Shown here: positions 1-64,000 of the stretch, one piece after another
Layout of the letters: the number at the start of each line of letters is the position of its first letter
Numbering within the stretch: the stretch's first letter is position 1
Assembly: GCA_000972765.1 (NCBI GenBank)
Contig: CP011265.1
Coordinates: 1,550,001-1,614,000 of the forward strand
Origin: Verrucomicrobia bacterium IMCC26134
GTDB lineage: Bacteria > Verrucomicrobiota > Verrucomicrobiia > Opitutales > Opitutaceae
Direction of reading: 5' to 3'
DNA: 64,000 nucleotides
Translations under genes and position numbers: made by a program
Notes under the pieces: model-generated
What the model was told of the DNA's origin: nothing
The model's input: only the letters and a program-made list of their open reading frames with translations
The model's database searches: none

Positions 1-149
1 AGCCTTAACCAGGCATCGCGCCACGGCGAGTGGTGCTCATCGGCTGCGTTTGAATTGGAGATGGCCGAAACTTCGAACACGGAGCCGCCCGGAAGGCCGG
101 AGCTTTTATCAACCAATGATTCACCAGATGGTTTGTCGTCTAAACTCAT
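1..149 (-). CDS. oppC: Oligopeptide ABC transporter permease OppC, N-terminal part (cut by window edge)
   Basis: The reverse strand opens with an ATG at 149 and stays open to the window edge, giving 49 residues that start MSLDDKPSGESLVDK and end SPWRDAWLR. A polar N-terminus ending in a W-x-x-A-W-x-R motif is typical of the cytoplasmic lead-in before the first membrane helix of OppC/DppC permeases. It lies 8 bases downstream of oppB in the same direction, which is the usual oppA-oppB-oppC order. The membrane part lies outside the window, so the call rests on context plus the short N-terminus. Confidence 0.72.
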   Translation of the reverse strand, partial: MSLDDKPSGESLVDKSSGLPGGSVFEVSAISNSNAADEHHSPWRDAWLR

Positions 150-157
150 GGGGGTGT

Positions 158-1156
158 TTAGTCGAATTTGAGCCGCGGGTTGAGCCAGACCTGGATGACG
201 TCTACAAGCAGGTTGAGGGCGATGATGAGCACGGCGTAGAGGAGGACGGTGCCGCTCACCAAAGTGTAGTCCCGGTTAAAGGCGGACGTAACGAACTCCC
301 GTCCGAGGCCAGGAATCTGGAAGATGGTCTCGATGACGAACGAGCCTGAGATGATGCCGGCGATGGCGGGCCCCAGAAAGGTGACGACGGGCAGCAGGCC
401 GCCGCGCAGGGCGTGCTTGAGCACGATGCGCGTTTCGGACGCGCCCTTGGCGCGCGCGGTGCGGATGAAGTCCTGATTAAGCACCTCCAACATGCCGCCG
501 CGGGTGAGTCGGGCGATGTAGGCGGCGTAGACGAGGCCGAGGGTGGCGGCGGGCAGCACACGATCCGAGGCAAAATACCAGCCGGAGGCACTGAACCAGC
601 CGAGCTTGAGGGAGAAGAAGAGCACGAAGAGAGGCCCCATGACGAACGTAGGCACACAGATGCCGACCATCGCAAACGTAGATGCGGCGTAATCGATGCC
701 GGTGTTGCGCTTCATGGCGGCGATGACACCGAGCGGCACTCCGATAGCGAGAGCGACGCTAAGGGCGAGCAGTCCGAGTTCGAGCGAAGCGGGAAGTTTA
801 TCCGCGATGATTTCGTTGACGGTGCGGCTCGGGTATTTGAACGAAGGTCCGAGATCCACGCCGAAGGAGCCCTTGAGGTCGAAGTCAGCCTTGGTGTCGA
901 AGTCGGGGCCATCGGCCAGGCGCCAAGGCTCGAAACGTTTTGGGGTGATATCCCAGAGGTAGGCGCCGTATTGAGTGAGGAGCGGTTTATCGAGGCCGTA
1001 GTGGGCTTCCAGGTTTTTCATGATTTCCTTGGACACGGCCTTTTCCGCGGTAAAGGGCCCGCCGGGCACGAGGCGAAGCATAAAAAAGGTAACGGTCGCG
1101 AGCACGAAGAGAACCGGAATGGTCTCTAGCAGACGACGTAGGATAAAGCGGAACAT
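158..1156 (-). CDS. oppB: Oligopeptide ABC transporter permease OppB
   Basis: A 332-residue inner-membrane permease of the binding-protein-dependent peptide importer family. The N-terminus (MFRFILRRLLETIPVLFVLATVTFFMLRLVPGGPF) is the classic first helix plus the PGGPF motif of OppB/DppB. After a periplasmic stretch at about 60-120 come five further helices. The EAA loop, which contacts the ATPase, is seen as RTARAKGASETRIVLKHALR at about 235-255. Its length is near that of DppB relatives. It lies between oppA and the partial oppC. No ATPase genes are visible, so they must be beyond the window or elsewhere. The long periplasmic insert containing DITPKRFEPWRLADG suggests an OppB-like, multi-residue-peptide type. 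Confidence 0.93.
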   Translation of the reverse strand: MFRFILRRLLETIPVLFVLATVTFFMLRLVPGGPFTAEKAVSKEIMKNLEAHYGLDKPLLTQYGAYLWDITPKRFEPWRLADGPDFDTKADFDLKGSFGVDLGPSFKYPSRTVNEIIADKLPASLELGLLALSVALAIGVPLGVIAAMKRNTGIDYAASTFAMVGICVPTFVMGPLFVLFFSLKLGWFSASGWYFASDRVLPAATLGLVYAAYIARLTRGGMLEVLNQDFIRTARAKGASETRIVLKHALRGGLLPVVTFLGPAIAGIISGSFVIETIFQIPGLGREFVTSAFNRDYTLVSGTVLLYAVLIIALNLLVDVIQVWLNPRLKFD

Positions 1157-1244
1157 GGCGCGAAAACGGAATGAAGTCGGGCTAGATTAGATTATCTGAT
1201 TCAAGTTGGAAAACAGCGCCGGTGGCGGGTATCTGGTGCGGAAC

Positions 1245-2879
1245 TCAAGTCTTCGTTTTTGCTGCACCATCCGGCGGTGCCGGTGAGATATCGATGTATT
1301 GCCATCCCCGGTTATCGAGGATGTTTGGCACCCAGTTTTGCACCCTCGGATTGATGAGGAAGACCCGTTTATAAAAGTAGACGGGGATGACGGGCACATC
1401 TCGCACGATCAGGTTTTCCATCTGACGGTAGACAGCGAGACGCTCTGCGGCACCTGCGGTGGCGAGGGCGGTGGCGAGGAGGTGGTCGTAGGCGGGATTG
1501 GCGTAGCCGGTGTCGTTGTTGCCTCCGTCGGTGATCCACAAGTCGAGGAAAGTCTCGGGATTGGGATAGTCGCCAATCCAGGCCGCGCGGCTGATGTCGA
1601 AATTGAGGTTGTGCTGGGAATCCAGATACACTTTCCACTCTTCGTTGCGAAGGGAGATATCGATGCCGAGATTGGTGCGCCACATTTGCTGTATCGCCTC
1701 GGCGATCTGCTTGTGGCCCTCGGAAGTGTTGTAGAGGAGTTCGATCGGGCGCATACCCTTGCCTTCGGGGAATCCGGCCTCGGCGAGAAGGCGGCGGGCC
1801 TCGATCAGATCGGACTTGAGCTCGGTGTCGGGCGTGAAACCGGCGTAGGCGGGGGTAATGTTATAGGCGGCAGTCTGGCCGGCGCGCAGGATGGTTTTGA
1901 TGATGGCTTCGCGATCAAAAGAAAGGGCCAGAGCGCGGCGCACCCGGGCGTCGTTGAGCGGAGGGCGGGTGGTATTCAGGCGGTAGAAATAAGTGCCGTA
2001 GTAGGGATCGATGCGCATGAGCCCGGGGGATTTCGAGCGATATTCGTCGATTTTACTGGTGGGGATGGTGCTGGTCACGTCGAGCTGACCGCCCCGGAAC
2101 ATGCGTTCCTCGGCATCAATGCTATCGATGGCGTAGAAGGCGATGCCGTCGAGCTTCACGGCCGGGGCGTTCCAGTAGGTCGGCGAACGGGTGACGGTGA
2201 TTTTTTGATTGGGAAGCCAGGACTCGAGTTGGAACGGGCCGTTTCCGACGAGGTTGCCGGCGCGCGTCCAGGCATTCCCCTTGCGATCCGCCGGGCCGAA
2301 TTTCTCGATGGTGGGAAGGTGGACGGGAAACCACGAGTAATGCTTCAATAACTCGAGCAGATAGGGAACGGGGTGATTGAGGTGCAGGACGAGTGTGTGG
2401 GCATCGGGTGCGGAAAACCCGGTGGCGGCGAAGTCGGTGATCTTGCCGGAATTAAAATCCTCGGCTCCGACGACGTGGAAAAGGTTTCGCGCATACTTTG
2501 CCGCCATGGTCGGCGTCAGGATGCGCTGGTAAGAACGCAGGAAGTCGCGGGAGGTGACGGGCTCGCCGTTGGACCAGCGGGCGGTGGAGCGAAGGTGAAA
2601 GGTCCAAGTCAGGCCGTCGGGTGCGGTTTCCCAAGATTCGGCGACGCCCGGGGAGATACCCTCGCCGGAGGGGTGGTAGTTCACCAGCCCCTCGAATAGC
2701 GCCGTGATAATATTGTTTTCGCTGACGCCAGTGACGATATGCGGGTCGAGATCTTCGGGTTCGGCGCCGTTGCCGTAAGCCAGTATTTTAGCCGCAGCAG
2801 CTGCCGGGGCGCCAGAGCGCGAACAGCCTGCGAGAAGGAGGACGGACACTAAAACCAAAACCAAGGAGGGCAGGCGCAT
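1245..2879 (-). CDS. oppA: Peptide ABC transporter substrate-binding lipoprotein OppA
   Basis: A 544-residue extracytoplasmic solute-binding protein of family 5 (OppA/DppA type). It begins with a lipoprotein signal peptide whose lipobox is LLAGC, giving Cys at about residue 19. Family landmarks are EPEDLDPHIVTG near the mature N-terminus, WETAPDGLTWTFHLR, the DARVRRALALSFDRE motif at about 310-325, and the C-terminal PVIPVYFYKR segment. It captures peptides and delivers them to the OppB/OppC channel encoded next to it. It is first in the leftward operon, with an 88-bp gap before oppB. The start is chosen because the signal peptide begins directly at this Met. Confidence 0.94.
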   Translation of the reverse strand: MRLPSLVLVLVSVLLLAGCSRSGAPAAAAAKILAYGNGAEPEDLDPHIVTGVSENNIITALFEGLVNYHPSGEGISPGVAESWETAPDGLTWTFHLRSTARWSNGEPVTSRDFLRSYQRILTPTMAAKYARNLFHVVGAEDFNSGKITDFAATGFSAPDAHTLVLHLNHPVPYLLELLKHYSWFPVHLPTIEKFGPADRKGNAWTRAGNLVGNGPFQLESWLPNQKITVTRSPTYWNAPAVKLDGIAFYAIDSIDAEERMFRGGQLDVTSTIPTSKIDEYRSKSPGLMRIDPYYGTYFYRLNTTRPPLNDARVRRALALSFDREAIIKTILRAGQTAAYNITPAYAGFTPDTELKSDLIEARRLLAEAGFPEGKGMRPIELLYNTSEGHKQIAEAIQQMWRTNLGIDISLRNEEWKVYLDSQHNLNFDISRAAWIGDYPNPETFLDLWITDGGNNDTGYANPAYDHLLATALATAGAAERLAVYRQMENLIVRDVPVIPVYFYKRVFLINPRVQNWVPNILDNRGWQYIDISPAPPDGAAKTKT

Positions 2880-3115
2880 GCAGGGATTGCAACTAGTGGC
2901 GCGCCAAGGGCAAGCGGACAGGCGGTGTCGTTATAAGAAAACAATCTTCCAGCCTTGGGCTGGGGGCAGCCTGGCTGCGGTGTTTTTTTTCGGTGGAGTT
3001 AGGATCGGAGCGGATTGCGATCAAGGGACGCAAACGGGTGATGGCGAAGGCGCCCAGACCGGAGAATCGCTCCAGGTCGTTTTCAGATTTTCGCCGCGCG
3101 GAACCGAAGGCCGCT

Positions 3116-3877
3116 CTAGTGGCGCACCGGAATTCCAACGCTGGCGAGGTGGTTTTTCACCTGTGAAACGGTGAGGGTGCCGAAATGGAATAGGCTGGCG
3201 GCGAGCACGGCGCTGGCGTGGCCAGTGTGGATGACTTCGGCAAAGTGGTCGAGCTTGCCTGCGCCGCCGCTGGCTATGACGGGCACGCTCACGGCGTCGC
3301 TCACGGCGCGGGTGAGCGGGCAATCAAAACCGGCGAGGGTGCCGTCGGCGTCCATCGAGGTGAGCAGGATCTCGCCAGCGCCGAGGCGCACGGCTTCCTC
3401 GGCCCACTTCACGGCATCGAGCTCGGTGCGATTGCGGCCCCCGTGGGTGTAGACGCGCCAGGAGTGGCCGTCGGGTTCGCGTTTGGCGTCGATGGCGAGG
3501 ACAATGCATTGCGCACCGAAGCGATCTGAGGCCGAGCGGATGAGCTGCGGATCCTTGATCGCGGCGGTGTTGATGGAAACCTTGTCGGCGCCGCTTTTTA
3601 GCATGGCCTCGATGTCGGCCACGGTGCGGAGGCCGCCGCCGACGGTGAGGGGCATGAAGCACTGCTCGGCGGTGCGGGCCACGACATCGTGCATGATGCC
3701 GCGTCCATCCGAGGAGGCGGTGATGTCGAGAAAAACGAGCTCGTCCGCGCCCTGGGCGTCGTAGGCCTTGGCGGATTCCACGGGGTCACCGGCATCGCGG
3801 AGCTCGAGGAATTTGATGCCCTTGACCACACGACCGGCGTGGACGTCAAGGCAAGGAATTACTCGTCTCGATAGCAT
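3116..3877 (-). CDS. hisF: Imidazole glycerol phosphate synthase subunit HisF
   Basis: A 253-residue cyclase subunit that makes imidazole glycerol phosphate and AICAR from PRFAR using ammonia from HisH, in cytoplasmic histidine biosynthesis. The sequence is a textbook (beta/alpha)8 His[22 protein letters not shown] carries the first catalytic Asp (CLDV). [33 protein letters not shown] and LTSMDADGT follow, the last carrying the second catalytic Asp. The phosphate loop [12 protein letters not shown] is near the C-terminus. The length matches the family. No other his gene is in the window, so the pathway genes are dispersed here. Confidence 0.97.
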
Positions 3878-3897
3878 CAGAGGGAAGTCAGGTTTTT

Positions 3898-3994
3898 AAC
3901 GCAAAGCCGCCAAGGCGAAAAGCGAGGGGATGATTGTAGGGATGGAAGTCATCTTCTCACTCTATACGTCCTCTGCGTCTCCGCGGCTTGGCGT
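3898..3994. repeat. Pair of facing AACGCAAAG/CGCCAAGGCG-type dispersed repeats
   Basis: Between hisF and the 585-residue gene lie two short copies of a purine-rich, about 12-base-periodic sequence. Positions 3898-3926 read AACGCAAAGCCGCCAAGGCG onward. Positions 3969-3994 hold the same kind of sequence on the opposite strand (complement ACGCCAAGCCGCGGAGACGC onward). A related copy lies at 29250-29274. Such repeats occur in gene-flanking DNA of many unrelated bacteria; what they do is unclear. The two copies face each other and could pair imperfectly in RNA. Confidence 0.5.
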
Positions 3995-4014
3995 CAGACC
4001 GGTTTGCCGCCCGC

Positions 4015-5772
4015 TTAATCGACGTGGGTGACGTCGGGCTCGAAGTTCACCACGAAGCGGTAGACCTGGCCGGGACGCATGATGAGCGGGTGATCGCGGA
4101 GGAGGGTCTGGACGTAGTGGATTTTTCCGAAATTGGTGCGGTAGGCGGGATCTTGGGAGACAACCTCGGTCTCCTGCCAGACGCCCTGGAAATCGTCCTT
4201 CTGGACGGTGCAGCGATGACCCTGTGCGCCGAGGGAAGGCATGCCTGAGACGCGATACCTCGAGTGCGGAGCGGCGATGACGAGTTGGTAGCGGAACTTG
4301 TCGAGGGTGACCTGTTGTTTGACGGTGTAGGCGTATTCGCAGCTGATGGCCGGACCGGTGAAGTTCCATTGCACCTTCACGGAACCCAATCCCTTGAGCA
4401 ACTCCTCCTGGATATTGATTAACTCGGGTTGATCGTAGCGGAAGTAGAAGCTGTTGCGCAGGCCCAGGCCGGTGACGCAATTTTTTCCGTAGAAGGCGGG
4501 TAGGGTGACATTCGTGCCGAAGGTGAGTTCGGGCACCATGACGGGAAGATAGGTGTTGTTCGGCCAATCGAAGACGCCCGGCGAGTGGGGGAAGGGCAGG
4601 GAGTCGGCGGTGATCTGACCGCCGGCGCTGATGAGCGGGATCTGGGCGTGCAGACCGGTCTCGGCGTTGCGATAGACAAAGAGACCTTGTTCCTTGCGGG
4701 AGGATTTGTCGAAAATGACGAAACGTCCGATTGTGCGAGGTGCTTCGGTTTTGCCAGAGTTGAGGGGCATGCCGATGGTCTTGGCGAGGCGAGCCCACTG
4801 GCACAGGTAGCGGGCCGCATCGAAGTTCGCCATGCGGGTGGTGTGGTGCGAGTAAGCGGTCCGCTCCTCGTCACGCAGATCGAGGAAACCATGCTCCTGG
4901 TCGAGATAGGTCTGGTAGAAGAATACAAACAGACGGCGGAGAACGTCGAAGTATTTTGGCTTGTCGGCATCGATGATCCAGCCATCGCGCAGACCTTGGA
5001 GGATGAGGCTGATGCAGTGCATCTGGCCGTAGGCGCCGGCGGCGCGGCCAAAGGCCCAGCCCAGACCGTCCGCACGGACGAGATCGGGCATCATCTTGAT
5101 GTATTTTTCTGCGTAGGTGCGGAGGGTGGGGAGCTTGCGGTCGCGCACGCCGGAGTTGGCGTGGAGTTGCAAGGCGGAGCGGATGAACACAAAGTTCATG
5201 ACGCCATAGAGATTGAAATTTCCGCCCAGGCCGCTGGTGGAGTCGTCAAAGAAGCCGTTCGAACTGGTGGCGTTGATGCGCTCGACCATGCGTTCGATGA
5301 GGCGGGAGGTCTCGTCCTTTTTGGAGAGGCCGAGGGAGAAGCGGGCGACGGCCTTGGCTACGTTGAATGCCTGCCAGTGGTTGTCGTAGTCGGAGCGGTG
5401 GAGCAGGGCCTTGTCGATGCGCTGCTGGGTCTCGTCGACGAGACGTTCCCAGACTGGATTGCGCTCTTTGGAGGGACCGAAGCAGAGGAGGCCGAGGGAA
5501 GCGTAAGCGAGACCGTTCTCCTCCGGTGGCTCGGTGAACATCTGGGCGGTGATGCAACGCGCCGCGAGATCGATGAGATCGTAGCCCTTGAGGGTGGCTT
5601 CTCCGGTGGCGCGGTAGTATTCGCCGAGGGCTAGCGCGACATGGCCGGCTTCGTCGGGGCGTGGTTCCTCTCCGGGTGCTGGGAGGATGGAGCCATCGGG
5701 TTGGATGGCGTCCAGATTGTGGCCCAACATCGAACGGGCCATATCGAGACACTGCTCTGAGAAGCTATGCAT
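4015..5772 (-). CDS. Uncharacterised 585-residue protein, possible alpha/alpha-barrel carbohydrate-active enzyme
   Basis: I do not recognise a named family. There is no signal peptide (MHSFSEQCLDMARSMLG), so it appears cytoplasmic. The first about 340 residues are rich in amphipathic helices with repeated aromatic and His positions (DNHWQAFNVAKAVARF, GMNFNLYG-like and AGAYGQMHCISLILQG segments). This is the look of an alpha/alpha toroid such as those in polysaccharide lyases and unsaturated-glycoside hydrolases. From about 370 onward it becomes beta-rich (GLFVYRNAETGLHAQIPL onward), as in the C-terminal beta-sandwich of heparinase-like lyases. An intracellular role in sugar breakdown is an inference only. 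It stands alone between hisF and rho with gaps of 137 and 175 bp. Confidence 0.8.
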   Translation of the reverse strand: MHSFSEQCLDMARSMLGHNLDAIQPDGSILPAPGEEPRPDEAGHVALALGEYYRATGEATLKGYDLIDLAARCITAQMFTEPPEENGLAYASLGLLCFGPSKERNPVWERLVDETQQRIDKALLHRSDYDNHWQAFNVAKAVARFSLGLSKKDETSRLIERMVERINATSSNGFFDDSTSGLGGNFNLYGVMNFVFIRSALQLHANSGVRDRKLPTLRTYAEKYIKMMPDLVRADGLGWAFGRAAGAYGQMHCISLILQGLRDGWIIDADKPKYFDVLRRLFVFFYQTYLDQEHGFLDLRDEERTAYSHHTTRMANFDAARYLCQWARLAKTIGMPLNSGKTEAPRTIGRFVIFDKSSRKEQGLFVYRNAETGLHAQIPLISAGGQITADSLPFPHSPGVFDWPNNTYLPVMVPELTFGTNVTLPAFYGKNCVTGLGLRNSFYFRYDQPELINIQEELLKGLGSVKVQWNFTGPAISCEYAYTVKQQVTLDKFRYQLVIAAPHSRYRVSGMPSLGAQGHRCTVQKDDFQGVWQETEVVSQDPAYRTNFGKIHYVQTLLRDHPLIMRPGQVYRFVVNFEPDVTHVD

Positions 5773-5947
5773 GCGTAGAAATTAAAGGAGCTGACGAGAG
5801 ACGGTTGCGGTGGTGCTGACGTCTAAAATAAAGGTGGACAATGGGTGGCCGCCGCCGGTGCGGGCAAGAGGTATTTTAGTCTATCGGAAAACAAGCTGGC
5901 GTCGGTAAAAAATGCGCGGGCGCCAGGGCACGGATGGCGGCGCGGGA

Positions 5948-7495
5948 TTACCGTGATATGAGTTTTATAAACTCATCGTTATTACGTGTTTTCGAAACAC
6001 GGGAGATCATTGTTTCGCAGGCTTCCTCGATTTTAGCGGCGACGAGTGCGCGGCGGAAAAAGTGGATGGTTTCGAGACGTTTCGCCTCGATGAGCAACTC
6101 CTCTTTTCGGGTGCCGGAAGCCTGGATGTTGATGGCGGGCCAGAGGCGCAGCTCGGCGCACTTGCGGTCGAGGATAAGGTCGCTGTTGCCCGTGCCTTTG
6201 AATTCCTGGAAAATAACGTCGTCCATGCGCGAGCCGGTTTCGACGAGGATGGAAGCGATGATGGTGAGCGAGCCGGCTTCTTCGGTGCGGCGGGCGGAGG
6301 CGAAAAGCTGGCGGGGTTTTTCGAGGGCGCGGACATCAAGACCGCCAGAGCCGGTGCGACCGGAGTTTTTGGCGGTGTTGTGGGCGCGGGAGAGGCGGGT
6401 GAGCGAGTCGATCAACAGGACGACATCGCGACCGGCCTCGACGAGGCGGCGGGCGCGATCGATGGCGAGGTCAGCCACGCGGATGTGGTTTTCCACCGGG
6501 TCGTCGTTGGAAGAGGCCCATACCTCGGCGCCGACGCTGCGGCGGAAGTCGGTTACTTCCTCGGGGCGTTCGTCGACGAGCAGGATCATGACATGGCACT
6601 CGGGATGGTTCTCGATCACGCCGATTGCGATATCGCGCAGGATAGTGGTCTTGCCGGTGCGCGGCGGGGCGACGATGAGGCCGCGTGTGCCCTTGCCGAT
6701 GGGGCAGAAAAGATCGATGGCGCGGGTGGTCATACGGCCGTCCTTGGACTCCAGCTTAAGCTGTTGTTCCGGCGAAATGGTGGTCAGCTGGGCGAAATCG
6801 AATTTATTGCGCCGCACCTCCATGTCGATGCCGTCCACGAGCTCGATGAACTTCATCTTGGGGTTCGGGAAACGTCCCTCAGCGGGGTAGGCGATGCCTT
6901 TGATGATGCTGCCCTGCTTAAGCCGGAAGCGACGGATCATCTCTTTCGGTATAAAAACGTCGGAAGGGCGGCGGCGTCCGTTGCGGGTGGGGTCGAGCAG
7001 TGCGCCGTTTCCACTGCGCTGGGTGTCGATGTCGAGGATGCCTTCGACGGTGATGAGGTTTTCCTGTGGAGGAGTATAGGCCGGGGTGGTGATGAGCGCG
7101 GTCGAGGTCGCGGGCACAATGGCGGTGCGCGAAGGGGCAGGCGCGTCGGCGGGTGCTTCAGCTGATAACGCAGTCGGTGCATTCACCGCGACAGGCGCGG
7201 GCACGACGACCGGAGCAGCCAAAGGTGCGGGCGCAGGGGGCGAAATGGGGGTGGGGGCGGCGACCGGTTCTGCCGCTGGCGCAGCTACGGCAGGTTCACT
7301 GACGACGGCGGCTGGGGACATTATCAGGGCCGGCGCATCGACTGGTGCTGCGATTTTTTTCTTAGCCGGTGCGCGCACGCGGGCGGTGGCAGGGACAGCG
7401 GCGGGCGTGTCCAGCGCGAGGGACTCGGTGACGGGAGCAGACTCGGTCGCGGCCGCCGAAGCGGAGACACGTTTAGAAGGGGATTTTTTAGCCAT
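5948..7495 (-). CDS. rho: Transcription termination factor Rho with long Ala/Pro-rich N-terminal extension
   Basis: A 515-residue RNA-dependent hexameric helicase that ends transcription. The first about 140 residues are a low-complexity Ala/Pro/Val extension after a basic start (MAKKSPSKRVSAS). The Rho fold begins near ENLITVEGILDIDTQRSGNGALLD, the RNA-binding OB domain. The ATPase core shows Walker A APPRTGKTT, Walker B VILLVDERPEEV, the Q-loop region and ALEKPRQLFASARRTEEAGSLT. The C-terminus NDEFIKLISR is near the family consensus. Rho with low-complexity insertions near the RNA-binding domain is known in several phyla, where the extension can affect RNA binding or phase separation. It is divergent from acs. 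Confidence 0.96.
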   Translation of the reverse strand: MAKKSPSKRVSASAAATESAPVTESLALDTPAAVPATARVRAPAKKKIAAPVDAPALIMSPAAVVSEPAVAAPAAEPVAAPTPISPPAPAPLAAPVVVPAPVAVNAPTALSAEAPADAPAPSRTAIVPATSTALITTPAYTPPQENLITVEGILDIDTQRSGNGALLDPTRNGRRRPSDVFIPKEMIRRFRLKQGSIIKGIAYPAEGRFPNPKMKFIELVDGIDMEVRRNKFDFAQLTTISPEQQLKLESKDGRMTTRAIDLFCPIGKGTRGLIVAPPRTGKTTILRDIAIGVIENHPECHVMILLVDERPEEVTDFRRSVGAEVWASSNDDPVENHIRVADLAIDRARRLVEAGRDVVLLIDSLTRLSRAHNTAKNSGRTGSGGLDVRALEKPRQLFASARRTEEAGSLTIIASILVETGSRMDDVIFQEFKGTGNSDLILDRKCAELRLWPAINIQASGTRKEELLIEAKRLETIHFFRRALVAAKIEEACETMISRVSKTRNNDEFIKLISR

Positions 7496-7597
7496 GATGA
7501 AGAATTTGCCCCGGCGGTGCTTAGCACCCGGACTTGACGCTGTGTAAAGTGGTCTGAATAAGGACGACGCGTAGCCAAGCTGACAGAATTTCAGCAG

Positions 7598-9580
7598 ATG
7601 CGCACCCCAACCCTAAAACCACATCTCAACGTGTCGGACCAAACTAACACCACAGTGTCCCGTAAAAAACGGACGTTTAAGCCTACAGCTGAGTTTCAGC
7701 GCCAAGCCAACCTTGGCAGTATGGCGGCATACAAGAAGCTTCATGCCGAGTCTGTCAACTCTCCGGATACCTTCTGGAAAAGAATGGCCAATGATCACCT
7801 GGTCTGGCGCAAACCCTTCACCAAGGTCTGCACATGGACTGAACCGCACGCGAAGTGGTTCACCGGGGGGCGGTTGAATGTCTCCGAAAACTGCATCGAC
7901 CGCCACCTTGGCACCGTCCGGGAGAACAAGTCCGCGATCATTTTCGAGGGCGAGCCCGGCGACGTCCGCACCATCACCTACCGTCAGCTTTACTCCCACG
8001 TCAGCCGTTTCGCGCATATTTTTGAAAACATGGGCATAGTGGCAGGCGACCGCGTCGCCATCTATATGCCGATGGTGCCCGAGGCTGTCATTGCCATGCT
8101 GGCCTGCGCGCGTATCGGCGCTGTTCATACGGTGATTTTCGGCGGTTTCAGCTCCGAGGCGATCAAGGACCGTATCAACGACTGCAAAGCCAAGCTCGTC
8201 ATTACCGCCGACGGCGGTTGGCGTCGCGGCAAAGTCGTCGAGTTGAAGTCCACCGTGGACCGAGCCCTGGCCGGCACTCCTACCGTGCAGAGTGTCATCG
8301 TGCTGAAGCGCTGCGGCAATCCTGTTGCCATGCAGGAGGGACGCGACATCTGGTGGCATGATGCCTGGAAGGGCGGCCCAAATCATCATAAGGCCAAGGC
8401 CTTTGATTCCGAGCACCCGCTCTTCATCCTCTACACCTCCGGCTCCACCGGAAAACCTAAGGGTGTGCTCCACACCTCCGCCGGCTACTTGCTCGGCGCC
8501 AAGCTCAGTTCGCACTACGTTTTCGACCTCAAGGACACTGATCGCTATTTCTGCTCCGCCGACATCGGCTGGATCACCGGCCACAGCTACGTTGTCTACG
8601 GCATCCTTTCCAATGGCGCCACCTTGTTCCTCTACGAGGGAGCTCCCAACCAGCCCGAGCCGGATCGTTTCTGGGAGATGATTGACCGCCACGCGCTCAC
8701 CATTCTCTACACCGCCCCGACCGCCATCCGTGCTTTCATGCGCTGGGGTGATAACTACGTCCTCAAGCACAACCTCGACTCCCTGCGTTTACTCGGCTCG
8801 GTCGGCGAGCCGATCAGTCCCGAGGCTTGGATTTGGTATCACAAGATGATCGGCAAAAACCGCTGCCCCATCGTGGACACCTGGTGGCAGACTGAGACCG
8901 GCTCCATCATGATCTCGCCCTTGCCCGGTGTCACGCCGTGCGTGCCTGGCACTGCTACGCTGCCGTTTTTCGGCGTCTCGCCCAAGATCGTGGACGACAG
9001 AGGCAAGGAGGTGCCGCGCGGCACCGACGGCAAGATGGTCATTACCAAGCCCTGGCCCTCGATGCTACGCACCCTCTGGGGCGACGACGAGCGTTTCAAG
9101 CAGACCTACTTCAGCGAGTTCCCCGGTTGGTATTTCACTGGTGACGGCGCGCGGCAGGACAAGGACGGCAACTTCTGGATCATCGGTCGCGTGGACGATG
9201 TGCTCAATGTCTCCGGTCATCGCATCGGCACCGCCGAGGTCGAGGGTGCGCTCGCGACGCATCCGTCCGTCGCCGAGGCTGCAGCCGTCGGGCGTCCCGA
9301 TGATCTCAAGGGCCAGGCTCTCGTCGTGTTCGTCACGCTTAAGACCGGCCACGCCGCCACGCCCGAGCTGAAAGAGGCTCTCCGCGCCCACGTGGGCAAG
9401 GAGATCGGCGCCATCGCGAAGCCGGATCAGGTGCGCTTCGCCGCCGCCCTTCCGAAGACTCGTTCAGGCAAAATCATGCGCCGCATCCTCAAGCAGATTG
9501 CTGCAGGCGGAGAGGTGAAGGGCGACACCAGCACGCTGGAGGATTTCTCCGTCGTCGCCGCCTTGCAGGCCGAGGATTGA
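7598..9580 (+). CDS. acs: Acetyl-CoA synthetase (AMP-forming)
   Basis: A 660-residue ANL-superfamily ligase that converts acetate, CoA and ATP to acetyl-CoA through acetyl-AMP in the cytoplasm. The N-terminal ACAS domain contains WFTGGRLNVSENCIDRHL. The core P-loop is YTSGSTGKPKGVLHTSAGYL, followed by WWQTETGSIMISPLPG and the hinge region FWIIGRVDDVLNVSGHRIGTAEVE. The catalytic Lys is in the C-terminal TRSGKIMRRILK and is the known acetylation target in this family. The length fits Acs (about 650). The ATG at 7598 is used; an in-frame GTG at 7631 is an alternative start. A strong terminator follows. Confidence 0.97.
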   Translation: MRTPTLKPHLNVSDQTNTTVSRKKRTFKPTAEFQRQANLGSMAAYKKLHAESVNSPDTFWKRMANDHLVWRKPFTKVCTWTEPHAKWFTGGRLNVSENCIDRHLGTVRENKSAIIFEGEPGDVRTITYRQLYSHVSRFAHIFENMGIVAGDRVAIYMPMVPEAVIAMLACARIGAVHTVIFGGFSSEAIKDRINDCKAKLVITADGGWRRGKVVELKSTVDRALAGTPTVQSVIVLKRCGNPVAMQEGRDIWWHDAWKGGPNHHKAKAFDSEHPLFILYTSGSTGKPKGVLHTSAGYLLGAKLSSHYVFDLKDTDRYFCSADIGWITGHSYVVYGILSNGATLFLYEGAPNQPEPDRFWEMIDRHALTILYTAPTAIRAFMRWGDNYVLKHNLDSLRLLGSVGEPISPEAWIWYHKMIGKNRCPIVDTWWQTETGSIMISPLPGVTPCVPGTATLPFFGVSPKIVDDRGKEVPRGTDGKMVITKPWPSMLRTLWGDDERFKQTYFSEFPGWYFTGDGARQDKDGNFWIIGRVDDVLNVSGHRIGTAEVEGALATHPSVAEAAAVGRPDDLKGQALVVFVTLKTGHAATPELKEALRAHVGKEIGAIAKPDQVRFAAALPKTRSGKIMRRILKQIAAGGEVKGDTSTLEDFSVVAALQAED

Positions 9581-9605
9581 GCGAAGCATGGTAAAAGGCT
9601 CTTAC

Positions 9606-9635
9606 GGCGGCCGGAGAAATCCGGCCGCCTTTTTT
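9606..9635 (+). terminator. Rho-independent terminator after acs
   Basis: A perfect 9-bp GC stem (GGCGGCCGG and CCGGCCGCC) with a six-base loop is followed directly by a run of six T. It lies 26 bp after the acs stop and separates acs from the DegT aminotransferase. Confidence 0.93.
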
Positions 9636-9726
9636 ATGGTTCAATTTTGCCCGCCACCAACGTGAGCGGTGGCTGTAAAACAAGTTTGGTTTTCGGGCGC
9701 GGCGTGCTTTTGTGGCTAATCCAACC

Positions 9727-10821
9727 ATGAAGGTTCCATTCCTCGATCTTTCGCTTCAGCATCAGGCCCTGCGGTCCGAGGCGCTCGCTGCCCTCGCCGC
9801 CACCTACGACGCCACCCGGTTTTGCCTCGGTAAGGACGTGGAGGACTTTGAGAAGGCTTTTTCCGCCACACTGGGCTATCCGCGTGCGCTCGGCATGAGC
9901 AGCGGCACCTCGCCGCTTCATGTTGCGGCTGTATTGGGCGGCTTTGGTCCGGGCGACGAAGTCATCGCGCCTCCCTTCACGTTTATTTCCACCGTCTGGG
10001 GCATCAGTTACGTCGGGGCCACTCCGGTTTTCGTGGATGTGGACGCTGCCACTTTCAATATCGACCCCGCGAAGATCGAGGCTGCTATCACTCCGCGCAC
10101 CAAAGGTATCGTCGCGGTTCATCTTTTCGGACAGCCGGCGCAGATGGACGAGATTCTCGCCATCGCGAAAAAGCACGGTCTTTTCGTGATCGAGGACTGC
10201 GCCCAGGCGGTTGGCGCACGTTATAAAGGCACGCCGGTCGGTCTGCTTGGCGACGCCGGCACCTTTAGTTTTTATCCCACAAAAAATCTTGGCGGTTGCG
10301 GCGAGGGCGGTGCCCTGGTGTCGAAGGACGACGCGTTGTTTGAGAAAGCGAAGCTCCTCCGTGTGCACGGCTCGGGGCGGCGTTACTACCACGACTACGT
10401 GGGCTTTAACTTTCGGATGGATGGCTTTCAGGGTGCGCTCCTGAACGTGAAGCTGCCTCATCTGGCGAAATGGACCGCACGCCGCCAGGAGGTCGCCAAG
10501 CGCTACCGCGAGGGCATCAAGCTGGCCGACACGATCCTGCCGGTCACGGTCGCGTGGGGCGAGAGCGTCTATCATCAATTCACGATTCGCCATCCGCGTC
10601 GCGAGGCGCTGCGCGAGCATCTCGCCCGGCACGAGATCGGCACCGATCTGATTTATCCCGTGCCGCTGCATCGTCAGCAATGCTACGCGGGGCTCGGTTA
10701 CGCGGAGGGCTCAATGCCCGTCGCCGAGAAGGCCTGCGCCACGTGCGTCAGTCTGCCCATCTTCCCTGAGTTAACCGATGCGCAGGTCGAGCACGTGATC
10801 ACCTCGGTGAACGCGTTCTGA
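9727..10821 (+). CDS. DegT/DnrJ/EryC1/StrS-family PLP-dependent aminotransferase
   Basis: A 364-residue aminotransferase of the sugar-nucleotide family, which usually transaminates a keto-sugar nucleotide for surface glycan or antibiotic sugars. It starts MKVPFLDLSLQHQALRSEA, the standard N-terminus of the family; an upstream in-frame ATG at 9712 adds only five residues. Landmarks are GMSSGTSPLHVAAVLGG (PLP phosphate binding), VIEDCAQAVGARYKG (Asp to the pyridine N) and FSFYPTKNLGGCGEGGAL with the Schiff-base Lys. LHRQQCYAGLGY and LPIFPELTDAQVEHV close the protein. No dedicated sugar-modification partner is adjacent, although galE lies 0.7 kb away, so the substrate is unknown. Confidence 0.93.
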   Translation: MKVPFLDLSLQHQALRSEALAALAATYDATRFCLGKDVEDFEKAFSATLGYPRALGMSSGTSPLHVAAVLGGFGPGDEVIAPPFTFISTVWGISYVGATPVFVDVDAATFNIDPAKIEAAITPRTKGIVAVHLFGQPAQMDEILAIAKKHGLFVIEDCAQAVGARYKGTPVGLLGDAGTFSFYPTKNLGGCGEGGALVSKDDALFEKAKLLRVHGSGRRYYHDYVGFNFRMDGFQGALLNVKLPHLAKWTARRQEVAKRYREGIKLADTILPVTVAWGESVYHQFTIRHPRREALREHLARHEIGTDLIYPVPLHRQQCYAGLGYAEGSMPVAEKACATCVSLPIFPELTDAQVEHVITSVNAF

Positions 10822-10845
10822 TTCCGCCGCTCTCCCCCGAGCAAC

Positions 10846-11487
10846 ATGATTGGCAACACCTGCTTCAAGATCTGCGGCCTTACCCGTGCGGCGGACGCTC
10901 GTCTCGCGGCGGAGTTGGGCGCGGATTACATCGGGTTTATCTTGTATGCCAAATCGCCGCGCTACCTGGCGGTGGCGGACTACGCGGCTTTGCGGGCCGA
11001 TTTGCCTGCGGAACCGCGTCGCGTGGCCGTGATGGTGGAGCCTGCTCCGGACGAGCTGGCGGCGGCGCTCGGAGCCGGCTTCGATTTTATCCAAATCCAT
11101 GCGCGCGCAGATATACCGTTCGCAACGGTGGCCGCTTGGTCGGGCGTAGTCAGCCCGGCTCGACTCTGGCTGGCTCCGAAGCTGCCGCCGGGCATTCCGT
11201 TTCCATCCCTGTGGCTACCGCTGGCGGACACATTTTTGGTCGATACCTTCCATGCGGAGGGTTTTGGCGGATCGGGGAAGACCGGTGATTGGAGCGGTTT
11301 CGCCAGACTGGCGGTGTCGCACCCGGAGAAAACCTGGGTGCTGGCCGGGGGCTTGTCTCCTGATAACGCGGCATCTGCGCGCGGCCAGAGCGGTGCGCGC
11401 TTTCTTGATGTGAACAGCGGCGTGGAGAGTGCGCCCGGTGTGAAGTCGCCCGATAAACTGCGCGCCTTGGTGGCAGCGCTCTCCTAG
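10846..11487 (+). CDS. trpF: Phosphoribosylanthranilate isomerase TrpF
   Basis: A 213-residue (beta/alpha)8 enzyme that performs the Amadori rearrangement of phosphoribosylanthranilate in tryptophan synthesis. The N-terminal FKICGLTRAADARLAAELGADYIGFI contains the catalytic Cys of the KICG motif. Later FLVDTFHAEGFGGSGKTGDW has the catalytic Asp, and WVLAGGLSPDNA and FLDVNSGVESAPGVKSPDKL form the phosphate-binding end. The length is typical. It follows the DegT gene by 24 bp, so the two may be co-transcribed. No other trp gene is nearby. It ends in a terminator shared with convergent galE. Confidence 0.96.
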   Translation: MIGNTCFKICGLTRAADARLAAELGADYIGFILYAKSPRYLAVADYAALRADLPAEPRRVAVMVEPAPDELAAALGAGFDFIQIHARADIPFATVAAWSGVVSPARLWLAPKLPPGIPFPSLWLPLADTFLVDTFHAEGFGGSGKTGDWSGFARLAVSHPEKTWVLAGGLSPDNAASARGQSGARFLDVNSGVESAPGVKSPDKLRALVAALS

Positions 11488-11491
11488 CCCG

Positions 11492-11525
11492 AGCCCCCGC
11501 CGCTTACTTGGCGGCGGGCTTTTTG
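11492..11525 (+). terminator. Terminator after trpF
   Basis: A GC-rich hairpin with arms AGCCC-CGCCGC and GCGGCGGGCT, separated by a short TTACTT loop, is followed by five T. It overlaps the 3' end of convergent galE: the galE stop and its final PAAK codons lie inside the hairpin. Confidence 0.85.
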
Positions 11526-12508
11526 CCGAACCCGTGCGGGTTGGCCTGATGCCAGGCCCAGGCCGTGGCCACGATGGGCTCGATGGTCATGTATTGGGGG
11601 GCCCAGCCGAGTTCGGTCTTGGCCTTGGTCGAGTCGGCGTAGAGGGCGGGGGGATCGCCGGCTCGACGGGGGCCAAAGGAGTGGGGAACCTTGAGGCCGG
11701 TGACTTTTTCGACGGCGTTGATGACTTCGAGCACCGAGGTCGGCGTGCCGGTGCCGAGGTTGTAGAAATACTGCGCGCCGGGGGTCTCGAGTTTTTCGAA
11801 GACCGCGATGTGGGCGCGGCTGAGGTCGTCCACATGCACGTAGTCGCGCAGGCAGGTGCCGTCCGGGGTGGGGTAGTCGGTGCCGAAGACTTGAAGTGGA
11901 GGGCGCTTGCCGGTGGCGGCGTCGATCGCGAGCGGGATCAGGTGAGATTCGGGGTCGTGGGCCTCGCCGATGGAGCCATCCTCGGCGGCGCCGGCGGCGT
12001 TGAAGTAGCGGAAGGCGGCGAAACTTAGCCCATAGGCGTGGGCGAAGGCTTTGAGCGCGTTCTCGATATCGAGCTTGGTCTGGCCGTAGGGGTTGATCGG
12101 GGCCTGAGGCATGCCTTCGACGAGAGGCATTTTATCCGGAATGCCATAAGTGGCGCAGGTGGATGAGAAAACGAACTTCTTTACCCCCGAGCCCATCATG
12201 CAGCGCAGGAGGTGCAGGGTGGCTGAGACGTTGTTAAAATAATACTTTAGGGGATCGGTGACACTCTCGCCCACATAGGCATAGGCGGCGAAGTGCATGA
12301 CTAGCTCTATCTTCTCTTTACGAAGAATTTTCCCGACCTCGCTCTCGTTGCCCAGATTCACCGTGTAAAAAGGCACGTCCGGGTGGACGGACTCTCGATG
12401 GCCAAACACCAGATTATCGAGCACAACAGGCGTATGGCCTGCTGCGATGAGTTGGCGAACACAGTGACTGCCGATATAACCGGCTCCTCCGACGACAAGA
12501 ACGTTCAT
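11504..12508 (-). CDS. galE: UDP-glucose 4-epimerase GalE
   Basis: A 334-residue extended SDR that interconverts UDP-glucose and UDP-galactose with bound NAD. It is started at 12508, where MNVLVVGGAGYIGSHC gives the Rossmann GxxGxxG motif directly; a longer open frame upstream adds 21 unlike residues and overlaps the ketosynthase promoter region. The catalytic triad is visible as Ser in FSSTCATYG and Y-x-x-x-K in NPYGQTKLDIENAL. Substrate-binding segments are FRYFNAAGA and GDPPALYADSTKA. The length is family-typical. It is convergent with trpF and divergent from the ketosynthase, with 61 bp between starts. Confidence 0.96.
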   Translation of the reverse strand: MNVLVVGGAGYIGSHCVRQLIAAGHTPVVLDNLVFGHRESVHPDVPFYTVNLGNESEVGKILRKEKIELVMHFAAYAYVGESVTDPLKYYFNNVSATLHLLRCMMGSGVKKFVFSSTCATYGIPDKMPLVEGMPQAPINPYGQTKLDIENALKAFAHAYGLSFAAFRYFNAAGAAEDGSIGEAHDPESHLIPLAIDAATGKRPPLQVFGTDYPTPDGTCLRDYVHVDDLSRAHIAVFEKLETPGAQYFYNLGTGTPTSVLEVINAVEKVTGLKVPHSFGPRRAGDPPALYADSTKAKTELGWAPQYMTIEPIVATAWAWHQANPHGFGKKPAAK

Positions 12509-12569
12509 GATTTGAAGACAGGCTTGTATTGCTAAGCGGGCGGACTTGGCTAGCGATTTCATTCTCCGC

Positions 12570-13814
12570 ATGTCGTTTCAGCAAACCCGCATTGTTATCA
12601 CTGGCGTGGGGCTCACCGCCCCGAACGGAAATTCCCTGCCCGAATTCCGTCAAAACCTGCTCGACGGCGTCGCCGGTGTGGAGCCCTTTGATGTGCGCTA
12701 CATGGGGCGTCTCATCGCGGGGGTCTGCCATTTCGACACCCTTCGCTACCAGACCAAGAAGGGGCTGCGTGTCGGCACCCGCGCCGGTTCCATCTCAATC
12801 TACTGCGCCCATGAGGCGCTGAAAGACAGCGGCCTTTCCTTCGATTCTGTGCCGAAAGATCGCGTTGGCATCTACATCGGCTGCACCGAGCACGGCAATG
12901 TCGAGACCGAGAACGAGATCTACGCCATTTCCAAGTTCAACTACGACACCAAGTATTGGTCGCACTACCACAACCCCCGCACCGTGGCCAACAACCCGGC
13001 CGGCGAGATCTCGCTCGCGCTCGGCATCACGGGGCCTGCCTACACCATCGGCGCGGCCTGCGCGGCGGGTAACATGGGGCTCATCCACGCCGCGCAGATG
13101 CTGCGCCTTCACGAGGTGGACGTGGCTTTTTGCGGAGGCGTCAGCGAGTCGATCCATACTTTTGGTATTTTCGCCGGTTTCAAGTCCCAGGGGGCACTCG
13201 CCACCCACGAGGACCCGAAAAAAGCCTCCCGTCCCTTCGATAAGGGCCGCAACGGCATCGTCGTCTCCGAGGGCGGCTGTATTTATACGCTGGAGCGTCT
13301 GGATGACGCCCTTGCCCGCGGCGCGAAGATTTATGGCGAGATTGGCGGCTACTGCGTTAACAGTGACGCCTCCGACTACGTGCTCCCCAACCCCGGCCGC
13401 CAGGCCGAGTGCGTGCGCAAGGCCCTGACCAACGCCAAGCTCACCGCCGCCGATATCCATATCGTCAACACCCACGCCACCGCCACTCCGATGGGCGATA
13501 TCCAGGAGTGCGAAGCCATCCGTGCCGTATTCGGTGCAGGTTGCCCCGACACTTCGATCAACAATACCAAGTCCTACATCGGCCACTGCATGGGTGCGGC
13601 CGGTGCGCTCGAGCTCGCCGGCAACCTGCCTTCCTTCGGCGACCTGATCGTGCACCCGACCATCAACGTGGACGACCTCGATCCGCTTTGCGCCATCGAC
13701 GGCCTCGTGCTCAACAAGCCCAAGAAGGTCGCCAAGGTGGAGGCCATCTTGAACAACTCGTTCGGCATGCTGGGCATCAATTCCACGTTGATTGTGAAGC
13801 GCTTTACCGCCTAG
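12570..13814 (+). CDS. Beta-ketoacyl-ACP synthase, FabF-like
   Basis: A 414-residue thiolase-fold condensing enzyme joining acyl chains to malonyl-ACP. The start MSFQQTRIVITGVGLTAPNG fits the KAS II N-terminus better than an ATG eight codons earlier. The active-site Cys is in TIGAACAAGNMG, the two His are in VNTHATATPMGD and YIGHCMGAAGALE, and the catalytic Lys is in NNTKSYIGH. All essential residues are therefore present. Residues FKSQGALATHEDPKKASRPFDKGRNGIVVSEGG match the KAS core. It pairs with a dedicated ACP 56 bp downstream and there is no fab operon here. This suggests a specialised lipid or polyene product rather than primary fatty acid synthesis. Confidence 0.94.
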   Translation: MSFQQTRIVITGVGLTAPNGNSLPEFRQNLLDGVAGVEPFDVRYMGRLIAGVCHFDTLRYQTKKGLRVGTRAGSISIYCAHEALKDSGLSFDSVPKDRVGIYIGCTEHGNVETENEIYAISKFNYDTKYWSHYHNPRTVANNPAGEISLALGITGPAYTIGAACAAGNMGLIHAAQMLRLHEVDVAFCGGVSESIHTFGIFAGFKSQGALATHEDPKKASRPFDKGRNGIVVSEGGCIYTLERLDDALARGAKIYGEIGGYCVNSDASDYVLPNPGRQAECVRKALTNAKLTAADIHIVNTHATATPMGDIQECEAIRAVFGAGCPDTSINNTKSYIGHCMGAAGALELAGNLPSFGDLIVHPTINVDDLDPLCAIDGLVLNKPKKVAKVEAILNNSFGMLGINSTLIVKRFTA

Positions 13815-13870
13815 TTCCTCGACTTCCCGCGATTATTCTCCCTCTTCATCGTTCCCCTTTCCCGACCCAC

Positions 13871-14128
13871 ATGACCAAAGACGCCTGCAAAAAGATCGTT
13901 CTCGATATCATCGCTGACATCGCGCCCGACGAAGATATTTCCAACCTCAAGCCCGATGTTCGGCTGCGCGACCAGATGCAGCTCGATAGCATGGACTTCC
14001 TCGATATCGTCATGGAGCTCCGCAAGCAGCACGGCATCGAAGTCCCCGAGGCCGACTATATCCACCTCGCCTCGCTCGACAGCTGCGCCGACTACCTGAC
14101 GCCCAAGTTCGAAGCCCTCGGCAAGTAA
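13871..14128 (+). CDS. Acyl carrier protein
   Basis: An 85-residue acidic four-helix carrier. The phosphopantetheine attachment site is the Ser in QLDSMDFLDIVMEL, at about residue 40; DSMD replaces the usual DSLD. It begins MTKDACKKIVLDIIADIAPDED and ends with a helix in YLTPKFEALGK. It follows the ketosynthase at 56 bp and is followed by a terminator, so the two form a compact unit. The DSMD motif is commoner in specialised ACPs than in housekeeping AcpP, which supports a secondary pathway (inference). Confidence 0.92.
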   Translation: MTKDACKKIVLDIIADIAPDEDISNLKPDVRLRDQMQLDSMDFLDIVMELRKQHGIEVPEADYIHLASLDSCADYLTPKFEALGK

Positions 14129-14171
14129 GCCAGCGCGAGCCGTTTTTTTCTCTCCCCATTTCGCCGCTCCC

Positions 14172-14203
14172 GGCCCCGACCGCCATCTCGGTCGGGCTTT
14201 TTT
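14172..14203 (+). terminator. Terminator ending the ketosynthase-ACP operon
   Basis: A GC hairpin with arms GCCC-GACCG and CGGTCGGGC and loop CCATCT is followed by six T. It lies 44 bp after the ACP stop. Confidence 0.9.
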
Positions 14204-14295
14204 CTGCCCAGCCTCTGACCCCGAGGCCCATAGGTCCGATAGCTCCATACCCCCAGCGGTTTGCAGTGGCGCAGCCTTATCCAGGCCACCACCGC

Positions 14296-14573
14296 ATGGC
14301 CCGCTCAAAATTTTCCGCCAACCGACTCTGCCACCAACCTCGGCTTCAAGACCAAGCTCTGGCGCGCCGCCGACAATCTCCGCAACAACATGGAAGTGGC
14401 GGAATAGAAGCACGTCGTGCTTGGGCTCGCTGTGCGAGACCCCAGGGGTGTGGCTACGGCGACAGCAGTCGAAAGCAAGCAACGTCACCACCCCCCGCCT
14501 CGTCATCATTAACTTCGCTATCCGCGGCAATGTTTCCCTGCACCAGTCTGGCGGACTTTATTGTTAGCTTTAT
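14296..14573 (+). pseudogene. hsdM: Decayed hsdM (type I restriction-modification DNA methylase), 5' part
   Basis: No intact frame exists, but three reading frames together spell HsdM. The ATG at 14296 gives MARSKFSAN. One base later the frame from 14324 reads DSATNLGFKTKLWRAADNLR then NNMEVAE, a TAG stop at 14405-14407 where the family has Tyr, then KHVVLGLAV. That is the conserved N-terminal helix of HsdM (LRNNMD-AEYKHVVLGL). From 14466 another frame gives QSKASNVTTPRL then VIINFAIRGNVS, matching the TTWRL-x-x-MNLAIRG segment that lies far downstream in HsdM. So there is at least one frameshift, one nonsense change and an internal deletion. The rest of the gene is missing; the hsdR tail is at 25.1 kb. 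Confidence 0.78.
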
Positions 14574-14738
14574 TCTGGAATATTATATGCATACTATTAA
14601 TAGTCTAGGTATTAACTATAAATTAACGAATTCTTAGATTCGTGAAAAGTGCGCTGCTCACAAATGGCGCGAAAGATTTTCCGTCATACTCGGTGTCCCA
14701 GCGCTCATAATAGGAGAATGGATAATGGACGCTCACAA
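14574..14738 (+). other. AT-rich junction segment upstream of the sigma factor gene
   Basis: After the hsdM relic the composition changes abruptly to an AT-rich tract (about 14560-14640, with TATTATATGCATACTATTAATAG), then returns to GC-rich DNA. This is the left edge of the inserted block and presumably holds the sigma-factor promoter. An AGGAG sequence occurs at 14712-14716. I see no clear direct repeats matching the right edge near 25.04 kb. Confidence 0.5.
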
Positions 14739-15251
14739 ATGACACCCGAATTCGCCCAGCGACTCGCGTCGGCGCAGAGTTCGATTTATGCCTTCATCGT
14801 TTCGCTCATGGGTGGGCGAGATGAGGCAGCGGATGTGTTGCAGGAGACGAATTTGAAACTATGCCGTGAGTTTCATCGCTATGATGAGTCGAAACCTTTC
14901 ATCAACTGGGCGCTGACGCTCGCGCGGTTCGAAGTTATGGCTTGGCGCACCCGTCAGTCCAGGTCGCGGCTTGTGCTGGATGACGATGTTTTGGAACGTG
15001 TTGCCTCGGCGCTGCAGGTGCAACCGATGGAGCCGGAGCGGGAGCTGGCGGCGTTGGAACGTTGCCTGCAAAAACTTCCGCAGAGTCAGAGGGCGATGGT
15101 GGATGAACGCTATCAGTGCGGTGAAACGGTGCGGGCGATGGCGGGACGTTTGGGGCAGCCGGAGAACGCGCTCGCGGCGATGTTCTATCGCATCCGTCGC
15201 GCTTTGCAGGAGTGTGTCACTACCACGCTCGCGAAGGAGGAATCGGCATGA
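14739..15251 (+). CDS. ECF-type RNA polymerase sigma factor
   Basis: A 170-residue sigma-70 family factor with only regions 2 and 4. MTPEFAQRLASAQSSIYAFI is the usual opening of the Planctomycete/Verrucomicrobial ECF group. Region 2 shows GRDEAADVLQETNLKLCREF (core binding) and INWALTLARFEVMAWRTRQ (-10 recognition). Region 4 runs LEXLPQSQR-like RCLQKLPQSQRAMVDERYQ then AMAGRLGQPENALAAMFYRIRRALQEC, a helix-turn-helix. An upstream in-frame ATG at 14718 sits directly on an AGGAG and cannot be excluded. The stop overlaps the next start (ATGA at 15248), so it is translationally coupled to an anti-sigma-like membrane protein. Confidence 0.92.
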   Translation: MTPEFAQRLASAQSSIYAFIVSLMGGRDEAADVLQETNLKLCREFHRYDESKPFINWALTLARFEVMAWRTRQSRSRLVLDDDVLERVASALQVQPMEPERELAALERCLQKLPQSQRAMVDERYQCGETVRAMAGRLGQPENALAAMFYRIRRALQECVTTTLAKEESA

Positions 15252-16192
15252 ACCCGGAGTTTGGAAAAGTCATGCATTCTGTGCTGGATGGCGAGCTTTC
15301 TGCCGAGGCGCAGGCGGCGCTGAATGAAGCGCTACGCTCCGATCCGGCGGCACTTGACGCGTATTGTAGCCAGGTGCGAATACACGCGCTGCTTGCATGG
15401 CGCGCGGGTGCAGCGACAGCGAATGCCACTGAGAAAATCGTCGCGTTTCCGGTTAAGCCGCGTCTTTTACGCTGGGCGGGATGGGCGGCGGTTGCGCTCG
15501 TCATGCTCGGTGCGGTATTCTTCGCGCTCGCACCAAGTCGGGCAACTGCGGCGGTGAATCGGGTGTTCGCAGCGATGCAGCGCGGCGACCGCAGCTACAC
15601 GATTTCTGTCATCGAGGGCGACGCACGGATGGCGATGAACAATGGACGAACGCTCACCTACGAAGGCGGGGTGCTGCATTTGCGGGGCGATCGGCAATTT
15701 GTGCTTGTGCGCCCCATCATCGAGGGCGGGCGCCGCATCACGGGCAGCGATGGAACGGTGAATTGGGACATCGTCGGCGACGGCCCGGTGAAGGTAACGA
15801 GCGACCTCACGCGGTTCCGCGGCGGACTGCCCGGTGAGCAGCAGGACTCGACGTTTCTCGACCTCGCGGGAAATCTGTCCGGTCTGAAAAGCGGATACGA
15901 TTTGGTGCTTAGCGACGTGCTCGGCGAACCGTCGCAGGTTCGCCTATACGCCAAGCGGAAGTCACGCGACGTGCGCGGCCCGCGCGAGATGGACATCACA
16001 TTCCGCCGCGAAACGGGTGTGATCGTCGCACTCGAACTGCGCGGCCTGCCGCGCGCCAGAGGCGGCCCCGAAGCCGTGCGTCTGACGCTCAACGGCGAGT
16101 CCACGCTGCCCGCCGACTATTTCACCCACATGCCGCATCACGAGTCAGGCCGGTGGATTCAGGACGAAGCTCCCGCTCCGCGCGGACCGTGA
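15248..16192 (+). CDS. Membrane anti-sigma-factor-like protein
   Basis: A 314-residue single-pass protein. Residues 1-50 (MNPEFGKVMHSVLDGELSAEAQAALNEALRSDP) form a short helical cytoplasmic domain resembling zinc-finger-less anti-sigma domains: the L-D-G-E-L-x-x-E motif is typical. A transmembrane helix spans about 75-94 (AGWAAVALVMLGAVFFALAPS). The rest is a periplasmic beta-rich domain (YTISVIEGDARMAMNNGRTL, FVLVRPIIEGG, RLYAKRKSRDVRG, MDITFRRETGVIVALELRGL) that recalls outer-membrane lipoprotein-sorting or MucB/RseB-like lipid-binding folds. The ATGA overlap with the sigma gene supports a regulator pair. The sensed signal is unknown. Confidence 0.82.
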   Translation: MNPEFGKVMHSVLDGELSAEAQAALNEALRSDPAALDAYCSQVRIHALLAWRAGAATANATEKIVAFPVKPRLLRWAGWAAVALVMLGAVFFALAPSRATAAVNRVFAAMQRGDRSYTISVIEGDARMAMNNGRTLTYEGGVLHLRGDRQFVLVRPIIEGGRRITGSDGTVNWDIVGDGPVKVTSDLTRFRGGLPGEQQDSTFLDLAGNLSGLKSGYDLVLSDVLGEPSQVRLYAKRKSRDVRGPREMDITFRRETGVIVALELRGLPRARGGPEAVRLTLNGESTLPADYFTHMPHHESGRWIQDEAPAPRGP

Positions 16193-16218
16193 CGCGAAAC
16201 CATTTTCACGATCGATAC

Positions 16219-19200
16219 ATGAAAATCATCGCCGCCGCCGCCTTGGGCCTCATCGCCGCCGTCGCGTTCGCGCATCCGGGCGGGCACTACGATCACGAAG
16301 GGACGATACTCACGACACCACCGCGTCGTGGTCTTGCACTTCCCGCAGCATTGCGGTCACAGATTTTTGCACTTGGGAGCATTACAGCGGTTCAGCGCAA
16401 CACCGGCGGGTCTATAGCCTTGTTGTCGCCACCGCCAGGCAATGGATTGCTTATGACAGCTTCGTTTTCGCCGTTCCGACCACGGGTTCGGAGCTATAAC
16501 GACGGCACCTATTTTTATGTCGAGGGCGACAACGTGCCGGACCCCGCGATCATGCCTTTGCCTATGGTTGGCATCACTGCGTGGCAGCAGCAAATTCCGC
16601 TGCCGACATCCTACTTTTTCGCGACCACGAATCCTGAGAACAACGCGGGCTCGCTCGGCTACGGACAGCCGAATGTATGGCGTCTGCCGCTTGTGCCGGT
16701 GCCCGTGGCATCGCCGATTTCACTGAATGGGAACTTCCTTCGCGGTGCGGTGGGCGTGGCTGCGAATGGGATCGCGATTTTTAATCCGCGAAACAATCGA
16801 GGCGAATTTTCCTATGCGATCGGGGAACTAGACCAATATGGCGGGCATTGCGGGCTGGCGGATGATTACCACTACCACATCGCGCCGGTGCATTTACAGA
16901 GCGTGCTCGGTGTGGACAAGCCGGTGGCGTGGGCGCTCGATGGATACCCGATTTATGGATTCACGGAGCCCGACGGATCGCCGCAGTTACCACTGGATGC
17001 GGACGGCGGCCATGAGCACGGGACGTGGGGGTATCACTATCACGCACGCGGGAGCACCGTGGGCGGGCACGTCGCGCCCTATCTCATGGATGCGATGCAC
17101 GGGACGGTGGTCAATTTCGGCGGGCAGGTGGACCCGCAACCGGAGGTGCAGTCCATGCGCGCATCGGGCACGGGCGGCTACAATGCACAGGCAGTGGCGG
17201 GGGCGGTTATCACGGCGTTTATCAATCCCGTCGCGTTCAGTGTGGATGGATCGGGGCACTTTGTTCACAACCCCGCCGGCACGCCATCGGCAGATCAATA
17301 TCTCATGCGCTATACAGTCGGCGCGACGGCTTACGACATCTGCTGGCGCATTAATCGGAACGTGAATCCGAAGACGCTCACTATCACGTTCCGGCACCCG
17401 ACCACGGGCACGACGACTACGACCTACACTAACGGCACGAACAACCGGCTGAAGGCGTATCCGATGGCGGCTTGGAGCATGGTGAAACTGCCGGACACGA
17501 CGGCGCAGGACGCAACGGCGACGTTTGGCGAGGATGCGGACTACTCAGTCAATCCGCAGTCGTTCACGGACAACGGCGACGGAACCGTCACCGACAATGT
17601 TACGGGGCTGATGTGGCAAAAGACTGACAACGGTGAATCCACTTGGGACGCCGCGGTGACGAACGCGGCAGCGGTGACGACTGGCGGCTACAACGACTGG
17701 CGGCTCCCCACGCCAGCCGAGGCTTTCGGCATCCTGAATCACGCGAACAATCCAGCGGTGAATCTCACGTATTTCCCTAATAACCCTGCCGGTGCTGCGG
17801 CATACTGGTGGACAAGCGATGTTTTCGGAACGGACGCAACCCGCGTTTGGTGCACAAACTCGGGCGGCGGGCTTGGGGCGCATCCGAAATCGGAAACGTT
17901 GAGCGCGGGCGGGGCGCTCCGTTTTCACGCCCGCTACGTGCGCGGTCCGAAGCCGACGAACGCCCACAATTATCTCAACAACAACGACGGAACGATCACG
18001 GACCTCGATACGGGGCTGATGTGGACGCAGGTGCCGTCGGGGGCGATGAACTGGAACGCGGCGCTGGCTCACGCCGAGGGGCTCACGACCGCCGGATTCA
18101 CCGACTGGAGGCTGCCAAACGTGAAAGAACTCCAGACGCTCGTGGACATTACGCTAGCCACTGCGACGTCGGCGGCGAGCGCGCTACCGTGTCTGCAACG
18201 CAAGCTTTTCCCCGCCGCGACGGCCGCGGCCTATTGGTCGTCCACGCCGTTGCGGAGCGGTGGCGGAACGCCCACGCAGGCATGGCTTGTGGAGTTCGGC
18301 GTGAACACGAGTTCCGTTCCACAGCGAAACTCGCAGGGCATCGTGAGCTACGAGCCGTTTGCATCCAACTATCCGGTCTTCGCCGTGCGGACGACTTCCG
18401 TGACCACGCAAATCAGTGTGGAACAGCCTTCGGGCAGCCCGTTAAGCGATGGAATCAGCGCAGTTGGTTTTGGAAATGTGAACATCGGCTCCACTGCCAC
18501 AAAGACATTCACTATCCTCAACAAGGGTGCGACTTCCCTCACCATCAGCGGGGTGACTGTTGACGGCGCTGACGCCGCTCTGTTCACCGTCGCCAGTCCG
18601 CCAGCCGCCTCCATCGCGGCGGGTGCCACGACCACGATGACGGTGCAGTTTTCCGCAGCAACCGCTGGCGCAAAAACCGCCGCGCTTCACATCGCGAGCA
18701 GCGACACGGCAGTGGGAACGGCGTTTGATATCACCCTTACTGGAAGCGGATTCATTCCGGCCCCAACCATCACGAACACGTTCACGTCGCCAAACACGCC
18801 GACTTACGTGGACAACGTATTCGTCAACGCGCGCCTTCAGGCCGCGAGCGGAGCAACGGTCGCGAGCGCGAAGCTCACCTACAGCGATGGTTCGCTCACG
18901 ACCGGTCCCGTTTTCACGGAGACGATGGCGGCAGCCGCGGTTACGCCGTGGACCGGCACGAATGCGGACAACCCTTGGACTGTAAATGGAACCGTAAATA
19001 CGATCAGGCAACTCACGGCGGCAAATCACGGATTCGGCAATTCATGCGGGCTGCAGTTCGACAAAGGCACCGTGACCATAACCGATAACTACGTCACCAC
19101 GACAAACAATATCTCCGCTGCGGGCACTGCGGGCTACGTGGAGTTCTGGCTCGGCGCACAGGCACTGATTTCACCAAACGGCTGGACGTTTCAGCTCTCG

Positions 19201-19809
19201 ACCGATGGCGGAGCCACATGGACCACGCGCCTCAGCGAACTCACCGGGTCGAACCACGCAATGCAGCTCTACCACTACGATCTGCTGGTCACCGAACGCG
19301 TGAACACGCTGAAGATGCGTTTCCAATTCGCGGGTTACAATGCCGTCGCGCCAACACCGGCGCCGAAAGTGAGCATCGACGACATCATGGTCGTCACAAT
19401 ATCTGGAAGTCCACCTGTCGCGCTGACTATGTTCGACGACGGACTCCACGGAGACGGCATCGCAGGCGATGGGATTTTCGGCGCAGAAGTCCCGTTGCGC
19501 GCCGCGGGGACGACCATTACCTACAGCCTCAGCGTGACGGACAGCAACGGAAGCACCACGACATCTGCCGCCGTTGCGAGCTACACCGTGAGCGCAGTAA
19601 CGCCGCCCGAAAACTTCGCGGCCACGTTGACGGCAAACGGCAACGACGTGATCATCCAATGGTCCACCCAATCCGGAATCAGCTACTCCGTGCAGACGTC
19701 CGAGGACCTCATCAACTGGAACAACATTCCTGTCGGACAGGTGGGAACATGGACCGACCCCGGCGTAATTGGTGCGACGGCGAAGCGTTTTTACCGGGTG
19801 TTGCGATAG
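16219..19809 (+). CDS. Large secreted YHYH/DUF1566 multidomain protein
   Basis: A 1196-residue exported protein. The signal peptide is MKIIAAAALGLIAAVAFAHPGG; the start at 16219 is chosen for this and lies 26 bp after the anti-sigma gene. A YHYH domain covers about 60-330, with DDYHYHIAP, DGYPIYGF and GTWGYHYHARG motifs. Two DUF1566/Lcl-type repeats follow at about 442-577 and 580-723 (TDNGDGTVTDNVTGLMWQK, WRLPTPAEAF, DLDTGLMWTQ, WRLPNVKELQTL). An ASH/HYDIN-type Ig domain lies at about 735-845 (FGNVNIGSTATKTFTILN), then a beta module at about 900-1110 shared with the next gene, and a C-terminal FYRVLR-ended domain. This is a surface or secreted adhesion-like scaffold by architecture; no catalytic site is evident. 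Confidence 0.9.
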   Translation: MKIIAAAALGLIAAVAFAHPGGHYDHEGTILTTPPRRGLALPAALRSQIFALGSITAVQRNTGGSIALLSPPPGNGLLMTASFSPFRPRVRSYNDGTYFYVEGDNVPDPAIMPLPMVGITAWQQQIPLPTSYFFATTNPENNAGSLGYGQPNVWRLPLVPVPVASPISLNGNFLRGAVGVAANGIAIFNPRNNRGEFSYAIGELDQYGGHCGLADDYHYHIAPVHLQSVLGVDKPVAWALDGYPIYGFTEPDGSPQLPLDADGGHEHGTWGYHYHARGSTVGGHVAPYLMDAMHGTVVNFGGQVDPQPEVQSMRASGTGGYNAQAVAGAVITAFINPVAFSVDGSGHFVHNPAGTPSADQYLMRYTVGATAYDICWRINRNVNPKTLTITFRHPTTGTTTTTYTNGTNNRLKAYPMAAWSMVKLPDTTAQDATATFGEDADYSVNPQSFTDNGDGTVTDNVTGLMWQKTDNGESTWDAAVTNAAAVTTGGYNDWRLPTPAEAFGILNHANNPAVNLTYFPNNPAGAAAYWWTSDVFGTDATRVWCTNSGGGLGAHPKSETLSAGGALRFHARYVRGPKPTNAHNYLNNNDGTITDLDTGLMWTQVPSGAMNWNAALAHAEGLTTAGFTDWRLPNVKELQTLVDITLATATSAASALPCLQRKLFPAATAAAYWSSTPLRSGGGTPTQAWLVEFGVNTSSVPQRNSQGIVSYEPFASNYPVFAVRTTSVTTQISVEQPSGSPLSDGISAVGFGNVNIGSTATKTFTILNKGATSLTISGVTVDGADAALFTVASPPAASIAAGATTTMTVQFSAATAGAKTAALHIASSDTAVGTAFDITLTGSGFIPAPTITNTFTSPNTPTYVDNVFVNARLQAASGATVASAKLTYSDGSLTTGPVFTETMAAAAVTPWTGTNADNPWTVNGTVNTIRQLTAANHGFGNSCGLQFDKGTVTITDNYVTTTNNISAAGTAGYVEFWLGAQALISPNGWTFQLSTDGGATWTTRLSELTGSNHAMQLYHYDLLVTERVNTLKMRFQFAGYNAVAPTPAPKVSIDDIMVVTISGSPPVALTMFDDGLHGDGIAGDGIFGAEVPLRAAGTTITYSLSVTDSNGSTTTSAAVASYTVSAVTPPENFAATLTANGNDVIIQWSTQSGISYSVQTSEDLINWNNIPVGQVGTWTDPGVIGATAKRFYRVLR

Positions 19810-19830
19810 CACGGTAGGAGGAGAGTTCTT

Positions 19831-22800
19831 ATGAGGAAATACATCGCAAAACTACTCGCATTTTTCTTCGCGGTGAAGGTGTTCGGCACGGCTCCAAATA
19901 TCGTCATCATCGTCACCGACGATCAGGGTTGGGGTGATGTGGGGTATCACACTCCTGCGGCGCAGGTGCCGATTCAGACACCGACGATGGACAGCTTTGC
20001 GACGTCGGGCATCCGGTTGGAGCGGTTTTACGCGACGGCGGTTTGCAGCGTGACGCGCTCGGCTCTGCTCACGGGTCGAAACTCGATTCGGACCGGCACA
20101 AACAACACGCGCGGCGTTCCGCTCGGCGAACATCTCATGTCGCAGTCGTTCAAGGAGGCGGGATATCAAACCTTTGTTTGCGGGAAGTGGCACCTGGGTG
20201 GGTCGGATAAGAATCTCAGCTACACCACGGTGAACGGACGGAACGTGCGTATCATTCAGGAGGGGCTGGAATACGCCCCCTACAATCGCGGGTGGGATTC
20301 GCACTACGGGCAATACTCGGGCGCGATAGACTATTTCACGCACCGCAGCGCGGAAGTCGAGAACCTCGATGTGCCGGATTGGTGGCTGAACGGCGTGCAA
20401 CAAGACGGGCCTGCGGAGCACACGGATTCGCAGGGCAACGGCGGGTGGTCGCCGGATTTGCTGGCGGACAAGGCGATCTCACACATTCAGAACCGTGATC
20501 CGGCGAAGCCGATGCTGCTGTATTTGGCGTTTAATTCCATCCACGGCCCGGTATCGGCACCTCCGACCTTGATCACGAAGTATCAGAATCTGGGCATCAC
20601 CAGCACCGGGCGGCGGTCCATCGCGGCGGCGGTGGAAGGGACGGACCAGGCGATGGGCCGGGTGCTTGCGGCACTGGATGCGGCAGGTATCACGAACAAC
20701 ACGCTGGTGGTGTGGTTCGGCGACAATGGCGGGGATGAAGACAAGGGATCGCTGAATGATCCGCTGCGAGGGACGAAGGGCGATGGCTACGATGGGGCGA
20801 TCCGTGAGGTGGCGGGTATGAAATGGCCGGGGGTGCTGCCCGCGGGAGTCATCAGCAATCAACTGGTATGGGTCGGTGATTTGTTTCCCACTCTTTGTGC
20901 GGCCACGGGAGTGACGCCGCTCAATACCAAGCCGTTCGACGGCTTGAACCTCTGGCCTGCTCTCCTGGCGTCGAGCAATACTACGGCGGCGACGCGTCCG
21001 TCGCCTATGGTGACGGCTACGGCCATTCCATCGGCGTTTCACACGTTCACCGATCCCGTGAATGGCGGCAGCAGGTTGTTCAAGTTGATCCGCAACCGGG
21101 TGGGCCAGACCGCGGTGAATGAATTGTTCAATCTGACCGATGATCCGTATGAAACCACGGATCTGCTGGCGGGGGCAAATGTGGCGGGTTATGCCAGCAT
21201 CGTTTCTACGCTGAGCACCGCCATCACCAGTATCGCGGTGGAAACACCGGTGCCCTACATTGGTCCGCCGCTTATCTCCAACTCTGTGACGCAGGGCAGC
21301 ACGATCACGCTGTATGCTCCGTTCACCTCCTACAAGGCCCCCTCGGTGCAGTGGCGGAAAGTTGGATCACCGGTGGCGGGCGGCACTTTTTCACAAGTGA
21401 CCGACACTCTCGGTAATCTGGTTACCGGAGCCTACACGACCACCCTGACTCTCACGGGAGTGACGTTGGCTGATGCGGGCAGCTATGATGTGGTGGTGGC
21501 CAATGCGACGGGAAGCACGACCAGCGCGGCGGGAACGCTCACGGTGACCGCCCCGGTCGCACCGACGATCGTGGGCGTCTCCACCGCTCCCACGGCACCG
21601 ACTTATCTGGACGAGGTGACCGTGCTGGCACAGGTGGTGGCGGCTCCGGGCAGCATGGTTTCGCAGGTGCAGCTCAGCTATGAGCTAGGTGTGCCGGTGA
21701 GCCGCGATGTTTTCCGGGAAACCTTCAGCTATACCGGATCCAATGCATGGAATGGCACGGGAGCGCAGAATGCGTGGACGGTGGTGGCGGCAAATACGGG
21801 CTATGTGCGGCAATCGGTGGGCACGGCGAACCGCACGGCTCCGGTTGCGTTGGCGTCGTGCATGACGAACGGCACGGCGCAAGTCACCTGTGCCAGCACG
21901 GCGGCCCTGTGGCCGGGAATGAGAGTCACGGGACCGACCATCGCCGCCGGGACTTCTGTGCTGCGGATCAACAGTGCCACGAGCTTTGATCTCACCAATA
22001 CTGCCACCGGCAGCGGCACGGGGCTCATGCTGACAGCGGCGGGCATGACGCTGACCAATGCGACGATCAATGGCACCACAACCGTGACCTGCGACAGCAC
22101 GGTGGGTCTGGTGAGCGGCATGTCCATTTCCGGCACGGGAATGCCGAACAATGCCACGGTCTCATCGGTGAACGCGGATGGCATAACCTTCCTGCTGAAC
22201 ACGGCGGCTACGGGTGGCACCACGGGCTTGACGCTGGTCGCCGGCGGTGCGGCGGCGGAGTTTCAAACGGGCACGGCCAACCTGACGGATGCCATGTTTG
22301 CCACGACGAACGGCATCGATTGCACGTCATCGGCGGGCTATGTGGAATTCAACGTTCAGACGCGGGACATGGCCGCCGGGGATCAATGGACGTTCCAGAC
22401 CTCCACCGATGGCGGCACGAACTGGGCCACGCGGATCGCGGAAATGACGGCGGTGAATCATGGATTCCAGCTCTATCACTATGATCTCACCGGTGCGGAA
22501 CTGGGGCCGAATACACGGCTACGGTTTCAGTTTGCAGGCCATGCGGTGGTCGCCCCGGCAAGGCCGCCTCGGGTGGATGTGGATGACATCACCGTGGCCG
22601 TCACATCGCTGCCGCCATCCCTCACGGTGGCGATGTTTGACGATGGTCTGCATGGCGATGGAGCGGCGGGCGATGGCATGTATGCCGCCCAGATTCCGCC
22701 GCAGACGGGCGGTGTCCCGGTGAACTACCGTATCGTCGCCACGGGAGGCGACGGCAACTCCGCCACGAGTCCGGCGGCATCCAGTTTCACCTACACGGTG

Positions 22801-24459
22801 AATGCGGCCCTTACGGATTCGCTGATCACAAATGCGGAGTTTCTCGGCATCCCCACGGATTCCGGGATCACGCTGAATGTAGCGTCCTCCGCGGATCTGG
22901 AGGCCTATGTGGAGTATGGCACGGCTCCCTTCAGCTACACCTTAGCCACGGCTCCTGTGCTTTATCCGGCGGCGGCTGGCGCCATGGAAATATCCATCAC
23001 CGGCCTGCAGCGTGACACGAAATACTACTATCGCCTCCGCTATCGCACTCCGGGGGCCACATATTTTATTGCCCGCGGCCAGCGGACCTTCCGCACTGCC
23101 CCGCCACGCGGAACTGCCTTTGCGTTCACCGTGACGGCGGACCCGCATCTGGATGTGAATACCGATCCCGCACTGCTGGCCAGGACCATGCAGAACATCG
23201 CCGCCGACCAGCCTGATCTACACATTGATCTCGGCGACATTTTCATGACGGATAAAATGGCGGACGCCGCCAATATACTGCCTGTCTACGGCGGCGGTGT
23301 GCTGCCCAACGAGGCCCGGGTGAAGACGCGGGCATCCATCTTCCGCACCTTCTTTGAGCAGGCCTGTCATTCCACGCCTTACTTTTATGTGCTGGGGAAT
23401 CACGAGGCGGAGTATGGCTATGCATTCAATGCAGCAGCGGACAAACAGAACAACATCCCCGCATGGAATCTCAAGGCGCGGAAACTCTACTATCCCACGC
23501 CGGTGCCGAGCGAGTTTTACTCGGGGAATTCGACTCCCATGAACTATCCGGGTGGCACTCTGGGCTTGCTGGAAAACTACTACGCGTGGGAGTGGGGCGA
23601 TGCCCTGTTCATCGTGCTGGATCCCTTCTGGAATACGATGTTGAACCCGAACCAGAACGAGGACGCGTGGCAGTGGTCGTTGGGCCGCGCGCAGTATGAC
23701 TGGCTGAAAGCCACGCTGCAAAACAGCAGTGCCGCCTACCGTTTCGTCTTCCTGCATCATATAGTGGGAGGCAGCACAACGCTGGCAAATGGCACCACAC
23801 CGCAGTTCGCAGCTCGTGGTGGAGTCGAGGTCGCTGACAAATACGAATGGGGCGGAAAGAACGCCGACGGCTCCGATGGATTCGCAACCAATCGTCCCGG
23901 CTGGGGAGTGCCCGTGCATCAGTTATTAGTGCAGAATAAGGTGAACGTCGTTTTCCACGGCCACGATCACCTCTATGGCTATCAAATGCTGGATGGCGTC
24001 ATCTATCTGGAATGCCCGCAGCCCGGCACGGCCAATTACATCACGCTGGGCAGTGCCGGAGATGGAAAATACACAGCTGGCACGTTGCTGCCGAACAGCG
24101 GCCACATCCGCGTTACCGTTGGCCCGCACCAAGCAGTGAGCGAATACGTCAGGGCCTATCGTCCGCAGGACGAAAACGCCACGCGTCACAACCAGGACGT
24201 CGCACACAGCTTCGCGATGGCACCGCGGATTTTCGCTCCGGTCGAGATGCTGGGGAAAGAGGGAAACACTGCCACCTTCCGTTGGAACGCGGTGCCAAAC
24301 AAGCCCTACACCGTTCAGTGGTCGTCAAACCTGTTGGATTGGAACATTATCGATTCAGTGACCTTCCCCGCCGTGAACACCAACGGCATCTACACGGACA
24401 CCAATACCTCACGCGTGAACCAACCCCGCGTCTTCTATCGGGTCAGCTACACCCCATGA
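19831..24459 (+). CDS. Secreted sulfatase fused to a purple-acid-phosphatase-like metallophosphoesterase
   Basis: A 1542-residue exported protein with a signal peptide (MRKYIAKLLAFFFAVKVFGT). Residues 22-460 are a formylglycine sulfatase: metal-binding TDDQGWGDVG, the modification site CSVTRSALLTGR with Cys at about 72, CGKWHLGG, and FGDNGGDEDKG near 298. An Ig-like domain lies at about 475-575. A module at about 800-985 resembles one in the preceding gene (LYHYDL, FDDGLHGDG). A fibronectin-like domain covers about 1000-1090. The metallophosphoesterase covers about 1098-1400, with TADPHLD, DLGDIF, LGNHEAEYG, FLHHIVGG and FHGHDHLYGY. The C-terminus ends VFYRVSYTP. It starts 21 bp after the YHYH gene. 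Position 3 of the CxPxR/CxAxR signature is Val. Likely role: release of sulfate and phosphate from extracellular polymers (inference). Confidence 0.9.
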   Translation: MRKYIAKLLAFFFAVKVFGTAPNIVIIVTDDQGWGDVGYHTPAAQVPIQTPTMDSFATSGIRLERFYATAVCSVTRSALLTGRNSIRTGTNNTRGVPLGEHLMSQSFKEAGYQTFVCGKWHLGGSDKNLSYTTVNGRNVRIIQEGLEYAPYNRGWDSHYGQYSGAIDYFTHRSAEVENLDVPDWWLNGVQQDGPAEHTDSQGNGGWSPDLLADKAISHIQNRDPAKPMLLYLAFNSIHGPVSAPPTLITKYQNLGITSTGRRSIAAAVEGTDQAMGRVLAALDAAGITNNTLVVWFGDNGGDEDKGSLNDPLRGTKGDGYDGAIREVAGMKWPGVLPAGVISNQLVWVGDLFPTLCAATGVTPLNTKPFDGLNLWPALLASSNTTAATRPSPMVTATAIPSAFHTFTDPVNGGSRLFKLIRNRVGQTAVNELFNLTDDPYETTDLLAGANVAGYASIVSTLSTAITSIAVETPVPYIGPPLISNSVTQGSTITLYAPFTSYKAPSVQWRKVGSPVAGGTFSQVTDTLGNLVTGAYTTTLTLTGVTLADAGSYDVVVANATGSTTSAAGTLTVTAPVAPTIVGVSTAPTAPTYLDEVTVLAQVVAAPGSMVSQVQLSYELGVPVSRDVFRETFSYTGSNAWNGTGAQNAWTVVAANTGYVRQSVGTANRTAPVALASCMTNGTAQVTCASTAALWPGMRVTGPTIAAGTSVLRINSATSFDLTNTATGSGTGLMLTAAGMTLTNATINGTTTVTCDSTVGLVSGMSISGTGMPNNATVSSVNADGITFLLNTAATGGTTGLTLVAGGAAAEFQTGTANLTDAMFATTNGIDCTSSAGYVEFNVQTRDMAAGDQWTFQTSTDGGTNWATRIAEMTAVNHGFQLYHYDLTGAELGPNTRLRFQFAGHAVVAPARPPRVDVDDITVAVTSLPPSLTVAMFDDGLHGDGAAGDGMYAAQIPPQTGGVPVNYRIVATGGDGNSATSPAASSFTYTVNAALTDSLITNAEFLGIPTDSGITLNVASSADLEAYVEYGTAPFSYTLATAPVLYPAAAGAMEISITGLQRDTKYYYRLRYRTPGATYFIARGQRTFRTAPPRGTAFAFTVTADPHLDVNTDPALLARTMQNIAADQPDLHIDLGDIFMTDKMADAANILPVYGGGVLPNEARVKTRASIFRTFFEQACHSTPYFYVLGNHEAEYGYAFNAAADKQNNIPAWNLKARKLYYPTPVPSEFYSGNSTPMNYPGGTLGLLENYYAWEWGDALFIVLDPFWNTMLNPNQNEDAWQWSLGRAQYDWLKATLQNSSAAYRFVFLHHIVGGSTTLANGTTPQFAARGGVEVADKYEWGGKNADGSDGFATNRPGWGVPVHQLLVQNKVNVVFHGHDHLYGYQMLDGVIYLECPQPGTANYITLGSAGDGKYTAGTLLPNSGHIRVTVGPHQAVSEYVRAYRPQDENATRHNQDVAHSFAMAPRIFAPVEMLGKEGNTATFRWNAVPNKPYTVQWSSNLLDWNIIDSVTFPAVNTNGIYTDTNTSRVNQPRVFYRVSYTP

Positions 24460-25043
24460 AACGTTTCGCGCAGTCGCTCAAATCAGCCTTTTTGCTGACG
24501 ACCGTCGCCCTCGCGGGGGAACATGGACAGGTCCAAACAGCAGCGCATCCGCTTCCGTTGATTCCGCCTACAGCGCTCCCGCCCGTCACAACCGTTCAAG
24601 CGGCCGCTCCCGCGCCAGCGCTTGCGCCAGAACGCGCGCTCACCCTAGCAGATCTCAAAGCGCAATTCCCGCAGAACATCGACGGACATTTCCTGATGGA
24701 GGTCCCGTCGATTGTGAACACCTCCACGGATCGGGAAGCGCAGAAGCTGCTCGCCGGCCAGCACGTGGTGACGACCGGACAGTTGATGGCCGAAACTGGC
24801 GATAATGCTTCCGGCAAGTCCCTTCGCATCGCGCAATCCCAGTTCCAATGTTGCTCCTCACACGCCCGGCAATTCTCCGTCGCGCTTCAGTTCGCCGGAG
24901 CGGTCCCCGCCATGACGGAAGGCGCGTGGGTGCGCCTCACGGGCACGCTCGTCTACCGTGATGATGGAGGAAAAACCGCCCCAGTCATCGTAGTGAAGCA
25001 ACTTGTCGAAATCTCAAAGCCGACCGCAGCCACTCCGCGATGA
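24456..25043 (+). CDS. Exported DUF1980/TIGR03943-like OB-fold protein
   Basis: A 195-residue protein whose ATG overlaps the sulfatase stop (ATGA). A signal peptide is likely (MKRFAQSLKSAFLLTTVALAG), followed by a Pro/Ala-rich linker to about residue 65. The C-terminal domain (about 70-190) has HVVTTGQLM, a Cys pair in FQCCSSHARQFSVALQF, and WVRLTGTLVYRDDGGK. This is the pattern of the C-terminal domain in the YcgQ/TIGR03943 family (a CC-x-x-DA motif followed by W-V-x-V-x-G). In that family the domain is normally partnered with a membrane permease of the UPF0718 type, and none is here. A metal or redox role through the Cys pair is possible but unproven. Confidence 0.68.
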   Translation: MKRFAQSLKSAFLLTTVALAGEHGQVQTAAHPLPLIPPTALPPVTTVQAAAPAPALAPERALTLADLKAQFPQNIDGHFLMEVPSIVNTSTDREAQKLLAGQHVVTTGQLMAETGDNASGKSLRIAQSQFQCCSSHARQFSVALQFAGAVPAMTEGAWVRLTGTLVYRDDGGKTAPVIVVKQLVEISKPTAATPR

Positions 25044-25229
25044 AATCTACCGTCTGATCCACACCGCCCTCGCCGCTATTGATTGTGCCCTGCAGGCATT
25101 GGGCGATGCGAAGCTGAAGCTCATCGCCGCCGAGCTCATCTTTCAGGTGAAGAAGAGCATGACCATCGATTGGACCATCGCGAAAGTGCCCTCGCCAATA
25201 GCAGGGTTATGGTGAAGCGGACGCTATAA
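25044..25229 (+). pseudogene. hsdR: Decayed hsdR (type I restriction endonuclease), C-terminal tail
   Basis: Directly after the DUF1980-like stop, one frame reads ALAAIDCALQALGDAKLKLI then AAELIFQVKKSMTIDWTI. After a shift near 25190 a second frame continues ESALANSRVMVKRTL and stops at 25227-25229. This corresponds to the conserved HsdR C-terminus (LGD-KL--IA-ELV--V--N-TIDWT--E-VRA-LR-MVKRIL), but it is frameshifted and ends early. It has the same strand as the hsdM relic 10.5 kb upstream and the expected hsdM-to-hsdR order. The two are therefore probably the remains of one R-M operon split or replaced by the intervening genes. Confidence 0.75.
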
Positions 25230-25358
25230 AGATATGGCTCCCCAGCGGACTTGTAGGGCGCGACGGTGAAGACCGAGCTCGCGCAGGCAGAGATAATCTG
25301 CGCGGCCCGGGTGGTGTCTTAAACGGTTTACGTTCACGGTAGAGCGTGCCGAGCTTGC

Positions 25359-25386
25359 GAAGCCTCCCGCTATGCGGAAGGCTTTT
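25359..25386 (+). terminator. Hairpin with T-run upstream of the CrtI-like gene
   Basis: Arms AAGCCT-C-CCGC and GCGG-A-AGGCTT with a TAT loop form an 11-position stem with one mismatch, followed by TTTTT. It lies 12 bp before the start at 25399, so it either ends an upstream transcript from the old hsd locus or acts as a leader attenuator. I see nothing else in 25230-25358. Confidence 0.7.
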
Positions 25387-25398
25387 TCACTTCGAAGC

Positions 25399-26838
25399 AT
25401 GAACACCGCCACTCACTACGACGTCGCCATCATCGGTGCGGGCATGGCCGGGCTCGCCGCCGGCATCCGCCTTGCGCACTTTGGTAAACGAGTGTGCATC
25501 TTCGAGCGCCACAATGCCGTCGGCGGGCTCAACTCTTTTTACTCTATCTCCGGGCGCAAATACGACGTCGGCTTGCACGCCATGACGAACTGGGTGCCGC
25601 CCGGCACCAAGGGCACGCCCCTCGGCAAGCTCCTCCGCCAGCTCCGCATCGACCGCGATGAGTTTGCCCTCCATCCGCAAAAACGCTCACGCATCGCCTT
25701 CGGTCCGCGCGGCGAGACTTCGCTGACTTTCACCAACGACTTCGCCGTGCTGGAGTCCGAGGTTGCACAAAAATTCCCCGCCCAGATCGATGGCTTTCGG
25801 CGGCTCGTCGCGCTGGTGCGCACCTACGACGATGTTTCGCTCGACGCCGTGCCCGAGAGCGCCCGCGCCGTGGTGCGCCGCCACCTTTCCGATCCGCTGC
25901 TCGAGGACATGTTGTTCTGCCCCGTCATGTATTACGGCAGCGCCAGCGAGCACGACATGGAGTTCGGCCAGTTCGTGATCATGTTCAAAGCCCTCTTTCT
26001 TGAAGGCTTCGCCCGCCCGCTCGACGGCGTGCGCGTGATCCTGCGCGTGCTGCTCGATAAATACCGCCACGCCGGCGGCGAGCGTCGCATGAAATGCGGC
26101 GTGCAGCAGATCATCGCCAGATCAGGCCGCGCCGACCGCCTCCTGCTCGACGATGGCACCGAGATCACCGCCACGCAGGTGATCAGCACCATCGGAGCCG
26201 CCGAGACCGAGCGCCTCTGCACCACGACCGCCGCTCCGGTTGCTTCCCATCCAGTGGGGCGCCTTAGTTATTGCGAGACTATCACCGTGCTGGATCGCCC
26301 GCCGTCCGCGCTTGGCTGGGGTGACGATACCATCATCTTCTTCAACGACTCGGCGCGTTTCACCTACGAGCAATCTCGAGGTGCGGTGGACGTGCGCAGC
26401 GGAGTCATCTGCCTGCCCAATAACTTCGCCTTCCCCGAGGGGCAGGACCTGCCCGAGGGCCTTTTCCGCTGCACTTGCCTCGCTAACTATGACGCCTGGG
26501 CAAGCCTTTCTGACGAGGCGGCCTATAGCGCCGATAAAACCCGCTGGTATGGCGAGATTCAGCGCAGCGCCCTGCGTTTTCTGCCGGCCTTGCCCGCTGC
26601 CGACACGCTCGCCCGCGCCACGCTCGCAACGGATATGTTCACCCCGCGCACCATCACCAAGTTCACCGGTCACCTCGGCGGTGCGATCTACGGTTCGCCT
26701 AAAAAAATCCGCGACGGCCGCACCCCACTGTCCAACGTCTACCTCGCCGGCACCGACCAAGGCTTTCTCGGCATCATCGGCGCGATGTTGTCTGGCATCA
26801 GCATGGCCAATTTCCACGTCCTAGCGACGAAAAGCTGA
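25399..26838 (+). CDS. CrtI/phytoene-desaturase-like FAD-dependent oxidoreductase
   Basis: A 479-residue flavoprotein. The start MNTATHYDVAIIGAGMAGLAAGIRLA places the FAD-binding GxGxxG at residues 13-18; nine extra upstream codons are unlikely. IFERHNAVGGLNSFYS is the second ADP-binding element. The C-terminal FAD motif is seen in NVYLAGTDQGFLGIIGAMLSGISMAN. The middle part FGQFVIMFKALFLEGFARPLDG and ILRVLLDKYRHAGGE matches the desaturase/isomerase group (COG1233). The substrate is probably a lipophilic polyene or fatty chain (inference). A second member lies at 30.1 kb, and a ketosynthase-ACP pair lies on the other side of the island. Confidence 0.87.
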   Translation: MNTATHYDVAIIGAGMAGLAAGIRLAHFGKRVCIFERHNAVGGLNSFYSISGRKYDVGLHAMTNWVPPGTKGTPLGKLLRQLRIDRDEFALHPQKRSRIAFGPRGETSLTFTNDFAVLESEVAQKFPAQIDGFRRLVALVRTYDDVSLDAVPESARAVVRRHLSDPLLEDMLFCPVMYYGSASEHDMEFGQFVIMFKALFLEGFARPLDGVRVILRVLLDKYRHAGGERRMKCGVQQIIARSGRADRLLLDDGTEITATQVISTIGAAETERLCTTTAAPVASHPVGRLSYCETITVLDRPPSALGWGDDTIIFFNDSARFTYEQSRGAVDVRSGVICLPNNFAFPEGQDLPEGLFRCTCLANYDAWASLSDEAAYSADKTRWYGEIQRSALRFLPALPAADTLARATLATDMFTPRTITKFTGHLGGAIYGSPKKIRDGRTPLSNVYLAGTDQGFLGIIGAMLSGISMANFHVLATKS

Positions 26839-26936
26839 GGCTACAGGGTGGCTCGCGCGTCCCCTGCGTTCGCTCCGATTCGCCTTCGGTGCAGGCGGTA
26901 TTACCCGTTACGGAATGCCGAGGACGCCGCTTGGCT

Positions 26937-28598
26937 TCACTTCGCGTAACTAGGTTCGTCCTGATAGCGCTCGCGCAGGTGCGCCCAGACTGTTCCCTGC
27001 GCTTGCTCGGGCGTTGTGACGGAGCAAATTGAGACGTCGCCGTCCCCGCGTGAGGCAGTGATCCGGGCCCTGAGCTGCGCGAGGTAAAGACTGCGGGGTG
27101 AGACCGGGGTATCGCGGGAAAACCACAGGCCGGGCAGGCGGCTGCTTTGCAAGGGTTTGCCATCCTCGCCGCTGCAACCGATAGCCCAATTTTGGGCGCT
27201 GGCGGGCCAGGGTTTTTGACAAATGAGTCTCCTCGCCTCGCAGTTCCACAATACCTGGGCGTTGCCCGCCCAGCCGTGGCCCGTGCCGGCTCCGCCCCGA
27301 TCCTGCACGTGGATCGCGCCGCCTTTCACGTTGTCGTAGAGCTGACCGCAGCTCCAGCGGTGATGCGGCCCGATGTCGGAATGGGCCTCTTCGGATAGGC
27401 AATCAAGGAACACCGTGGGGCCGACATTTTGCGCACCGGTGACGAAATCGTGGCGGCCGTTGCGTGTATAGCAGCGCTGGAAAAAGCAATACTGCCCGCC
27501 GCCGACGAACGAATACCGTCTGCCGCCCGTCAGAAGCGAGACGGGGTCGATCATCGCGCAATCCTGCACCGTGATGCGCGCCGCCGTGCGACCGATGTTG
27601 ATGCAGGCATAGGCAAAATGAAGGGCGGTGACATCGCGCACCCAACTATCGACCACGGAGCCGATGCTGATCGCATTCCAAGCATGGCACTCGTCCTCGG
27701 TTTCGTGGCCTTTCTCGTAAACGGATTCGAGGCGTATGTTTTCTACCGCCGCCGCCCTTCCCCGGGTGTCGGGCCCGCAGGCATAGACCTTTGCGCCGCC
27801 GTAACGGCGCTCCAGCGCGCAAAGCACCGGGCTGTCCAGGGTGAGGCGGTCGCCTGCGATGGCGGCGACGCGGCTTTGCCAGCGAACTACAAAGATTTCG
27901 GGCGCCCACTGCTTGCCGCCTGCGGAGAGTTTAATCCGGTCCATTTGCAGGTCGTGTATCCACGCTTCGCTCGGCGCCCGCACGATGATGATCTCATCTC
28001 CGACCTCAAACGCCCCTGCATTCTTCACGCTGAGGTGTTTGGCGCCGATCGGCACGCTCTCGTCCAGCACTGCGTGGGCCGGGCCGACGATTGGCAGGGA
28101 GCCCTTGCTCGTGAGTTGAAGGAGGGTCGACTTCGCCTCGGCGCCTTTCTCGGGCAACATCGTTGCGATCAATACGGTGCCGGTGGCGTGCGCGCCCTCG
28201 CCGCGCAAGGTCACGCCGGCGGGGATGGTTATTGTCTCGCCGCAGCGATAGCTGCCGCGGGTGAGCAACACCGCGCCACGCACGCCGGTGGCGGGGTCGG
28301 CTGGTGCGTTCGCGACGCGATTGAGGGCCGCCTGTATCCGCACGCTCTCATCCGCGGAGTCCGCCACCGGGGCCAGGCGCTCAAGCACGGGGGCGACTGG
28401 GAGGGCTACGCCGCCGTTTCGATAACCGGCCATGGAAAATTCAGGCACCACATTGCCCGCCTCATCCGGAGTATAGCTCAATGCGCCATCCGCTATCTGC
28501 GAGACCGGTGCGCCTCGCACGGCAGAGGGTGCCTGCGCGGCGTATGTCTCCGTCATTGGAAATGCGGACAAAAGCAGGAGGAGTAGGGTGCGACTCAT
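26937..28598 (-). CDS. Secreted right-handed beta-helix protein, pectate-lyase-like
   Basis: A 553-residue exported protein. It is started at 28598 because MSRTLLLLLLSAFPMTETYAAQ is a clear signal peptide; the 93 codons upstream are unlike protein. The repeat pattern of a parallel beta-helix is visible from about residue 115: GAVLLTRGSYRCGETITIPAG, GVTLRGEGAHATGTVLIAT, VENIRLESVYEKG, SWVRDVTALHFAYACINIG, ITVQDCAMIDPV and YCFFQRCYTRNGRHDFVTGA. These repeats occur in pectate lyase-3, polygalacturonase and alginate-lyase families. The precise substrate cannot be read. It fits the nearby GH5 and GH51 genes as part of a polysaccharide-degrading lifestyle. Confidence 0.82.
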   Translation of the reverse strand: MSRTLLLLLLSAFPMTETYAAQAPSAVRGAPVSQIADGALSYTPDEAGNVVPEFSMAGYRNGGVALPVAPVLERLAPVADSADESVRIQAALNRVANAPADPATGVRGAVLLTRGSYRCGETITIPAGVTLRGEGAHATGTVLIATMLPEKGAEAKSTLLQLTSKGSLPIVGPAHAVLDESVPIGAKHLSVKNAGAFEVGDEIIIVRAPSEAWIHDLQMDRIKLSAGGKQWAPEIFVVRWQSRVAAIAGDRLTLDSPVLCALERRYGGAKVYACGPDTRGRAAAVENIRLESVYEKGHETEDECHAWNAISIGSVVDSWVRDVTALHFAYACINIGRTAARITVQDCAMIDPVSLLTGGRRYSFVGGGQYCFFQRCYTRNGRHDFVTGAQNVGPTVFLDCLSEEAHSDIGPHHRWSCGQLYDNVKGGAIHVQDRGGAGTGHGWAGNAQVLWNCEARRLICQKPWPASAQNWAIGCSGEDGKPLQSSRLPGLWFSRDTPVSPRSLYLAQLRARITASRGDGDVSICSVTTPEQAQGTVWAHLRERYQDEPSYAK

Positions 28599-29271
28599 TT
28601 TTCGGGGACGGGGATTCACGCGCCCACTGCCAGCTGAGCGGGTAGTGAGAGGCAAGCCACACCAAGATGTGGACGCGATTCCAAAACCGCCTCGCGGGCG
28701 TCCGCCGACTCCGCGCATGCGCATCGTGACACTGCAGCAGCGCGCCTTTTCATCTGCAGCAGCTGGCCCCCCTTTTTTTAATTTTGGCTTATTGGCCAAA
28801 TTAAGATCGAGGCCATGAGGACGCATAGCGTCGCATACCGGAGCGGTGGGCGCGAAATCCATCGCTCTTACTGGCACCGGGCCGCGTATCTTCGTCCCCT
28901 GCCCATGTGCCTGTGAGCGCGAGGCCGACCGGTTGAGTTCGGGTAAGCTCAGCCGCTCCGGGACGAGCTGAGGGCGACACGAAAGCCGACGCAGTCCCTG
29001 CAGTAGGCCGGCTCTGCGCCTCCGCGAAGGACGCGGCCGGAGACCGATGAGCGTTCGCTGGTTAAGCCACCGCGCACTACGTTGCGTGTCAGAATCAACT
29101 TAAACTAAACGCCACCCTTTCGATTAAATTAATAGCATTAAAATAGTTAGTGCGGCGGCGGTGCAGTGTGCACCACTGAGCGCAGGCAGGACATAGTGAG
29201 TCGAATCGAGGTTTTTGGGATAAACGCTGACTTTTACGCCGGATTTACTCTCCGTGCTCTTTGTGTCTTCC
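28599..29271. other. Intergenic region holding a relic and AT-rich tract
   Basis: No intact gene is seen over about 670 bp. It contains a fragment resembling a formylglycine-generating-enzyme C-terminus on the minus strand (28949-29104, listed separately), an AT-rich stretch around 28777-28805 with an imperfect inverted repeat about TTGGCTTATTGGCCAA, another AT-rich stretch at about 29090-29150, and a dispersed repeat at 29250-29274 next to the trmO start. Confidence 0.55.
28949..29104 (-). pseudogene. Fragment resembling the C-terminus of a formylglycine-generating-enzyme (SUMF1/FGE) domain
   Basis: A 51-residue open stretch without a good start reads ...NVVRGGLTSERSSVSGRVL then RGGAEPAYCRDCVGFRVALS. 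FGE-sulfatase domains typically end with RVxRGGSW, some 20-30 residues, then a Y-R-D-x-x-GFRVAL block. Here the RVLRGG and RDCVGFRVAL blocks are present, but the segment between them is shortened, with no upstream domain. I read it as a truncated relic. It may have no link to the sulfatase at 19.8 kb, although that enzyme needs such a maturase. Confidence 0.45.
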
Positions 29272-29274
29272 GTG
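29250..29274 (-). repeat. Dispersed CACGGAAGACACAAAGAG-type repeat
   Basis: On the minus strand this reads CACGGAAGACACAAAGAGCA onward, a member of the same purine-rich periodic repeat class as 3898-3994. It runs into the 5' end of the trmO open frame, which is one reason to prefer the later GTG start. Confidence 0.5.
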
Positions 29275-29952
29275 ATTCAATCCCTTTTTCCTGTCGCCTA
29301 CGTCCGCACGCCTTTTGCGGAAAAGTTTGGTGTGCCGCGCCAGAGCGGAATCGTGCCGGAGGCCGAGGGGCGAGTGGAGTTCACTCCGGAGTTTGCCGCC
29401 GGCGATTTCACTCGTGGGCTGGAGGCGTTTTCGCATGTGTGGCTGGTCACCGGCTTTGACCGCAATCCGGTCTGGGCCGGCGGTGCGACGGTGCGACCGC
29501 CCCGCCTGGGCGGCAACGAACGCGTCGGCGTCTTTGCCTCGCGATCCCCCAACCGTCCCAATGGCCTCGGACTCTCCCTTGTGCAACTGATCGCCATCGA
29601 GCCGGGCATGTTGCGCGTCGCCGGTATCGACTGCGTGGACGGCACTCCGGTCTACGACGTGAAGCCCTATCTTCCGTGGTGCGAGGCCAAGCCCGAGGCC
29701 CGAGCCGACTGGGCGCAGGCCGCCCCTGTCAGGCGAACTGCTGAAGCCGTGGTGATCGCTGCCGAGTTCGCCGGCCAGCTCGGTGAGCCCGTCACCACTC
29801 TGGTGCGGCAACTCCTGCAACTCGACGTGCAGCCAGCCTACCAGACTGATTCCGCGCGCCTTTATGGAATGAGCGTCGCGGGCTGGAACGTTCGCTGGCG
29901 CTCCGGCGAGGGCGGCTCACTGGTGGTCGTGGAAGTGACGCGATTGGCCTGA
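29272..29952 (+). CDS. trmO: tRNA (N6-threonylcarbamoyladenosine(37)-N6)-methyltransferase TrmO
   Basis: A 226-residue SAM-dependent tRNA methyltransferase with an unusual beta-barrel fold, which methylates t6A37 of certain tRNAs. Landmarks are FPVAYVRTPFAEKFGVPRQS at the N-terminus, FSHVWLVTGFDRN, PPRLGGNERVGVFASRSPNRPNGLGLSLV (the SAM-binding core SPNRPN) and VDGTPVYDVKPYLPWCEA. The C-terminal extension with VRQLLQLDVQPAYQ is the domain found in enteric-type proteins. No ATG exists near the family start. In-frame GTGs at 29254, 29263 and 29272 are possible; 29272 avoids the dispersed repeat. Confidence 0.9.
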   Translation: MIQSLFPVAYVRTPFAEKFGVPRQSGIVPEAEGRVEFTPEFAAGDFTRGLEAFSHVWLVTGFDRNPVWAGGATVRPPRLGGNERVGVFASRSPNRPNGLGLSLVQLIAIEPGMLRVAGIDCVDGTPVYDVKPYLPWCEAKPEARADWAQAAPVRRTAEAVVIAAEFAGQLGEPVTTLVRQLLQLDVQPAYQTDSARLYGMSVAGWNVRWRSGEGGSLVVVEVTRLA

Positions 29953-30131
29953 GACCCACCCGATCGGGTTGTTTTAGTTCCAGCTCAACGCTGATACCCC
30001 CAGGTTTCGGAGCAGGCTGAGGGTGCAGGCGGTTCCGTATGACTTGGTGGAAAACTTGCGGCTTTGGCGTGGCATTCTTCAAAACCGCCCTTGCGCATGG
30101 CGGCGCGGGGCTTTCAGTTGTCCGTTTACCC

Positions 30132-31592
30132 ATGGCATACGACTGGCTCAAAGGTGTCGCAGACGAGTATGATGTGATCGTGATCGGCAGCGGTCTCGGT
30201 GGCCTCACCGGGGCCAATGTCCTCGCGAAGGCCGGGCACAAAGTGCTGCTGCTCGAACACCATTACCAATACGGCGGCCTCGCCACCTGGTTCACCCGCA
30301 AGGGCGGTCACATTTTTGACATCTCCCTTCATGGATTTCCCAGCGGTATGATCAAGAGCTGCCGACGCTACTGGACCAAGGAGATCGCCGACTCCATCCA
30401 CCAGCTCAAGGACGTGCGCTTTGTGAACCCTCAGATGGATGTCTGGACGACTTTCACTCGCGAGGACTACACCCGCGTGCTGGTCGAGCAGTTCAAGCTC
30501 CCCCGTGAGCAGGTCGAATCGTTCTACGATCATCTCCGTGCGATGAACTACTACGACAACAACCCCGAGACAACGGGGCAGATGTTCGAGCGGTTTTTCC
30601 CCGGCCGGCCCGATGTGCACCGCCTGCTCATGGAGCCTATCGCCTATGCCAACGGCTCCACCCGAGATGATCCCGCCATCACCTTCGGCATCGTGTTTAG
30701 CAATTTCATGGGTTCGGGCGTGTTCACTTTTCAGGGCGGTTCCGATCTGCTTATCAAGAAAATGGCCGAGGAGCTGCGCAAAAACAGTGTCGAGCTGCGC
30801 AAACACGTCCTCGTCGAGAAAATCCTCATCGAGGAACGCGACGGCCGCAAGGTCGCTTGCGGTGTCGTCACCAAGAGCGGCCGCGTTATCCGTGCCAAGG
30901 CGGTGCTCTCCAATGCGAACATCAAGAATACCATCTTCCGCCTCGCCGGCGCGGAGAATTTCGATCCCGAGTTCGTGAAGCAGGCCGAGGCCGTGCGCAT
31001 CAACTCCAGCTCCTGCCAGGTCTATTTCGGCATCCGCAAGGGCGAGAGCATCCCGCACATCGGCGATCTCGTGTTCACTTCCGAGGCACCTAGCTACAGC
31101 CCCGAGGAGTTGACCTCCCTTCACACCACCAGCCGCACCTTCTCGGTCTATTATCCCGATACCCGCCCCGGCTCCGACCGCTACACCGTGGTCGCCTCGC
31201 TCAACGGAAAGCATCCGGACTGGAAGGCCCTCTCCGACGAAGACTATGCCATCCATAAGGCGCGCCTGATCGATGAGAGTCTCGTTGCGCTGGAGAAATA
31301 CATCCCCGACGTGCGTGCGAAGATCGACTGGATGGAGGCCGCCACCCCGCGCACCATCGAGCGCTACACCACGCACATGGCCGGCACCAGTTTCGGCACC
31401 AAGTTCGAAGGCCTGCCGGTTTCGATGAATTTATCCGAAAAGCTCCCAGGCCTCTTCCATGCCGGCAGCGTGGGCATCATCATGAGCGGTTGGCTGGGCA
31501 CTATTAACTACGGCGTCATCACGGCCAACAAGATCGACAAACACCTCTTCGCCCTCAAGCAGCGGGCTTCGGCCCTGCCGCCAGTGGTCTGA
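30132..31592 (+). CDS. Second CrtI-like FAD-dependent desaturase/isomerase
   Basis: A 486-residue flavoprotein of the COG1233 group. The start at 30132 ([36 protein letters not shown]) puts the GxGxxG FAD motif at about residues 18-23; 31 upstream codons are rejected as unlike the family. [17 protein letters not shown] is the usual second motif, [22 protein letters not shown] the substrate-cap strand region, and [29 protein letters not shown] the C-terminal FAD contact. It is only distantly like the copy at 25.4 kb. With the ketosynthase-ACP pair it could serve a polyene or modified fatty acid pathway (inference). Confidence 0.87.
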
Positions 31593-31729
31593 AGGGCGGG
31601 GGGCAGGCTTTTGAGTTTTTACGATTTAGCCGCTTGAAAGGCGGCGGGGGCGTTCGCAGGCTGCTCGGTTTATCTTTACCGAACCCTTGCCGCGCGGCAT
31701 CCCCTGCGCTCCAAGACCGGCCTTCCCGC

Positions 31730-33523
31730 ATGGACGTCTCCCTTACTCGTAATTTCTGCATCATCGCCCACGTTGACCACGGCAAGACAACGTTGTCCGA
31801 CCGCCTGCTCGAATATACCAACACGGTCACTCAGCGTGTGCTTACCGCGCAGCACCTCGACTCGATGGACCTGGAGAAGGAGCGCGGTATCACCATCAAG
31901 TCCCACCCAGTCACCATGGTCTACCCGGCCAAGGACGGGAACCTATACAAGATCAACTTGATGGACACCCCCGGCCACGTGGACTTCGCCTACGAGGTCT
32001 CGCGCTCGCTGGCCGCCTGCGAGGGCGCCGTGCTCCTCATCGACGCCGCTCAGGGCGTGGAGGCCCAGACCGTCGCCAACGCCCACCTCGCCACCGCCCA
32101 GGGCCTTAAAATCATCCCGGTCATCAATAAGATCGACCTGCCCTCCGCCAACCTCGAGCTCTGCATGAAACAGCTTGAGGACATCCTCACCATCCCAGCC
32201 GAGGAGGCCATCCTCGCTTCCGGCAAATCCGGCATCGGCATCCAGGACATCCTCGAGGCCGTGGTCGCCCGCATACCGCCACCGCGCTGGTCGCACCACC
32301 CCTCCACCCGCGCCCTCGTCTTCGACTCCCTTTACGACAGCTACCGTGGCGTCATTACCTATGCCCGTGTGTTTTCGGGCTCGGTCAAGGCCGGCGACCA
32401 AATGCTCCTGATGAGCAACAACCAGAAGTCCGAGATCAAGGAGGTCGGCGTCTTCACCCCGAAGATGACCAAGACCGCCACCCTCGACGCCGGCGATGTC
32501 GGCTACGTCATCTCCAACATCAAAGACACCACCGACATCAAAATCGGCGATACGCTCACCCTCGCGCGCAATCCCGCCTCCGAGATGCTGCCCGGTTACA
32601 AGGAAGTCCGCCCCATGGTATTTTGCGGACTCTATCCGCTCGAGAGCAGCGACTACGAAAAACTCAAGGCCGCGCTCGGCCGCCTGCGTCTCAACGACGC
32701 CGCCTTCCTCTACTCCTCCGAGAGCTCCCTGGCGCTCGGCTTCGGCTTCCGTTGCGGCTTCCTCGGCCTGCTCCACATGGAGATCATCCAGGAGCGTATC
32801 CGCCGCGAGCACGACGTGGAAATCATCTCCACGTATCCCTCCGTCGTTTACAAAGTCAAAGCCCACGGCGCCGACGAGATCGAGGTCGATAACCCCGTCA
32901 ACCTGCCCGACCCCGGCACCATCGAGTATATCTGCGAGCCCACCATCAAGGCCTCCATCCACATTCCCAACGAGTCCATGGGCGACATCCTCGCCCTCAT
33001 CATGGAAAAACGCGGCATGTGCGACCACACCGACACCCTCGACGCCAACCGCGTCATGCTCAGTTGCGTGCTCCCGCTCAACGAAATCCTGGTCGATTTC
33101 AACGACCGCCTTAAATCCGTCACCCACGGCTACGGCTCGATGGACTACGAACTCGGCGACTACGTGCAAAGCGACCTGGTGAAAATGGACATCCTCATCA
33201 ACGGCGACCCCGTCGATGCGTTCTCCAGCATCGTGCACCGCGAGAAGGCCGAAGGCAAAGGCCGCGTGCTCTGTGAAAAGCTCGCCGAGATCATCCCGCC
33301 CCAGATGTTCAAGGTCGCGATCCAGGCCGCCATCGGCGGCAAGATCATCGCCCGCGACAACGTGAAGGAGATGCGCAAGGACGTGACCGCGAAGTGCTAC
33401 GGCGGCGACATCTCCCGTAAGCGCAAACTCCTCGATAAGCAGAAAGAAGGTAAGAAAAAGATGAAGATGATCGGCAAGGTGAACATCCCGCCCGACACCT
33501 TCATCCAGATCCTGAAGAACTAA
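31730..33523 (+). CDS. lepA: Elongation factor 4 (LepA)
   Basis: A 597-residue ribosome-associated GTPase. The start at 31730 gives MDVSLTRNFCIIAHVDHGKTTLSDRLLEYT, so the G1 loop AHVDHGKTT is at the right distance; the longer upstream frame adds 32 unlike residues. G2/G3 are KERGITIKSHPVTM and DTPGHVDFAYEVSRSL, and G4 is INKIDLPSA. The C-terminal domain unique to LepA is present: KEMRKDVTAKCYGGDISRKRKLLDKQKEGKKKMK. The length matches the family. It stands alone, 137 bp after the flavoprotein gene. Confidence 0.97.
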   Translation: MDVSLTRNFCIIAHVDHGKTTLSDRLLEYTNTVTQRVLTAQHLDSMDLEKERGITIKSHPVTMVYPAKDGNLYKINLMDTPGHVDFAYEVSRSLAACEGAVLLIDAAQGVEAQTVANAHLATAQGLKIIPVINKIDLPSANLELCMKQLEDILTIPAEEAILASGKSGIGIQDILEAVVARIPPPRWSHHPSTRALVFDSLYDSYRGVITYARVFSGSVKAGDQMLLMSNNQKSEIKEVGVFTPKMTKTATLDAGDVGYVISNIKDTTDIKIGDTLTLARNPASEMLPGYKEVRPMVFCGLYPLESSDYEKLKAALGRLRLNDAAFLYSSESSLALGFGFRCGFLGLLHMEIIQERIRREHDVEIISTYPSVVYKVKAHGADEIEVDNPVNLPDPGTIEYICEPTIKASIHIPNESMGDILALIMEKRGMCDHTDTLDANRVMLSCVLPLNEILVDFNDRLKSVTHGYGSMDYELGDYVQSDLVKMDILINGDPVDAFSSIVHREKAEGKGRVLCEKLAEIIPPQMFKVAIQAAIGGKIIARDNVKEMRKDVTAKCYGGDISRKRKLLDKQKEGKKKMKMIGKVNIPPDTFIQILKN

Positions 33524-33545
33524 CGATTCCTCTTGGGGCTCACGT

Positions 33546-33573
33546 CTTGGCGCTCGCCGCAGCGAGTGCCAAG
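33546..33573 (+). promoter_or_regulatory. Hairpin in the GH5 leader
   Basis: A 12-bp inverted repeat (CTTGGCGCTCGC and GCGAGTGCCAAG, one G-T pair) with a CGCA loop lies between lepA and the GH5 start, 16 bp before the ATG. It has no T-run, so a simple terminator is unlikely. It could act as an RNA leader structure or operator. Confidence 0.4.
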
Positions 33574-33588
33574 GCCAAGTCTGACCGT

Positions 33589-34635
33589 ATGAGAATCACC
33601 CTCTTGGCGGAGACGTTGGTATGCATGTGTATAGCGCAAGTCTCTAGCCTTGTTGCCACCGCGCCGACCACCTCGTCGGTGCCAAGCGCGATCGAAACCA
33701 TCGAGTCGGCAAACGCCCGGCTGGGTCGGGGAATCAATTTGGGCAACGCGCTGGAGGCACCGTCCGAGGGGGCGTGGGGTGTCACGCTGAAGGCCGATTA
33801 TTTCCAGCAGATCCGCGCGGCGGGCTTTGATACCGTGAGGCTGCCCGTGCGTTGGTCGGCCCACGCCGACCTCGCCGCTCCTTACGCCATAGAACCGACC
33901 TTTGCGGCGCGGGTGGATTGGGCGATAGATCAGGCGACAGCCCACGGACTCAACATCGTCGTCAACGTCCATCACAACGCAGCTTTTGACGACAACCCGG
34001 AGAGCGAACTGGTCCGCATGACCGCGCTTTGGGATCAGCTCGCCGAGCGTTATCAGCACCGGCCGACGACGGTCTATTTCGAGCTCTACAACGAGCCGCA
34101 CGGCAAGTTAAGCGGCGAGACGTGGAACGCCGCCGTGCCTGTGCTATTGCAGGCGGTGCGCCGCACCAACCCGACGCGTCCGCTGATTATCGGACCCGAT
34201 GGCTGGAACGACATCGGCCGGTTGGCGGCTTTACGCCTGCCCGCCGACGACCGGAACCTCATCGTGACGGTGCACTACTACTCGCCCTTTCAGTTCACCC
34301 ACCAAGGGGCCTCGTGGGTCAAGGGCGCGGACCAATGGCTGGGCCGGAGCTGGAGCGGTGATGAGAAAGCGCTGGCCGAGGTGCGTAAGGAATTGGAAAA
34401 GGCGGCACTCTGGGGGCGGGAGAACCAGCGCCCGATCTTTCTCGGTGAATTCGGTGCCTTTTCCAAAGCGGATGCGGAGTCCCGAGAACGCTGGACGCGC
34501 TTCGTGGCGACGGAGGCACGGCGCCTCGGGCTGAGCTGGGCCTATTGGGAATTCTGCTCCGGCTTCGGCGCGTATGATGCGAAGGCCGAAGCCTGGCGCG
34601 AACCGCTCAAGGAGGCCTTGATGGCCGCGCCTTGA
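33589..34635 (+). CDS. Secreted GH5-family glycoside hydrolase (endoglucanase/mannanase type)
   Basis: A 348-residue exported (beta/alpha)8 hydrolase. The signal region is MRITLLAETLVCMCIAQVSSLVATAP; an earlier in-frame ATG at 33547 lies within the leader hairpin. Family landmarks are GRGINLGNALEAP, GFDTVRLPVRWSAHA, HGLNIVVNVHHN, the acid/base Glu in VYFELYNEPHGKL (about 168), VTVHYYSPFQFTHQG and the nucleophile Glu in PIFLGEFGAFSKAD (about 286). The GH5 assignment is firm. Whether the substrate is cellulose, glucomannan or xyloglucan cannot be read from the sequence. Confidence 0.92.
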   Translation: MRITLLAETLVCMCIAQVSSLVATAPTTSSVPSAIETIESANARLGRGINLGNALEAPSEGAWGVTLKADYFQQIRAAGFDTVRLPVRWSAHADLAAPYAIEPTFAARVDWAIDQATAHGLNIVVNVHHNAAFDDNPESELVRMTALWDQLAERYQHRPTTVYFELYNEPHGKLSGETWNAAVPVLLQAVRRTNPTRPLIIGPDGWNDIGRLAALRLPADDRNLIVTVHYYSPFQFTHQGASWVKGADQWLGRSWSGDEKALAEVRKELEKAALWGRENQRPIFLGEFGAFSKADAESRERWTRFVATEARRLGLSWAYWEFCSGFGAYDAKAEAWREPLKEALMAAP

Positions 34636-34663
34636 GCGCGGCCGAGATGGAGCGGAATCAGTA

Positions 34664-36160
34664 TTATGCGGCGGTCAGACGCAGGCAGTGCCAAGAGAGC
34701 GGGGGCAGCGTGAGCGTCAGGGCGCCGTCCGCTGCGACTTGGGTGGACGGCACGACCCGCGGGGCGACAGTCGCCGGCGAGGCGGCGGAGTTGACGGCGT
34801 AAACATCGGGCGAGGCCAGCACCTCGTGAGCTACTACCCGCCAGCTAGCCGAGCCGTCGAGGCTCACAGTAAATGACGCAGGGACGGCGCCGCGATGCAG
34901 GACGAAGACGGAGACCTTGTTCCCATCGCGGGTGGCGACGGCCTCGATGTCGGGCGATAGACCATGGGTCGGCGTGTCGGTGGAAGTGCCGCCGTTCAGG
35001 TGGGTGGCGAGCACGACGCCACGGCCGTGGCGGGAGGCTTGTTGAAGCGGGTGGAAGATCGTCTGCCGCCAGGCGTCCCCGCCGGGAGCGGTCATGATGG
35101 GAGCGATTACGTTGACCAGCTGGGCCATGCAGGCGTAGCGAACGCGGGCGGACTGGCGCAGCAGCACGAGAAGCATGCCGCCGACCACAAGGGCGTCGGC
35201 GAAGGTATAGATTTGCTCCAGCTGGCGCGGAGCGGAGGCCCAGCGGTGAAATTTTTCGTTACCTTGGGCCATGTCCCAGACGTTCCACTCGTCGAAGGAC
35301 AGCATCATGGTTTTTTTGTGGTGTTGCTTGGCTTTTACAAAGTCACAGGCGGCCAGCACGTCGCGAATCTGGGTCTCCATCTGCGCGGGGCAGGCGAGGT
35401 AGTCGGCGAGTGATTTGTGGCCGTCTTCGCGGACGTAGAGATGGATGGAGAGTGCGTCGACGTGGGCGTAGCAGTGCTCGAGCACGTTGCGTTCCCAGTC
35501 GGGGAAGCCGGGCATCCCGGGACCGGAGGAGCCGCAGGCGATGAGCTCCAGGGTGGGGTCGAACTGGTGAAGGGCGTTGGCGGTTTCGTTGGCGAGGCGT
35601 CCGTATTCCTCGGCGGTTTTGCGGCCGGTTTGCCAGGGGCCGTCCATTTCGTTGCCGAGGCACCAGGTGCGGACGTTGTGGGGGGCGGCGTAGCCGTGGG
35701 CTTTGCGGAGGTCGGCGAACTTGGAGCCGAGTGGGGCGTTGCAGTATTCGATCAACTGGCGGGCGGCGTCGATGCCGCGGGTGCCGAGGTTAAAGGCCAT
35801 CATGGGCGCGGTATTGGCGGCCTTGCACCAGTCCATGAATTCGTTGGTGCCAAACTGGTTCGTTTCAGTGACGCCCCAGGCGTAGTCCAGGCGGGCGGGG
35901 CGCTGGGCGCGCGGACCGACTCCATCCTCCCAATCGTAGGCGGAGACGAAGTTGCCGCCCGGGTAGCGCACCATGGGAATGTCGAGTTCACGGACGAGGT
36001 CTATAACATCGCGGCGGAAACCGTTACCATCGGCGGTGGCGTGGCCAGGCTCGTAGAGCCCGGTGTAAACGGCTCGGCCCAGATGCTCGATAAACGAGCC
36101 GAAGAGACGGGGATCGATGGCGTTTTGAGCGAGGTCGGGGAATATACGCAGCGTGGTCAT
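34664..36160 (-). CDS. GH51 alpha-L-arabinofuranosidase
   Basis: A 498-residue cytoplasmic retaining glycosidase that removes arabinofuranose from arabinan or arabinoxylan oligomers. The start at 36160 gives MTTLRIFPDLAQNAIDPRLFGSFIEHLGRAVYTGLYEPGH, the exact family opening; the 23 codons upstream are unlike. VRYPGGNFVSAYDWEDGVGP follows. The acid/base Glu is in TWCLGNEMDGPWQTG (about 171) and the nucleophile in LSFDEWNVWDMAQG (about 290). The C-terminal jelly-roll domain ends LPPLSWHCLRL. It lacks a signal peptide, so it acts on imported oligosaccharides. It is convergent with the GH5 gene, 28 bp apart. Confidence 0.95.
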   Translation of the reverse strand: MTTLRIFPDLAQNAIDPRLFGSFIEHLGRAVYTGLYEPGHATADGNGFRRDVIDLVRELDIPMVRYPGGNFVSAYDWEDGVGPRAQRPARLDYAWGVTETNQFGTNEFMDWCKAANTAPMMAFNLGTRGIDAARQLIEYCNAPLGSKFADLRKAHGYAAPHNVRTWCLGNEMDGPWQTGRKTAEEYGRLANETANALHQFDPTLELIACGSSGPGMPGFPDWERNVLEHCYAHVDALSIHLYVREDGHKSLADYLACPAQMETQIRDVLAACDFVKAKQHHKKTMMLSFDEWNVWDMAQGNEKFHRWASAPRQLEQIYTFADALVVGGMLLVLLRQSARVRYACMAQLVNVIAPIMTAPGGDAWRQTIFHPLQQASRHGRGVVLATHLNGGTSTDTPTHGLSPDIEAVATRDGNKVSVFVLHRGAVPASFTVSLDGSASWRVVAHEVLASPDVYAVNSAASPATVAPRVVPSTQVAADGALTLTLPPLSWHCLRLTAA

Positions 36161-36440
36161 GGTCGGGTAGGGGAGGGGAGGGCATCGAGCGTGGCGGGTA
36201 ATGGTTGGCCACGCTAGAGGGAAAAACAACCGAACCGGAAGGAGACGTATGACTCTGCGCCCGGCTTGTTCAATTTGGAGGCCATTCTGGAGATGTTAAT
36301 ATAAGGATGGGGCCGCATCGGTTTCGATAAAGCGGACGCTCTCCATAATCACGGTCCTTCGTTCGACGCGCGGTCCGGGTGTGAGGGCGCGTGGATATTT
36401 TGAGTTGTCGTTTTACGCATCGGCGAGTTGCTTCGGCTCG

Positions 36441-36914
36441 ATGTCGAATGCGTCTTCGCCCGTCGATCTGATCGCCGCCGCCACCGCCCAATTCGGCGGG
36501 AGGCCGTCGTGGGATGATTATTTCATGGCCACCGCCGTGCTGCTCTCCACCCGCAGTTCCTGCGAGCGCCTGCACGTGGGCTGCGTCATCGTGAGCGCCG
36601 GAGAGCGTAAAAACCGCCTCATCGCGGCCGGCTACAACGGCTTTCTGCCCGGCACGCCCCACACCTCGCGGCTTCGTGAAGGACATGAGCAGGCGACGGT
36701 GCACGCGGAGCAAAACGCGATCGCCGACGCGGCGCGGCGCGGCAGCTCGGTCGAGGGTTGCACCGCTTACGTCACCCACTTCCCGTGTATCAACTGCGCG
36801 AAGATCCTCGCCGCCGCCGGCATAGCCGAGGTGCGCTATCGCGAGGATTACAAGAACGACCCTCTGGTGGCGCCTTTGCTCGCTGACGCGAACGTGAAAA
36901 TCATCAAGCTCTGA
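36441..36914 (+). CDS. Deoxycytidylate deaminase
   Basis: A 157-residue zinc-dependent deaminase of the dCMP deaminase/ComEB type, which makes dUMP for thymidylate synthesis. Zinc ligands are in TVHAEQNAIADAA (His, with the catalytic Glu) and FPCINCAKILAAAGI (two Cys). RPSWDDYFMATAVLLSTRSSCERLHVGCVIV is the family N-terminus. The start MSNASSPVDL at 36441 is preferred over an ATG 20 codons upstream. It precedes yqgE by 35 bp and may be co-transcribed. Confidence 0.93.
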   Translation: MSNASSPVDLIAAATAQFGGRPSWDDYFMATAVLLSTRSSCERLHVGCVIVSAGERKNRLIAAGYNGFLPGTPHTSRLREGHEQATVHAEQNAIADAARRGSSVEGCTAYVTHFPCINCAKILAAAGIAEVRYREDYKNDPLVAPLLADANVKIIKL

Positions 36915-36949
36915 GCGGCGGACCGACCCGACTGCAAGAAATCACCCTC

Positions 36950-37519
36950 ATGCGCGCATCCTCCTCAGAAACCTCCTCCGGCTCCGATTCGCTGGCCGGT
37001 TCGTTGCTGCTGGCGCATCCGAGTTTAAAGGAGGCGACATTCCGACGCACCGCCATCCTGCTTTCGAATCATGACGCGGAAGGCGCGATGGGCGTGGTTT
37101 TGAACCGGCCGATGCGTCGCGTATTGAGCGAATTGGGCGGGGATTTCGCCCTTGGACCGTTGGCGAAGGTGCCGCTGTTTTGCGGCGGACCGGTGGAGCC
37201 GCGGCAACTGCTGCTCTGTGCTTGGCGTCCGCATACGGATCAGGATGGGTTTAAACTTTTTTTCGGCGTCTCTCCTGAAAAAGCCACTGAACTGGTCGGC
37301 GAGGCCGATGTGCACCTGCGTGCTTTCCTGGGTTATGCCGGCTGGACGGGCGGCCAACTCGAGAGCGAATTGGCAAGGGAAACCTGGGTTGTCTCCGATC
37401 TGGTGCCGGATTTGCTGACCCAAACCGCGGATGAGGGCCTCTGGCGGCATGTGCTGGGCGGGATTGATCCGCATTGGAAACTCATGGCGGGCGAACCGGA
37501 CGAGCCGAGCCGCAACTAA
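36950..37519 (+). CDS. YqgE/AlgH family protein
   Basis: A 189-residue protein of the UPF0301 (YqgE/AlgH) family. Landmarks are SLAGSLLLAHPSL near the start, FRRTAILLSNHDAEGAMGVVLNRPM, VPLFCGGPVEPRQLLLC and FLGYAGWTGGQLESELARETWVV at about 125-150. AlgH was first linked to alginate regulation in Pseudomonas; the molecular function is still unclear. It has no signal peptide. It follows the dCMP deaminase closely. Confidence 0.92.
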   Translation: MRASSSETSSGSDSLAGSLLLAHPSLKEATFRRTAILLSNHDAEGAMGVVLNRPMRRVLSELGGDFALGPLAKVPLFCGGPVEPRQLLLCAWRPHTDQDGFKLFFGVSPEKATELVGEADVHLRAFLGYAGWTGGQLESELARETWVVSDLVPDLLTQTADEGLWRHVLGGIDPHWKLMAGEPDEPSRN

Positions 37520-37615
37520 ATCCGGTTAGGATACCGACTATTATCACGAAACCTGCGCCGGGGGTTACTTTCCGTTTGACACCCCCCCCGTGGAATCGCT
37601 GTTTTCTACCTTTTT

Positions 37616-37741
37616 ATGAAAGTTGTATCCTCCATCAAATCCGCGAAGAAGCGTCACCCTGACTGCCAAGTCGTCCGCCGCAAAGGGCGCATCTACGTGA
37701 TCAACAAGACCGACCCCCGCTACAAAGCGCGTCAGGGCTGA
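37616..37741 (+). CDS. rpmJ: Ribosomal protein bL36, zinc-independent type
   Basis: A 41-residue protein [18 protein letters not shown] onward, ending DPRYKARQG. It matches the YkgO-like form of L36: the usual C-x2-C-x12-C-x4-H zinc ribbon is absent, with only one Cys in [16 protein letters not shown]. The family is a component of the large ribosomal subunit. It is directly followed, 35 bp on, by a type-B L31. Such pairs are often under Zur control in other bacteria; I see no clear Zur box upstream. Confidence 0.93.
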
Positions 37742-37776
37742 GTCTTACCCATTATAACGCCCAACTAATCCATCCT

Positions 37777-38040
37777 ATGAAATCGGAAGGCCATCCAGTT
37801 CTCAACAACGTCTGTTTTCTAGACGTTTCCTCCGGCAAGCGTTTCCTCACTCGCTCGACCCTCAAGACGGCTCGCAAGGAGACCATTGACGGTGTCGAGC
37901 ATTTCGTCGCCCTGCGCGATGTGACCATGGACTCGCATCCCGCCTACACCGGCGAGAAGCGCATCGTGGACACCGCCGGTCGCGTCGAGAAGTTCACCAC
38001 CAAGTTCCGCCGCGGAGTCGCTCCCGCCGCCAAGAAGTAA
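37777..38040 (+). CDS. rpmE2: Ribosomal protein bL31 type B
   Basis: An 87-residue L31 without the zinc-binding CxxC of type A. Landmarks are HPVLNNVCFLDVSSGKRFLTRST, DGVEHFVALRDVTMDSHPAYTG and the C-terminal GRVEKFTTKFRRG, the L31 signature region. It forms a two-gene unit with the zinc-free L36 and ends at a terminator. Confidence 0.93.
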   Translation: MKSEGHPVLNNVCFLDVSSGKRFLTRSTLKTARKETIDGVEHFVALRDVTMDSHPAYTGEKRIVDTAGRVEKFTTKFRRGVAPAAKK

Positions 38041-38064
38041 GGCGTCGCTCCCTCCTTCTCTTTT

Positions 38065-38099
38065 GACCGCCGTGTTCCCGCAAGGGCCGGCGGTTTTTT
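38065..38099 (+). terminator. Terminator after the L36-L31 pair
   Basis: Arms ACCGCCG and CGGCGGT around a GTTCCCGCAAGGGC loop are followed by six T, starting 25 bp after the L31 stop. Confidence 0.88.
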
Positions 38100-38187
38100 G
38101 CGTCTGCTTTTTTGCCGGGTCTCGAAACGTATCAGCTTGGCGCTTGCCTCGACAGGGGGCAGGCGGGGACGCTGGCGTCATCCTGAC

Positions 38188-38832
38188 ATGGCGAATCCCA
38201 AACTTATCGTTTTTGACTGCGACAGCACGCTCTCGTCCATCGAGGGCATTGATGAACTCGGCCGCGCGCGTGGCCCCGAAGTTTTTGCCCGGGTGGAGGC
38301 GATGACGCACGATGCGATGAACGGCAAACTGGCGGTCGAGGATGTTTTTGGCGAACGCCTTCGCATCATCAAGCCGCGAGCCTCGGACGTCGCAGCGGTG
38401 GGCCGGCAATACATTGACACGATCGAGCCCACGGCCGCCGCCACGCTCGTCGCCCTGCGTGCCTCCGGGTGGACTCCACTTATCCTGAGCGGAGGCTTTC
38501 GAAACGCCATTCGTCCGCTCGCCGATTATCTCGGCATCCCCCGGGTCGAGGCGGTGGACCTGTTTTTCGACGCAGCCGGCAACTACACCGGATACGATGA
38601 ACGTTATCCGACCACACGCTCCGGAGGAAAACCCGAAGTGATACGCGCATTAAAGGCCGAGCTGAGCCCTTCGCGCATCGTAATGGTGGGCGACGGCGTG
38701 AGCGATCTGGAGACGCAGTCCGAGGTGGATCTTTTTGTCGGATTTGGCCGTTACGTGGAGCGGGCAAAAGTGAAGTCGCAGGCGCGCGCCTTTGTGCATT
38801 CGCTGGCTGAGCTCCCGGGCTTGCTAACATGA
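38188..38832 (+). CDS. HAD-family phosphoserine phosphatase-like enzyme
   Basis: A 214-residue HAD phosphatase of the SerB group. Motif I is LIVFDCDSTLSSIEGIDEL (nucleophile D with DCDST), motif II is PLILSGGFRNAIRPLA, and motifs III/IV are SGGKPEVIRAL and VMVGDGVSDLETQSEVD. MTHDAMNGKLAVEDVFGERLRI is the SerB cap. It probably makes serine from phosphoserine. It is started at 38188; the upstream frame overlaps the terminator. Its stop overlaps the antiporter start (ATGA at 38829), so the two genes are coupled. Confidence 0.88.
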   Translation: MANPKLIVFDCDSTLSSIEGIDELGRARGPEVFARVEAMTHDAMNGKLAVEDVFGERLRIIKPRASDVAAVGRQYIDTIEPTAAATLVALRASGWTPLILSGGFRNAIRPLADYLGIPRVEAVDLFFDAAGNYTGYDERYPTTRSGGKPEVIRALKAELSPSRIVMVGDGVSDLETQSEVDLFVGFGRYVERAKVKSQARAFVHSLAELPGLLT

Positions 38833-40316
38833 ACGCTTTCTTCGCACTCACCACTGGGAGCGCGGCGGAGGTTTTTCCCCGTTCGTTGAGCTCGTATCTC
38901 GAGATAGACAACGGAACTCTCTGGGCCGTGTTGTCTGCCCGCGTGCAGGCCGAGCCATTTAATCTCGTGGCCACGGGTATTTTCCTGCTGGCGATCGTGC
39001 ACACGTTTTTCGCGGGGAAAATCCGGCATTGGGGGCATGTGATCGAAGAGCGCCATGCGTCCGCTTTACGGCAGGCGGCGCTCATCGGCGCCCCGGGTGA
39101 AACGAGTGTGGGCCCTGTTGCTGATGACGGTTCGCCACAAGAGGTCAGCTTTTGGGGGCAGGTGCTGCACTTTTTTGGCGAGATTGAAGTCGTTTTCGGA
39201 CTTTGGGCCCTTGTGCTCGGCGTAGCGATCGCGGTTCACGCGGGCATGTCGACGGCGATCGCTTATCTCTCGGGAGTAAACTACACCGAGCCCCTCTTCG
39301 TGGTGGTCATCATGGCGATGGCGGCGACGCGTCCGGTGGTGCGCTTGGCCGAGGCGGGTTTGAAACGAGTGGCGGCACTGGGAGGTGGCACTCCGTTCGC
39401 ATGGTGGGCTGCCCTGCTGGTGCTGGCTCCAGTATTGGGGTCGTTCATCACCGAACCGGCGGCGATGACGCTGGGCGCGCTGCTGCTGGGGCGGCAATTT
39501 TACGCCTACAATCCCAGCCAGAAGCTCCGCTACGCCACGCTTGGATTGTTGTTCGTGAATATATCCGTGGGGGGCACGCTTACACACTTCGCCGCTCCGC
39601 CGGTCTTGATGGTGGCGGGGCCTTGGGGCTGGGGGTTTGGGCACATGCTGATTAATTTTGGATGGAAGGCGCTGGTGGGCATCGTTGTGGCGACTTTCCT
39701 CTATGGTTACTATTTCCGTATAGAACTGCGTTCGCTCGCCGCCCAGCCCCGCAGCGGTGGGGTTGAATCCGACGGAGGCGCGGCGCCGGTTCCGGCATGG
39801 GTCGTCGCGGCGCATCTCGGGTTTCTCGCCTGGACGGTGTGGGCGGCGCATTATCCGGTGCTGTTTATCGGCGGATTCCTGTTCTTTGTCGGATTCCTGC
39901 AGGCGACTGCGCAGCATCAGACGAAACTGGATCTGCGCGGTCCGGTTTTGGTAGGGTTTTTCCTGGCTGGACTGGTCGTTCACGGCGGACTGCAAGGATG
40001 GTGGATAGCGCCGGTGCTTTCCGGGCTCGCGCCAGCCGCGTTGTTTTGGGGCGCGACCTTGCTGACGGCGTTCAATGACAACGCTGCCATCACTTATCTG
40101 GCGACCCTTGTGCCGAATTTTTCTGATGCTGCGAAATATGCAGTTGTGGCGGGTGCGGTCGCAGGTGGCGGCCTCACCGTGATCGCCAACGCGCCGAACC
40201 CGGCCGGCCTGTCGATTCTGCAACGTTTTTTTCCGGGAGGTTTTTCGCCACTTAAACTGGCTCTGGCTGCCCTGGTGCCGACGCTTGTGATGGCGGCGTG
40301 TTTTCTGGTGCTTTAG
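38829..40316 (+). CDS. Putative Na+/H+ antiporter (PF07399-type)
   Basis: A 495-residue polytopic membrane protein with about 11 hydrophobic segments. The N-terminal half has FNLVATGIFLLAIVHTFFAGKI, FFGEIEVVFGLWALVLGVAIAV and GSFITEPAAMTLGALLLGRQFYAYNPS. The last is the ITEPAAMT motif of the putative Na+/H+ antiporter family known from Chlamydia and Verrucomicrobia. A second inverted-repeat-like motif occurs as LLTAFNDNAAITYLATLVP. A role in ion homeostasis is predicted from the family. It is coupled to the phosphatase by an ATGA overlap and overlaps the convergent SBF-like gene by 4 bases. Confidence 0.85.
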   Translation: MNAFFALTTGSAAEVFPRSLSSYLEIDNGTLWAVLSARVQAEPFNLVATGIFLLAIVHTFFAGKIRHWGHVIEERHASALRQAALIGAPGETSVGPVADDGSPQEVSFWGQVLHFFGEIEVVFGLWALVLGVAIAVHAGMSTAIAYLSGVNYTEPLFVVVIMAMAATRPVVRLAEAGLKRVAALGGGTPFAWWAALLVLAPVLGSFITEPAAMTLGALLLGRQFYAYNPSQKLRYATLGLLFVNISVGGTLTHFAAPPVLMVAGPWGWGFGHMLINFGWKALVGIVVATFLYGYYFRIELRSLAAQPRSGGVESDGGAAPVPAWVVAAHLGFLAWTVWAAHYPVLFIGGFLFFVGFLQATAQHQTKLDLRGPVLVGFFLAGLVVHGGLQGWWIAPVLSGLAPAALFWGATLLTAFNDNAAITYLATLVPNFSDAAKYAVVAGAVAGGGLTVIANAPNPAGLSILQRFFPGGFSPLKLALAALVPTLVMAACFLVL

Positions 40317-41275
40317 CGTCTGGCCCAGCGACCGGCCAGCACGCCGCAGATGACGAGTTGCATCGGGTGGTAAATCATCAGCGGCAGCAGGATCAGGCCG
40401 AGGCGGGGGTCGCTGCCGAAGATGAGCTGTGCCATCGGCACGCCCGAGGCGATAGTCTTCTTGGATCCGCAAAATACGGCGGCGATGCGGTCTTCGTCTG
40501 AGAACTTAAGTGCGCGACAGACTGCGGTCAGAATTGCAAAGACCACCGCAAACAGCAACAAGCCTCCCGCAAGAGCTGCGAACACCGTGCGCACTCCCTG
40601 GCCCGACCAGACGCCTCGGACGATGGAATCGCAAAATGAGGTGTAGATAATGAAGAGGATGGTGCCGCGATCCACGAGGAAGACTTTCGCTTTGTGGCGC
40701 TTTACCCAGTCGGCGATGAAGGGACGGCTGAGCTGTCCAAGCAAGAGCGGCAATATCAGCCAGATCACGAGATCGAGAATCACCCTGCCGAGTGAGAGCG
40801 TGTGGGCGCCTTGGCTATTGACCATCCAGCCGATCCAGATGGGGGTGAGGAATACGCCGAGCAGGCTGGACAGGGTGGCGTTGAAGACCGCCGCCGGCAC
40901 GTTGCCCCTGGCCGCCGAGGTCATGGCGACCGACGAGGAGACGGTCGAGGGCAGGGCGCAAAGGAAAAAAAAGCCCAGTGCCAGCGCAGGGGAGATCAGG
41001 CCGCCGGCGATCAGAAGCAGGCCCAGGCCCAGCAGGGGAAACAGCAGATAGGTCGCGCTCTGCACGACCAGATGGAGCGGCCAGCGCAGCGCCCCGGCTT
41101 TGAGCGAAGCGAAGGAGAGCGCGGCACCGTTAAGGAAAAAAATCAGTGCGACGCCCGCTTTGTTGACCAGGTCGGGGTGAAGCGGACCGTTTTTTGCGCC
41201 GAGTTGCGGGTAGGCCCAAGCGACGCCCACCACCGCGATCATGCCGATAAGAAACCAGTCGAGTTTGAGGCGCAT
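40313..41275 (-). CDS. SBF-like (bile acid:sodium symporter fold) membrane transporter
   Basis: A 320-residue protein with nine or ten membrane helices, of the SBF-like/SLC10A7 type (PF13593). Landmarks are MRLKLDWFLIGMIAVVGVAWAYPQLGAK, GVALIFFLNGAALSFASLKAG, FFFLCALPSTVSSSVAMTSAARGNVPAAVFNATLSSLLGVF and FCGSKKTIASGVPMAQLIFG. The last two are the characteristic crossover motifs. The substrate is unknown. It is the distal gene of the leftward set beginning at 45.3 kb, 13 bp after the FAH-family gene. It could import a substrate of that pathway or be unrelated. Confidence 0.88.
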   Translation of the reverse strand: MRLKLDWFLIGMIAVVGVAWAYPQLGAKNGPLHPDLVNKAGVALIFFLNGAALSFASLKAGALRWPLHLVVQSATYLLFPLLGLGLLLIAGGLISPALALGFFFLCALPSTVSSSVAMTSAARGNVPAAVFNATLSSLLGVFLTPIWIGWMVNSQGAHTLSLGRVILDLVIWLILPLLLGQLSRPFIADWVKRHKAKVFLVDRGTILFIIYTSFCDSIVRGVWSGQGVRTVFAALAGGLLLFAVVFAILTAVCRALKFSDEDRIAAVFCGSKKTIASGVPMAQLIFGSDPRLGLILLPLMIYHPMQLVICGVLAGRWARR

Positions 41276-41288
41276 CGATTTTTGTTTT

Positions 41289-42155
41289 TTAGACCGTCGT
41301 TCCCGCGCTGGCGGTGCAAGCTTGGTTAGTTATGGCGTGGGGTTGATCGTTGGATTGTGGTTCCTCGACTACGGTGTTTGTCAGCACACCGAGGTGCTCG
41401 ATCTCGACGCTGATGGTGTCGCCCGCTTTCAAATACACCGGTGGCTTTAGCGAGTGGCCCACGCCGTCGGGTGTGCCGGTGAGAATGACTGTTCCGGGCA
41501 GAAGGGTTTTGCTGGCGCTCAAAAACTCGATGAGTGCGGGAACGTCGAAGAGCATGTCTCGCGTGTTTCCATCCTGTCGCAACACGCCGTTGACCGTCGT
41601 GCGCAAGCGGAGTGAAGCGGGGGCGGGGAGTTCGTCCTTGGTGAGCAAGAACGGGCCGAGCGGACAAAAGGTGTCGAAGCTCTTGCCCTGGCAAAACTGA
41701 CCGCCTCCGAGTTTAAACTGCCAGTCGCGAGCCGAGATGTCGTTGGCGATCAGGTAGCCGAAGACGTGGTCGAGGGCGTTTTCGCGAGTGGCGTTTTTGC
41801 AGGTTTTTCCAATGACCACGGCGAGCTCACCCTCGTAGTCCACCGCGTCGCTGGCGAGCGTGCGCGGCAACTCAATGACGCCTCCGGGGTTTTGAACGGT
41901 GTTCAGGCTCTTGAGGAAGAGCAGCGGACGGTTAAGAACTTCACGGCCGAGTTCTTCGGCGTGTTTGCGGTAGTTGAGGCCGATACCGAGTATCGTGGAC
42001 GGCTCCAGCGGCGCGAGCAGGGGGCCGGGCTTGATCGTCACCTCGGTGAGGCGAAGGCCATCAAATAGCTCTCCGGTTGTGGCACGGGCGGTGCCGTCCG
42101 GTTGGAGCACGGCGTAGGCGGGCCCCGAGGCGCTCAGATGGCGTATGATTTTCAT
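41289..42155 (-). CDS. Fumarylacetoacetate hydrolase (FAH) family protein
   Basis: A 288-residue metal-dependent enzyme of the FAH superfamily, which includes hydrolases, decarboxylases and isomerases of beta-diketo acids. Metal ligands are in DYEGELAVVIGKTCKN (E-x-E type, about 128-135) and NDISARDWQFKLGGGQFCQGKSFDTFCPLGPFL. The C-terminus has LPGTVILTGTPDGVGHSLKPPVYLKAGDTISVEIEHLGVLTN. The exact substrate cannot be set. It lies 151 bp downstream of ridA on the same strand and probably belongs with the amidase genes. Its presence suggests the pathway yields a carbonyl acid. Confidence 0.92.
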   Translation of the reverse strand: MKIIRHLSASGPAYAVLQPDGTARATTGELFDGLRLTEVTIKPGPLLAPLEPSTILGIGLNYRKHAEELGREVLNRPLLFLKSLNTVQNPGGVIELPRTLASDAVDYEGELAVVIGKTCKNATRENALDHVFGYLIANDISARDWQFKLGGGQFCQGKSFDTFCPLGPFLLTKDELPAPASLRLRTTVNGVLRQDGNTRDMLFDVPALIEFLSASKTLLPGTVILTGTPDGVGHSLKPPVYLKAGDTISVEIEHLGVLTNTVVEEPQSNDQPHAITNQACTASAGTTV

Positions 42156-42306
42156 AAAGGAGTCGTTGTCAGATGCTGCGCAGTGCGTGGGCTTAGGGTT
42201 GCCGCTGCTGCTTGCACGCGTCGCGCCGCATGCACCGGGTCGAGGGCGCGCCAGCCGGCATTGGTGAGGGGGGAGCTTGCATTCGCGTTGGGTGGTCGCG
42301 ACGCAA

Positions 42307-42774
42307 CTAGGAGTTGAAGCTCACGGTGACTTGGATTTCGACGGTCGCGCCGCGCGGAAGGCCGGCGACAGCGATGGCGGCACGGGCGTGTTTTCCGGCG
42401 TCGCCGTAGAGCTTTACGAAGAGGTCGCTCGCACCGTTGATGACCTGAGGACTTTCGGTGAAGCCGGCCACGGCGTTGACGTAGCCGGCGAGGTAAACGA
42501 ACTCGCGAACCCGATCGAGGCTGCCCAGCGCGTCTTTGATGGCGGCAAGGCTGTTGAGCGCGCAAACTTGGGCGGCGGCGTAGCCTTCCTCGACGGTGCG
42601 ATCACCGCCGACCTGGCCGGCGTGGGTGAGCACACCATTGTGTATGCTGATAACGCCGGCGAGCACGAGGGTGTCACCGTTTATTCGATAGGGGACGTAG
42701 TTGCCTCCGGCGGAAGGTGCGTAGGGTAGCGCAAGACCGAGGCCCGCGAGTTTGGTTTCGATGGAGTTGCTCAT
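42307..42774 (-). CDS. RidA family protein (YjgF/YER057c/UK114)
   Basis: A 155-residue member of the RidA superfamily, probably of the YjgH/Rid-like subgroup with an N-terminal ETKLAGLGLALPYAPSAGGNYVPY. TLVLAGVISIHNG, AAQVCALNSLAAIKDALGSLDRVREFVYLAGYVNA and the C-terminal ARAAIAVAGLPRGATVEIQVTVSF are visible. The last contains the conserved Arg (AxxAIAVxGLPRGA), which binds the substrate carboxylate. Family members hydrolyse reactive enamines or imines, or aid ring-opening pathways such as pyrimidine (Rut) and aminophenol breakdown. It is coupled to the amidase gene (ATGA overlap). Confidence 0.92.
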   Translation of the reverse strand: MSNSIETKLAGLGLALPYAPSAGGNYVPYRINGDTLVLAGVISIHNGVLTHAGQVGGDRTVEEGYAAAQVCALNSLAAIKDALGSLDRVREFVYLAGYVNAVAGFTESPQVINGASDLFVKLYGDAGKHARAAIAVAGLPRGATVEIQVTVSFNS

Positions 42775-43706
42775 ACGCGGTCGAAAATCGCTTCAGGGAG
42801 GTAGGCAGTGATGGTAGTGGTAGGCACGTTGACGAGTTGGCTGACTTTGAGGTCGAGCACCACACTGCACAAGGTGTAGGCCATCGCCGGTGTGACTCCG
42901 AGCCGGTCCACGATGAACGCGATGGCGCGGCGCACGGCGCGTTTGCAGGCCTCGCGGGGGTTTTCATCGGACTCGATGAACAGGTGCCACGGTTTGCTTG
43001 CATAGCGCGCTGGAGTGAAGCCACCGGGGAAAATCGCGTAGGGTCCGGCGAGTGGCTTTTGTTTGCGCAGGTTAAAGGTCAACGTGACGTCCATCGGTGC
43101 CTCCATGCCGTTGATGCACACTTCGCCGTCGCCTTGGGCGGCGTGGCAATCGCCGGTGAGCACACCTGCGCCCTGGGTGAAAACGGGTAGGTGCAGGGTG
43201 GTGCCGGCGGTCAGGTGGCGCACGTCGAGATTGCCGCCGAAAGCACCGGGCGCGCGGGTGCGGAACTCGCCGGCCTCGGCACGTTGCACGCCGATGATGC
43301 CGGCGAAGGGGTGGAGATCGAGGGTTACCCCCGGAAAGCTGCGGGTATGGGCCTCGTCGAGTTTCCAGATGAAGAGATGGTTTTCGGGGAAATCCTCGGG
43401 CAGGAGACCCAGTCCGGGTATGAGGCTTGTCCACGCCCAACCGTGGTGTTGGTAGGCCTCGATTTTGATTTCCAGGATATCGCCGGGCTCCGCGCCATCT
43501 ATGGCGACCGGGCCTGTTAGGGCGTGGACTTGAAGCGGATCGAAGCGGGCTTTGAAGTCTGCCGCGGTCCAATCCGGTCGGACCTGCCAGCCGCTCGAGT
43601 CGGCGCATTTGAAGGTCACGGTGTCGCCGGGTGCGACCGTGAGGCGGGGCGGGGTGGCGTGGTTCCAACGATGGACCATCGGTTCTGGGCTAAGCGTGTG
43701 GTGCAT
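42771..43706 (-). CDS. Acetamidase/formamidase family protein
   Basis: A 311-residue amidase of the FmdA/AmdA family, which hydrolyses formamide or acetamide to ammonia and the acid. MHHTLSPEPMVHRWNHATPPRLTVAPGDTVTFKCADSSGWQ is the family N-terminus, used for the start at 43706; ATGs at 43727 and 43808 are alternatives. DGAEPGDILEIKIEAYQHHGWAW, GNLDVRHLTAGTTLHLPVFTQGAGVLTGDCHAAQGDGEVC (the conserved Asp/His/Glu core) and LIESDENP-like FIESDENPREA follow. It sits between a creatininase gene and ridA. Formamide released by a deformylase step would be a fitting substrate (inference). Confidence 0.92.
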   Translation of the reverse strand: MHHTLSPEPMVHRWNHATPPRLTVAPGDTVTFKCADSSGWQVRPDWTAADFKARFDPLQVHALTGPVAIDGAEPGDILEIKIEAYQHHGWAWTSLIPGLGLLPEDFPENHLFIWKLDEAHTRSFPGVTLDLHPFAGIIGVQRAEAGEFRTRAPGAFGGNLDVRHLTAGTTLHLPVFTQGAGVLTGDCHAAQGDGEVCINGMEAPMDVTLTFNLRKQKPLAGPYAIFPGGFTPARYASKPWHLFIESDENPREACKRAVRRAIAFIVDRLGVTPAMAYTLCSVVLDLKVSQLVNVPTTTITAYLPEAIFDRV

Positions 43707-43723
43707 GGCAAAAGCGGGTATTA

Positions 43724-44539
43724 TCATTCCGTGGTCGCGCGCCGGCGGCCTTCGTTGTGGCGGTGAATAATGTCGGCGGTCATGCCGGTGGAAATCAAAT
43801 CCAGCCACTGCGCGCCTTTTTCAGCGCTTGCAGCCGTCGCGTCGCCCATAATGCCGGTAGGAGAAATATCCTGCGAGGCCCATGAGTAGGTGGCCGGTGC
43901 ATTCTCCGGCCTCAGCTCCCCGGGGTCCCCGATGAAGGAGGGGTAATGACACACGGCAGCTTTCATCCGGGTGTGAGCCGGTGCAGCGGCCAGGAGCAGG
44001 GAGGTTTCAACTTCGTTGGCGTGAAAACCGTAAGCGGATTCCTGCGGAGAAACATCAATCTTTGCGTCTGATTTGATCGGGCTGATACGAAGCCCGGAAG
44101 GTCCGTAAAGTGCGCGGATTTCACGCAGGGTGTAGTTTATGACGGCTGAATTTCCGCCGTGGGTGTTCAGGACTACAAGTTCCTTAAAGCCCCACTCATG
44201 AAGCTGGCGGGCGATGGCCACTAATTGCAGTCTGAGTGTGGTCTTGCTGATATAGAGCGTGCCGGGGAAACCGACGTGTTCGTTGCTTTTGCCGATCGTG
44301 ATGGGCGGGGCGACGTAGCAGGAAACACCGGCAGGCAGGCGAGCCAGCAGGAGGTTCAACCAGACTTGCCCCAACAATGAATCCACCGCGACCGGAAGAT
44401 GCGGGCCGTGTTGCTCAATGGCACCCGTTGCGATGATGACCGGCGCCCATTTCCTGTCGGGCAGGGCAGTGATCTGCGCTGCTGACATGGCCGGTAGATA
44501 ACGTGCGCGATAAGTGGGAAATGTTTCGGAAATACTCAT
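43724..44539 (-). CDS. Creatininase-family amidohydrolase (metal ligands intact)
   Basis: A 271-residue protein of the creatininase/creatinine amidohydrolase superfamily (PF02633), which also contains the archaeal FAPy-nucleotide deformylase ArfB and the mycofactocin protein MftE. The metal site is complete: IIATGAIEQHGPHLPVAVDS (E-x-H and D), NTHGGNSAVI (H) and HANEVETSLLLAA (E). IGKSNEHVGFPGTLYIS is also typical. It is a probable zinc- or manganese-dependent amidohydrolase; the substrate is unknown. It overlaps the upstream paralog by four bases (ATGA). Confidence 0.92.
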   Translation of the reverse strand: MSISETFPTYRARYLPAMSAAQITALPDRKWAPVIIATGAIEQHGPHLPVAVDSLLGQVWLNLLLARLPAGVSCYVAPPITIGKSNEHVGFPGTLYISKTTLRLQLVAIARQLHEWGFKELVVLNTHGGNSAVINYTLREIRALYGPSGLRISPIKSDAKIDVSPQESAYGFHANEVETSLLLAAAPAHTRMKAAVCHYPSFIGDPGELRPENAPATYSWASQDISPTGIMGDATAASAEKGAQWLDLISTGMTADIIHRHNEGRRRATTE

Positions 44540-45306
44540 GATGCGGACATGGTGAGAAGTTCACCATCGCGGGGCAGTGCAGGACGGGCGTTGATTTCGA
44601 CCAACAGCGCAGCGAGGCGCGCGGATGACTTGGCCAGGAGCTCAATTCCTGCGTTGCAGGCCACCGCCAGACCCAGGGGAGGCTCGGCCAAGGGTATGAC
44701 ATCTTCTTCTCCGGGAAGTGCGGACGATTTCGAGGCGGGGGCTTCGCTTTTGACCAAGGTCGGTTCCTTGCCGGTGAGTGCGGTGATAAGGGTCTGCAAA
44801 GCATGCCGGTTACGGCTGCGGGCCGGGTGGAAGTCGAGGTCGATGGCGCTTAGGTTGATGCAAAATGTCTGTAGTCTGCGCTCGATGCGGATATCGCGTG
44901 CGGCGGCGTCTATCAGCTCCTCGTTCCATGGGCTGGCGTTGAACAACACGACCCGTCGAAATCCTGCCGCCGCTATTGTGGAGCAGACTTCATCGATGAA
45001 GGCGTGAGCGGTCGGCACATCCACGGTGAATGCGCAGCCGGCATTCGCGCCTATTACGAAACGCAGCGGTGGAACGACGAGCATCCGCGTCGGATCTGAC
45101 TGGCGGGAGGCGTCGGCAAGAACCCGCATCAAAACGGTTTCTTCAGCGTCGAGGGCGTGGCCCAGTCCCGAGTCGGCGAATCCGGCGATGGGCACGACCA
45201 CGGTGATGTTTTTTTTATCTTTGAGACGCGAAAAATCCTCCCATGTGAGCCAGGGCCAGAAAGTTTTTTCATCCACCTGACAAAGTTGCGCGAGTGTTTC
45301 AGGCAT
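44536..45306 (-). CDS. Creatininase-like paralog lacking the metal ligands
   Basis: A 256-residue protein with the creatininase fold pattern: WPWLTWEDFSRLKDKKNITVVVPIAG, PPLRFVIGANAG, HAFIDEVCSTIAAAGFRRVVLFNASPWNEELI. The metal-binding E-x-H is replaced by FADSGLGHALDAEE, and NTHGGNS by NASPWNE. It is thus probably non-catalytic and may form a hetero-oligomer with the intact copy next to it (ATGA overlap). It is first in the leftward operon, facing the AraC gene across the long intergenic region. Family assignment is by fold-pattern and context and so less certain than for its neighbour. Confidence 0.75.
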   Translation of the reverse strand: MPETLAQLCQVDEKTFWPWLTWEDFSRLKDKKNITVVVPIAGFADSGLGHALDAEETVLMRVLADASRQSDPTRMLVVPPLRFVIGANAGCAFTVDVPTAHAFIDEVCSTIAAAGFRRVVLFNASPWNEELIDAAARDIRIERRLQTFCINLSAIDLDFHPARSRNRHALQTLITALTGKEPTLVKSEAPASKSSALPGEEDVIPLAEPPLGLAVACNAGIELLAKSSARLAALLVEINARPALPRDGELLTMSAS

Positions 45307-45835
45307 ATCGGGTTTGAGTGATGGTAGTTCTTATTCAGGCGCTGCGTGTTTCCGAGATGTAAACGATCTTAGCAGATTGGAAGCCAAGCCTAGGGTGATG
45401 GCAAAGTCGTCCCGTGCTGGCCTACCGGCAGGCATTACCGGATTGGTTAATCAACGTTGTCATGCCTGATGTCGCATTTAGCGGTCGTTGATCGGCAAAA
45501 GATTATCATAGCCCAGATTTTGAAACACCTGCACGGATCTGGCATCTGTCTCGGATCATCTATTTATTATCTGCGTATTTAATATAAGGCTCGGATTTCC
45601 GTATGGAAGCAGGATGGCGGATGGTTTTTATGCATGTTTATATAAAGAAGAATGTAAGGGATTGAGTTAGGTTGTTTTCAGTATTATTTTAAACTGAGGT
45701 TTTATTCTCATTTTTATTGGCTTCACGAAGCGGAACCAAGGTAAAAAATGAACCTTTCCGCGGTATTATCTGTTTTGGCCTCCAAGTTGCTTAGGTTTAG
45801 TGTCCAGAGAAACGCCTTTCCATTGCTTCGCTTCC
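45307..45835. promoter_or_regulatory. Divergent, AT-rich intergenic control region
   Basis: About 530 bp separate the creatininase-like gene (minus) from the AraC-family gene (plus). The DNA is clearly richer in A and T than flanking genes, especially 45540-45730. This is the natural site for back-to-back promoters and AraC binding. I could not define a confident -35/-10 pair or operator by eye. Confidence 0.6.
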
Positions 45836-46735
45836 ATGTCTTTTGCTTCTTTTGTTCAATACGGTCTAGCCTCTTACGCCGAGATTAGTTATCAGCAGTC
45901 CGGCCACTACAGCGTATTTCCCTACCGGGCCGAAGGTGACGGTGTGCATGACAGGCAAGTGCCGCACCGGCATGATTTTTATCAACTTATATGGCTGACT
46001 GAGGGAAGCGGTGATCTCATTTGTGACCTTAAAGAATGGCGCTTTACTGCTGGCACACTCTTTTTTGCCGCACCCGGTCGTTTACATTGTTGGAAGCCTG
46101 AGACGCCGGTCCGGGGGTTCGCGTTAGGTTTTACAGACGAATTTCTATGCAGGGACTCCATTAGAGCCTCGCTGCTTGGTCGATTTGCTTATTTACAGGA
46201 ATCTGAAAATCCATTGCTCACCTTAACAGGTGCCAAGCAGGATGAGATGACGCATTTTTTCTCGCGGTTGCTAGCTGAAGCTGCGGATACAGAGTCTTCT
46301 CGCGATGAAGTAGTTCATGCCTATATCATGATTATTTTGGCCAAGACTAAACGCTGGTTGCCGGGAGATGCACAAAGTCAGATTTCTAAGCGCGCGCTCA
46401 ACTCTTTGTCCATACGCTTTCGGCAGGCGCTGGAAGAGCAATTTCCTCGCCTGCTTAAGGTCAGTGATTATGCATCCCTTTTGCATACCTCACGCACACA
46501 ACTGAACAACGACCTGCGTAACCATACCGGGCGGACGGCGAGCGAATTCATACATGATCGTCTGCTTCTCGAGGCCAAACGCCTTTTGCTATACTCGGAT
46601 TCCACTGTATCTGAAATCGCATATAAATTAAGATTTCAGGATCCTTCATATTTTTGCCGTTTCTTTCGTTTACGGGCCGGACTTTCGCCTGGAGCATTCC
46701 GAGCGGGTGCAGCGATCCAGCTTGTCGCTTGTTAG
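45836..46735 (+). CDS. AraC-family transcriptional regulator
   Basis: A 299-residue DNA-binding regulator. The N-terminal cupin sensor includes QVPHRHDFYQLIWLTEGSGDLICDLKEW and FAAPGRLHCWKPE (about 40-95). The C-terminal double helix-turn-helix is LLKVSDYASLLHTSRTQLNNDLRNHTGRTASEFIHDRLLLEAKRLL then STVSEIAYKLRFQDPSYFCRFFRLRAGLSPGAFR. The start at 45836 (MSFASFVQYG) is chosen over an ATG 12 codons earlier. By position it most likely controls the divergent amidase operon and the downstream DUF3891-permease-cyclohydrolase genes. Base composition is lower in GC than the rest of the window. Confidence 0.93.
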   Translation: MSFASFVQYGLASYAEISYQQSGHYSVFPYRAEGDGVHDRQVPHRHDFYQLIWLTEGSGDLICDLKEWRFTAGTLFFAAPGRLHCWKPETPVRGFALGFTDEFLCRDSIRASLLGRFAYLQESENPLLTLTGAKQDEMTHFFSRLLAEAADTESSRDEVVHAYIMIILAKTKRWLPGDAQSQISKRALNSLSIRFRQALEEQFPRLLKVSDYASLLHTSRTQLNNDLRNHTGRTASEFIHDRLLLEAKRLLLYSDSTVSEIAYKLRFQDPSYFCRFFRLRAGLSPGAFRAGAAIQLVAC

Positions 46736-46755
46736 GTCGTGACCTTACAAGCGAC
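46724..46755 (+). terminator. Long inverted repeat at the end of the AraC gene
   Basis: GTCGCTTGTTAGGTC and GACCTTACAAGCGAC form a 15-bp stem with one mismatch around a GT loop, and include the araC stop codon. There is no T-run after it (CAAATTATTA), so it is either a weak terminator or an operator-like site before the DUF3891 gene. Confidence 0.55.
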
Positions 46756-46806
46756 CAAATTATTAATGACTGACTCAGTTCATTTACACAATTAATCCAA
46801 TAAATT

Positions 46807-47616
46807 ATGATACGACGTGAAACATCAACGCACTGGGTATTTGTGACTCATCCGGATCACGCGCGTCTGGCCGGACAATTCGGAGATGCCTGGGGCAATG
46901 AGAATTTCGCCCGCCCAGAGCCGTATACTGGCCTTAAATACGCCGTGTATCATCATGACGATGGATGGCTCGCCCGCGACGCCGCCCCGTCGCTCACCCC
47001 CGCCGGATTGCCTGAGGCGTTCACGAGCTCCTTGGTGGGCGCGTATAGTGCGTTTGAAGAAATTGATCTGCCTGCCTATCTGGGGGTGCGAGCAAAGGCC
47101 ACCTCCACGGTTGCGGAAGTCGATCCATATGCGGGCATCTTGGTGTCTATGCACACGTATAATCTGCTTTCCGAGCAGGCGGACCTGAATAGTATTCGGC
47201 CCGAACATCGCGCTGCGCACGCCGCATTTCTGCTTGAGCAGAAGGAGTTTCAGAGCACCACCGCGGCACGTCTCGGGGCTTCCAGCCATGCTTTGCAGGT
47301 CGGCTATGAATTTTTGCAATGCTGCGATAATCTCTCGCTGATCGTATGCTCGGGCTACGATCAGGCACGGGATCTTCGGCATACGCATTCGGATCGGCGG
47401 GGTGTTCGCCATGCCATACACTGCGAACCGGCTGGGAGCGGGTGTTATACACTTTCGCCATGGCCCTTGTCCGGCGTTAAGCTCGTCCTGGATTTACCTT
47501 ATCGCATGGTGGCAAAAACCGAGGCCAAGAACTTGGAATCTCTACGCCACGCATTCAGCGTGGCTCCTGTTTTGGTCGATAAAGTCACCTTGCTGCCTGC
47601 GGCGGGTGTTGTTTGA
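46807..47616 (+). CDS. DUF3891 family protein
   Basis: A 269-residue cytoplasmic protein of the DUF3891 (PF13030) type. Recognisable features are WVFVTHPDHARLAGQFGDAWGN, the YAVYHHDDGWLARDAAPSL motif with the paired His-Asp, ILVSMHTYNLLS and FLQCCDNLSLIVC. The conserved His/Asp pattern resembles an HD-like metal site, but no activity is established as far as I know. It stands between the AraC regulator and the NCS2 permease and so is probably part of the same pathway. Confidence 0.88.
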   Translation: MIRRETSTHWVFVTHPDHARLAGQFGDAWGNENFARPEPYTGLKYAVYHHDDGWLARDAAPSLTPAGLPEAFTSSLVGAYSAFEEIDLPAYLGVRAKATSTVAEVDPYAGILVSMHTYNLLSEQADLNSIRPEHRAAHAAFLLEQKEFQSTTAARLGASSHALQVGYEFLQCCDNLSLIVCSGYDQARDLRHTHSDRRGVRHAIHCEPAGSGCYTLSPWPLSGVKLVLDLPYRMVAKTEAKNLESLRHAFSVAPVLVDKVTLLPAAGVV

Positions 47617-47664
47617 TCTGAGCAAGTTGAGCCGCATTCCGTTTCAATTTTAACTTAATCCCTT

Positions 47665-49050
47665 ATGCTGCAACGTATTTTTAAACTCTCCGAACATCGC
47701 ACGACTGTCAGTCGTGAGCTCTTTGCCGGCCTGGCTACATTTGCGGCCATGGCCTATATTCTCGCGGTGAATCCCAGCATTTTGATGAATGGGCTTGGTG
47801 CAGATTCGGCCATTGGCTCAGATCCGACCACCGCCGCTTTTATCGCAACTAAAGGCGCTCTCGTGACGGTCACGGCGATTACCGCGGCCGTGAGCACGAT
47901 CTTGATGGCGCTCATGACGAATTACCCGATCGCGCTCGCGCCCGGCATGGGAATAAATGCGTTTTTTGCTTTCAGTATTTGCCTCGGGGCGGGGGTGCGC
48001 TGGCAGGAGGCGCTTGGTATGGTCTTCCTAAACGGATGTATTTTTTTGCTCCTCTCGCTGACCGGGGTTCGCGAAAAAATCGTCAAATGCATCCCTTATC
48101 CGCTGAAGATCGCCATCACCTGCGGCATTGGCATTTTCATCGCGTTTATCGGGCTTAAAAACTCGGGTATAATTGTTTCGAACCCAGTTACTTTCGTTTC
48201 CCCTGGAGATTTTACCCAAGGGCCTGTCGCCCTCGCTTTGGGCGGAGTTGTTTTGGTCCTGGTGTTGGTCGCCCGTCGCGTTCCGGGGGCCATCGTGATT
48301 GGCATAGTGGGAACAACGCTGGCGGGGTTATTCGTTCCTGATGGTCATGGAGGCCAAGTCACGCGCCTCCCTGAATCGATTTTCGCGCTTCCAGCTTCGC
48401 CGGCACCGGTATTTCTTAAATTAGAGTTCGGTTTCATGACCAGCACGGCGACGTTCTTTAAAATACTTCCTTTGCTGCTGACCCTGCTATTGGTCGATAT
48501 GTTCGACAACATAGGCACGCTTATTGGCGTTACCAAGCGTGCGGGTTTCCTTGATAAAAATGGCAATTTGCCCAAGGCGGGGAGAGCGCTTGTGGCGGAC
48601 TCCACCGCCGCCATTCTCAGCTCGCTCTTTGGCACCTCCACGGTGGTCAGCTATATCGAAAGCGCGTCTGGAGTGGAGGCCGGGGGGCGGACCGGTCTGA
48701 CCGCAGTCTCCACTGCCGTGCTCATGTTGCTGGCTTTGTTCCTGACGCCTTTGATTCTGATCGTGCCCCTTGCCGCCACCGCCTCGGCGCTCGTTGTGGT
48801 GGGGGTATTTATGCTTCAGTCGGTGACGGAGATTGATATGAGCGATTTCCGCATCGCCGCCCCCGCGGCACTCACCATCATAGGTATACCGCTCACCTTC
48901 AGCATCGCGGAAGGCATTGGCTTCGGTCTTATTTCAGCTGCGTTGCTCGCCCTTGCCACCGGTAAGCCTCGCGGTTTTACTGCAACTGGTTATGTAATCG
49001 CCGCTATTTTCTTTTTGGAGTTTTTCCATATCTTCCCATTCAGCGGTTAA
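47665..49050 (+). CDS. NCS2-family purine/nucleobase permease (AzgA/PbuG type)
   Basis: A 461-residue inner-membrane symporter with about 13 helices. Landmarks are ELFAGLATFAAMAYILAVNPSIL at the N-terminus, the family motif NYPIALAPGMGINAFFAF, GIFIAFIGLKNSGIIV, LLLVDMFDNIGTLIGVTKRAG, and ADSTAAILSSLFGTSTVVSYIESASGVEAGGRTGLTAV. These fit the hypoxanthine/guanine/adenine permease subgroup. It suggests the cluster's substrate is a purine or related ring compound. It is preceded by the DUF3891 gene and followed by the cyclohydrolase at 14 bp. Confidence 0.95.
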   Translation: MLQRIFKLSEHRTTVSRELFAGLATFAAMAYILAVNPSILMNGLGADSAIGSDPTTAAFIATKGALVTVTAITAAVSTILMALMTNYPIALAPGMGINAFFAFSICLGAGVRWQEALGMVFLNGCIFLLLSLTGVREKIVKCIPYPLKIAITCGIGIFIAFIGLKNSGIIVSNPVTFVSPGDFTQGPVALALGGVVLVLVLVARRVPGAIVIGIVGTTLAGLFVPDGHGGQVTRLPESIFALPASPAPVFLKLEFGFMTSTATFFKILPLLLTLLLVDMFDNIGTLIGVTKRAGFLDKNGNLPKAGRALVADSTAAILSSLFGTSTVVSYIESASGVEAGGRTGLTAVSTAVLMLLALFLTPLILIVPLAATASALVVVGVFMLQSVTEIDMSDFRIAAPAALTIIGIPLTFSIAEGIGFGLISAALLALATGKPRGFTATGYVIAAIFFLEFFHIFPFSG

Positions 49051-49064
49051 TTTCGACGCCTTAA

Positions 49065-50654
49065 ATGCCTACTTCTGTTTCTCCCCTTAAAGTTCCTGAC
49101 GAGGCCGCGCTCGATATAGATTTCGAAGCTCTTATCGCCGAGTTACAACACGCAACCGGTGCCGTGGTCGCACCTCGGCCCGTGGATGATCGTCCGCTCT
49201 ATGGCACCACGCTTTACATTGCGACCTGCAAGCTCGACACCCGCTTCGGTCATTTCCGTGCACATATCTTTCAGGATATCATCGATAAGCACTACATCAT
49301 CGCGCTTGCTTTTGGTGATATTGTAAACGCGACCACGCTCCATACCCGGCTGCACTCTTCTTGTGTGACCAGCGAGACTTTGAGGGGCTGTGATTGCGAT
49401 TGTGTGCAGCAGCTCGAGGGAGCCTTCAAGGTGATCGCCGAGAAAGGGAAAGGCATACTTTTTTATCTGATGCAGGAGGGGCGCGGTGTGGGCTACGTTG
49501 GCAAGGCCAGGGATCGTATGCTGGTGCAGGCTTCGCTTGATCAACTCTCCACCTTTGCCGCCTACGCTGCGATGGGGCTCAAAAAAGACCACCGCAACTA
49601 TGAGAACATATCCCATATTTGCTACCTGCTCGGCATCACCGCGTCATTCACCGTTCTGACCAACAATCCAGATAAGGTCGACGCCATGAAGGCACAGGGA
49701 CTGGTGGTTGCCGGGACCGAGGCGCTCGAGTTCGAACCTTCCCCTTTTAATCTCGCCTACCTGACATCCAAAGCAGCTGGAGGACATATTCTGCTTCGGC
49801 CTTCCGAAACGCTCGTGAAGCGCGCGCTCCCGCCTGAGCCGGTTATTCCCTTCAAGCCTTACGCGCTTCCCGAAGCTCGTCGCTTCATCTATTCGGCCAG
49901 TTATTTTCTTCCGATGAAGCCGGTGGATAACGACATCCTGCTCACTGGCGTCCAGTTTAACGACTTGTTCAAACATGACGCGCTCAGTCGTTATTCCGCT
50001 GGTCCGCACCCGCTGGTGCTTGGCTATCACGCCATCCGCGACAACCGGTTTTTCGTAAAGATTTCCGTCGATAATCTCAACTACTTCAAACGCGATAATC
50101 CCGAGGATCCCATCCTCGATCTCCTTACCACCCCTTATTGGTTTCGCGTTCACGTTTACTACGACATCGTGACCTCGCAGGACTTTGTGGTGCTCACCCA
50201 TGGCAAGCCCCGCATCTATGATCTGCCCGTGGTTCGCCTCCACAGTGAATCCCTCTTTAATCGCTTCCCGCTGCGCACGGTCGAGAACCGCGACAAGATG
50301 AAGCAGTCCGTCAAACACATCGTCACCTACGGCGTAGGTGCCATGCTCCTGCTACATAACGACGGACGTGGCGCCGGTTTCGGTGCATACGCAACCGATC
50401 GTATGATGACCGAAACCAACCAGGCTTTCTCTTCCGACGAGGCTTATCGTAAACTTGGCGTCGGTTACGACAGTCGAGACTACGATTCGTCCATCCTGCT
50501 GCTTCGTCACCACATTCCCAACGAGAAGATCCAGATGGTGATGAACTCTCCTGCCAGCCTGGTTAAAAAGCCCGAGTATGCCGAAGCCTTGAATCGCCAT
50601 AAAATTGACGTCGAGAAATGGATATTCCTCGAAGACGAGCCCGGCCATGATTGA
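49065..50654 (+). CDS. Tandem GTP cyclohydrolase II-like protein
   Basis: A 529-residue protein with two GTP cyclohydrolase II domains. Domain 1 (about 40-225) keeps all three zinc Cys, in LHSSCVTSETL and RGCDCDCVQQL, and the QEGRGVG loop. At the place of the catalytic Tyr (KIRAYALQD in E. coli RibA, Tyr105) it has KARDRMLVQ, that is Arg. Domain 2 (about 270-520) has the same order of elements, including LHSESLFNRF, HNDGRGAGFG and a DYDSSILLL region, but lacks the zinc Cys. It is therefore a paralog rather than a riboflavin-pathway RibA. The family precedent is the FAPy-forming Streptomyces paralogs with an altered Tyr. It is adjacent to the nucleobase permease. Confidence 0.85.
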   Translation: MPTSVSPLKVPDEAALDIDFEALIAELQHATGAVVAPRPVDDRPLYGTTLYIATCKLDTRFGHFRAHIFQDIIDKHYIIALAFGDIVNATTLHTRLHSSCVTSETLRGCDCDCVQQLEGAFKVIAEKGKGILFYLMQEGRGVGYVGKARDRMLVQASLDQLSTFAAYAAMGLKKDHRNYENISHICYLLGITASFTVLTNNPDKVDAMKAQGLVVAGTEALEFEPSPFNLAYLTSKAAGGHILLRPSETLVKRALPPEPVIPFKPYALPEARRFIYSASYFLPMKPVDNDILLTGVQFNDLFKHDALSRYSAGPHPLVLGYHAIRDNRFFVKISVDNLNYFKRDNPEDPILDLLTTPYWFRVHVYYDIVTSQDFVVLTHGKPRIYDLPVVRLHSESLFNRFPLRTVENRDKMKQSVKHIVTYGVGAMLLLHNDGRGAGFGAYATDRMMTETNQAFSSDEAYRKLGVGYDSRDYDSSILLLRHHIPNEKIQMVMNSPASLVKKPEYAEALNRHKIDVEKWIFLEDEPGHD

Positions 50655-50702
50655 TGCTTTGCGGGTCGCGATTTCATCGCGTCCTGTCTTCGATATTCCT
50701 TT

Positions 50703-51794
50703 GTGTCCTCCAAAACTACCAGCCCCTCAGTCATTACCGATGATCCGCTCGGTCACGGGCTACTGGCCCGTAGGCTCGGGCAGATACCCTCGGTCCTAGC
50801 TGGGATGATTGAGCGCGGCCCCGCCGCACTTAAACCCGCTACGCTTAACGCCCGTCGATTTATTATCACCGGCACGGGAAGCTCGGAGGCGCATGCACGC
50901 TATCTGGCGATGCTGCTGAATTTATACACCGACCGCGCCGCCACTTACCTGCCGTTGTCGGGCTTCGTTGACTGGCATCGCGACGCTTTTGCCGGAAAAA
51001 CCCTGGTCGTCTTTTCCCAAGGCGTTTCTCCCAACGCTCAGATCGCTCTCAATCGTCGGCAGGATTTCGCGCACTGCGTGCTTTTGACCGCCACTACTCC
51101 GGCCGCCGCACTCGCGGCTGGTAAACGAGACCGTGCCGCTCTTCTCCAATCCATTATCGATGCAGGGGGGGAGCTCATCGAGTTCCCGCTCGCGGAGGAA
51201 TACACCACCCTCATTCGTTTCGTAGGGCCTCTGGCCGGTTATTTAGCCGCACTCCAGTTTACTTCCCAGCTCGCCGGATGCCGCTTCCCCGCGCCCGGCG
51301 CCGCCACCATTCTGCCCTTACTCGCAGAACCAGCGCCGGCCGACCTCTTGGACGCGATGATTCGGCTGCCCAGTGCCTTTTCGCAGGGCTTTAACATCGT
51401 CACCGCCGCTCCTATCTCTGACTTTGCGCAAAACCTTGCCTGTAAATTCATGGAAGGCGTCTTCTGGCCATGCCCGCCGATTTCGGATTTTCTACAATTT
51501 GCCCATGGTCCTTTTCAGCAGATGAACGCTCATCCCAAGCCGGTCATCATTCTGCAAGGAGACTCCGCTGCCGAGGCTGACCTTGTCGACCGCAGCGTGC
51601 GTATGTTACGCGAAGTGGGTCTCAGCGCTTTTGTTGTTCGCGTGAATGCGCCGCCATTATATTCGATCTTTGGCTTCGAAGCCGCCCTTAACGCCCTCGT
51701 CTTCGCGGTCATGCGCCACCTTCGGGTTGACCAAGTGAACTGGCCTGGGAAAGGTCGCGACGATCTTCTCTATGGCTTTTGTCCTGATTCGTGA
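50703..51794 (+). CDS. SIS-domain sugar-phosphate-binding protein
   Basis: A 363-residue protein with two sugar-isomerase-like (SIS) domains, as in the isomerase half of GlmS and in AgaS/FrlB. Domain 1: RRFIITGTGSSEAHARYLAMLL and GKTLVVFSQGVSPNAQIALNR. Domain 2: QNLACKFMEGVFWPCPPISDFLQFAHGPFQQM and VIILQGDSAAEADLVDRSVRML. It lacks a glutaminase domain. It starts with GTG at 50703, 48 bp after the cyclohydrolase gene, and no nearer ATG suits. A role in handling a ribosyl- or amino-sugar phosphate from the pathway is plausible but inferred. Confidence 0.82.
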   Translation: MSSKTTSPSVITDDPLGHGLLARRLGQIPSVLAGMIERGPAALKPATLNARRFIITGTGSSEAHARYLAMLLNLYTDRAATYLPLSGFVDWHRDAFAGKTLVVFSQGVSPNAQIALNRRQDFAHCVLLTATTPAAALAAGKRDRAALLQSIIDAGGELIEFPLAEEYTTLIRFVGPLAGYLAALQFTSQLAGCRFPAPGAATILPLLAEPAPADLLDAMIRLPSAFSQGFNIVTAAPISDFAQNLACKFMEGVFWPCPPISDFLQFAHGPFQQMNAHPKPVIILQGDSAAEADLVDRSVRMLREVGLSAFVVRVNAPPLYSIFGFEAALNALVFAVMRHLRVDQVNWPGKGRDDLLYGFCPDS

Positions 51795-52208
51795 TAAAAC
51801 GTGTCTACCTTCGAGTAATCTACGGAAAAACGCATTGGTCTTATCTGAATTTCGACACAAACCATTTGGCTGGAATCCATTATGGTTATTCTAAAATGGT
51901 CTAGGTGCACCTCGGAATACGGCGAAATCCATCCGATTCAAGCCCGCGAATTCGGGACGCCGATACTCAGCCGCTGGAACGCTTTTCATAGGTTAAATAC
52001 ACCGTATTAAAGGCACTGGAAGTCAGCAGAGGGCTAAGAAGAGCGAGTTGCATGACTGTGCTTTGGTGCGACTTAGGTCCGCGATGAGGGGTGTGCGTAA
52101 TTAAATCAGATAAAATCTCGCGCCAATGGTATTGCCCGACATTAGTCCGGTTTCATTTTTCATTTCATGTTTAACCATATAATCTTAGCCGTGTCTCGAA
52201 ACTAATTT
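51795..52208. other. Intergenic region before the histidine kinase
   Basis: About 410 bp without a supported gene. It is moderately AT-rich toward the right end and contains a TATAAT at 52178-52183, 25 bp before the kinase ATG, a candidate -10 box without a clear -35. I see no repeats or stable terminator hairpin. Confidence 0.5.
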
Positions 52209-55200
52209 ATGAGGTATAAAAGTCTACATGTATGGCTTTCGTTGGTGGTCGTGATTCTCTTGCTTGGCGTGGGAAGCAGTTGGTTCATGTTCACGCGATT
52301 GGCGCATGAACGGACCGTCTCGCGAGATGATCTTTTCAATAGGATTCAGGCGCTGGCGGTTTTAACCCGGAATAATACACGGACTGGGGCCGAGTCTCAT
52401 GTTGGGGCCGTGTTTCGCGAATGGGTTAGCCTTTATCCTGACGTTACCAATCTACGGTTTCAGGCACCCGGTGGATTGGTTTTATACGACTATAAACGAG
52501 ATACGGAAGCGCTGGAGCCTTACGCCCTCGCTATTCCGCTTGAATATGGCATCGGGGGACAGGCAACGATCTCGGTTATCACAGACGTCTCGAAATGGAC
52601 GGATGCTCGCAATCTTCAGTTCGTTCAATTTGGCGTCTTGCTGGCGCTCTTTTCCACTCTGCTTGTCGTTCTTACTCGAATACTTTTGATCTATCGGGTC
52701 GAATGTAATCGCAGCGCGAAACGCAGCGATCAGCTTTGTGAATTGAACACCATCTTGCGTAAAAACGAGGGAAGGCTTCAGGTTTATGTAGAGCAGTTCC
52801 CCGATGCGTTATTTGTGCACGACCTTTCAGGTCGATTTATTGATGTAAATCGTCAGGCTTGTATAAGCCTTGGATATACGCGCGAGGAGTTACTGCAAAA
52901 GGGGATCGCCGATATCGAAACCGATCAGGAGATCGACCAGATTTGGGACGCGTTGCGTCTGTTACAGCCAGCCGAGTCGCGGTTACTCATGGGCAGGCAG
53001 CGACGTAAAGACGGGACTTTGTTTCCAGTTGAGGTGCGGGTGGTTCGCGTCGATCGCGATGGCCAAGCCCTATTCATCGGTCTGGCCCGCGACATCTCCC
53101 TGCGTAAAAAAACAGAGAAGGAACTGGAAATGATGCGTTACAGTGTGGATAGCGCGGGCGATAGCATATTCTGGATTAGCCCTACGGGCGATATACGCTA
53201 TGTGAACGATTCGGCCTGTTGCGGGCGCGGCTATGCAAGAGAGGAATTGCTTGCGATGAAGATTTTCGATTTGGATCCGGACGCGAAACCGGAGGCTTGG
53301 TTGCTACATTTTGAAAGGATTAAAACGACAGGTAGCATGACATTCGAGGCCCGTCATAGAACCAAAGACGGGCGCATTTACCCCGTAGAGGTCAACGCAA
53401 GCCACGTTCGTATAGCCGGCAAGGAGTTCAATTTCTCAACGGTCCGCGACATCACCGCCCGTAAAAAATCGGAAGCTGCTCTGCGCGACAGCGAGGCGCT
53501 TTTTCGCACCGTGCTTGAATCGGTCGCCTTGATCGGACTCATGCTCGACCGTGAGGGGCGTATTACCCTTTGTAGCGATCATCTTTTAAGTATTACCGGT
53601 TGGAAACGTGAGGAGGTGATAGGTCGCGATTGGTTCAGCACTTTTTTACCTTCGGACCAGACGGAACTCATTCGTAAAGATGTTTTTATTCGTGGTATTA
53701 AAAGCGGGGAGCTATCCAGGTGCTACGAAAATGAGATCGTCACGCGCGCAGGAGAACGACGGCTTGTCTCCTGGAGTAACTGTCTGATGCGCGGCGAGTC
53801 CGGTGAGATTGTCGGCTTGGCCAGTCTGGGCCACGACATAACCGAACGCAAACAGGCCGAGCAGGCTTTGCGCGCGAGTGAGGCGCGGTATCGTCGGGTC
53901 GAGTTGGGCACCGCCGACGGTCTCTGGGAGTGGCACATTCCCAGTGGCAAGGAATACTGTTCGCCACGGTGGATGGAAATGCTTGGTTATTCCGCCGATA
54001 CTCCACCGCTCGATTTCGGTGGCTTCATCGAACTGGTTCATCCGGAAGACCGGGCCTACATATTGGCTTCGGCGGAAACCAGTATTCGCGATGCCAAGCC
54101 CTACAATGTGGAGATGCGCTTACGTCGTAAAGAGGGCGACTACTTATGGGTTTTATCGCGGGCCAAGGTGGATTACGACGAGGCGGGCAAGCCGCTGTCC
54201 ATGACAGGATCAATCTCTGATTTAACCGCGACACGACAGCTTGCCCAGCAGTTGCGCCAATCTCAAAAGCTCGAGGCGATCGGCACTTTAGCAGGCGGCA
54301 TAGCACATGATTTCAACAACATCCTGACCGGCATCTACGGGTTCACTACGTTGGCCCGCATGTCTGCTGAAAATAATACGCAGACCACCGGTTATCTCGA
54401 TGAGATAGCCCGTGCCGGTCGTCGCGCGGCAGATTTGGTGCAGCGGATTCTGGCCTTCAGTCAGACTCGCGGCGGCGACGAAAGCATGGAAGCGGTGCGG
54501 CTTGATGAACTCCTTGCGGAGGTGGTTAAGCTTTTGTCGTCAGCCACGCCCAGCACGATCACGATTATTTCTCATACGGCATCGGGTCTTCCCGCTGTGA
54601 GAGGTAATTCGGCGCAGCTACACCAGATCCTGATGAATCTCGGCACCAATGCGGTGCAGGCAATGGGCGACCGATCGGGGCGGCTGACTTTCAACCTCGA
54701 TACTTATCAGGTTGATGAACATCGCGCCCGTTCGCTTCTAGGCCTCGCCGCCGGTCCTTGTTTACGACTCTCGGTCAGCGATACGGGTAGCGGCATGACT
54801 GCCGCGATTCAAGAGCGTGTGTTCGAACCGTTTTTTACGACCAAGGAACCCGGTCAAGGCACCGGGCTCGGATTGTCCGTGGTGCACGGCATTGTGCAAA
54901 GTCACCGCGGCGGCATCAGCCTCAGGAGCGAAGTCGATGTCGGCACCACTTTCGAAATTTATCTACCCGCGATAAACGCCGCGCCGGCGGTCCGCTCCGC
55001 TTTGCCATTCAATATGCCAGTCGGCCATGGCGAGTGCATTCTTATGGTGGATGATGAACCGGCGGTTATTAAAACTGGCAAGCTGGCACTCGAGCTTCTT
55101 GGTTATACAGTAATTATTGAAAATCAGCCACTAAAGGCATTGGCTTATTTCGAGGAAAACCCGCAGGTCTTCGCCCTGGCCCTTCTGGACCAGACCATGC

Positions 55201-55406
55201 CTGATCTCAACGGACTCGAATTCGCGCAACGCATCAGAGCTATCCGGCCGAACCTGCCGATCGTGATTGCAAGCGGGCACAGCACCTCACTGACACCGGG
55301 GCGTCTAGAAGCGGCAGGCGTGCGCGAACTATTGTCCAAGCCTTATACGATCGCCAAATTAGCCGAAGTGGTCAGCCGTAACCTGGCTCCAACGACCACC
55401 GTTTAA
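52209..55406 (+). CDS. Hybrid multi-PAS sensor histidine kinase
   Basis: A 1065-residue membrane kinase. The first helix is at about 8-28 (WLSLVVVILLLGVGSSWFMF), a periplasmic sensor follows to about 140, and the second helix is FGVLLALFSTLLVVLTRILLIY. Four PAS/PAC units lie at about 195-300, 305-425, 430-555 and 560-680 (FPVEVRVVRVDRDG, YPVEVNASHVRI, GLASLGHDITERKQAEQ, YLWVLSRAKVDYDEAG). The phospho-acceptor His is in LEAIGTLAGGIAHDFNNILTGI (about 699). The ATPase has NLGTNAVQAMGD, SVSDTGSGM and GTGLGLSVVHGI. A receiver domain covers about 940-1060 (ILMVDDEPAVI, LLDQTMPDLNG, LLSKPYTI). No separate response regulator is adjacent and the signal is unknown. Confidence 0.95.
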   Translation: MRYKSLHVWLSLVVVILLLGVGSSWFMFTRLAHERTVSRDDLFNRIQALAVLTRNNTRTGAESHVGAVFREWVSLYPDVTNLRFQAPGGLVLYDYKRDTEALEPYALAIPLEYGIGGQATISVITDVSKWTDARNLQFVQFGVLLALFSTLLVVLTRILLIYRVECNRSAKRSDQLCELNTILRKNEGRLQVYVEQFPDALFVHDLSGRFIDVNRQACISLGYTREELLQKGIADIETDQEIDQIWDALRLLQPAESRLLMGRQRRKDGTLFPVEVRVVRVDRDGQALFIGLARDISLRKKTEKELEMMRYSVDSAGDSIFWISPTGDIRYVNDSACCGRGYAREELLAMKIFDLDPDAKPEAWLLHFERIKTTGSMTFEARHRTKDGRIYPVEVNASHVRIAGKEFNFSTVRDITARKKSEAALRDSEALFRTVLESVALIGLMLDREGRITLCSDHLLSITGWKREEVIGRDWFSTFLPSDQTELIRKDVFIRGIKSGELSRCYENEIVTRAGERRLVSWSNCLMRGESGEIVGLASLGHDITERKQAEQALRASEARYRRVELGTADGLWEWHIPSGKEYCSPRWMEMLGYSADTPPLDFGGFIELVHPEDRAYILASAETSIRDAKPYNVEMRLRRKEGDYLWVLSRAKVDYDEAGKPLSMTGSISDLTATRQLAQQLRQSQKLEAIGTLAGGIAHDFNNILTGIYGFTTLARMSAENNTQTTGYLDEIARAGRRAADLVQRILAFSQTRGGDESMEAVRLDELLAEVVKLLSSATPSTITIISHTASGLPAVRGNSAQLHQILMNLGTNAVQAMGDRSGRLTFNLDTYQVDEHRARSLLGLAAGPCLRLSVSDTGSGMTAAIQERVFEPFFTTKEPGQGTGLGLSVVHGIVQSHRGGISLRSEVDVGTTFEIYLPAINAAPAVRSALPFNMPVGHGECILMVDDEPAVIKTGKLALELLGYTVIIENQPLKALAYFEENPQVFALALLDQTMPDLNGLEFAQRIRAIRPNLPIVIASGHSTSLTPGRLEAAGVRELLSKPYTIAKLAEVVSRNLAPTTTV

Positions 55407-55662
55407 TCCGTCGGTTATGCGCCTCAATCGCGCTGCCAGTGGATACGCGGCAAACCTTCGGGCGCCAGTTCTGACTCAACCAGCTCAAGTCAGATGACTG
55501 ACGTCCCAAGCCTCCCGTAAACGTCTATTGCGGGTGGGTTATAAGGAGCTTTGGCGCTGAGGCCGGCTTCGCGATTAACATCCCCGCAAGGGGCGAGCGC
55601 TTTCGCGCATATCAGTGTTGGCGAGTCGCTGCTTTGCCTTTCTGCTGATCCTTTTCGTATCC

Positions 55663-57255
55663 ATGAGCACCACACGCAAACCGGTCCTTCTCATCATCCG
55701 CGACGGTTGGGGGCACAACCCCAACGCCGACCAAAACAAGGTCAACGCCGTTGCCCTGGCCCATAAACCGGCCGACGATCACCTTCAGGCTCACGCGCCG
55801 GTTGCCCTCGTTTCCGCCAGCGGTCTCGACGTCGGTTTGCCCGACGGCCAGATGGGTAATTCCGAGGTGGGCCATGAGAACATCGGGGCCGGTCGTATCG
55901 TGGATCAAGAACTGGTCCGCCTTAACAAGCTATTCACGGATAAGCAGCTCGTGCCGAATCCAGTCTGGCAGGCGGTCGTCGCCCGCGTGAAATCCTCCGC
56001 CACGGCCAAATTACACCTGATGGGAATCGTCTCGGATGGCGGCGTGCACGGCATGTTGGAGCATCTCTACGGTCTGCTTGCCCAAGCGAAGGCTGACGGC
56101 ATCGCCGGCGATCGTGTTTTCATCCACGCCTTCACCGATGGTCGCGACACGCCACCGAGCAGCGCCCTCGGCTACCTTGCCCAAGTTGAGGCTAAAATCC
56201 GTGAACTGGGCTACGGGCGCATCGCCACCGTGACCGGTCGCTTCTGGGCCATGGATCGCGACAACCGATGGGAGCGCGTGAAAAAAGCTTACGACCTGCT
56301 CACCGGTCGAGCCATCGTCGCCACCGCCGCCACCGCCGCCGCCGCAGTCCAGCATTACTACGAAAATCCTCTCTCCGAGACGCAGAAGGGGGACGAGTTT
56401 GTGCCCGCAACTGCCATCACCGGCACGGACGGAAAGCCTCTCGCCACTTTCCAGGATGGCGATGCCGTAGTGTTTTACAACTACCGCGGCGACCGTCCTC
56501 GCGAGATCACCAAGGCTTTCGTGTTGGATGGATTCGCCGAGTTTGATCGCGGACCCAAGCTCGACCTCTACTACGCAACGATGACCGAGTATGAGTCCGG
56601 GTTGCCTGTGCATGTGATATCGCCCAAGCCGCCCAAGCTCAAAAACATCCTGGCCCAGGCCGTCTCCTCCGCCGGGGTCGCCCAGTTCCGTTGCGCCGAG
56701 ACGGAGAAGAACCCGCACGTCACCTTCTTCTTCAACAACTATAACAAGGATCCCTTCCCGGGCGAAGACCGCGCCTGCCCCGCCAGTCCGAAGGTGCCCA
56801 CCTACGACATGCAGCCAGAGATGAACGCGGCCGAGGTCACCCGCTTGAGCAAGGAGGCGATTCTCTCCGGAAAATACGGCATGATCGTGGTTAACTTCGC
56901 CAATCCCGACATGGTTGGGCACACGGGTTCCCTTCCTGCGACGATCAAGGCCTGCGAAGCCACCGATGCCGGAGTTGGCGAACTTCTTGCCGCGGTCAAG
57001 TCAATGGGCGGAAGTGCCGTTGTCTGCGCCGACCATGGCAATGCGGAGATGATGTGGGACCCGTCTGTAAACGGACCGCACACCGCCCATACCTTGAATC
57101 TGGTCGAGGTTTTCGTGGTGGGCGATGGCTTCACCAAGGCAGGCACAAAAATGCGCGCAGGAGGCCGACTGGCCGACATCGCTCCGACCGTGCTCAACTT
57201 GATGGGCCTGCCCAAGCCCGCCGAGATGACAGGAGTTAGCCTGATCGCGCGCTAG
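55663..57255 (+). CDS. gpmI: 2,3-bisphosphoglycerate-independent phosphoglycerate mutase
   Basis: A 530-residue manganese-dependent mutase of glycolysis and gluconeogenesis. The start at 55663 gives MSTTRKPVLLIIRDGWGHNPNADQN; the longer frame adds 16 hydrophobic residues not seen in the family. The nucleophilic Ser is in DGQMGNSEVGHENIGAGRIV. FTDGRDTPPSSALGYL, VTGRFWAMDRDNRWERVKKAYDLL, FYNYRGDRPREI, VNFANPDMVGHTG and VVCADHGNAEMMWD supply the metal and substrate ligands. The length is typical. It follows the kinase gene after about 255 bp and is convergent with the Cys-rich small gene. Confidence 0.97.
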   Translation: MSTTRKPVLLIIRDGWGHNPNADQNKVNAVALAHKPADDHLQAHAPVALVSASGLDVGLPDGQMGNSEVGHENIGAGRIVDQELVRLNKLFTDKQLVPNPVWQAVVARVKSSATAKLHLMGIVSDGGVHGMLEHLYGLLAQAKADGIAGDRVFIHAFTDGRDTPPSSALGYLAQVEAKIRELGYGRIATVTGRFWAMDRDNRWERVKKAYDLLTGRAIVATAATAAAAVQHYYENPLSETQKGDEFVPATAITGTDGKPLATFQDGDAVVFYNYRGDRPREITKAFVLDGFAEFDRGPKLDLYYATMTEYESGLPVHVISPKPPKLKNILAQAVSSAGVAQFRCAETEKNPHVTFFFNNYNKDPFPGEDRACPASPKVPTYDMQPEMNAAEVTRLSKEAILSGKYGMIVVNFANPDMVGHTGSLPATIKACEATDAGVGELLAAVKSMGGSAVVCADHGNAEMMWDPSVNGPHTAHTLNLVEVFVVGDGFTKAGTKMRAGGRLADIAPTVLNLMGLPKPAEMTGVSLIAR

Positions 57256-57280
57256 CCTGCAATTGGCCGGCATACACTTT

Positions 57281-57307
57281 GCAGACCCGCGAATGAGCCG
57301 GGTCTGC
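57281..57307. terminator. Hairpin between convergent gpmI and the Cys-rich gene
   Basis: A perfect 9-bp inverted repeat (GCAGACCCG and CGGGTCTGC) with a nine-base loop sits 26 bp after gpmI. It lacks a T-run on either strand, so it may be a weak terminator. Confidence 0.5.
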
Positions 57308-57322
57308 ACAAGCCGGGTGGGT

Positions 57323-57634
57323 TTACTGGTGGGACTTGGCTTTGGCTGGTTTCGCGCCGTCGGCTTTGGTGTCGACGTCGCACTTATCCCCGTGCTTGGC
57401 GTCAGGGCATTCGTTCTTCGACGGTTTTTTCGCCTCTGGAGTAGCTTTGGCTTTCTCGCCGGTGCAGCAGCAATCGGTGTCGGTGCCGCAGACTTTTCCG
57501 TCGGCTTTCAGTTCGCAACCACAGGGGGCTTTGGTGGGTTTGGCGGGCTGGGTTCCGGCGTCATCAGCGTAGGCGGCAGTGACGGACAGGACGCTGGCGA
57601 AACAGAGGGCAAGCACAGGGCTTAGGGTTTTCAT
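57323..57634 (-). CDS. Small exported Cys-rich protein
   Basis: A 103-residue protein with a signal peptide (MKTLSPVLALCFASVLSVTAAYADD). The mature part holds closely spaced Cys in APCGCELKADGKVCGTDTDCCCTGEKAK plus two more in KNECPDAKHGDKCDV, and ends in a Lys/Ala/Pro-rich tail. The CGC...C...CCC spacing suggests metal binding or disulfides in the periplasm. I do not recognise a named family. It stands alone between gpmI and holB, and a hairpin without T-run (57281-57307) lies between it and gpmI. Confidence 0.75.
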   Translation of the reverse strand: MKTLSPVLALCFASVLSVTAAYADDAGTQPAKPTKAPCGCELKADGKVCGTDTDCCCTGEKAKATPEAKKPSKNECPDAKHGDKCDVDTKADGAKPAKAKSHQ

Positions 57635-57706
57635 GAGGTGGTCAATCTAGCTGCAGTGCTTGGGAGCGCAAGTGCCCTCAAGTCCTCGCGCTCAGGCTGG
57701 CCCTCC

Positions 57707-58684
57707 TTACTTGCGCGTCCAGGCGCGAAGGGTTTTAAGGAGGAATAATTCAAGGGCGGCGGCGTCGCTGAAGTTGACCCGCAATAGTCCTACGGAGTGC
57801 TCCAAATGTTTAACCGTCTCGATGAAAGCCCTGGCCGCGGCTCCTGCATCTGCGCCGGAAAGGACCGTGCGGGCGAAGGTGCTGGTGGCTCGTTCGACAT
57901 CAGCGAAGAGGCGGTCGCGCAGGCCCTTGCTCAACCCGGTCTCGATGGCTTCCTGTTCGTCACCGGATAGGTCCTCGGCCAAGGACTTTTTCTGAACGGC
58001 CCAGACTGTGGTGACGGCGTTCTCCAGCAGCATGTCAAAGCGTGAGACGAGACCGTAAAGGGCGAAGATTGCGTCGGCGGGTGCCGTGCGCGCCGTGCCT
58101 TGGTGCAGGCCGCCGAGCCAGATGCGGTAATCTTCCAGCCAGGCGGACCAGCCGTCGACGGCCGTAACGCTTCCCGGCACCGGGAAGCGGAATAGCTGGC
58201 AGCGGCTGCGGATGGTGGGGAGCAGCGCGTGTGGGCGGGTGGTGAGCAGCAGGAGGGTGGTATTGGCGGGCGGCTCCTCGAGGGTTTTGAGGAAGATGTT
58301 GGCCGCAGCGGTGTTCATGCGGTCGCATTCGTGGAGAATGGCGACCTTGTGCTCGCCGGCGGATGCCGAGACCTGGACTTTTCCTATGAGGGCGCGGGTG
58401 GCATCGGCGCCGATCTGGCGCATCTTGCCGACTGGCCGCAGGTGGAAACAGTCGGGATGGGTGCCGTCGTCCACGCGCCGACGGCGGGAGGGTTCGGTGC
58501 CCGGAGGATTCAACAAGCGGTCTGCGAGGGCGAGGGCGACGTGGCGGAGCAGGTCGGGATCATCTCCTGAGAGCAGTAGACTGTGTGAGAGCCGCTTGCG
58601 CGCAAGCGCTTGATCCAGCACCGCGACAACGGGTGTGTCGTCGAGTGCTTCGGGCCAGGGGAGGGAGGCAACGGCGGCGGACAC
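57707..58684 (-). CDS. holB: DNA polymerase III subunit delta' (HolB-like)
   Basis: A 325-residue clamp-loader subunit. Landmarks are RLSHSLLLSGDDPDLLRHVALALADRLL, HPDCFHLRPVGKMRQIGADATRALIGKVQVSASAGEHKVAILHECDRMNTAAANIFLKTLEEPPANTTLLLLTTRPHALLPTIRSRCQLFRFP. The last is the delta'/gamma AAA signature (LEEPP-x-x-T, SRC). The P-loop (SGDDPD) is degenerate, as in delta'. It is the middle gene of a three-gene leftward run, 25 bp after tmk, an order found in many bacteria. Confidence 0.9.
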   Translation of the reverse strand: MSAAVASLPWPEALDDTPVVAVLDQALARKRLSHSLLLSGDDPDLLRHVALALADRLLNPPGTEPSRRRRVDDGTHPDCFHLRPVGKMRQIGADATRALIGKVQVSASAGEHKVAILHECDRMNTAAANIFLKTLEEPPANTTLLLLTTRPHALLPTIRSRCQLFRFPVPGSVTAVDGWSAWLEDYRIWLGGLHQGTARTAPADAIFALYGLVSRFDMLLENAVTTVWAVQKKSLAEDLSGDEQEAIETGLSKGLRDRLFADVERATSTFARTVLSGADAGAAARAFIETVKHLEHSVGLLRVNFSDAAALELFLLKTLRAWTRK

Positions 58685-58709
58685 GTGGCGGAGTCGTGGA
58701 AACGGATGG

Positions 58710-59357
58710 TCAGGCGATGAGCTTCTGCACCGTTTTCCAAACCTCTTTCTCGATCGCGGCCTCGGGCAGGGTGCCGTCGATGACGTGGAAGCGGCTCGGG
58801 ATGCTTTTCGCCAGCACGAGATAGCCCTCGCGGACTTTGGCGAAGAACTCGGCGTTTTCCCGTTCCATGCGATCGGGGATGTCGGACGCGCGCAGTCGTA
58901 TGCGGGCGAGGCTCACCTCCGTGGGCACATCGAGAATGATGGTCAGGTCGGGCATGACATTGCCTACCGCGAAGTGATTGATCTGCTGGACTGGATCGGA
59001 GGCAAGGTTGCGCGCGATGCCCTGGTAGACGGTTGAAGAGTCGAGGAAACGGTCGCTCAGCACGTAGGTGCCGGTGATGAGGGCGGGGGCGATGACTTGG
59101 CGAACGAGTTGGGCGCGAGCGGCGGCGAAAAGGAATAATTCGGTCTCGGCGCACATCTCGTCGCCGCGGGAATTGTGAACTATAATATTACGGATCTGTT
59201 CGCCGATTTCGGTGCCTCCCGGCTCCCGGGTGGTGAGCACTTCGTGACCGAGGAGCTGGAGGTGTTTGGCCAGCTTGGCGATCTGGGTCGATTTACCGCT
59301 ACCCTCGGAGCCTTCGAAGGAGATCAGTTTGCCGGTGGGTGTGTGTTTCAGTGGCAT
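58710..59357 (-). CDS. tmk: Thymidylate kinase
   Basis: A 215-residue dTMP kinase. Walker A is ISFEGSEGSGKSTQIAKLAKHL, the DR-x motif is VLSDRFLDSSTVYQGIARNL, and TTREPGGTEIGEQIRNII contributes the substrate site. DLTIILDVPTEVSLARI precedes the lid RLRASDIPDRMERENAEFFAKVREGYL. The length matches the family. It lies between the PfkB kinase gene (18 bp) and holB (25 bp), so the three are probably one transcript. Confidence 0.96.
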   Translation of the reverse strand: MPLKHTPTGKLISFEGSEGSGKSTQIAKLAKHLQLLGHEVLTTREPGGTEIGEQIRNIIVHNSRGDEMCAETELFLFAAARAQLVRQVIAPALITGTYVLSDRFLDSSTVYQGIARNLASDPVQQINHFAVGNVMPDLTIILDVPTEVSLARIRLRASDIPDRMERENAEFFAKVREGYLVLAKSIPSRFHVIDGTLPEAAIEKEVWKTVQKLIA

Positions 59358-59375
59358 GGTTGGATCATGGCGGGC

Positions 59376-60503
59376 TTAGGCCCAAGAAGCGAGGAAGCTT
59401 TCGAGGTCGGTGAGAGTGGGGCTGATGCCAGTGCGCACATAGTGGCCGCTGGTGCAGGCGCCGAGCGCGAGGCAGGACTCGGGATCGAGTCCCAGAAGCT
59501 GGCCCTGACTGAAGCCGCCGTTGAAATGGTCGCCGGCGCCGGTGGTGATGAGGGGCTTGTCGGTGTAAGGACCGGGTATCCAAGCGGTGCCGGCGGCGGT
59601 GGCGCAGGCGGCGGATTCACGCGGGTGCACGACCACCGTGGCGACCCCGAGCTTGTCCCGGATGGCGGCGGCGGAGGCGCGGAGGGATGCCTCGTCCTTA
59701 TCGGGGGATGAAAGGGCGAGCACGTCGGCGACCTGCTGGGCCTCCTTAAGATTGAGACCCAGGGTGACCTGGCCGTGGGCGCTGAAGCGGGCGATCAGAT
59801 GGAGCACATCGCGCAAATCAGAGCGGGTGCGTTTCTCGGGGTCGGCGAGATCGAAGAAAAACAAGCGCGGCGGCAGTTCGGCGGATCTAACTGGAAGTGC
59901 CGGTAAAACTTCGTCCACTAGCGCGGTGAAGATGTCTGACATGTTGGGAATCATGGTCCAGTTGACTAGGGCAACCAGATCGGCGGAGGCGAGCGAAGCG
60001 CGGAAGCGGGCGGCGCCCATCACCTCGTCGATTTTTGACAGCGTAATGGTGTCCAGGCTCCGGAGTTGTCCAAACATCAATTTTCCATCCTGAAACTCGA
60101 CTGCGGTTGTGGTGGCGGGGGCGGCGAGTGAAACGACTTCGGCGCCGGCGGCGAAGGATTGGAAAACCGGATGAATAGAGGGGTGTCCCAGAGCGCCCAC
60201 GTAAGTGATCTTGGTGCCGCCAGCGAGCAGGGCGGCGGCCATGATGGGGCCATTACCTCCGAGCTTGTCCATCAGAGGGTAGAATTCGAGGTTGGTGCTC
60301 TTGCCGGCGGCGCCGGCGATGCGGGCGGCAAAGTCGGGGATGTTGGTTATAGGCGTGAAGGCATCGCCCTGCGCGGTGCGCTGTGCTACGGGGGTTACGA
60401 TGGTGTCGACAAAGCCGTCCAGACCGACCAAGGCGGATTTGGTGGAGGAGCGAGGGGCGGCGGCGCGGAGGGCTGAGAGGGCGCGGGTTTTGAAGGACGG
60501 CAT
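59376..60503 (-). CDS. PfkB-family carbohydrate/nucleoside kinase
   Basis: A 375-residue ribokinase-fold enzyme. It is started at 60503 (MPSFKTRALSALRAAAPRSSTKSALVGLDGFVDTIV); 39 upstream codons are rejected. NLEFYPLMDKLGGNGPIMAAALLAGGTKITYVGALG is the first PfkB signature region. The C-terminal signature is DKPLITTGAGDHFNGGFSQGQLLG, with the catalytic Asp in GAGDHF. The substrate sugar is not evident. It is first in the leftward run with tmk and holB and is divergent from tolQ. Confidence 0.9.
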   Translation of the reverse strand: MPSFKTRALSALRAAAPRSSTKSALVGLDGFVDTIVTPVAQRTAQGDAFTPITNIPDFAARIAGAAGKSTNLEFYPLMDKLGGNGPIMAAALLAGGTKITYVGALGHPSIHPVFQSFAAGAEVVSLAAPATTTAVEFQDGKLMFGQLRSLDTITLSKIDEVMGAARFRASLASADLVALVNWTMIPNMSDIFTALVDEVLPALPVRSAELPPRLFFFDLADPEKRTRSDLRDVLHLIARFSAHGQVTLGLNLKEAQQVADVLALSSPDKDEASLRASAAAIRDKLGVATVVVHPRESAACATAAGTAWIPGPYTDKPLITTGAGDHFNGGFSQGQLLGLDPESCLALGACTSGHYVRTGISPTLTDLESFLASWA

Positions 60504-60664
60504 GGATGGAAGTAAAAGGCGGCCAGCTAGCCGCCGGACAGGTCCAGGGGCAAACGGTAAATGCCGAATGAGCCGATGTGAACAAGTTGCGGGGGTTTTA
60601 CGTTGAACGCACGCCGGCAACGAGGCTTGTTACACGTAATCCCTTTTACTCTTTTTCTTGGATC

Positions 60665-61360
60665 ATGCTCACCGTCGCGCCCGTTCTTGCCTCCGTTAAT
60701 CTCATCAAGATTTTCACCACGACCGACTTTGTCGGTCAGGCCATCACCGTGGGCCTGGCGCTTTTTAGTATCGTGGCGTGGACCGTGATGTTCGGTAAAT
60801 TTTCCGAGTTGAAGCGCCTCCGCGAGCTCAACCTGGCCTTTGAGCAACGTCTGCGCGACGAGCGCACACTGCTCGATCTCCCCGAGTCGTTCCGGACCCG
60901 TCGTTCCATCCCTTATGCCGATGTCTACGCGGATGCAGTCGAGGCCTATTGGCGCGCTGCTTCCATCCTTCAGGAAAAAGGCATCGACTCGGGGCGCGCC
61001 CGGCTGGAGCACGCGGAAAACGGTATCCAGCGCGCGATCGCCCGCCAGACGCTGCGCTACGAGAGCAGTATGATCTTCCTCGCCTCTATTGTCTCGGGCG
61101 CGCCTTTCCTCGGGCTTTTCGGCACGGTCTGGGGCGTTATGGAGGTCTTCCAAGCGGTCTCCAATCAGACCTCCGCCAACCTGCAAACGCTCGCGCCCGG
61201 TGTGTCCGCAGCGCTTATGACCACCATTGCAGGCCTGGTGGTGGCCATCCCGGCCGTATTCGGCTACAATGTGCTCCTGACCCGCACCCGCCAGCTCGCC
61301 ACCGAGCTGGAAAACTACGCTTCGGTGCTCGCCGACCGGCTCGAGCTCGAGTCGCGCTGA
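60665..61360 (+). CDS. tolQ: TolQ/ExbB/MotA-family proton channel protein
   Basis: A 231-residue inner-membrane protein with three helices. The first lies at about 15-40 (FVGQAITVGLALFSIVAWTVMFGKF). The others carry SSMIFLASIVSGAPFLGLFGTVWGVMEVF and VSAALMTTIAGLVVAIPAVFGYNVLL, the canonical TolQ/ExbB motifs. The ATG at 60665 is used since the family begins just before the first helix; a GTG at 60578 would add 29 residues of unlike sequence. With the following tolR-like and tonB-like genes it forms a proton-driven force-transducing complex across the envelope. Confidence 0.92.
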   Translation: MLTVAPVLASVNLIKIFTTTDFVGQAITVGLALFSIVAWTVMFGKFSELKRLRELNLAFEQRLRDERTLLDLPESFRTRRSIPYADVYADAVEAYWRAASILQEKGIDSGRARLEHAENGIQRAIARQTLRYESSMIFLASIVSGAPFLGLFGTVWGVMEVFQAVSNQTSANLQTLAPGVSAALMTTIAGLVVAIPAVFGYNVLLTRTRQLATELENYASVLADRLELESR

Positions 61361-61398
61361 TCAGGTGTATCCATTGTAACTGAATTTCGGATACGCTC

Positions 61399-61848
61399 AT
61401 GGCACGCAGATTTAAACGCAACCAGCAGATGCACGCGCTCTCCGAGCTAAACGTGACCAACCTGCTAGACCTGGCCTTCGTGCTCCTGATCATCTTCATG
61501 ATCGCCACGCCCCTCATGAACAAGGAGCAGACCGTGCCGGTGGAGCTGCCGGTCGAGTCCGCCAGCGATCAAGGCGCGCCTGACGACGACACGAGGTTTG
61601 TCGTCGTCACGGTCAAGGCCAACGGCACCTACCTGCTCGAATCCGACTCCAACCGCCCGCTCACCGCCCGTGAGCTGCCATCCCGTCTGCTCGCCCTCGC
61701 CGCTTCCTCGGGCGGTGGTAAAAAACAGCCGGTTATCCGAATCCGTGCCGACGCGACCGTGCCCTATCAGAACATCATTACCTTGATGGATGAGTTGAAG
61801 AAGGCGAAGCTTGGACGTGTGAGTTTTGACACTCAGGTGAAAACTTGA
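61399..61848 (+). CDS. tolR: TolR/ExbD-family biopolymer transport protein
   Basis: A 149-residue protein with one N-terminal membrane helix. ALSELNVTNLLDLAFVLLIIFMIATPLM has the key membrane Asp (LLDLAFVLLIIFM). The periplasmic domain follows: VPVELPVESASDQG, VVTVKANGTYLLESDSNRPLTARELPSRL and VIRIRADATVPYQNIITLMDELKKAKLGRVSF. It forms the channel with TolQ and passes energy to the TonB/TolA-like protein encoded next. It starts 38 bp after tolQ. Confidence 0.95.
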   Translation: MARRFKRNQQMHALSELNVTNLLDLAFVLLIIFMIATPLMNKEQTVPVELPVESASDQGAPDDDTRFVVVTVKANGTYLLESDSNRPLTARELPSRLLALAASSGGGKKQPVIRIRADATVPYQNIITLMDELKKAKLGRVSFDTQVKT

Positions 61849-61900
61849 ATCCGGTCCGCCCCTCACGCCCCTCTTCGAACACGCGCCAGCCTGTAACACG

Positions 61901-62905
61901 ATGAACACCGTCGCCAAACCGATCTCTTACGGGCCGAGCAGTGCGGCGGACCCTAACGAGGGCCGGCGTTTCGGCGGGGCCTTCTGGGTGTCGGCGACTT
62001 TACACGGATTACTGCTCGGGTTGTTGATCGGATTAACCATCACCTTGCGGGATAAGCTGGAGGATGCACCGCAGGTATTCGAGTTGGTGGCGGGCGTCGG
62101 TAATGACTACAATGCCACCGAGGCCGCGGGGGGCGGCACCCTGGCTGAAACGGTCAGCGCGGAGCTATTCCAGGCACCCACCGTTCCCGTGGCTAAACTA
62201 CCGCCCGCCGCCGATCCGGTTGAAGAGTCTTATGTGCCTCCGGTCCCGGTTGTGCCCGTCCCACCTGCGCCGGTGGAGCCTGCGCCGCCTGTGAAATCGA
62301 CTGCGCCCGTGGTCCCGAAAACACCCAATCTGGCCAGAGACTTCCAGCGAACTGTCGATCGCGCGAAAAAGAAAGCCGAGGCGGCCTCGCAGAAACGCAT
62401 CGAAGCTGCCGAGCGTGCCGCCAAGGCAGCCGCGCTGGAGAGCAAGCGTATGAGTCTTGAGGATTTTCGCCGACAAAACTCGGCTAAATCCGGCTCCAGC
62501 ACGTCCACCGCGACAGCCAATCCAGGTAAGCGCATCAACCTAAACAGTCTCTCCACAAAGGGGCCGGGCGGTCCGGGCACCAGCCAAGCGGCCGGAGCCG
62601 GAGGCCCGGCGATGCAACGGGCGATCCAAGACGCACAGGACAGTTATTTCGCCATGCTCATTCAGCAGCTGAAGAGTAATCACGTGAAACCTGAGGGATT
62701 GAGCGACCTCTTGAGTGCGGATGTGTCCTTTCATATCGCGTCCAACGGCATGATTTCACGGGTTACGATCACCCGTTCCTCTGGTAATTCCGAGTTTGAC
62801 CAATCCGTTTTGGCGGCCTTTTCCCGCACTGGCTCGATCGGCCCTCGACCGGATAAGAAGAGCGATTCCTCCACGCTTACGTTCCGTATGAAGGATATGG
62901 GCTGA
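61901..62905 (+). CDS. TonB/TolA-like energy transducer
   Basis: A 334-residue protein. A membrane helix lies at about 27-48 (FWVSATLHGLLLGLLIGLTITL). A Pro-rich region spans about 90-145 (VPPVPVVPVPPAPVEPAPP), then an Ala/Lys-rich helix (KKKAEAASQKRIEAAERAAKAAALESKRM), which is TolA-like. The C-terminal domain is LIQQLKSNHVKPEGLSDLLSADVSFHIASNGMISRVTITRSSGNSEFDQSVLAAFSRTGSIG, a TonB/TolA C-terminal fold. Pro-rich and helical spacers in one protein are a mixed TonB/TolA design. It is third in the tol operon and ends at a bidirectional terminator. TolB and Pal are not seen here. Confidence 0.9.
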   Translation: MNTVAKPISYGPSSAADPNEGRRFGGAFWVSATLHGLLLGLLIGLTITLRDKLEDAPQVFELVAGVGNDYNATEAAGGGTLAETVSAELFQAPTVPVAKLPPAADPVEESYVPPVPVVPVPPAPVEPAPPVKSTAPVVPKTPNLARDFQRTVDRAKKKAEAASQKRIEAAERAAKAAALESKRMSLEDFRRQNSAKSGSSTSTATANPGKRINLNSLSTKGPGGPGTSQAAGAGGPAMQRAIQDAQDSYFAMLIQQLKSNHVKPEGLSDLLSADVSFHIASNGMISRVTITRSSGNSEFDQSVLAAFSRTGSIGPRPDKKSDSSTLTFRMKDMG

Positions 62906-62935
62906 AGCTGGCGTCGGCTGATGGCCTCTGACTGC

Positions 62936-62970
62936 AAAAAAACCACCGGCGTTTAAACCGGTGGTTTTTA
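62936..62970 (+). terminator. Bidirectional terminator between the TonB-like gene and tRNA-Ala
   Basis: AACCACCGG and CCGGTGGTT form a 9-bp stem, extended by A:T pairs on both sides, around a CGTTTAAA loop. A-run on the left and T-run on the right allow it to work for the plus-strand tol operon and for the minus-strand tRNA. Confidence 0.92.
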
Positions 62971-62973
62971 AAG

Positions 62974-63049
62974 TGGTGGACCCTAGCAGTCTCGAACTGC
63001 TGACCTCCTCAATGCCATTGAGGCGCTCTACCAACTGAGCTAAGAGCCC
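62974..63049 (-). tRNA. tRNA-Ala (GGC anticodon)
   Basis: The reverse strand reads as a full cloverleaf: acceptor GGGCTCT paired with AGGGTCC, D arm GCTC-AGTTGGTA-GAGC, anticodon stem CCTCA/TGAGG with loop ATGGCAT (anticodon GGC), variable AGGTC, and T arm AGCAG-TTCGAGA-CTGCT. CCA is encoded at 62974-62976. A GGC anticodon decodes GCC/GCT alanine codons. Confidence 0.95.
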
Positions 63050-63140
63050 GTAACAAAACAGGACGGGCAGAAAGCTGGTTTAGACGCAGGAATGCAAGAG
63101 GTTTTTTTAGAAAACATGAATGCCGTGGATTTCCCGCCGA

Positions 63141-63890
63141 TCAGGCTTTCGGCCGCGGCCTCACGGTGCTCATACCGCCGTCCACCGCCCACACCTGTCC
63201 GGTGATCCAATCCGCTTCTGGCGAAAGCAGATGCGCGATGACTGCGGCCACTTGATCGGGAGTGCCCACCCGGCCGAGAGGATGAAGTTTTTCGGAAAAT
63301 GCGCGCGCCTGTGGACTGGCCAGAAGCGCGGCGGAAAGCGGCGTGTCGATCAAGCCTGGCGCGACGGCATTAATCCGGACGTTGCGGGTCGCGTAGCTGG
63401 CGGCAGCGGCACGGACCAGACTCTCGATGCCTCCCTTGGCGGCGGCTATGGCCTCGTGCGATGGCAACCCGGTGGCGGCAGCGACCGAGCTGATCAACAC
63501 GATCGATCCCTCCCCCTGACTTTGCATCGGTCCTGCGACTGTCTTGAGTCCATAAAAGGCGGAGTTGAGATTCAGGTCGATGGTGCGGCGCCAGTCCTCC
63601 AGCGAAGTGAGGTGGGCGGATTTCAGTAAAATCGAGCCCACGGCGTGGACGTAGCCGTCCAGTTTACCGCCAGCCTGGCTGGATAAATGATTGATGGCTG
63701 CTTCCACGGCAAGCGGGTCGGTTGCATCCGCCGGAATGGTGAAGATGCCGGGCAACTCGAGGGCGAGTGCGTCGAGTTTTTCCGGAGAACGGGCCAAGCC
63801 TCCTATGCGCCAGCCGGCTTTGTGGAGGCGTCGGGCGAGTGCCGAACCGATGCCGCCGGTGATACCTGCGATGATGACGAAGGAAGACAT
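63141..63890 (-). CDS. SDR-family NAD(P)-dependent oxidoreductase
   Basis: A 249-residue short-chain dehydrogenase/reductase. The cofactor motif is IIAGITGGIGSALARRLHKAGW. DATDPLAVEAAINHL and YVHAVGSILL (NAG-like region) follow. The catalytic Ser is in IVLISSVAAATGLPSHEAIAAAKGGIESLVRAAA. The usual Y-x-x-x-K appears as HEAIAAAK, with the Lys present but His/Ala at the Tyr position, which is unusual. The C-terminus VNAVAPGLIDTPLSA and ITGQVWAVDGGMSTV is standard. AAGGTG lies six bases before the ATG as ribosome-binding site. The missing Tyr leaves activity uncertain. Confidence 0.9.
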   Translation of the reverse strand: MSSFVIIAGITGGIGSALARRLHKAGWRIGGLARSPEKLDALALELPGIFTIPADATDPLAVEAAINHLSSQAGGKLDGYVHAVGSILLKSAHLTSLEDWRRTIDLNLNSAFYGLKTVAGPMQSQGEGSIVLISSVAAATGLPSHEAIAAAKGGIESLVRAAAASYATRNVRINAVAPGLIDTPLSAALLASPQARAFSEKLHPLGRVGTPDQVAAVIAHLLSPEADWITGQVWAVDGGMSTVRPRPKA

Positions 63891-63930
63891 GAATTCACCT
63901 TACATGAAAATTATGAAACGCAAAAAGAGA

Positions 63931-64000
63931 CTATCGCAGGGCATCGACGGGCTGGTCGTAACCAGTGAGCTCAAGATAGGCTGAGCCGAGTTCGTTCGAC
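63931..64000 (-). CDS. Possible C-terminal end of an unidentified gene (cut by window edge)
   Basis: On the minus strand a frame entering from the window edge reads SNELGSAYLELTGYDQPVDA then LR and stops at 63931-63933, 40 bp before the SDR gene in the same direction. It has protein-like composition, but 22 residues are too few to identify. The competing plus-strand frame (MKIMKRKKRLSQG) looks less natural. Confidence 0.4.
   Translation of the reverse strand, partial: SNELGSAYLELTGYDQPVDALR

Follow-up and report, generated by a model that had tools for sequence, protein, structure and literature searches.

The segment at positions 40313–51794 of the window (the 64,000 nt stretch of Verrucomicrobia bacterium IMCC26134 analyzed here, CP011265.1 positions 1,550,001–1,614,000, forward strand, to which all coordinates refer) probably encodes the core of a nucleotide-level purine catabolic pathway, in which the imidazole ring would be opened by GCH2, a tandem paralogue of GTP cyclohydrolase II (GCHII). 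Two divergent operons lie on either side of an AT-rich region: the minus-strand operon comprises two creatininase-family genes, one of them degenerate, together with FmdA, RidA, FAH and an SBF-like transporter, and the plus-strand operon comprises an AraC-family regulator, DUF3891, an AzgA-type NCS2 permease, the tandem GCH2 and a SIS protein. Each gene named in the initial annotation was found in its place, with its frame open. The AT-rich divergent control region proposed between the two halves (45307–45799, no strand assigned) is evident as a drop in GC content to 32–39% at 45500–45750, against about 60% over most of the window. A search of this region against Rfam matched no family, and RNA-based control was rejected on those grounds; a promoter and terminator scan yielded a signal no higher than that of shuffled sequence. 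The adjoining AraC-family regulator (45800–46735, plus strand; PF12833, PF02311) has HpaA as its nearest NCBIfam model, at 124 bits, under the cut-off of 274.

The case for the two halves forming one pathway is strong, and it comes from a phyletic survey of 189 related genomes, in which GCH2, SIS, DUF3891, FmdA and CrnA1 share one common pattern. All five genes occur together in 15 genomes, with individual totals of 16 for GCH2, 15 for SIS, 15 for DUF3891 and 17 for FmdA. CrnA1 is present in every GCH2 genome (16/16), GCH2 is present in 15 of the 17 FmdA genomes, and DUF3891 is found in exactly the 15 genomes that carry both GCH2 and FmdA, which are also those carrying SIS; one genome (G016) that has GCH2 without SIS, FmdA or DUF3891 counts against the pattern. 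This co-inheritance is far above chance (Fisher p 1e-19 to 1e-21; 1e-10 to 1e-12 at genus level), and partly phylogenetic, the genomes being related. In most genomes a long chromosomal distance separates the halves, and their co-inheritance despite being mostly unlinked therefore argues for functional coupling rather than synteny. Cerasicoccus and a second genome (G224) carry the halves as a single contiguous cluster, and single-cluster or near-single-cluster forms are seen at loci L101, L109, L114, L040 and L033. The initial annotation had treated the halves as one system and had named their failure to co-occur elsewhere as the result that would undo the idea; they do co-occur, and the idea survived. 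Two unrelated operons were also considered, and rejected in view of the common phyletic pattern.

There is good reason to link this system to purine breakdown. The NCS2 family permease (47665–49050, plus strand; PF00860, 134 bits), which from its sequence we take to be of the AzgA (purine) type, is the immediate same-strand neighbor of GCH2 in 19 loci, and purine genes are found within 8 kb of GCH2 in 41 of 80 loci, a recurrence that bears out the purine setting first proposed. About half of the GCH2 loci have no purine gene within that distance, many of them on short contigs, which counts against the link. GCH2, SIS and a phosphoribosyltransferase (PRT) occur together in 14 loci. In the host genome, the PRT adjoins a PbuX-type permease, and the AmH1 deaminase lies within a TonB/adenine deaminase/nucleosidase/NUP cluster; the absence of PRT and AmH1 from some GCH2 genomes weighs on the other side. 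Classical purine catabolism through xanthine dehydrogenase, urate and allantoin would start from the same presumed inputs (hypoxanthine, xanthine, guanine and adenine), but strong matches to the xanthine dehydrogenase molybdenum-binding domain (PF20256, E<1e-40) were found in 0 of 16 GCH2 genomes, against 46 of 173 others (p 0.014), three of the 16 having only weaker, split-domain matches, and the opening proposed here would instead be hydrolytic and at nucleotide level.

The same neighborhood bears on a different reading, in which the ring opened by the cyclohydrolase paralogue is that of a pyrimidine nucleotide, in a URC-like breakdown of uracil or other pyrimidines (URC1/urg1, UPRT, DUF1688). 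GCH2 scores only 18.7 of 403 bits against the PRK07198 model (NF005536), which covers URC1, and falls outside that family; the linked phosphoribosyltransferase is nearest to HPRT/HGXPRT and not UPRT-like, and the linked genes include adenosine and adenine deaminases and purine permeases. DUF1688 (URC4) was matched in 0 of 20 genomes, in a search run without a positive control. In its favor, both systems would have recruited a GCHII paralogue and a phosphoribosyltransferase to nucleobase use, NCS2 permeases and RidA also serve pyrimidine use, and S. pombe has a uracil-induced GCHII-family gene, urg1, in a cluster with UPRT-like and DUF1688 genes (PMC2174524). On balance, uracil breakdown is less likely than purine breakdown, and we consider it rather unlikely.

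GCH2 itself (49065–50654, plus strand; PF00925 in two stretches) consists of two halves that are homologous to each other (hhalign 98.4%, E 5e-15), with zinc cysteines in the first alone, in agreement with the altered, tandem cyclohydrolase described at the outset. Residue mapping indicates that half 1 retains the catalytic residues: C54, C65, C67, D126 and R128 (E. coli numbering) are conserved in 73 of 73 GCH2 sequences, in this half only, so that the protein carries the zinc cysteines, D126 and R128 that define the GTP cyclohydrolase II family. It scores 136.8 bits against the riboflavin RibA model TIGR00505, below the equivalog cut-off of 205.85, and does not keep Y105. The role proposed for R128 in GCHII is attack on the GTP alpha-phosphate with release of pyrophosphate; its retention in GCH2 fits a triphosphate substrate better than XMP, a point against the proposed route. 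Searches on plasmids returned only partial RibA-like matches. The fixed changes of GCH2 (Y105 always to R, H89 to L, F69 to Q), its degenerate yet conserved half 2 and the GCH2 genomes devoid of PRT would also suit a purine-linked ring opening in which GCH2 acts on something other than a common purine nucleotide, for example a pterin, a nucleotide carrying damage or a modification, or some other heterocycle. Given the strong purine-scavenging context and the HPRT-like phosphoribosyltransferase adjoining GCH2-SIS, such a substrate seems unlikely. GCH2 and a BrbF/ArfB-like creatininase might instead serve a variant branch of riboflavin (or deazaflavin-like) biosynthesis. This would be consistent with the intact GCHII residues of half 1 and with the role of BrbF as a bacterial creatininase-family formamidase in riboflavin synthesis (PMC9478397), but it is improbable: no further riboflavin gene was recognized in the clusters, GCH2 is missing from 173 of the 189 related genomes, and it is accompanied by permeases, amidases, FmdA, SIS, FAH and genes for purine scavenging.

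Two creatininase-family proteins and a formamidase-type amidase had been predicted on the minus strand, and all three were recovered, with one of the creatininases weak and degenerate. CrnA1 (43724–44539, minus strand; PF02633, 197.7 bits) is a metallohydrolase with a conserved metal motif (AIEQHG...VD, NTHGGN); the superfamily pattern, E-x-H ... D plus NxHGGN, is shared by CrnA1 and its orthologues and not by the neighboring CrnA2 (44536–45306, minus strand; PF02633, 46 bits), in which it is gone (GFADSG, NASPWN). The pair recurs at other loci (L033, L104, L114, L137). The presence of two such genes could point to the use of creatinine or creatine alone, with unrelated neighbors. However, CrnA1 reaches 75.4 of 235 bits against the creatininase equivalog model and 110 of 172 against MftE, both far below cut-off, and just 37–38 bits against solved creatininases; CrnA2 lacks the metal motif and the two halves are co-inherited. 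Creatinine use was accordingly rejected and is barely credible. FmdA (42771–43808, minus strand; PF03069, 171 bits), whose true start is probably near 43679, is an acetamidase/formamidase-family hydrolase matching the PDB acetamidase 2f4l (E 1e-34).

The SIS protein (50703–51794, plus strand) gave no match in a Pfam search, and its identity is borne out by an AlphaFold model (pLDDT 91) that resembles double-SIS enzymes of the aminosugar-phosphate isomerase/deglycase fold (Foldseek E ~1e-11). The matches, which include the GlmS isomerase domain (E 9e-12), NagB-II and the FraB deglycase, are full-length (TM 0.6–0.7), with two SIS domains per chain. The likeness to FraB-type deglycases and to the NagB-II/GlmS double-SIS enzymes extends to the fold (E 1e-9 to 1e-12), but identity is only about 10–18% and the substrate is presumably a pentose-phosphate amine. 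A search for SIS on plasmids found none. DUF3891 (46807–47616, plus strand; PF13030, 182 bits) has invariant residues H15, H18, H50, D51, D52 and H116, and may tentatively be regarded as an HD-like hydrolase: its structure model (pLDDT 89) shows only weak HD-domain matches (VIA Z 5–7 to several HD domains; no Foldseek match with E <1). The VIA list is headed by helical 14-3-3 rows, which were treated as noise. Because copies also occur on archaeal and Bacillota plasmids in unrelated contexts, DUF3891 by itself is not diagnostic.

We infer the substrate, the step order and every single reaction of the pathway. Adenosine deaminase, nucleosidases and adenine deaminase would convert purine nucleosides and bases outside the cell or at entry, AzgA/PbuX-type permeases would bring purines in, and the HPRT-like phosphoribosyltransferase would form the nucleotide. 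GCH2 could then act on XMP, GMP or GTP, hydrolyzing the imidazole ring to yield a ribosylaminopyrimidine phosphate, possibly still N-formylated. CrnA1 or FmdA might deformylate this product, a step that ArfB/BrbF perform in the making of riboflavin; for the GCHII intermediate, deformylation by a creatininase-family enzyme has been established in the case of BrbF and is reported in that of ArfB (PMC9478397). The SIS enzyme, whose modeled deglycase/isomerase-like fold is counted in support of sugar-phosphate release, would split the pyrimidine amine from its pentose phosphate. CrnA1, FmdA, an amidase, RidA and FAH would then open the aminopyrimidine and strip it, leaving ammonia, formate, CO2 and a small acid, and the putative HD-like hydrolase DUF3891 would act at some point along the route. 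By analogy with the riboflavin pair, with which GCH2 shares the zinc cysteines, D126 and R128, a creatininase-family partner could deformylate (PMC9478397), but here the context is catabolic and linked to purine uptake, the enzyme is tandem with a degenerate half 2 and Y105 changed to R, and the module has SIS, FmdA and DUF3891 in addition.

As far as tested, creatinine use, URC and riboflavin synthesis do not match the cluster, in keeping with the original failure to match it to a described pathway, and no account of a module like this turned up in a search of open-access papers. It is conceivable, if short of an even prospect, that it represents a further bacterial breakdown of the purine skeleton, hydrolytic, molybdenum-free, urate-free and at nucleotide level, which a GCHII paralogue starts and creatininase, FmdA, SIS and DUF3891 finish, with recovery of ribose phosphate. 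A riboflavin-type enzyme would then have gained a catabolic use on purines, DUF3891 would acquire a testable role (its first metabolic one), as would a creatininase/FmdA subfamily, and the five genes would provide a tight marker set for a nitrogen-scavenging route in the Verrucomicrobiota. Purine catabolism in bacteria is usually recognized by its xanthine dehydrogenase and urate genes, and by that measure carriers of the module would score as non-users.

RidA had also been advanced as a clue to the pathway. The gene, of the YjgF_endoribonc subfamily, is present (42307–42774, minus strand; PF14588, 98 bits) and overlaps FmdA by 4 bp, but it is not specific evidence, since both RidA and its accompanying amidase are widespread without GCH2 as well. 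The amidase query also matches related amidases and that of RidA is likewise non-discriminating, so neither was counted as core. In GCH2-negative genomes, amidase, RidA, Amidohydro_2 and an ABC transporter make up a separate purine-associated locus; the genes conserved around the amidase-RidA locus have housekeeping functions or encode an Nramp transporter, and were rejected as pathway members. The FAH-family hydrolase/decarboxylase (41289–42155, minus strand; PF01557, 241 bits) has its closest solved relatives among enzymes acting on acylpyruvates or 2,4-diketo acids, and in Cerasicoccus (L101, 12439–14532) it forms a fusion with an amidase. At the left edge, and absent from the initial list of genes, the minus-strand operon ends with an SBF-like (DUF4137) transporter (40313–41275, minus strand; PF13593, 348.8 bits), which also adjoins FmdA or GCH2 at three other loci (L109, L121, L030).

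The locus at 40313-51794 is arranged as two divergent operons around a 493-bp AT-rich control region (45307-45799; GC 32-39% in its middle). On the minus strand, the left operon encodes two creatininase-family proteins, an acetamidase/formamidase-family protein, RidA, FAH and an SBF-like transporter (CrnA2-CrnA1-FmdA-RidA-FAH-SBF), with 4-bp overlaps at CrnA2/CrnA1 and FmdA/RidA; on the plus strand, the right operon (AraC-DUF3891-NCS2-GCH2-SIS) includes a tandem GTP cyclohydrolase II paralogue, GCH2, and a double-SIS protein. The cluster recognized in the initial annotation stands, and Pfam bears out all the families named there except SIS, which it missed and a structure model recovered. The host genome is a single 4.0 Mb contig, of which the window covers 1,550,001-1,614,000, and the nearest public relatives of the window are labelled Opitutaceae, Verrucomicrobiota. 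Between 44001 and 54000 the GC content is lower (0.51-0.55 versus about 0.61 for most of the window); this stretch, which extends over the right operon with its control region and into the next gene, for a PAS histidine kinase (52209-55406), is possibly a recent acquisition.

The ring-opening purine route proposed in the initial annotation presupposed that the two halves of the cluster co-occur elsewhere. Each protein was used as query against a single set of 189 class-level genomes, in which the halves proved co-inherited, and the idea survives this test. GCH2 is present in 16 genomes, SIS and DUF3891 in 15 each, FmdA in 17 and CrnA1 in 20, including all 16 with GCH2; the five occur together in 15, to which SIS and DUF3891 are confined. 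GCH2 is associated with FmdA (Fisher p 3.5e-19; genus-collapsed 1.4e-10), DUF3891 (2.6e-21; 2.6e-12) and CrnA1 (7e-20; 2.6e-11). Within genera, the set is present in G224 and wholly absent from the congeneric G160, and present in G086 and G099 but not in the congeneric G138. FmdA and GCH2 are widely separated in most genomes (4.34 versus 4.01 Mb in G018; 0.41 versus 1.14 Mb in G034), and their link is thus functional. In Cerasicoccus (locus L101) and G224 (L109) the halves are united in a single cluster, GCH2-SIS-FAH-amidase-deaminase-unknown-CrnA1 (with SBF added in L109), facing RidA-DUF3891-FmdA, and in Cerasicoccus maritimus FAH and the amidase are fused in one 697-codon reading frame (L101 12439-14532). 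That the module is one unit is close to certain. Ereboglobus-type bacteria (L126, L086, L093) retain NCS2-GCH2, and one of them (G016, L126) has a creatininase without SIS, FmdA or DUF3891; gene content suggests a reduced or repurposed version.

GCH2 (529 aa) consists of two GCHII-like halves (98.4% probability, E 5e-15, hhalign). In E. coli RibA numbering, the first half keeps C54, C65, C67, E92, R94, K101, R103, D126 and R128 in all 73 relatives, every one of which has arginine at the Y105 position; H89 is replaced by leucine and F69 by glutamine in 97% of them. The second half has lost the cysteines and retains an aligned D..R pair. The protein scores under the RibA cut-off (136.8 versus 205.85 bits) and falls essentially outside PRK07198 (18.7 of 403 bits), which we take to be the URC1 type. 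A Streptomyces coelicolor GCHII paralogue with this tyrosine replaced reportedly ends its reaction at the N-formyl product, so that a separate deformylase would be needed. G093 carries its main GCH2 copy at C1:219948-221495, listed with one TGA, and a fragmented second copy (C1:483286-484124) near a second RidA gene.

Among the remaining enzymes, the SIS model (pLDDT 91) best matches the GlmS isomerase domain, NagB-II and FraB deglycase (E 1e-9 to 1e-12), enzymes whose reactions on aminosugar phosphates are isomerisation, deamination or deglycation. The nearest solved relatives of FmdA are acetamidases/formamidases. The metal motif is intact in CrnA1 and lost from CrnA2 (44536-45306). Such a degenerate homologue has been kept immediately next to the intact one in several lineages (the window, L033, L104, L114 and L137/L138), and CrnA2 is probably a non-catalytic partner. 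DUF3891 (model pLDDT 89; invariant H15, H18, H50, D51, D52 and H116) gives weak structural matches, to HD domains only, and is tentatively an HD-like hydrolase.

At least one purine gene lies within 8 kb of GCH2 in 41 of 80 loci (public contigs and the window), a raw count with no random-locus background rate. These genes encode AzgA-type permease (24), adenosine deaminase (16), purine nucleoside permease (12), HPRT-like phosphoribosyltransferase (PRTase; 12), adenine deaminase (8), nucleosidase (5) and PbuX-type permease (3). GCH2, SIS and PRTase are co-located in 14 loci, and the closest relatives of the linked PRTase are hypoxanthine-guanine(-xanthine) PRTases. The module likely serves purine catabolism. 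Pieces missing from the window are present elsewhere in its genome: the deaminase AmH1 (C1:1132364-1133581, in a TonB-adenine deaminase-AmH1-nucleosidase-purine nucleoside permease cluster), a PRTase (C1:1416385-1416933) adjoining a PbuX-type permease, and a second FAH with amidase (near C1:3573779-3575871). Genome group f46 has no AmH1. Its CrnA1-DUF3891 cluster (L076/L141/L144), to which an ABC transporter also belongs, encodes a cytidine-deaminase-fold enzyme that may be a non-orthologous replacement, along with an S15-type hydrolase and a GlcD-like FAD protein.

In the scheme we propose, a base would be imported and made into a nucleotide PRPP-dependently, GCH2 would open the imidazole ring, and CrnA1 or FmdA would take off formate on the model of ArfB and BrbF, which remove it from a GTP-derived intermediate (PMC9478397). 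SIS would then free the pentose phosphate, an AmH1-type enzyme would deaminate the aminopyrimidine, CrnA1, FmdA and the amidase would open it, RidA would remove an enamine nitrogen and FAH would split the residual keto acid. We infer this particular sequence of reactions, which is unproven, and its weak point is the substrate. In view of the GCHII mechanism, the conserved R128 suggests pyrophosphate chemistry; GCH2 may therefore act on GTP rather than XMP, in which case the PRTase would do no more than supply the pool. A search of open-access papers found no description of such a module.

Of the 189 genomes, 46 give a strong match (E below 1e-40) to the xanthine dehydrogenase molybdenum domain, and no GCH2 genome is among them (0/16; p 0.014); within the window's family alone the figures are 0/7 with GCH2 versus 7/13 without (p 0.044). 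Weaker split-domain matches in three GCH2 genomes may represent other molybdenum hydroxylases. Opitutaceae that lack GCH2 have another, distinct locus with a purine association (L151-L158); it comprises an amidase, RidA, an Amidohydro_2 protein and an NMT1-type ABC transporter, joined in some by NCS2, adenosine deaminase or adenine deaminase.
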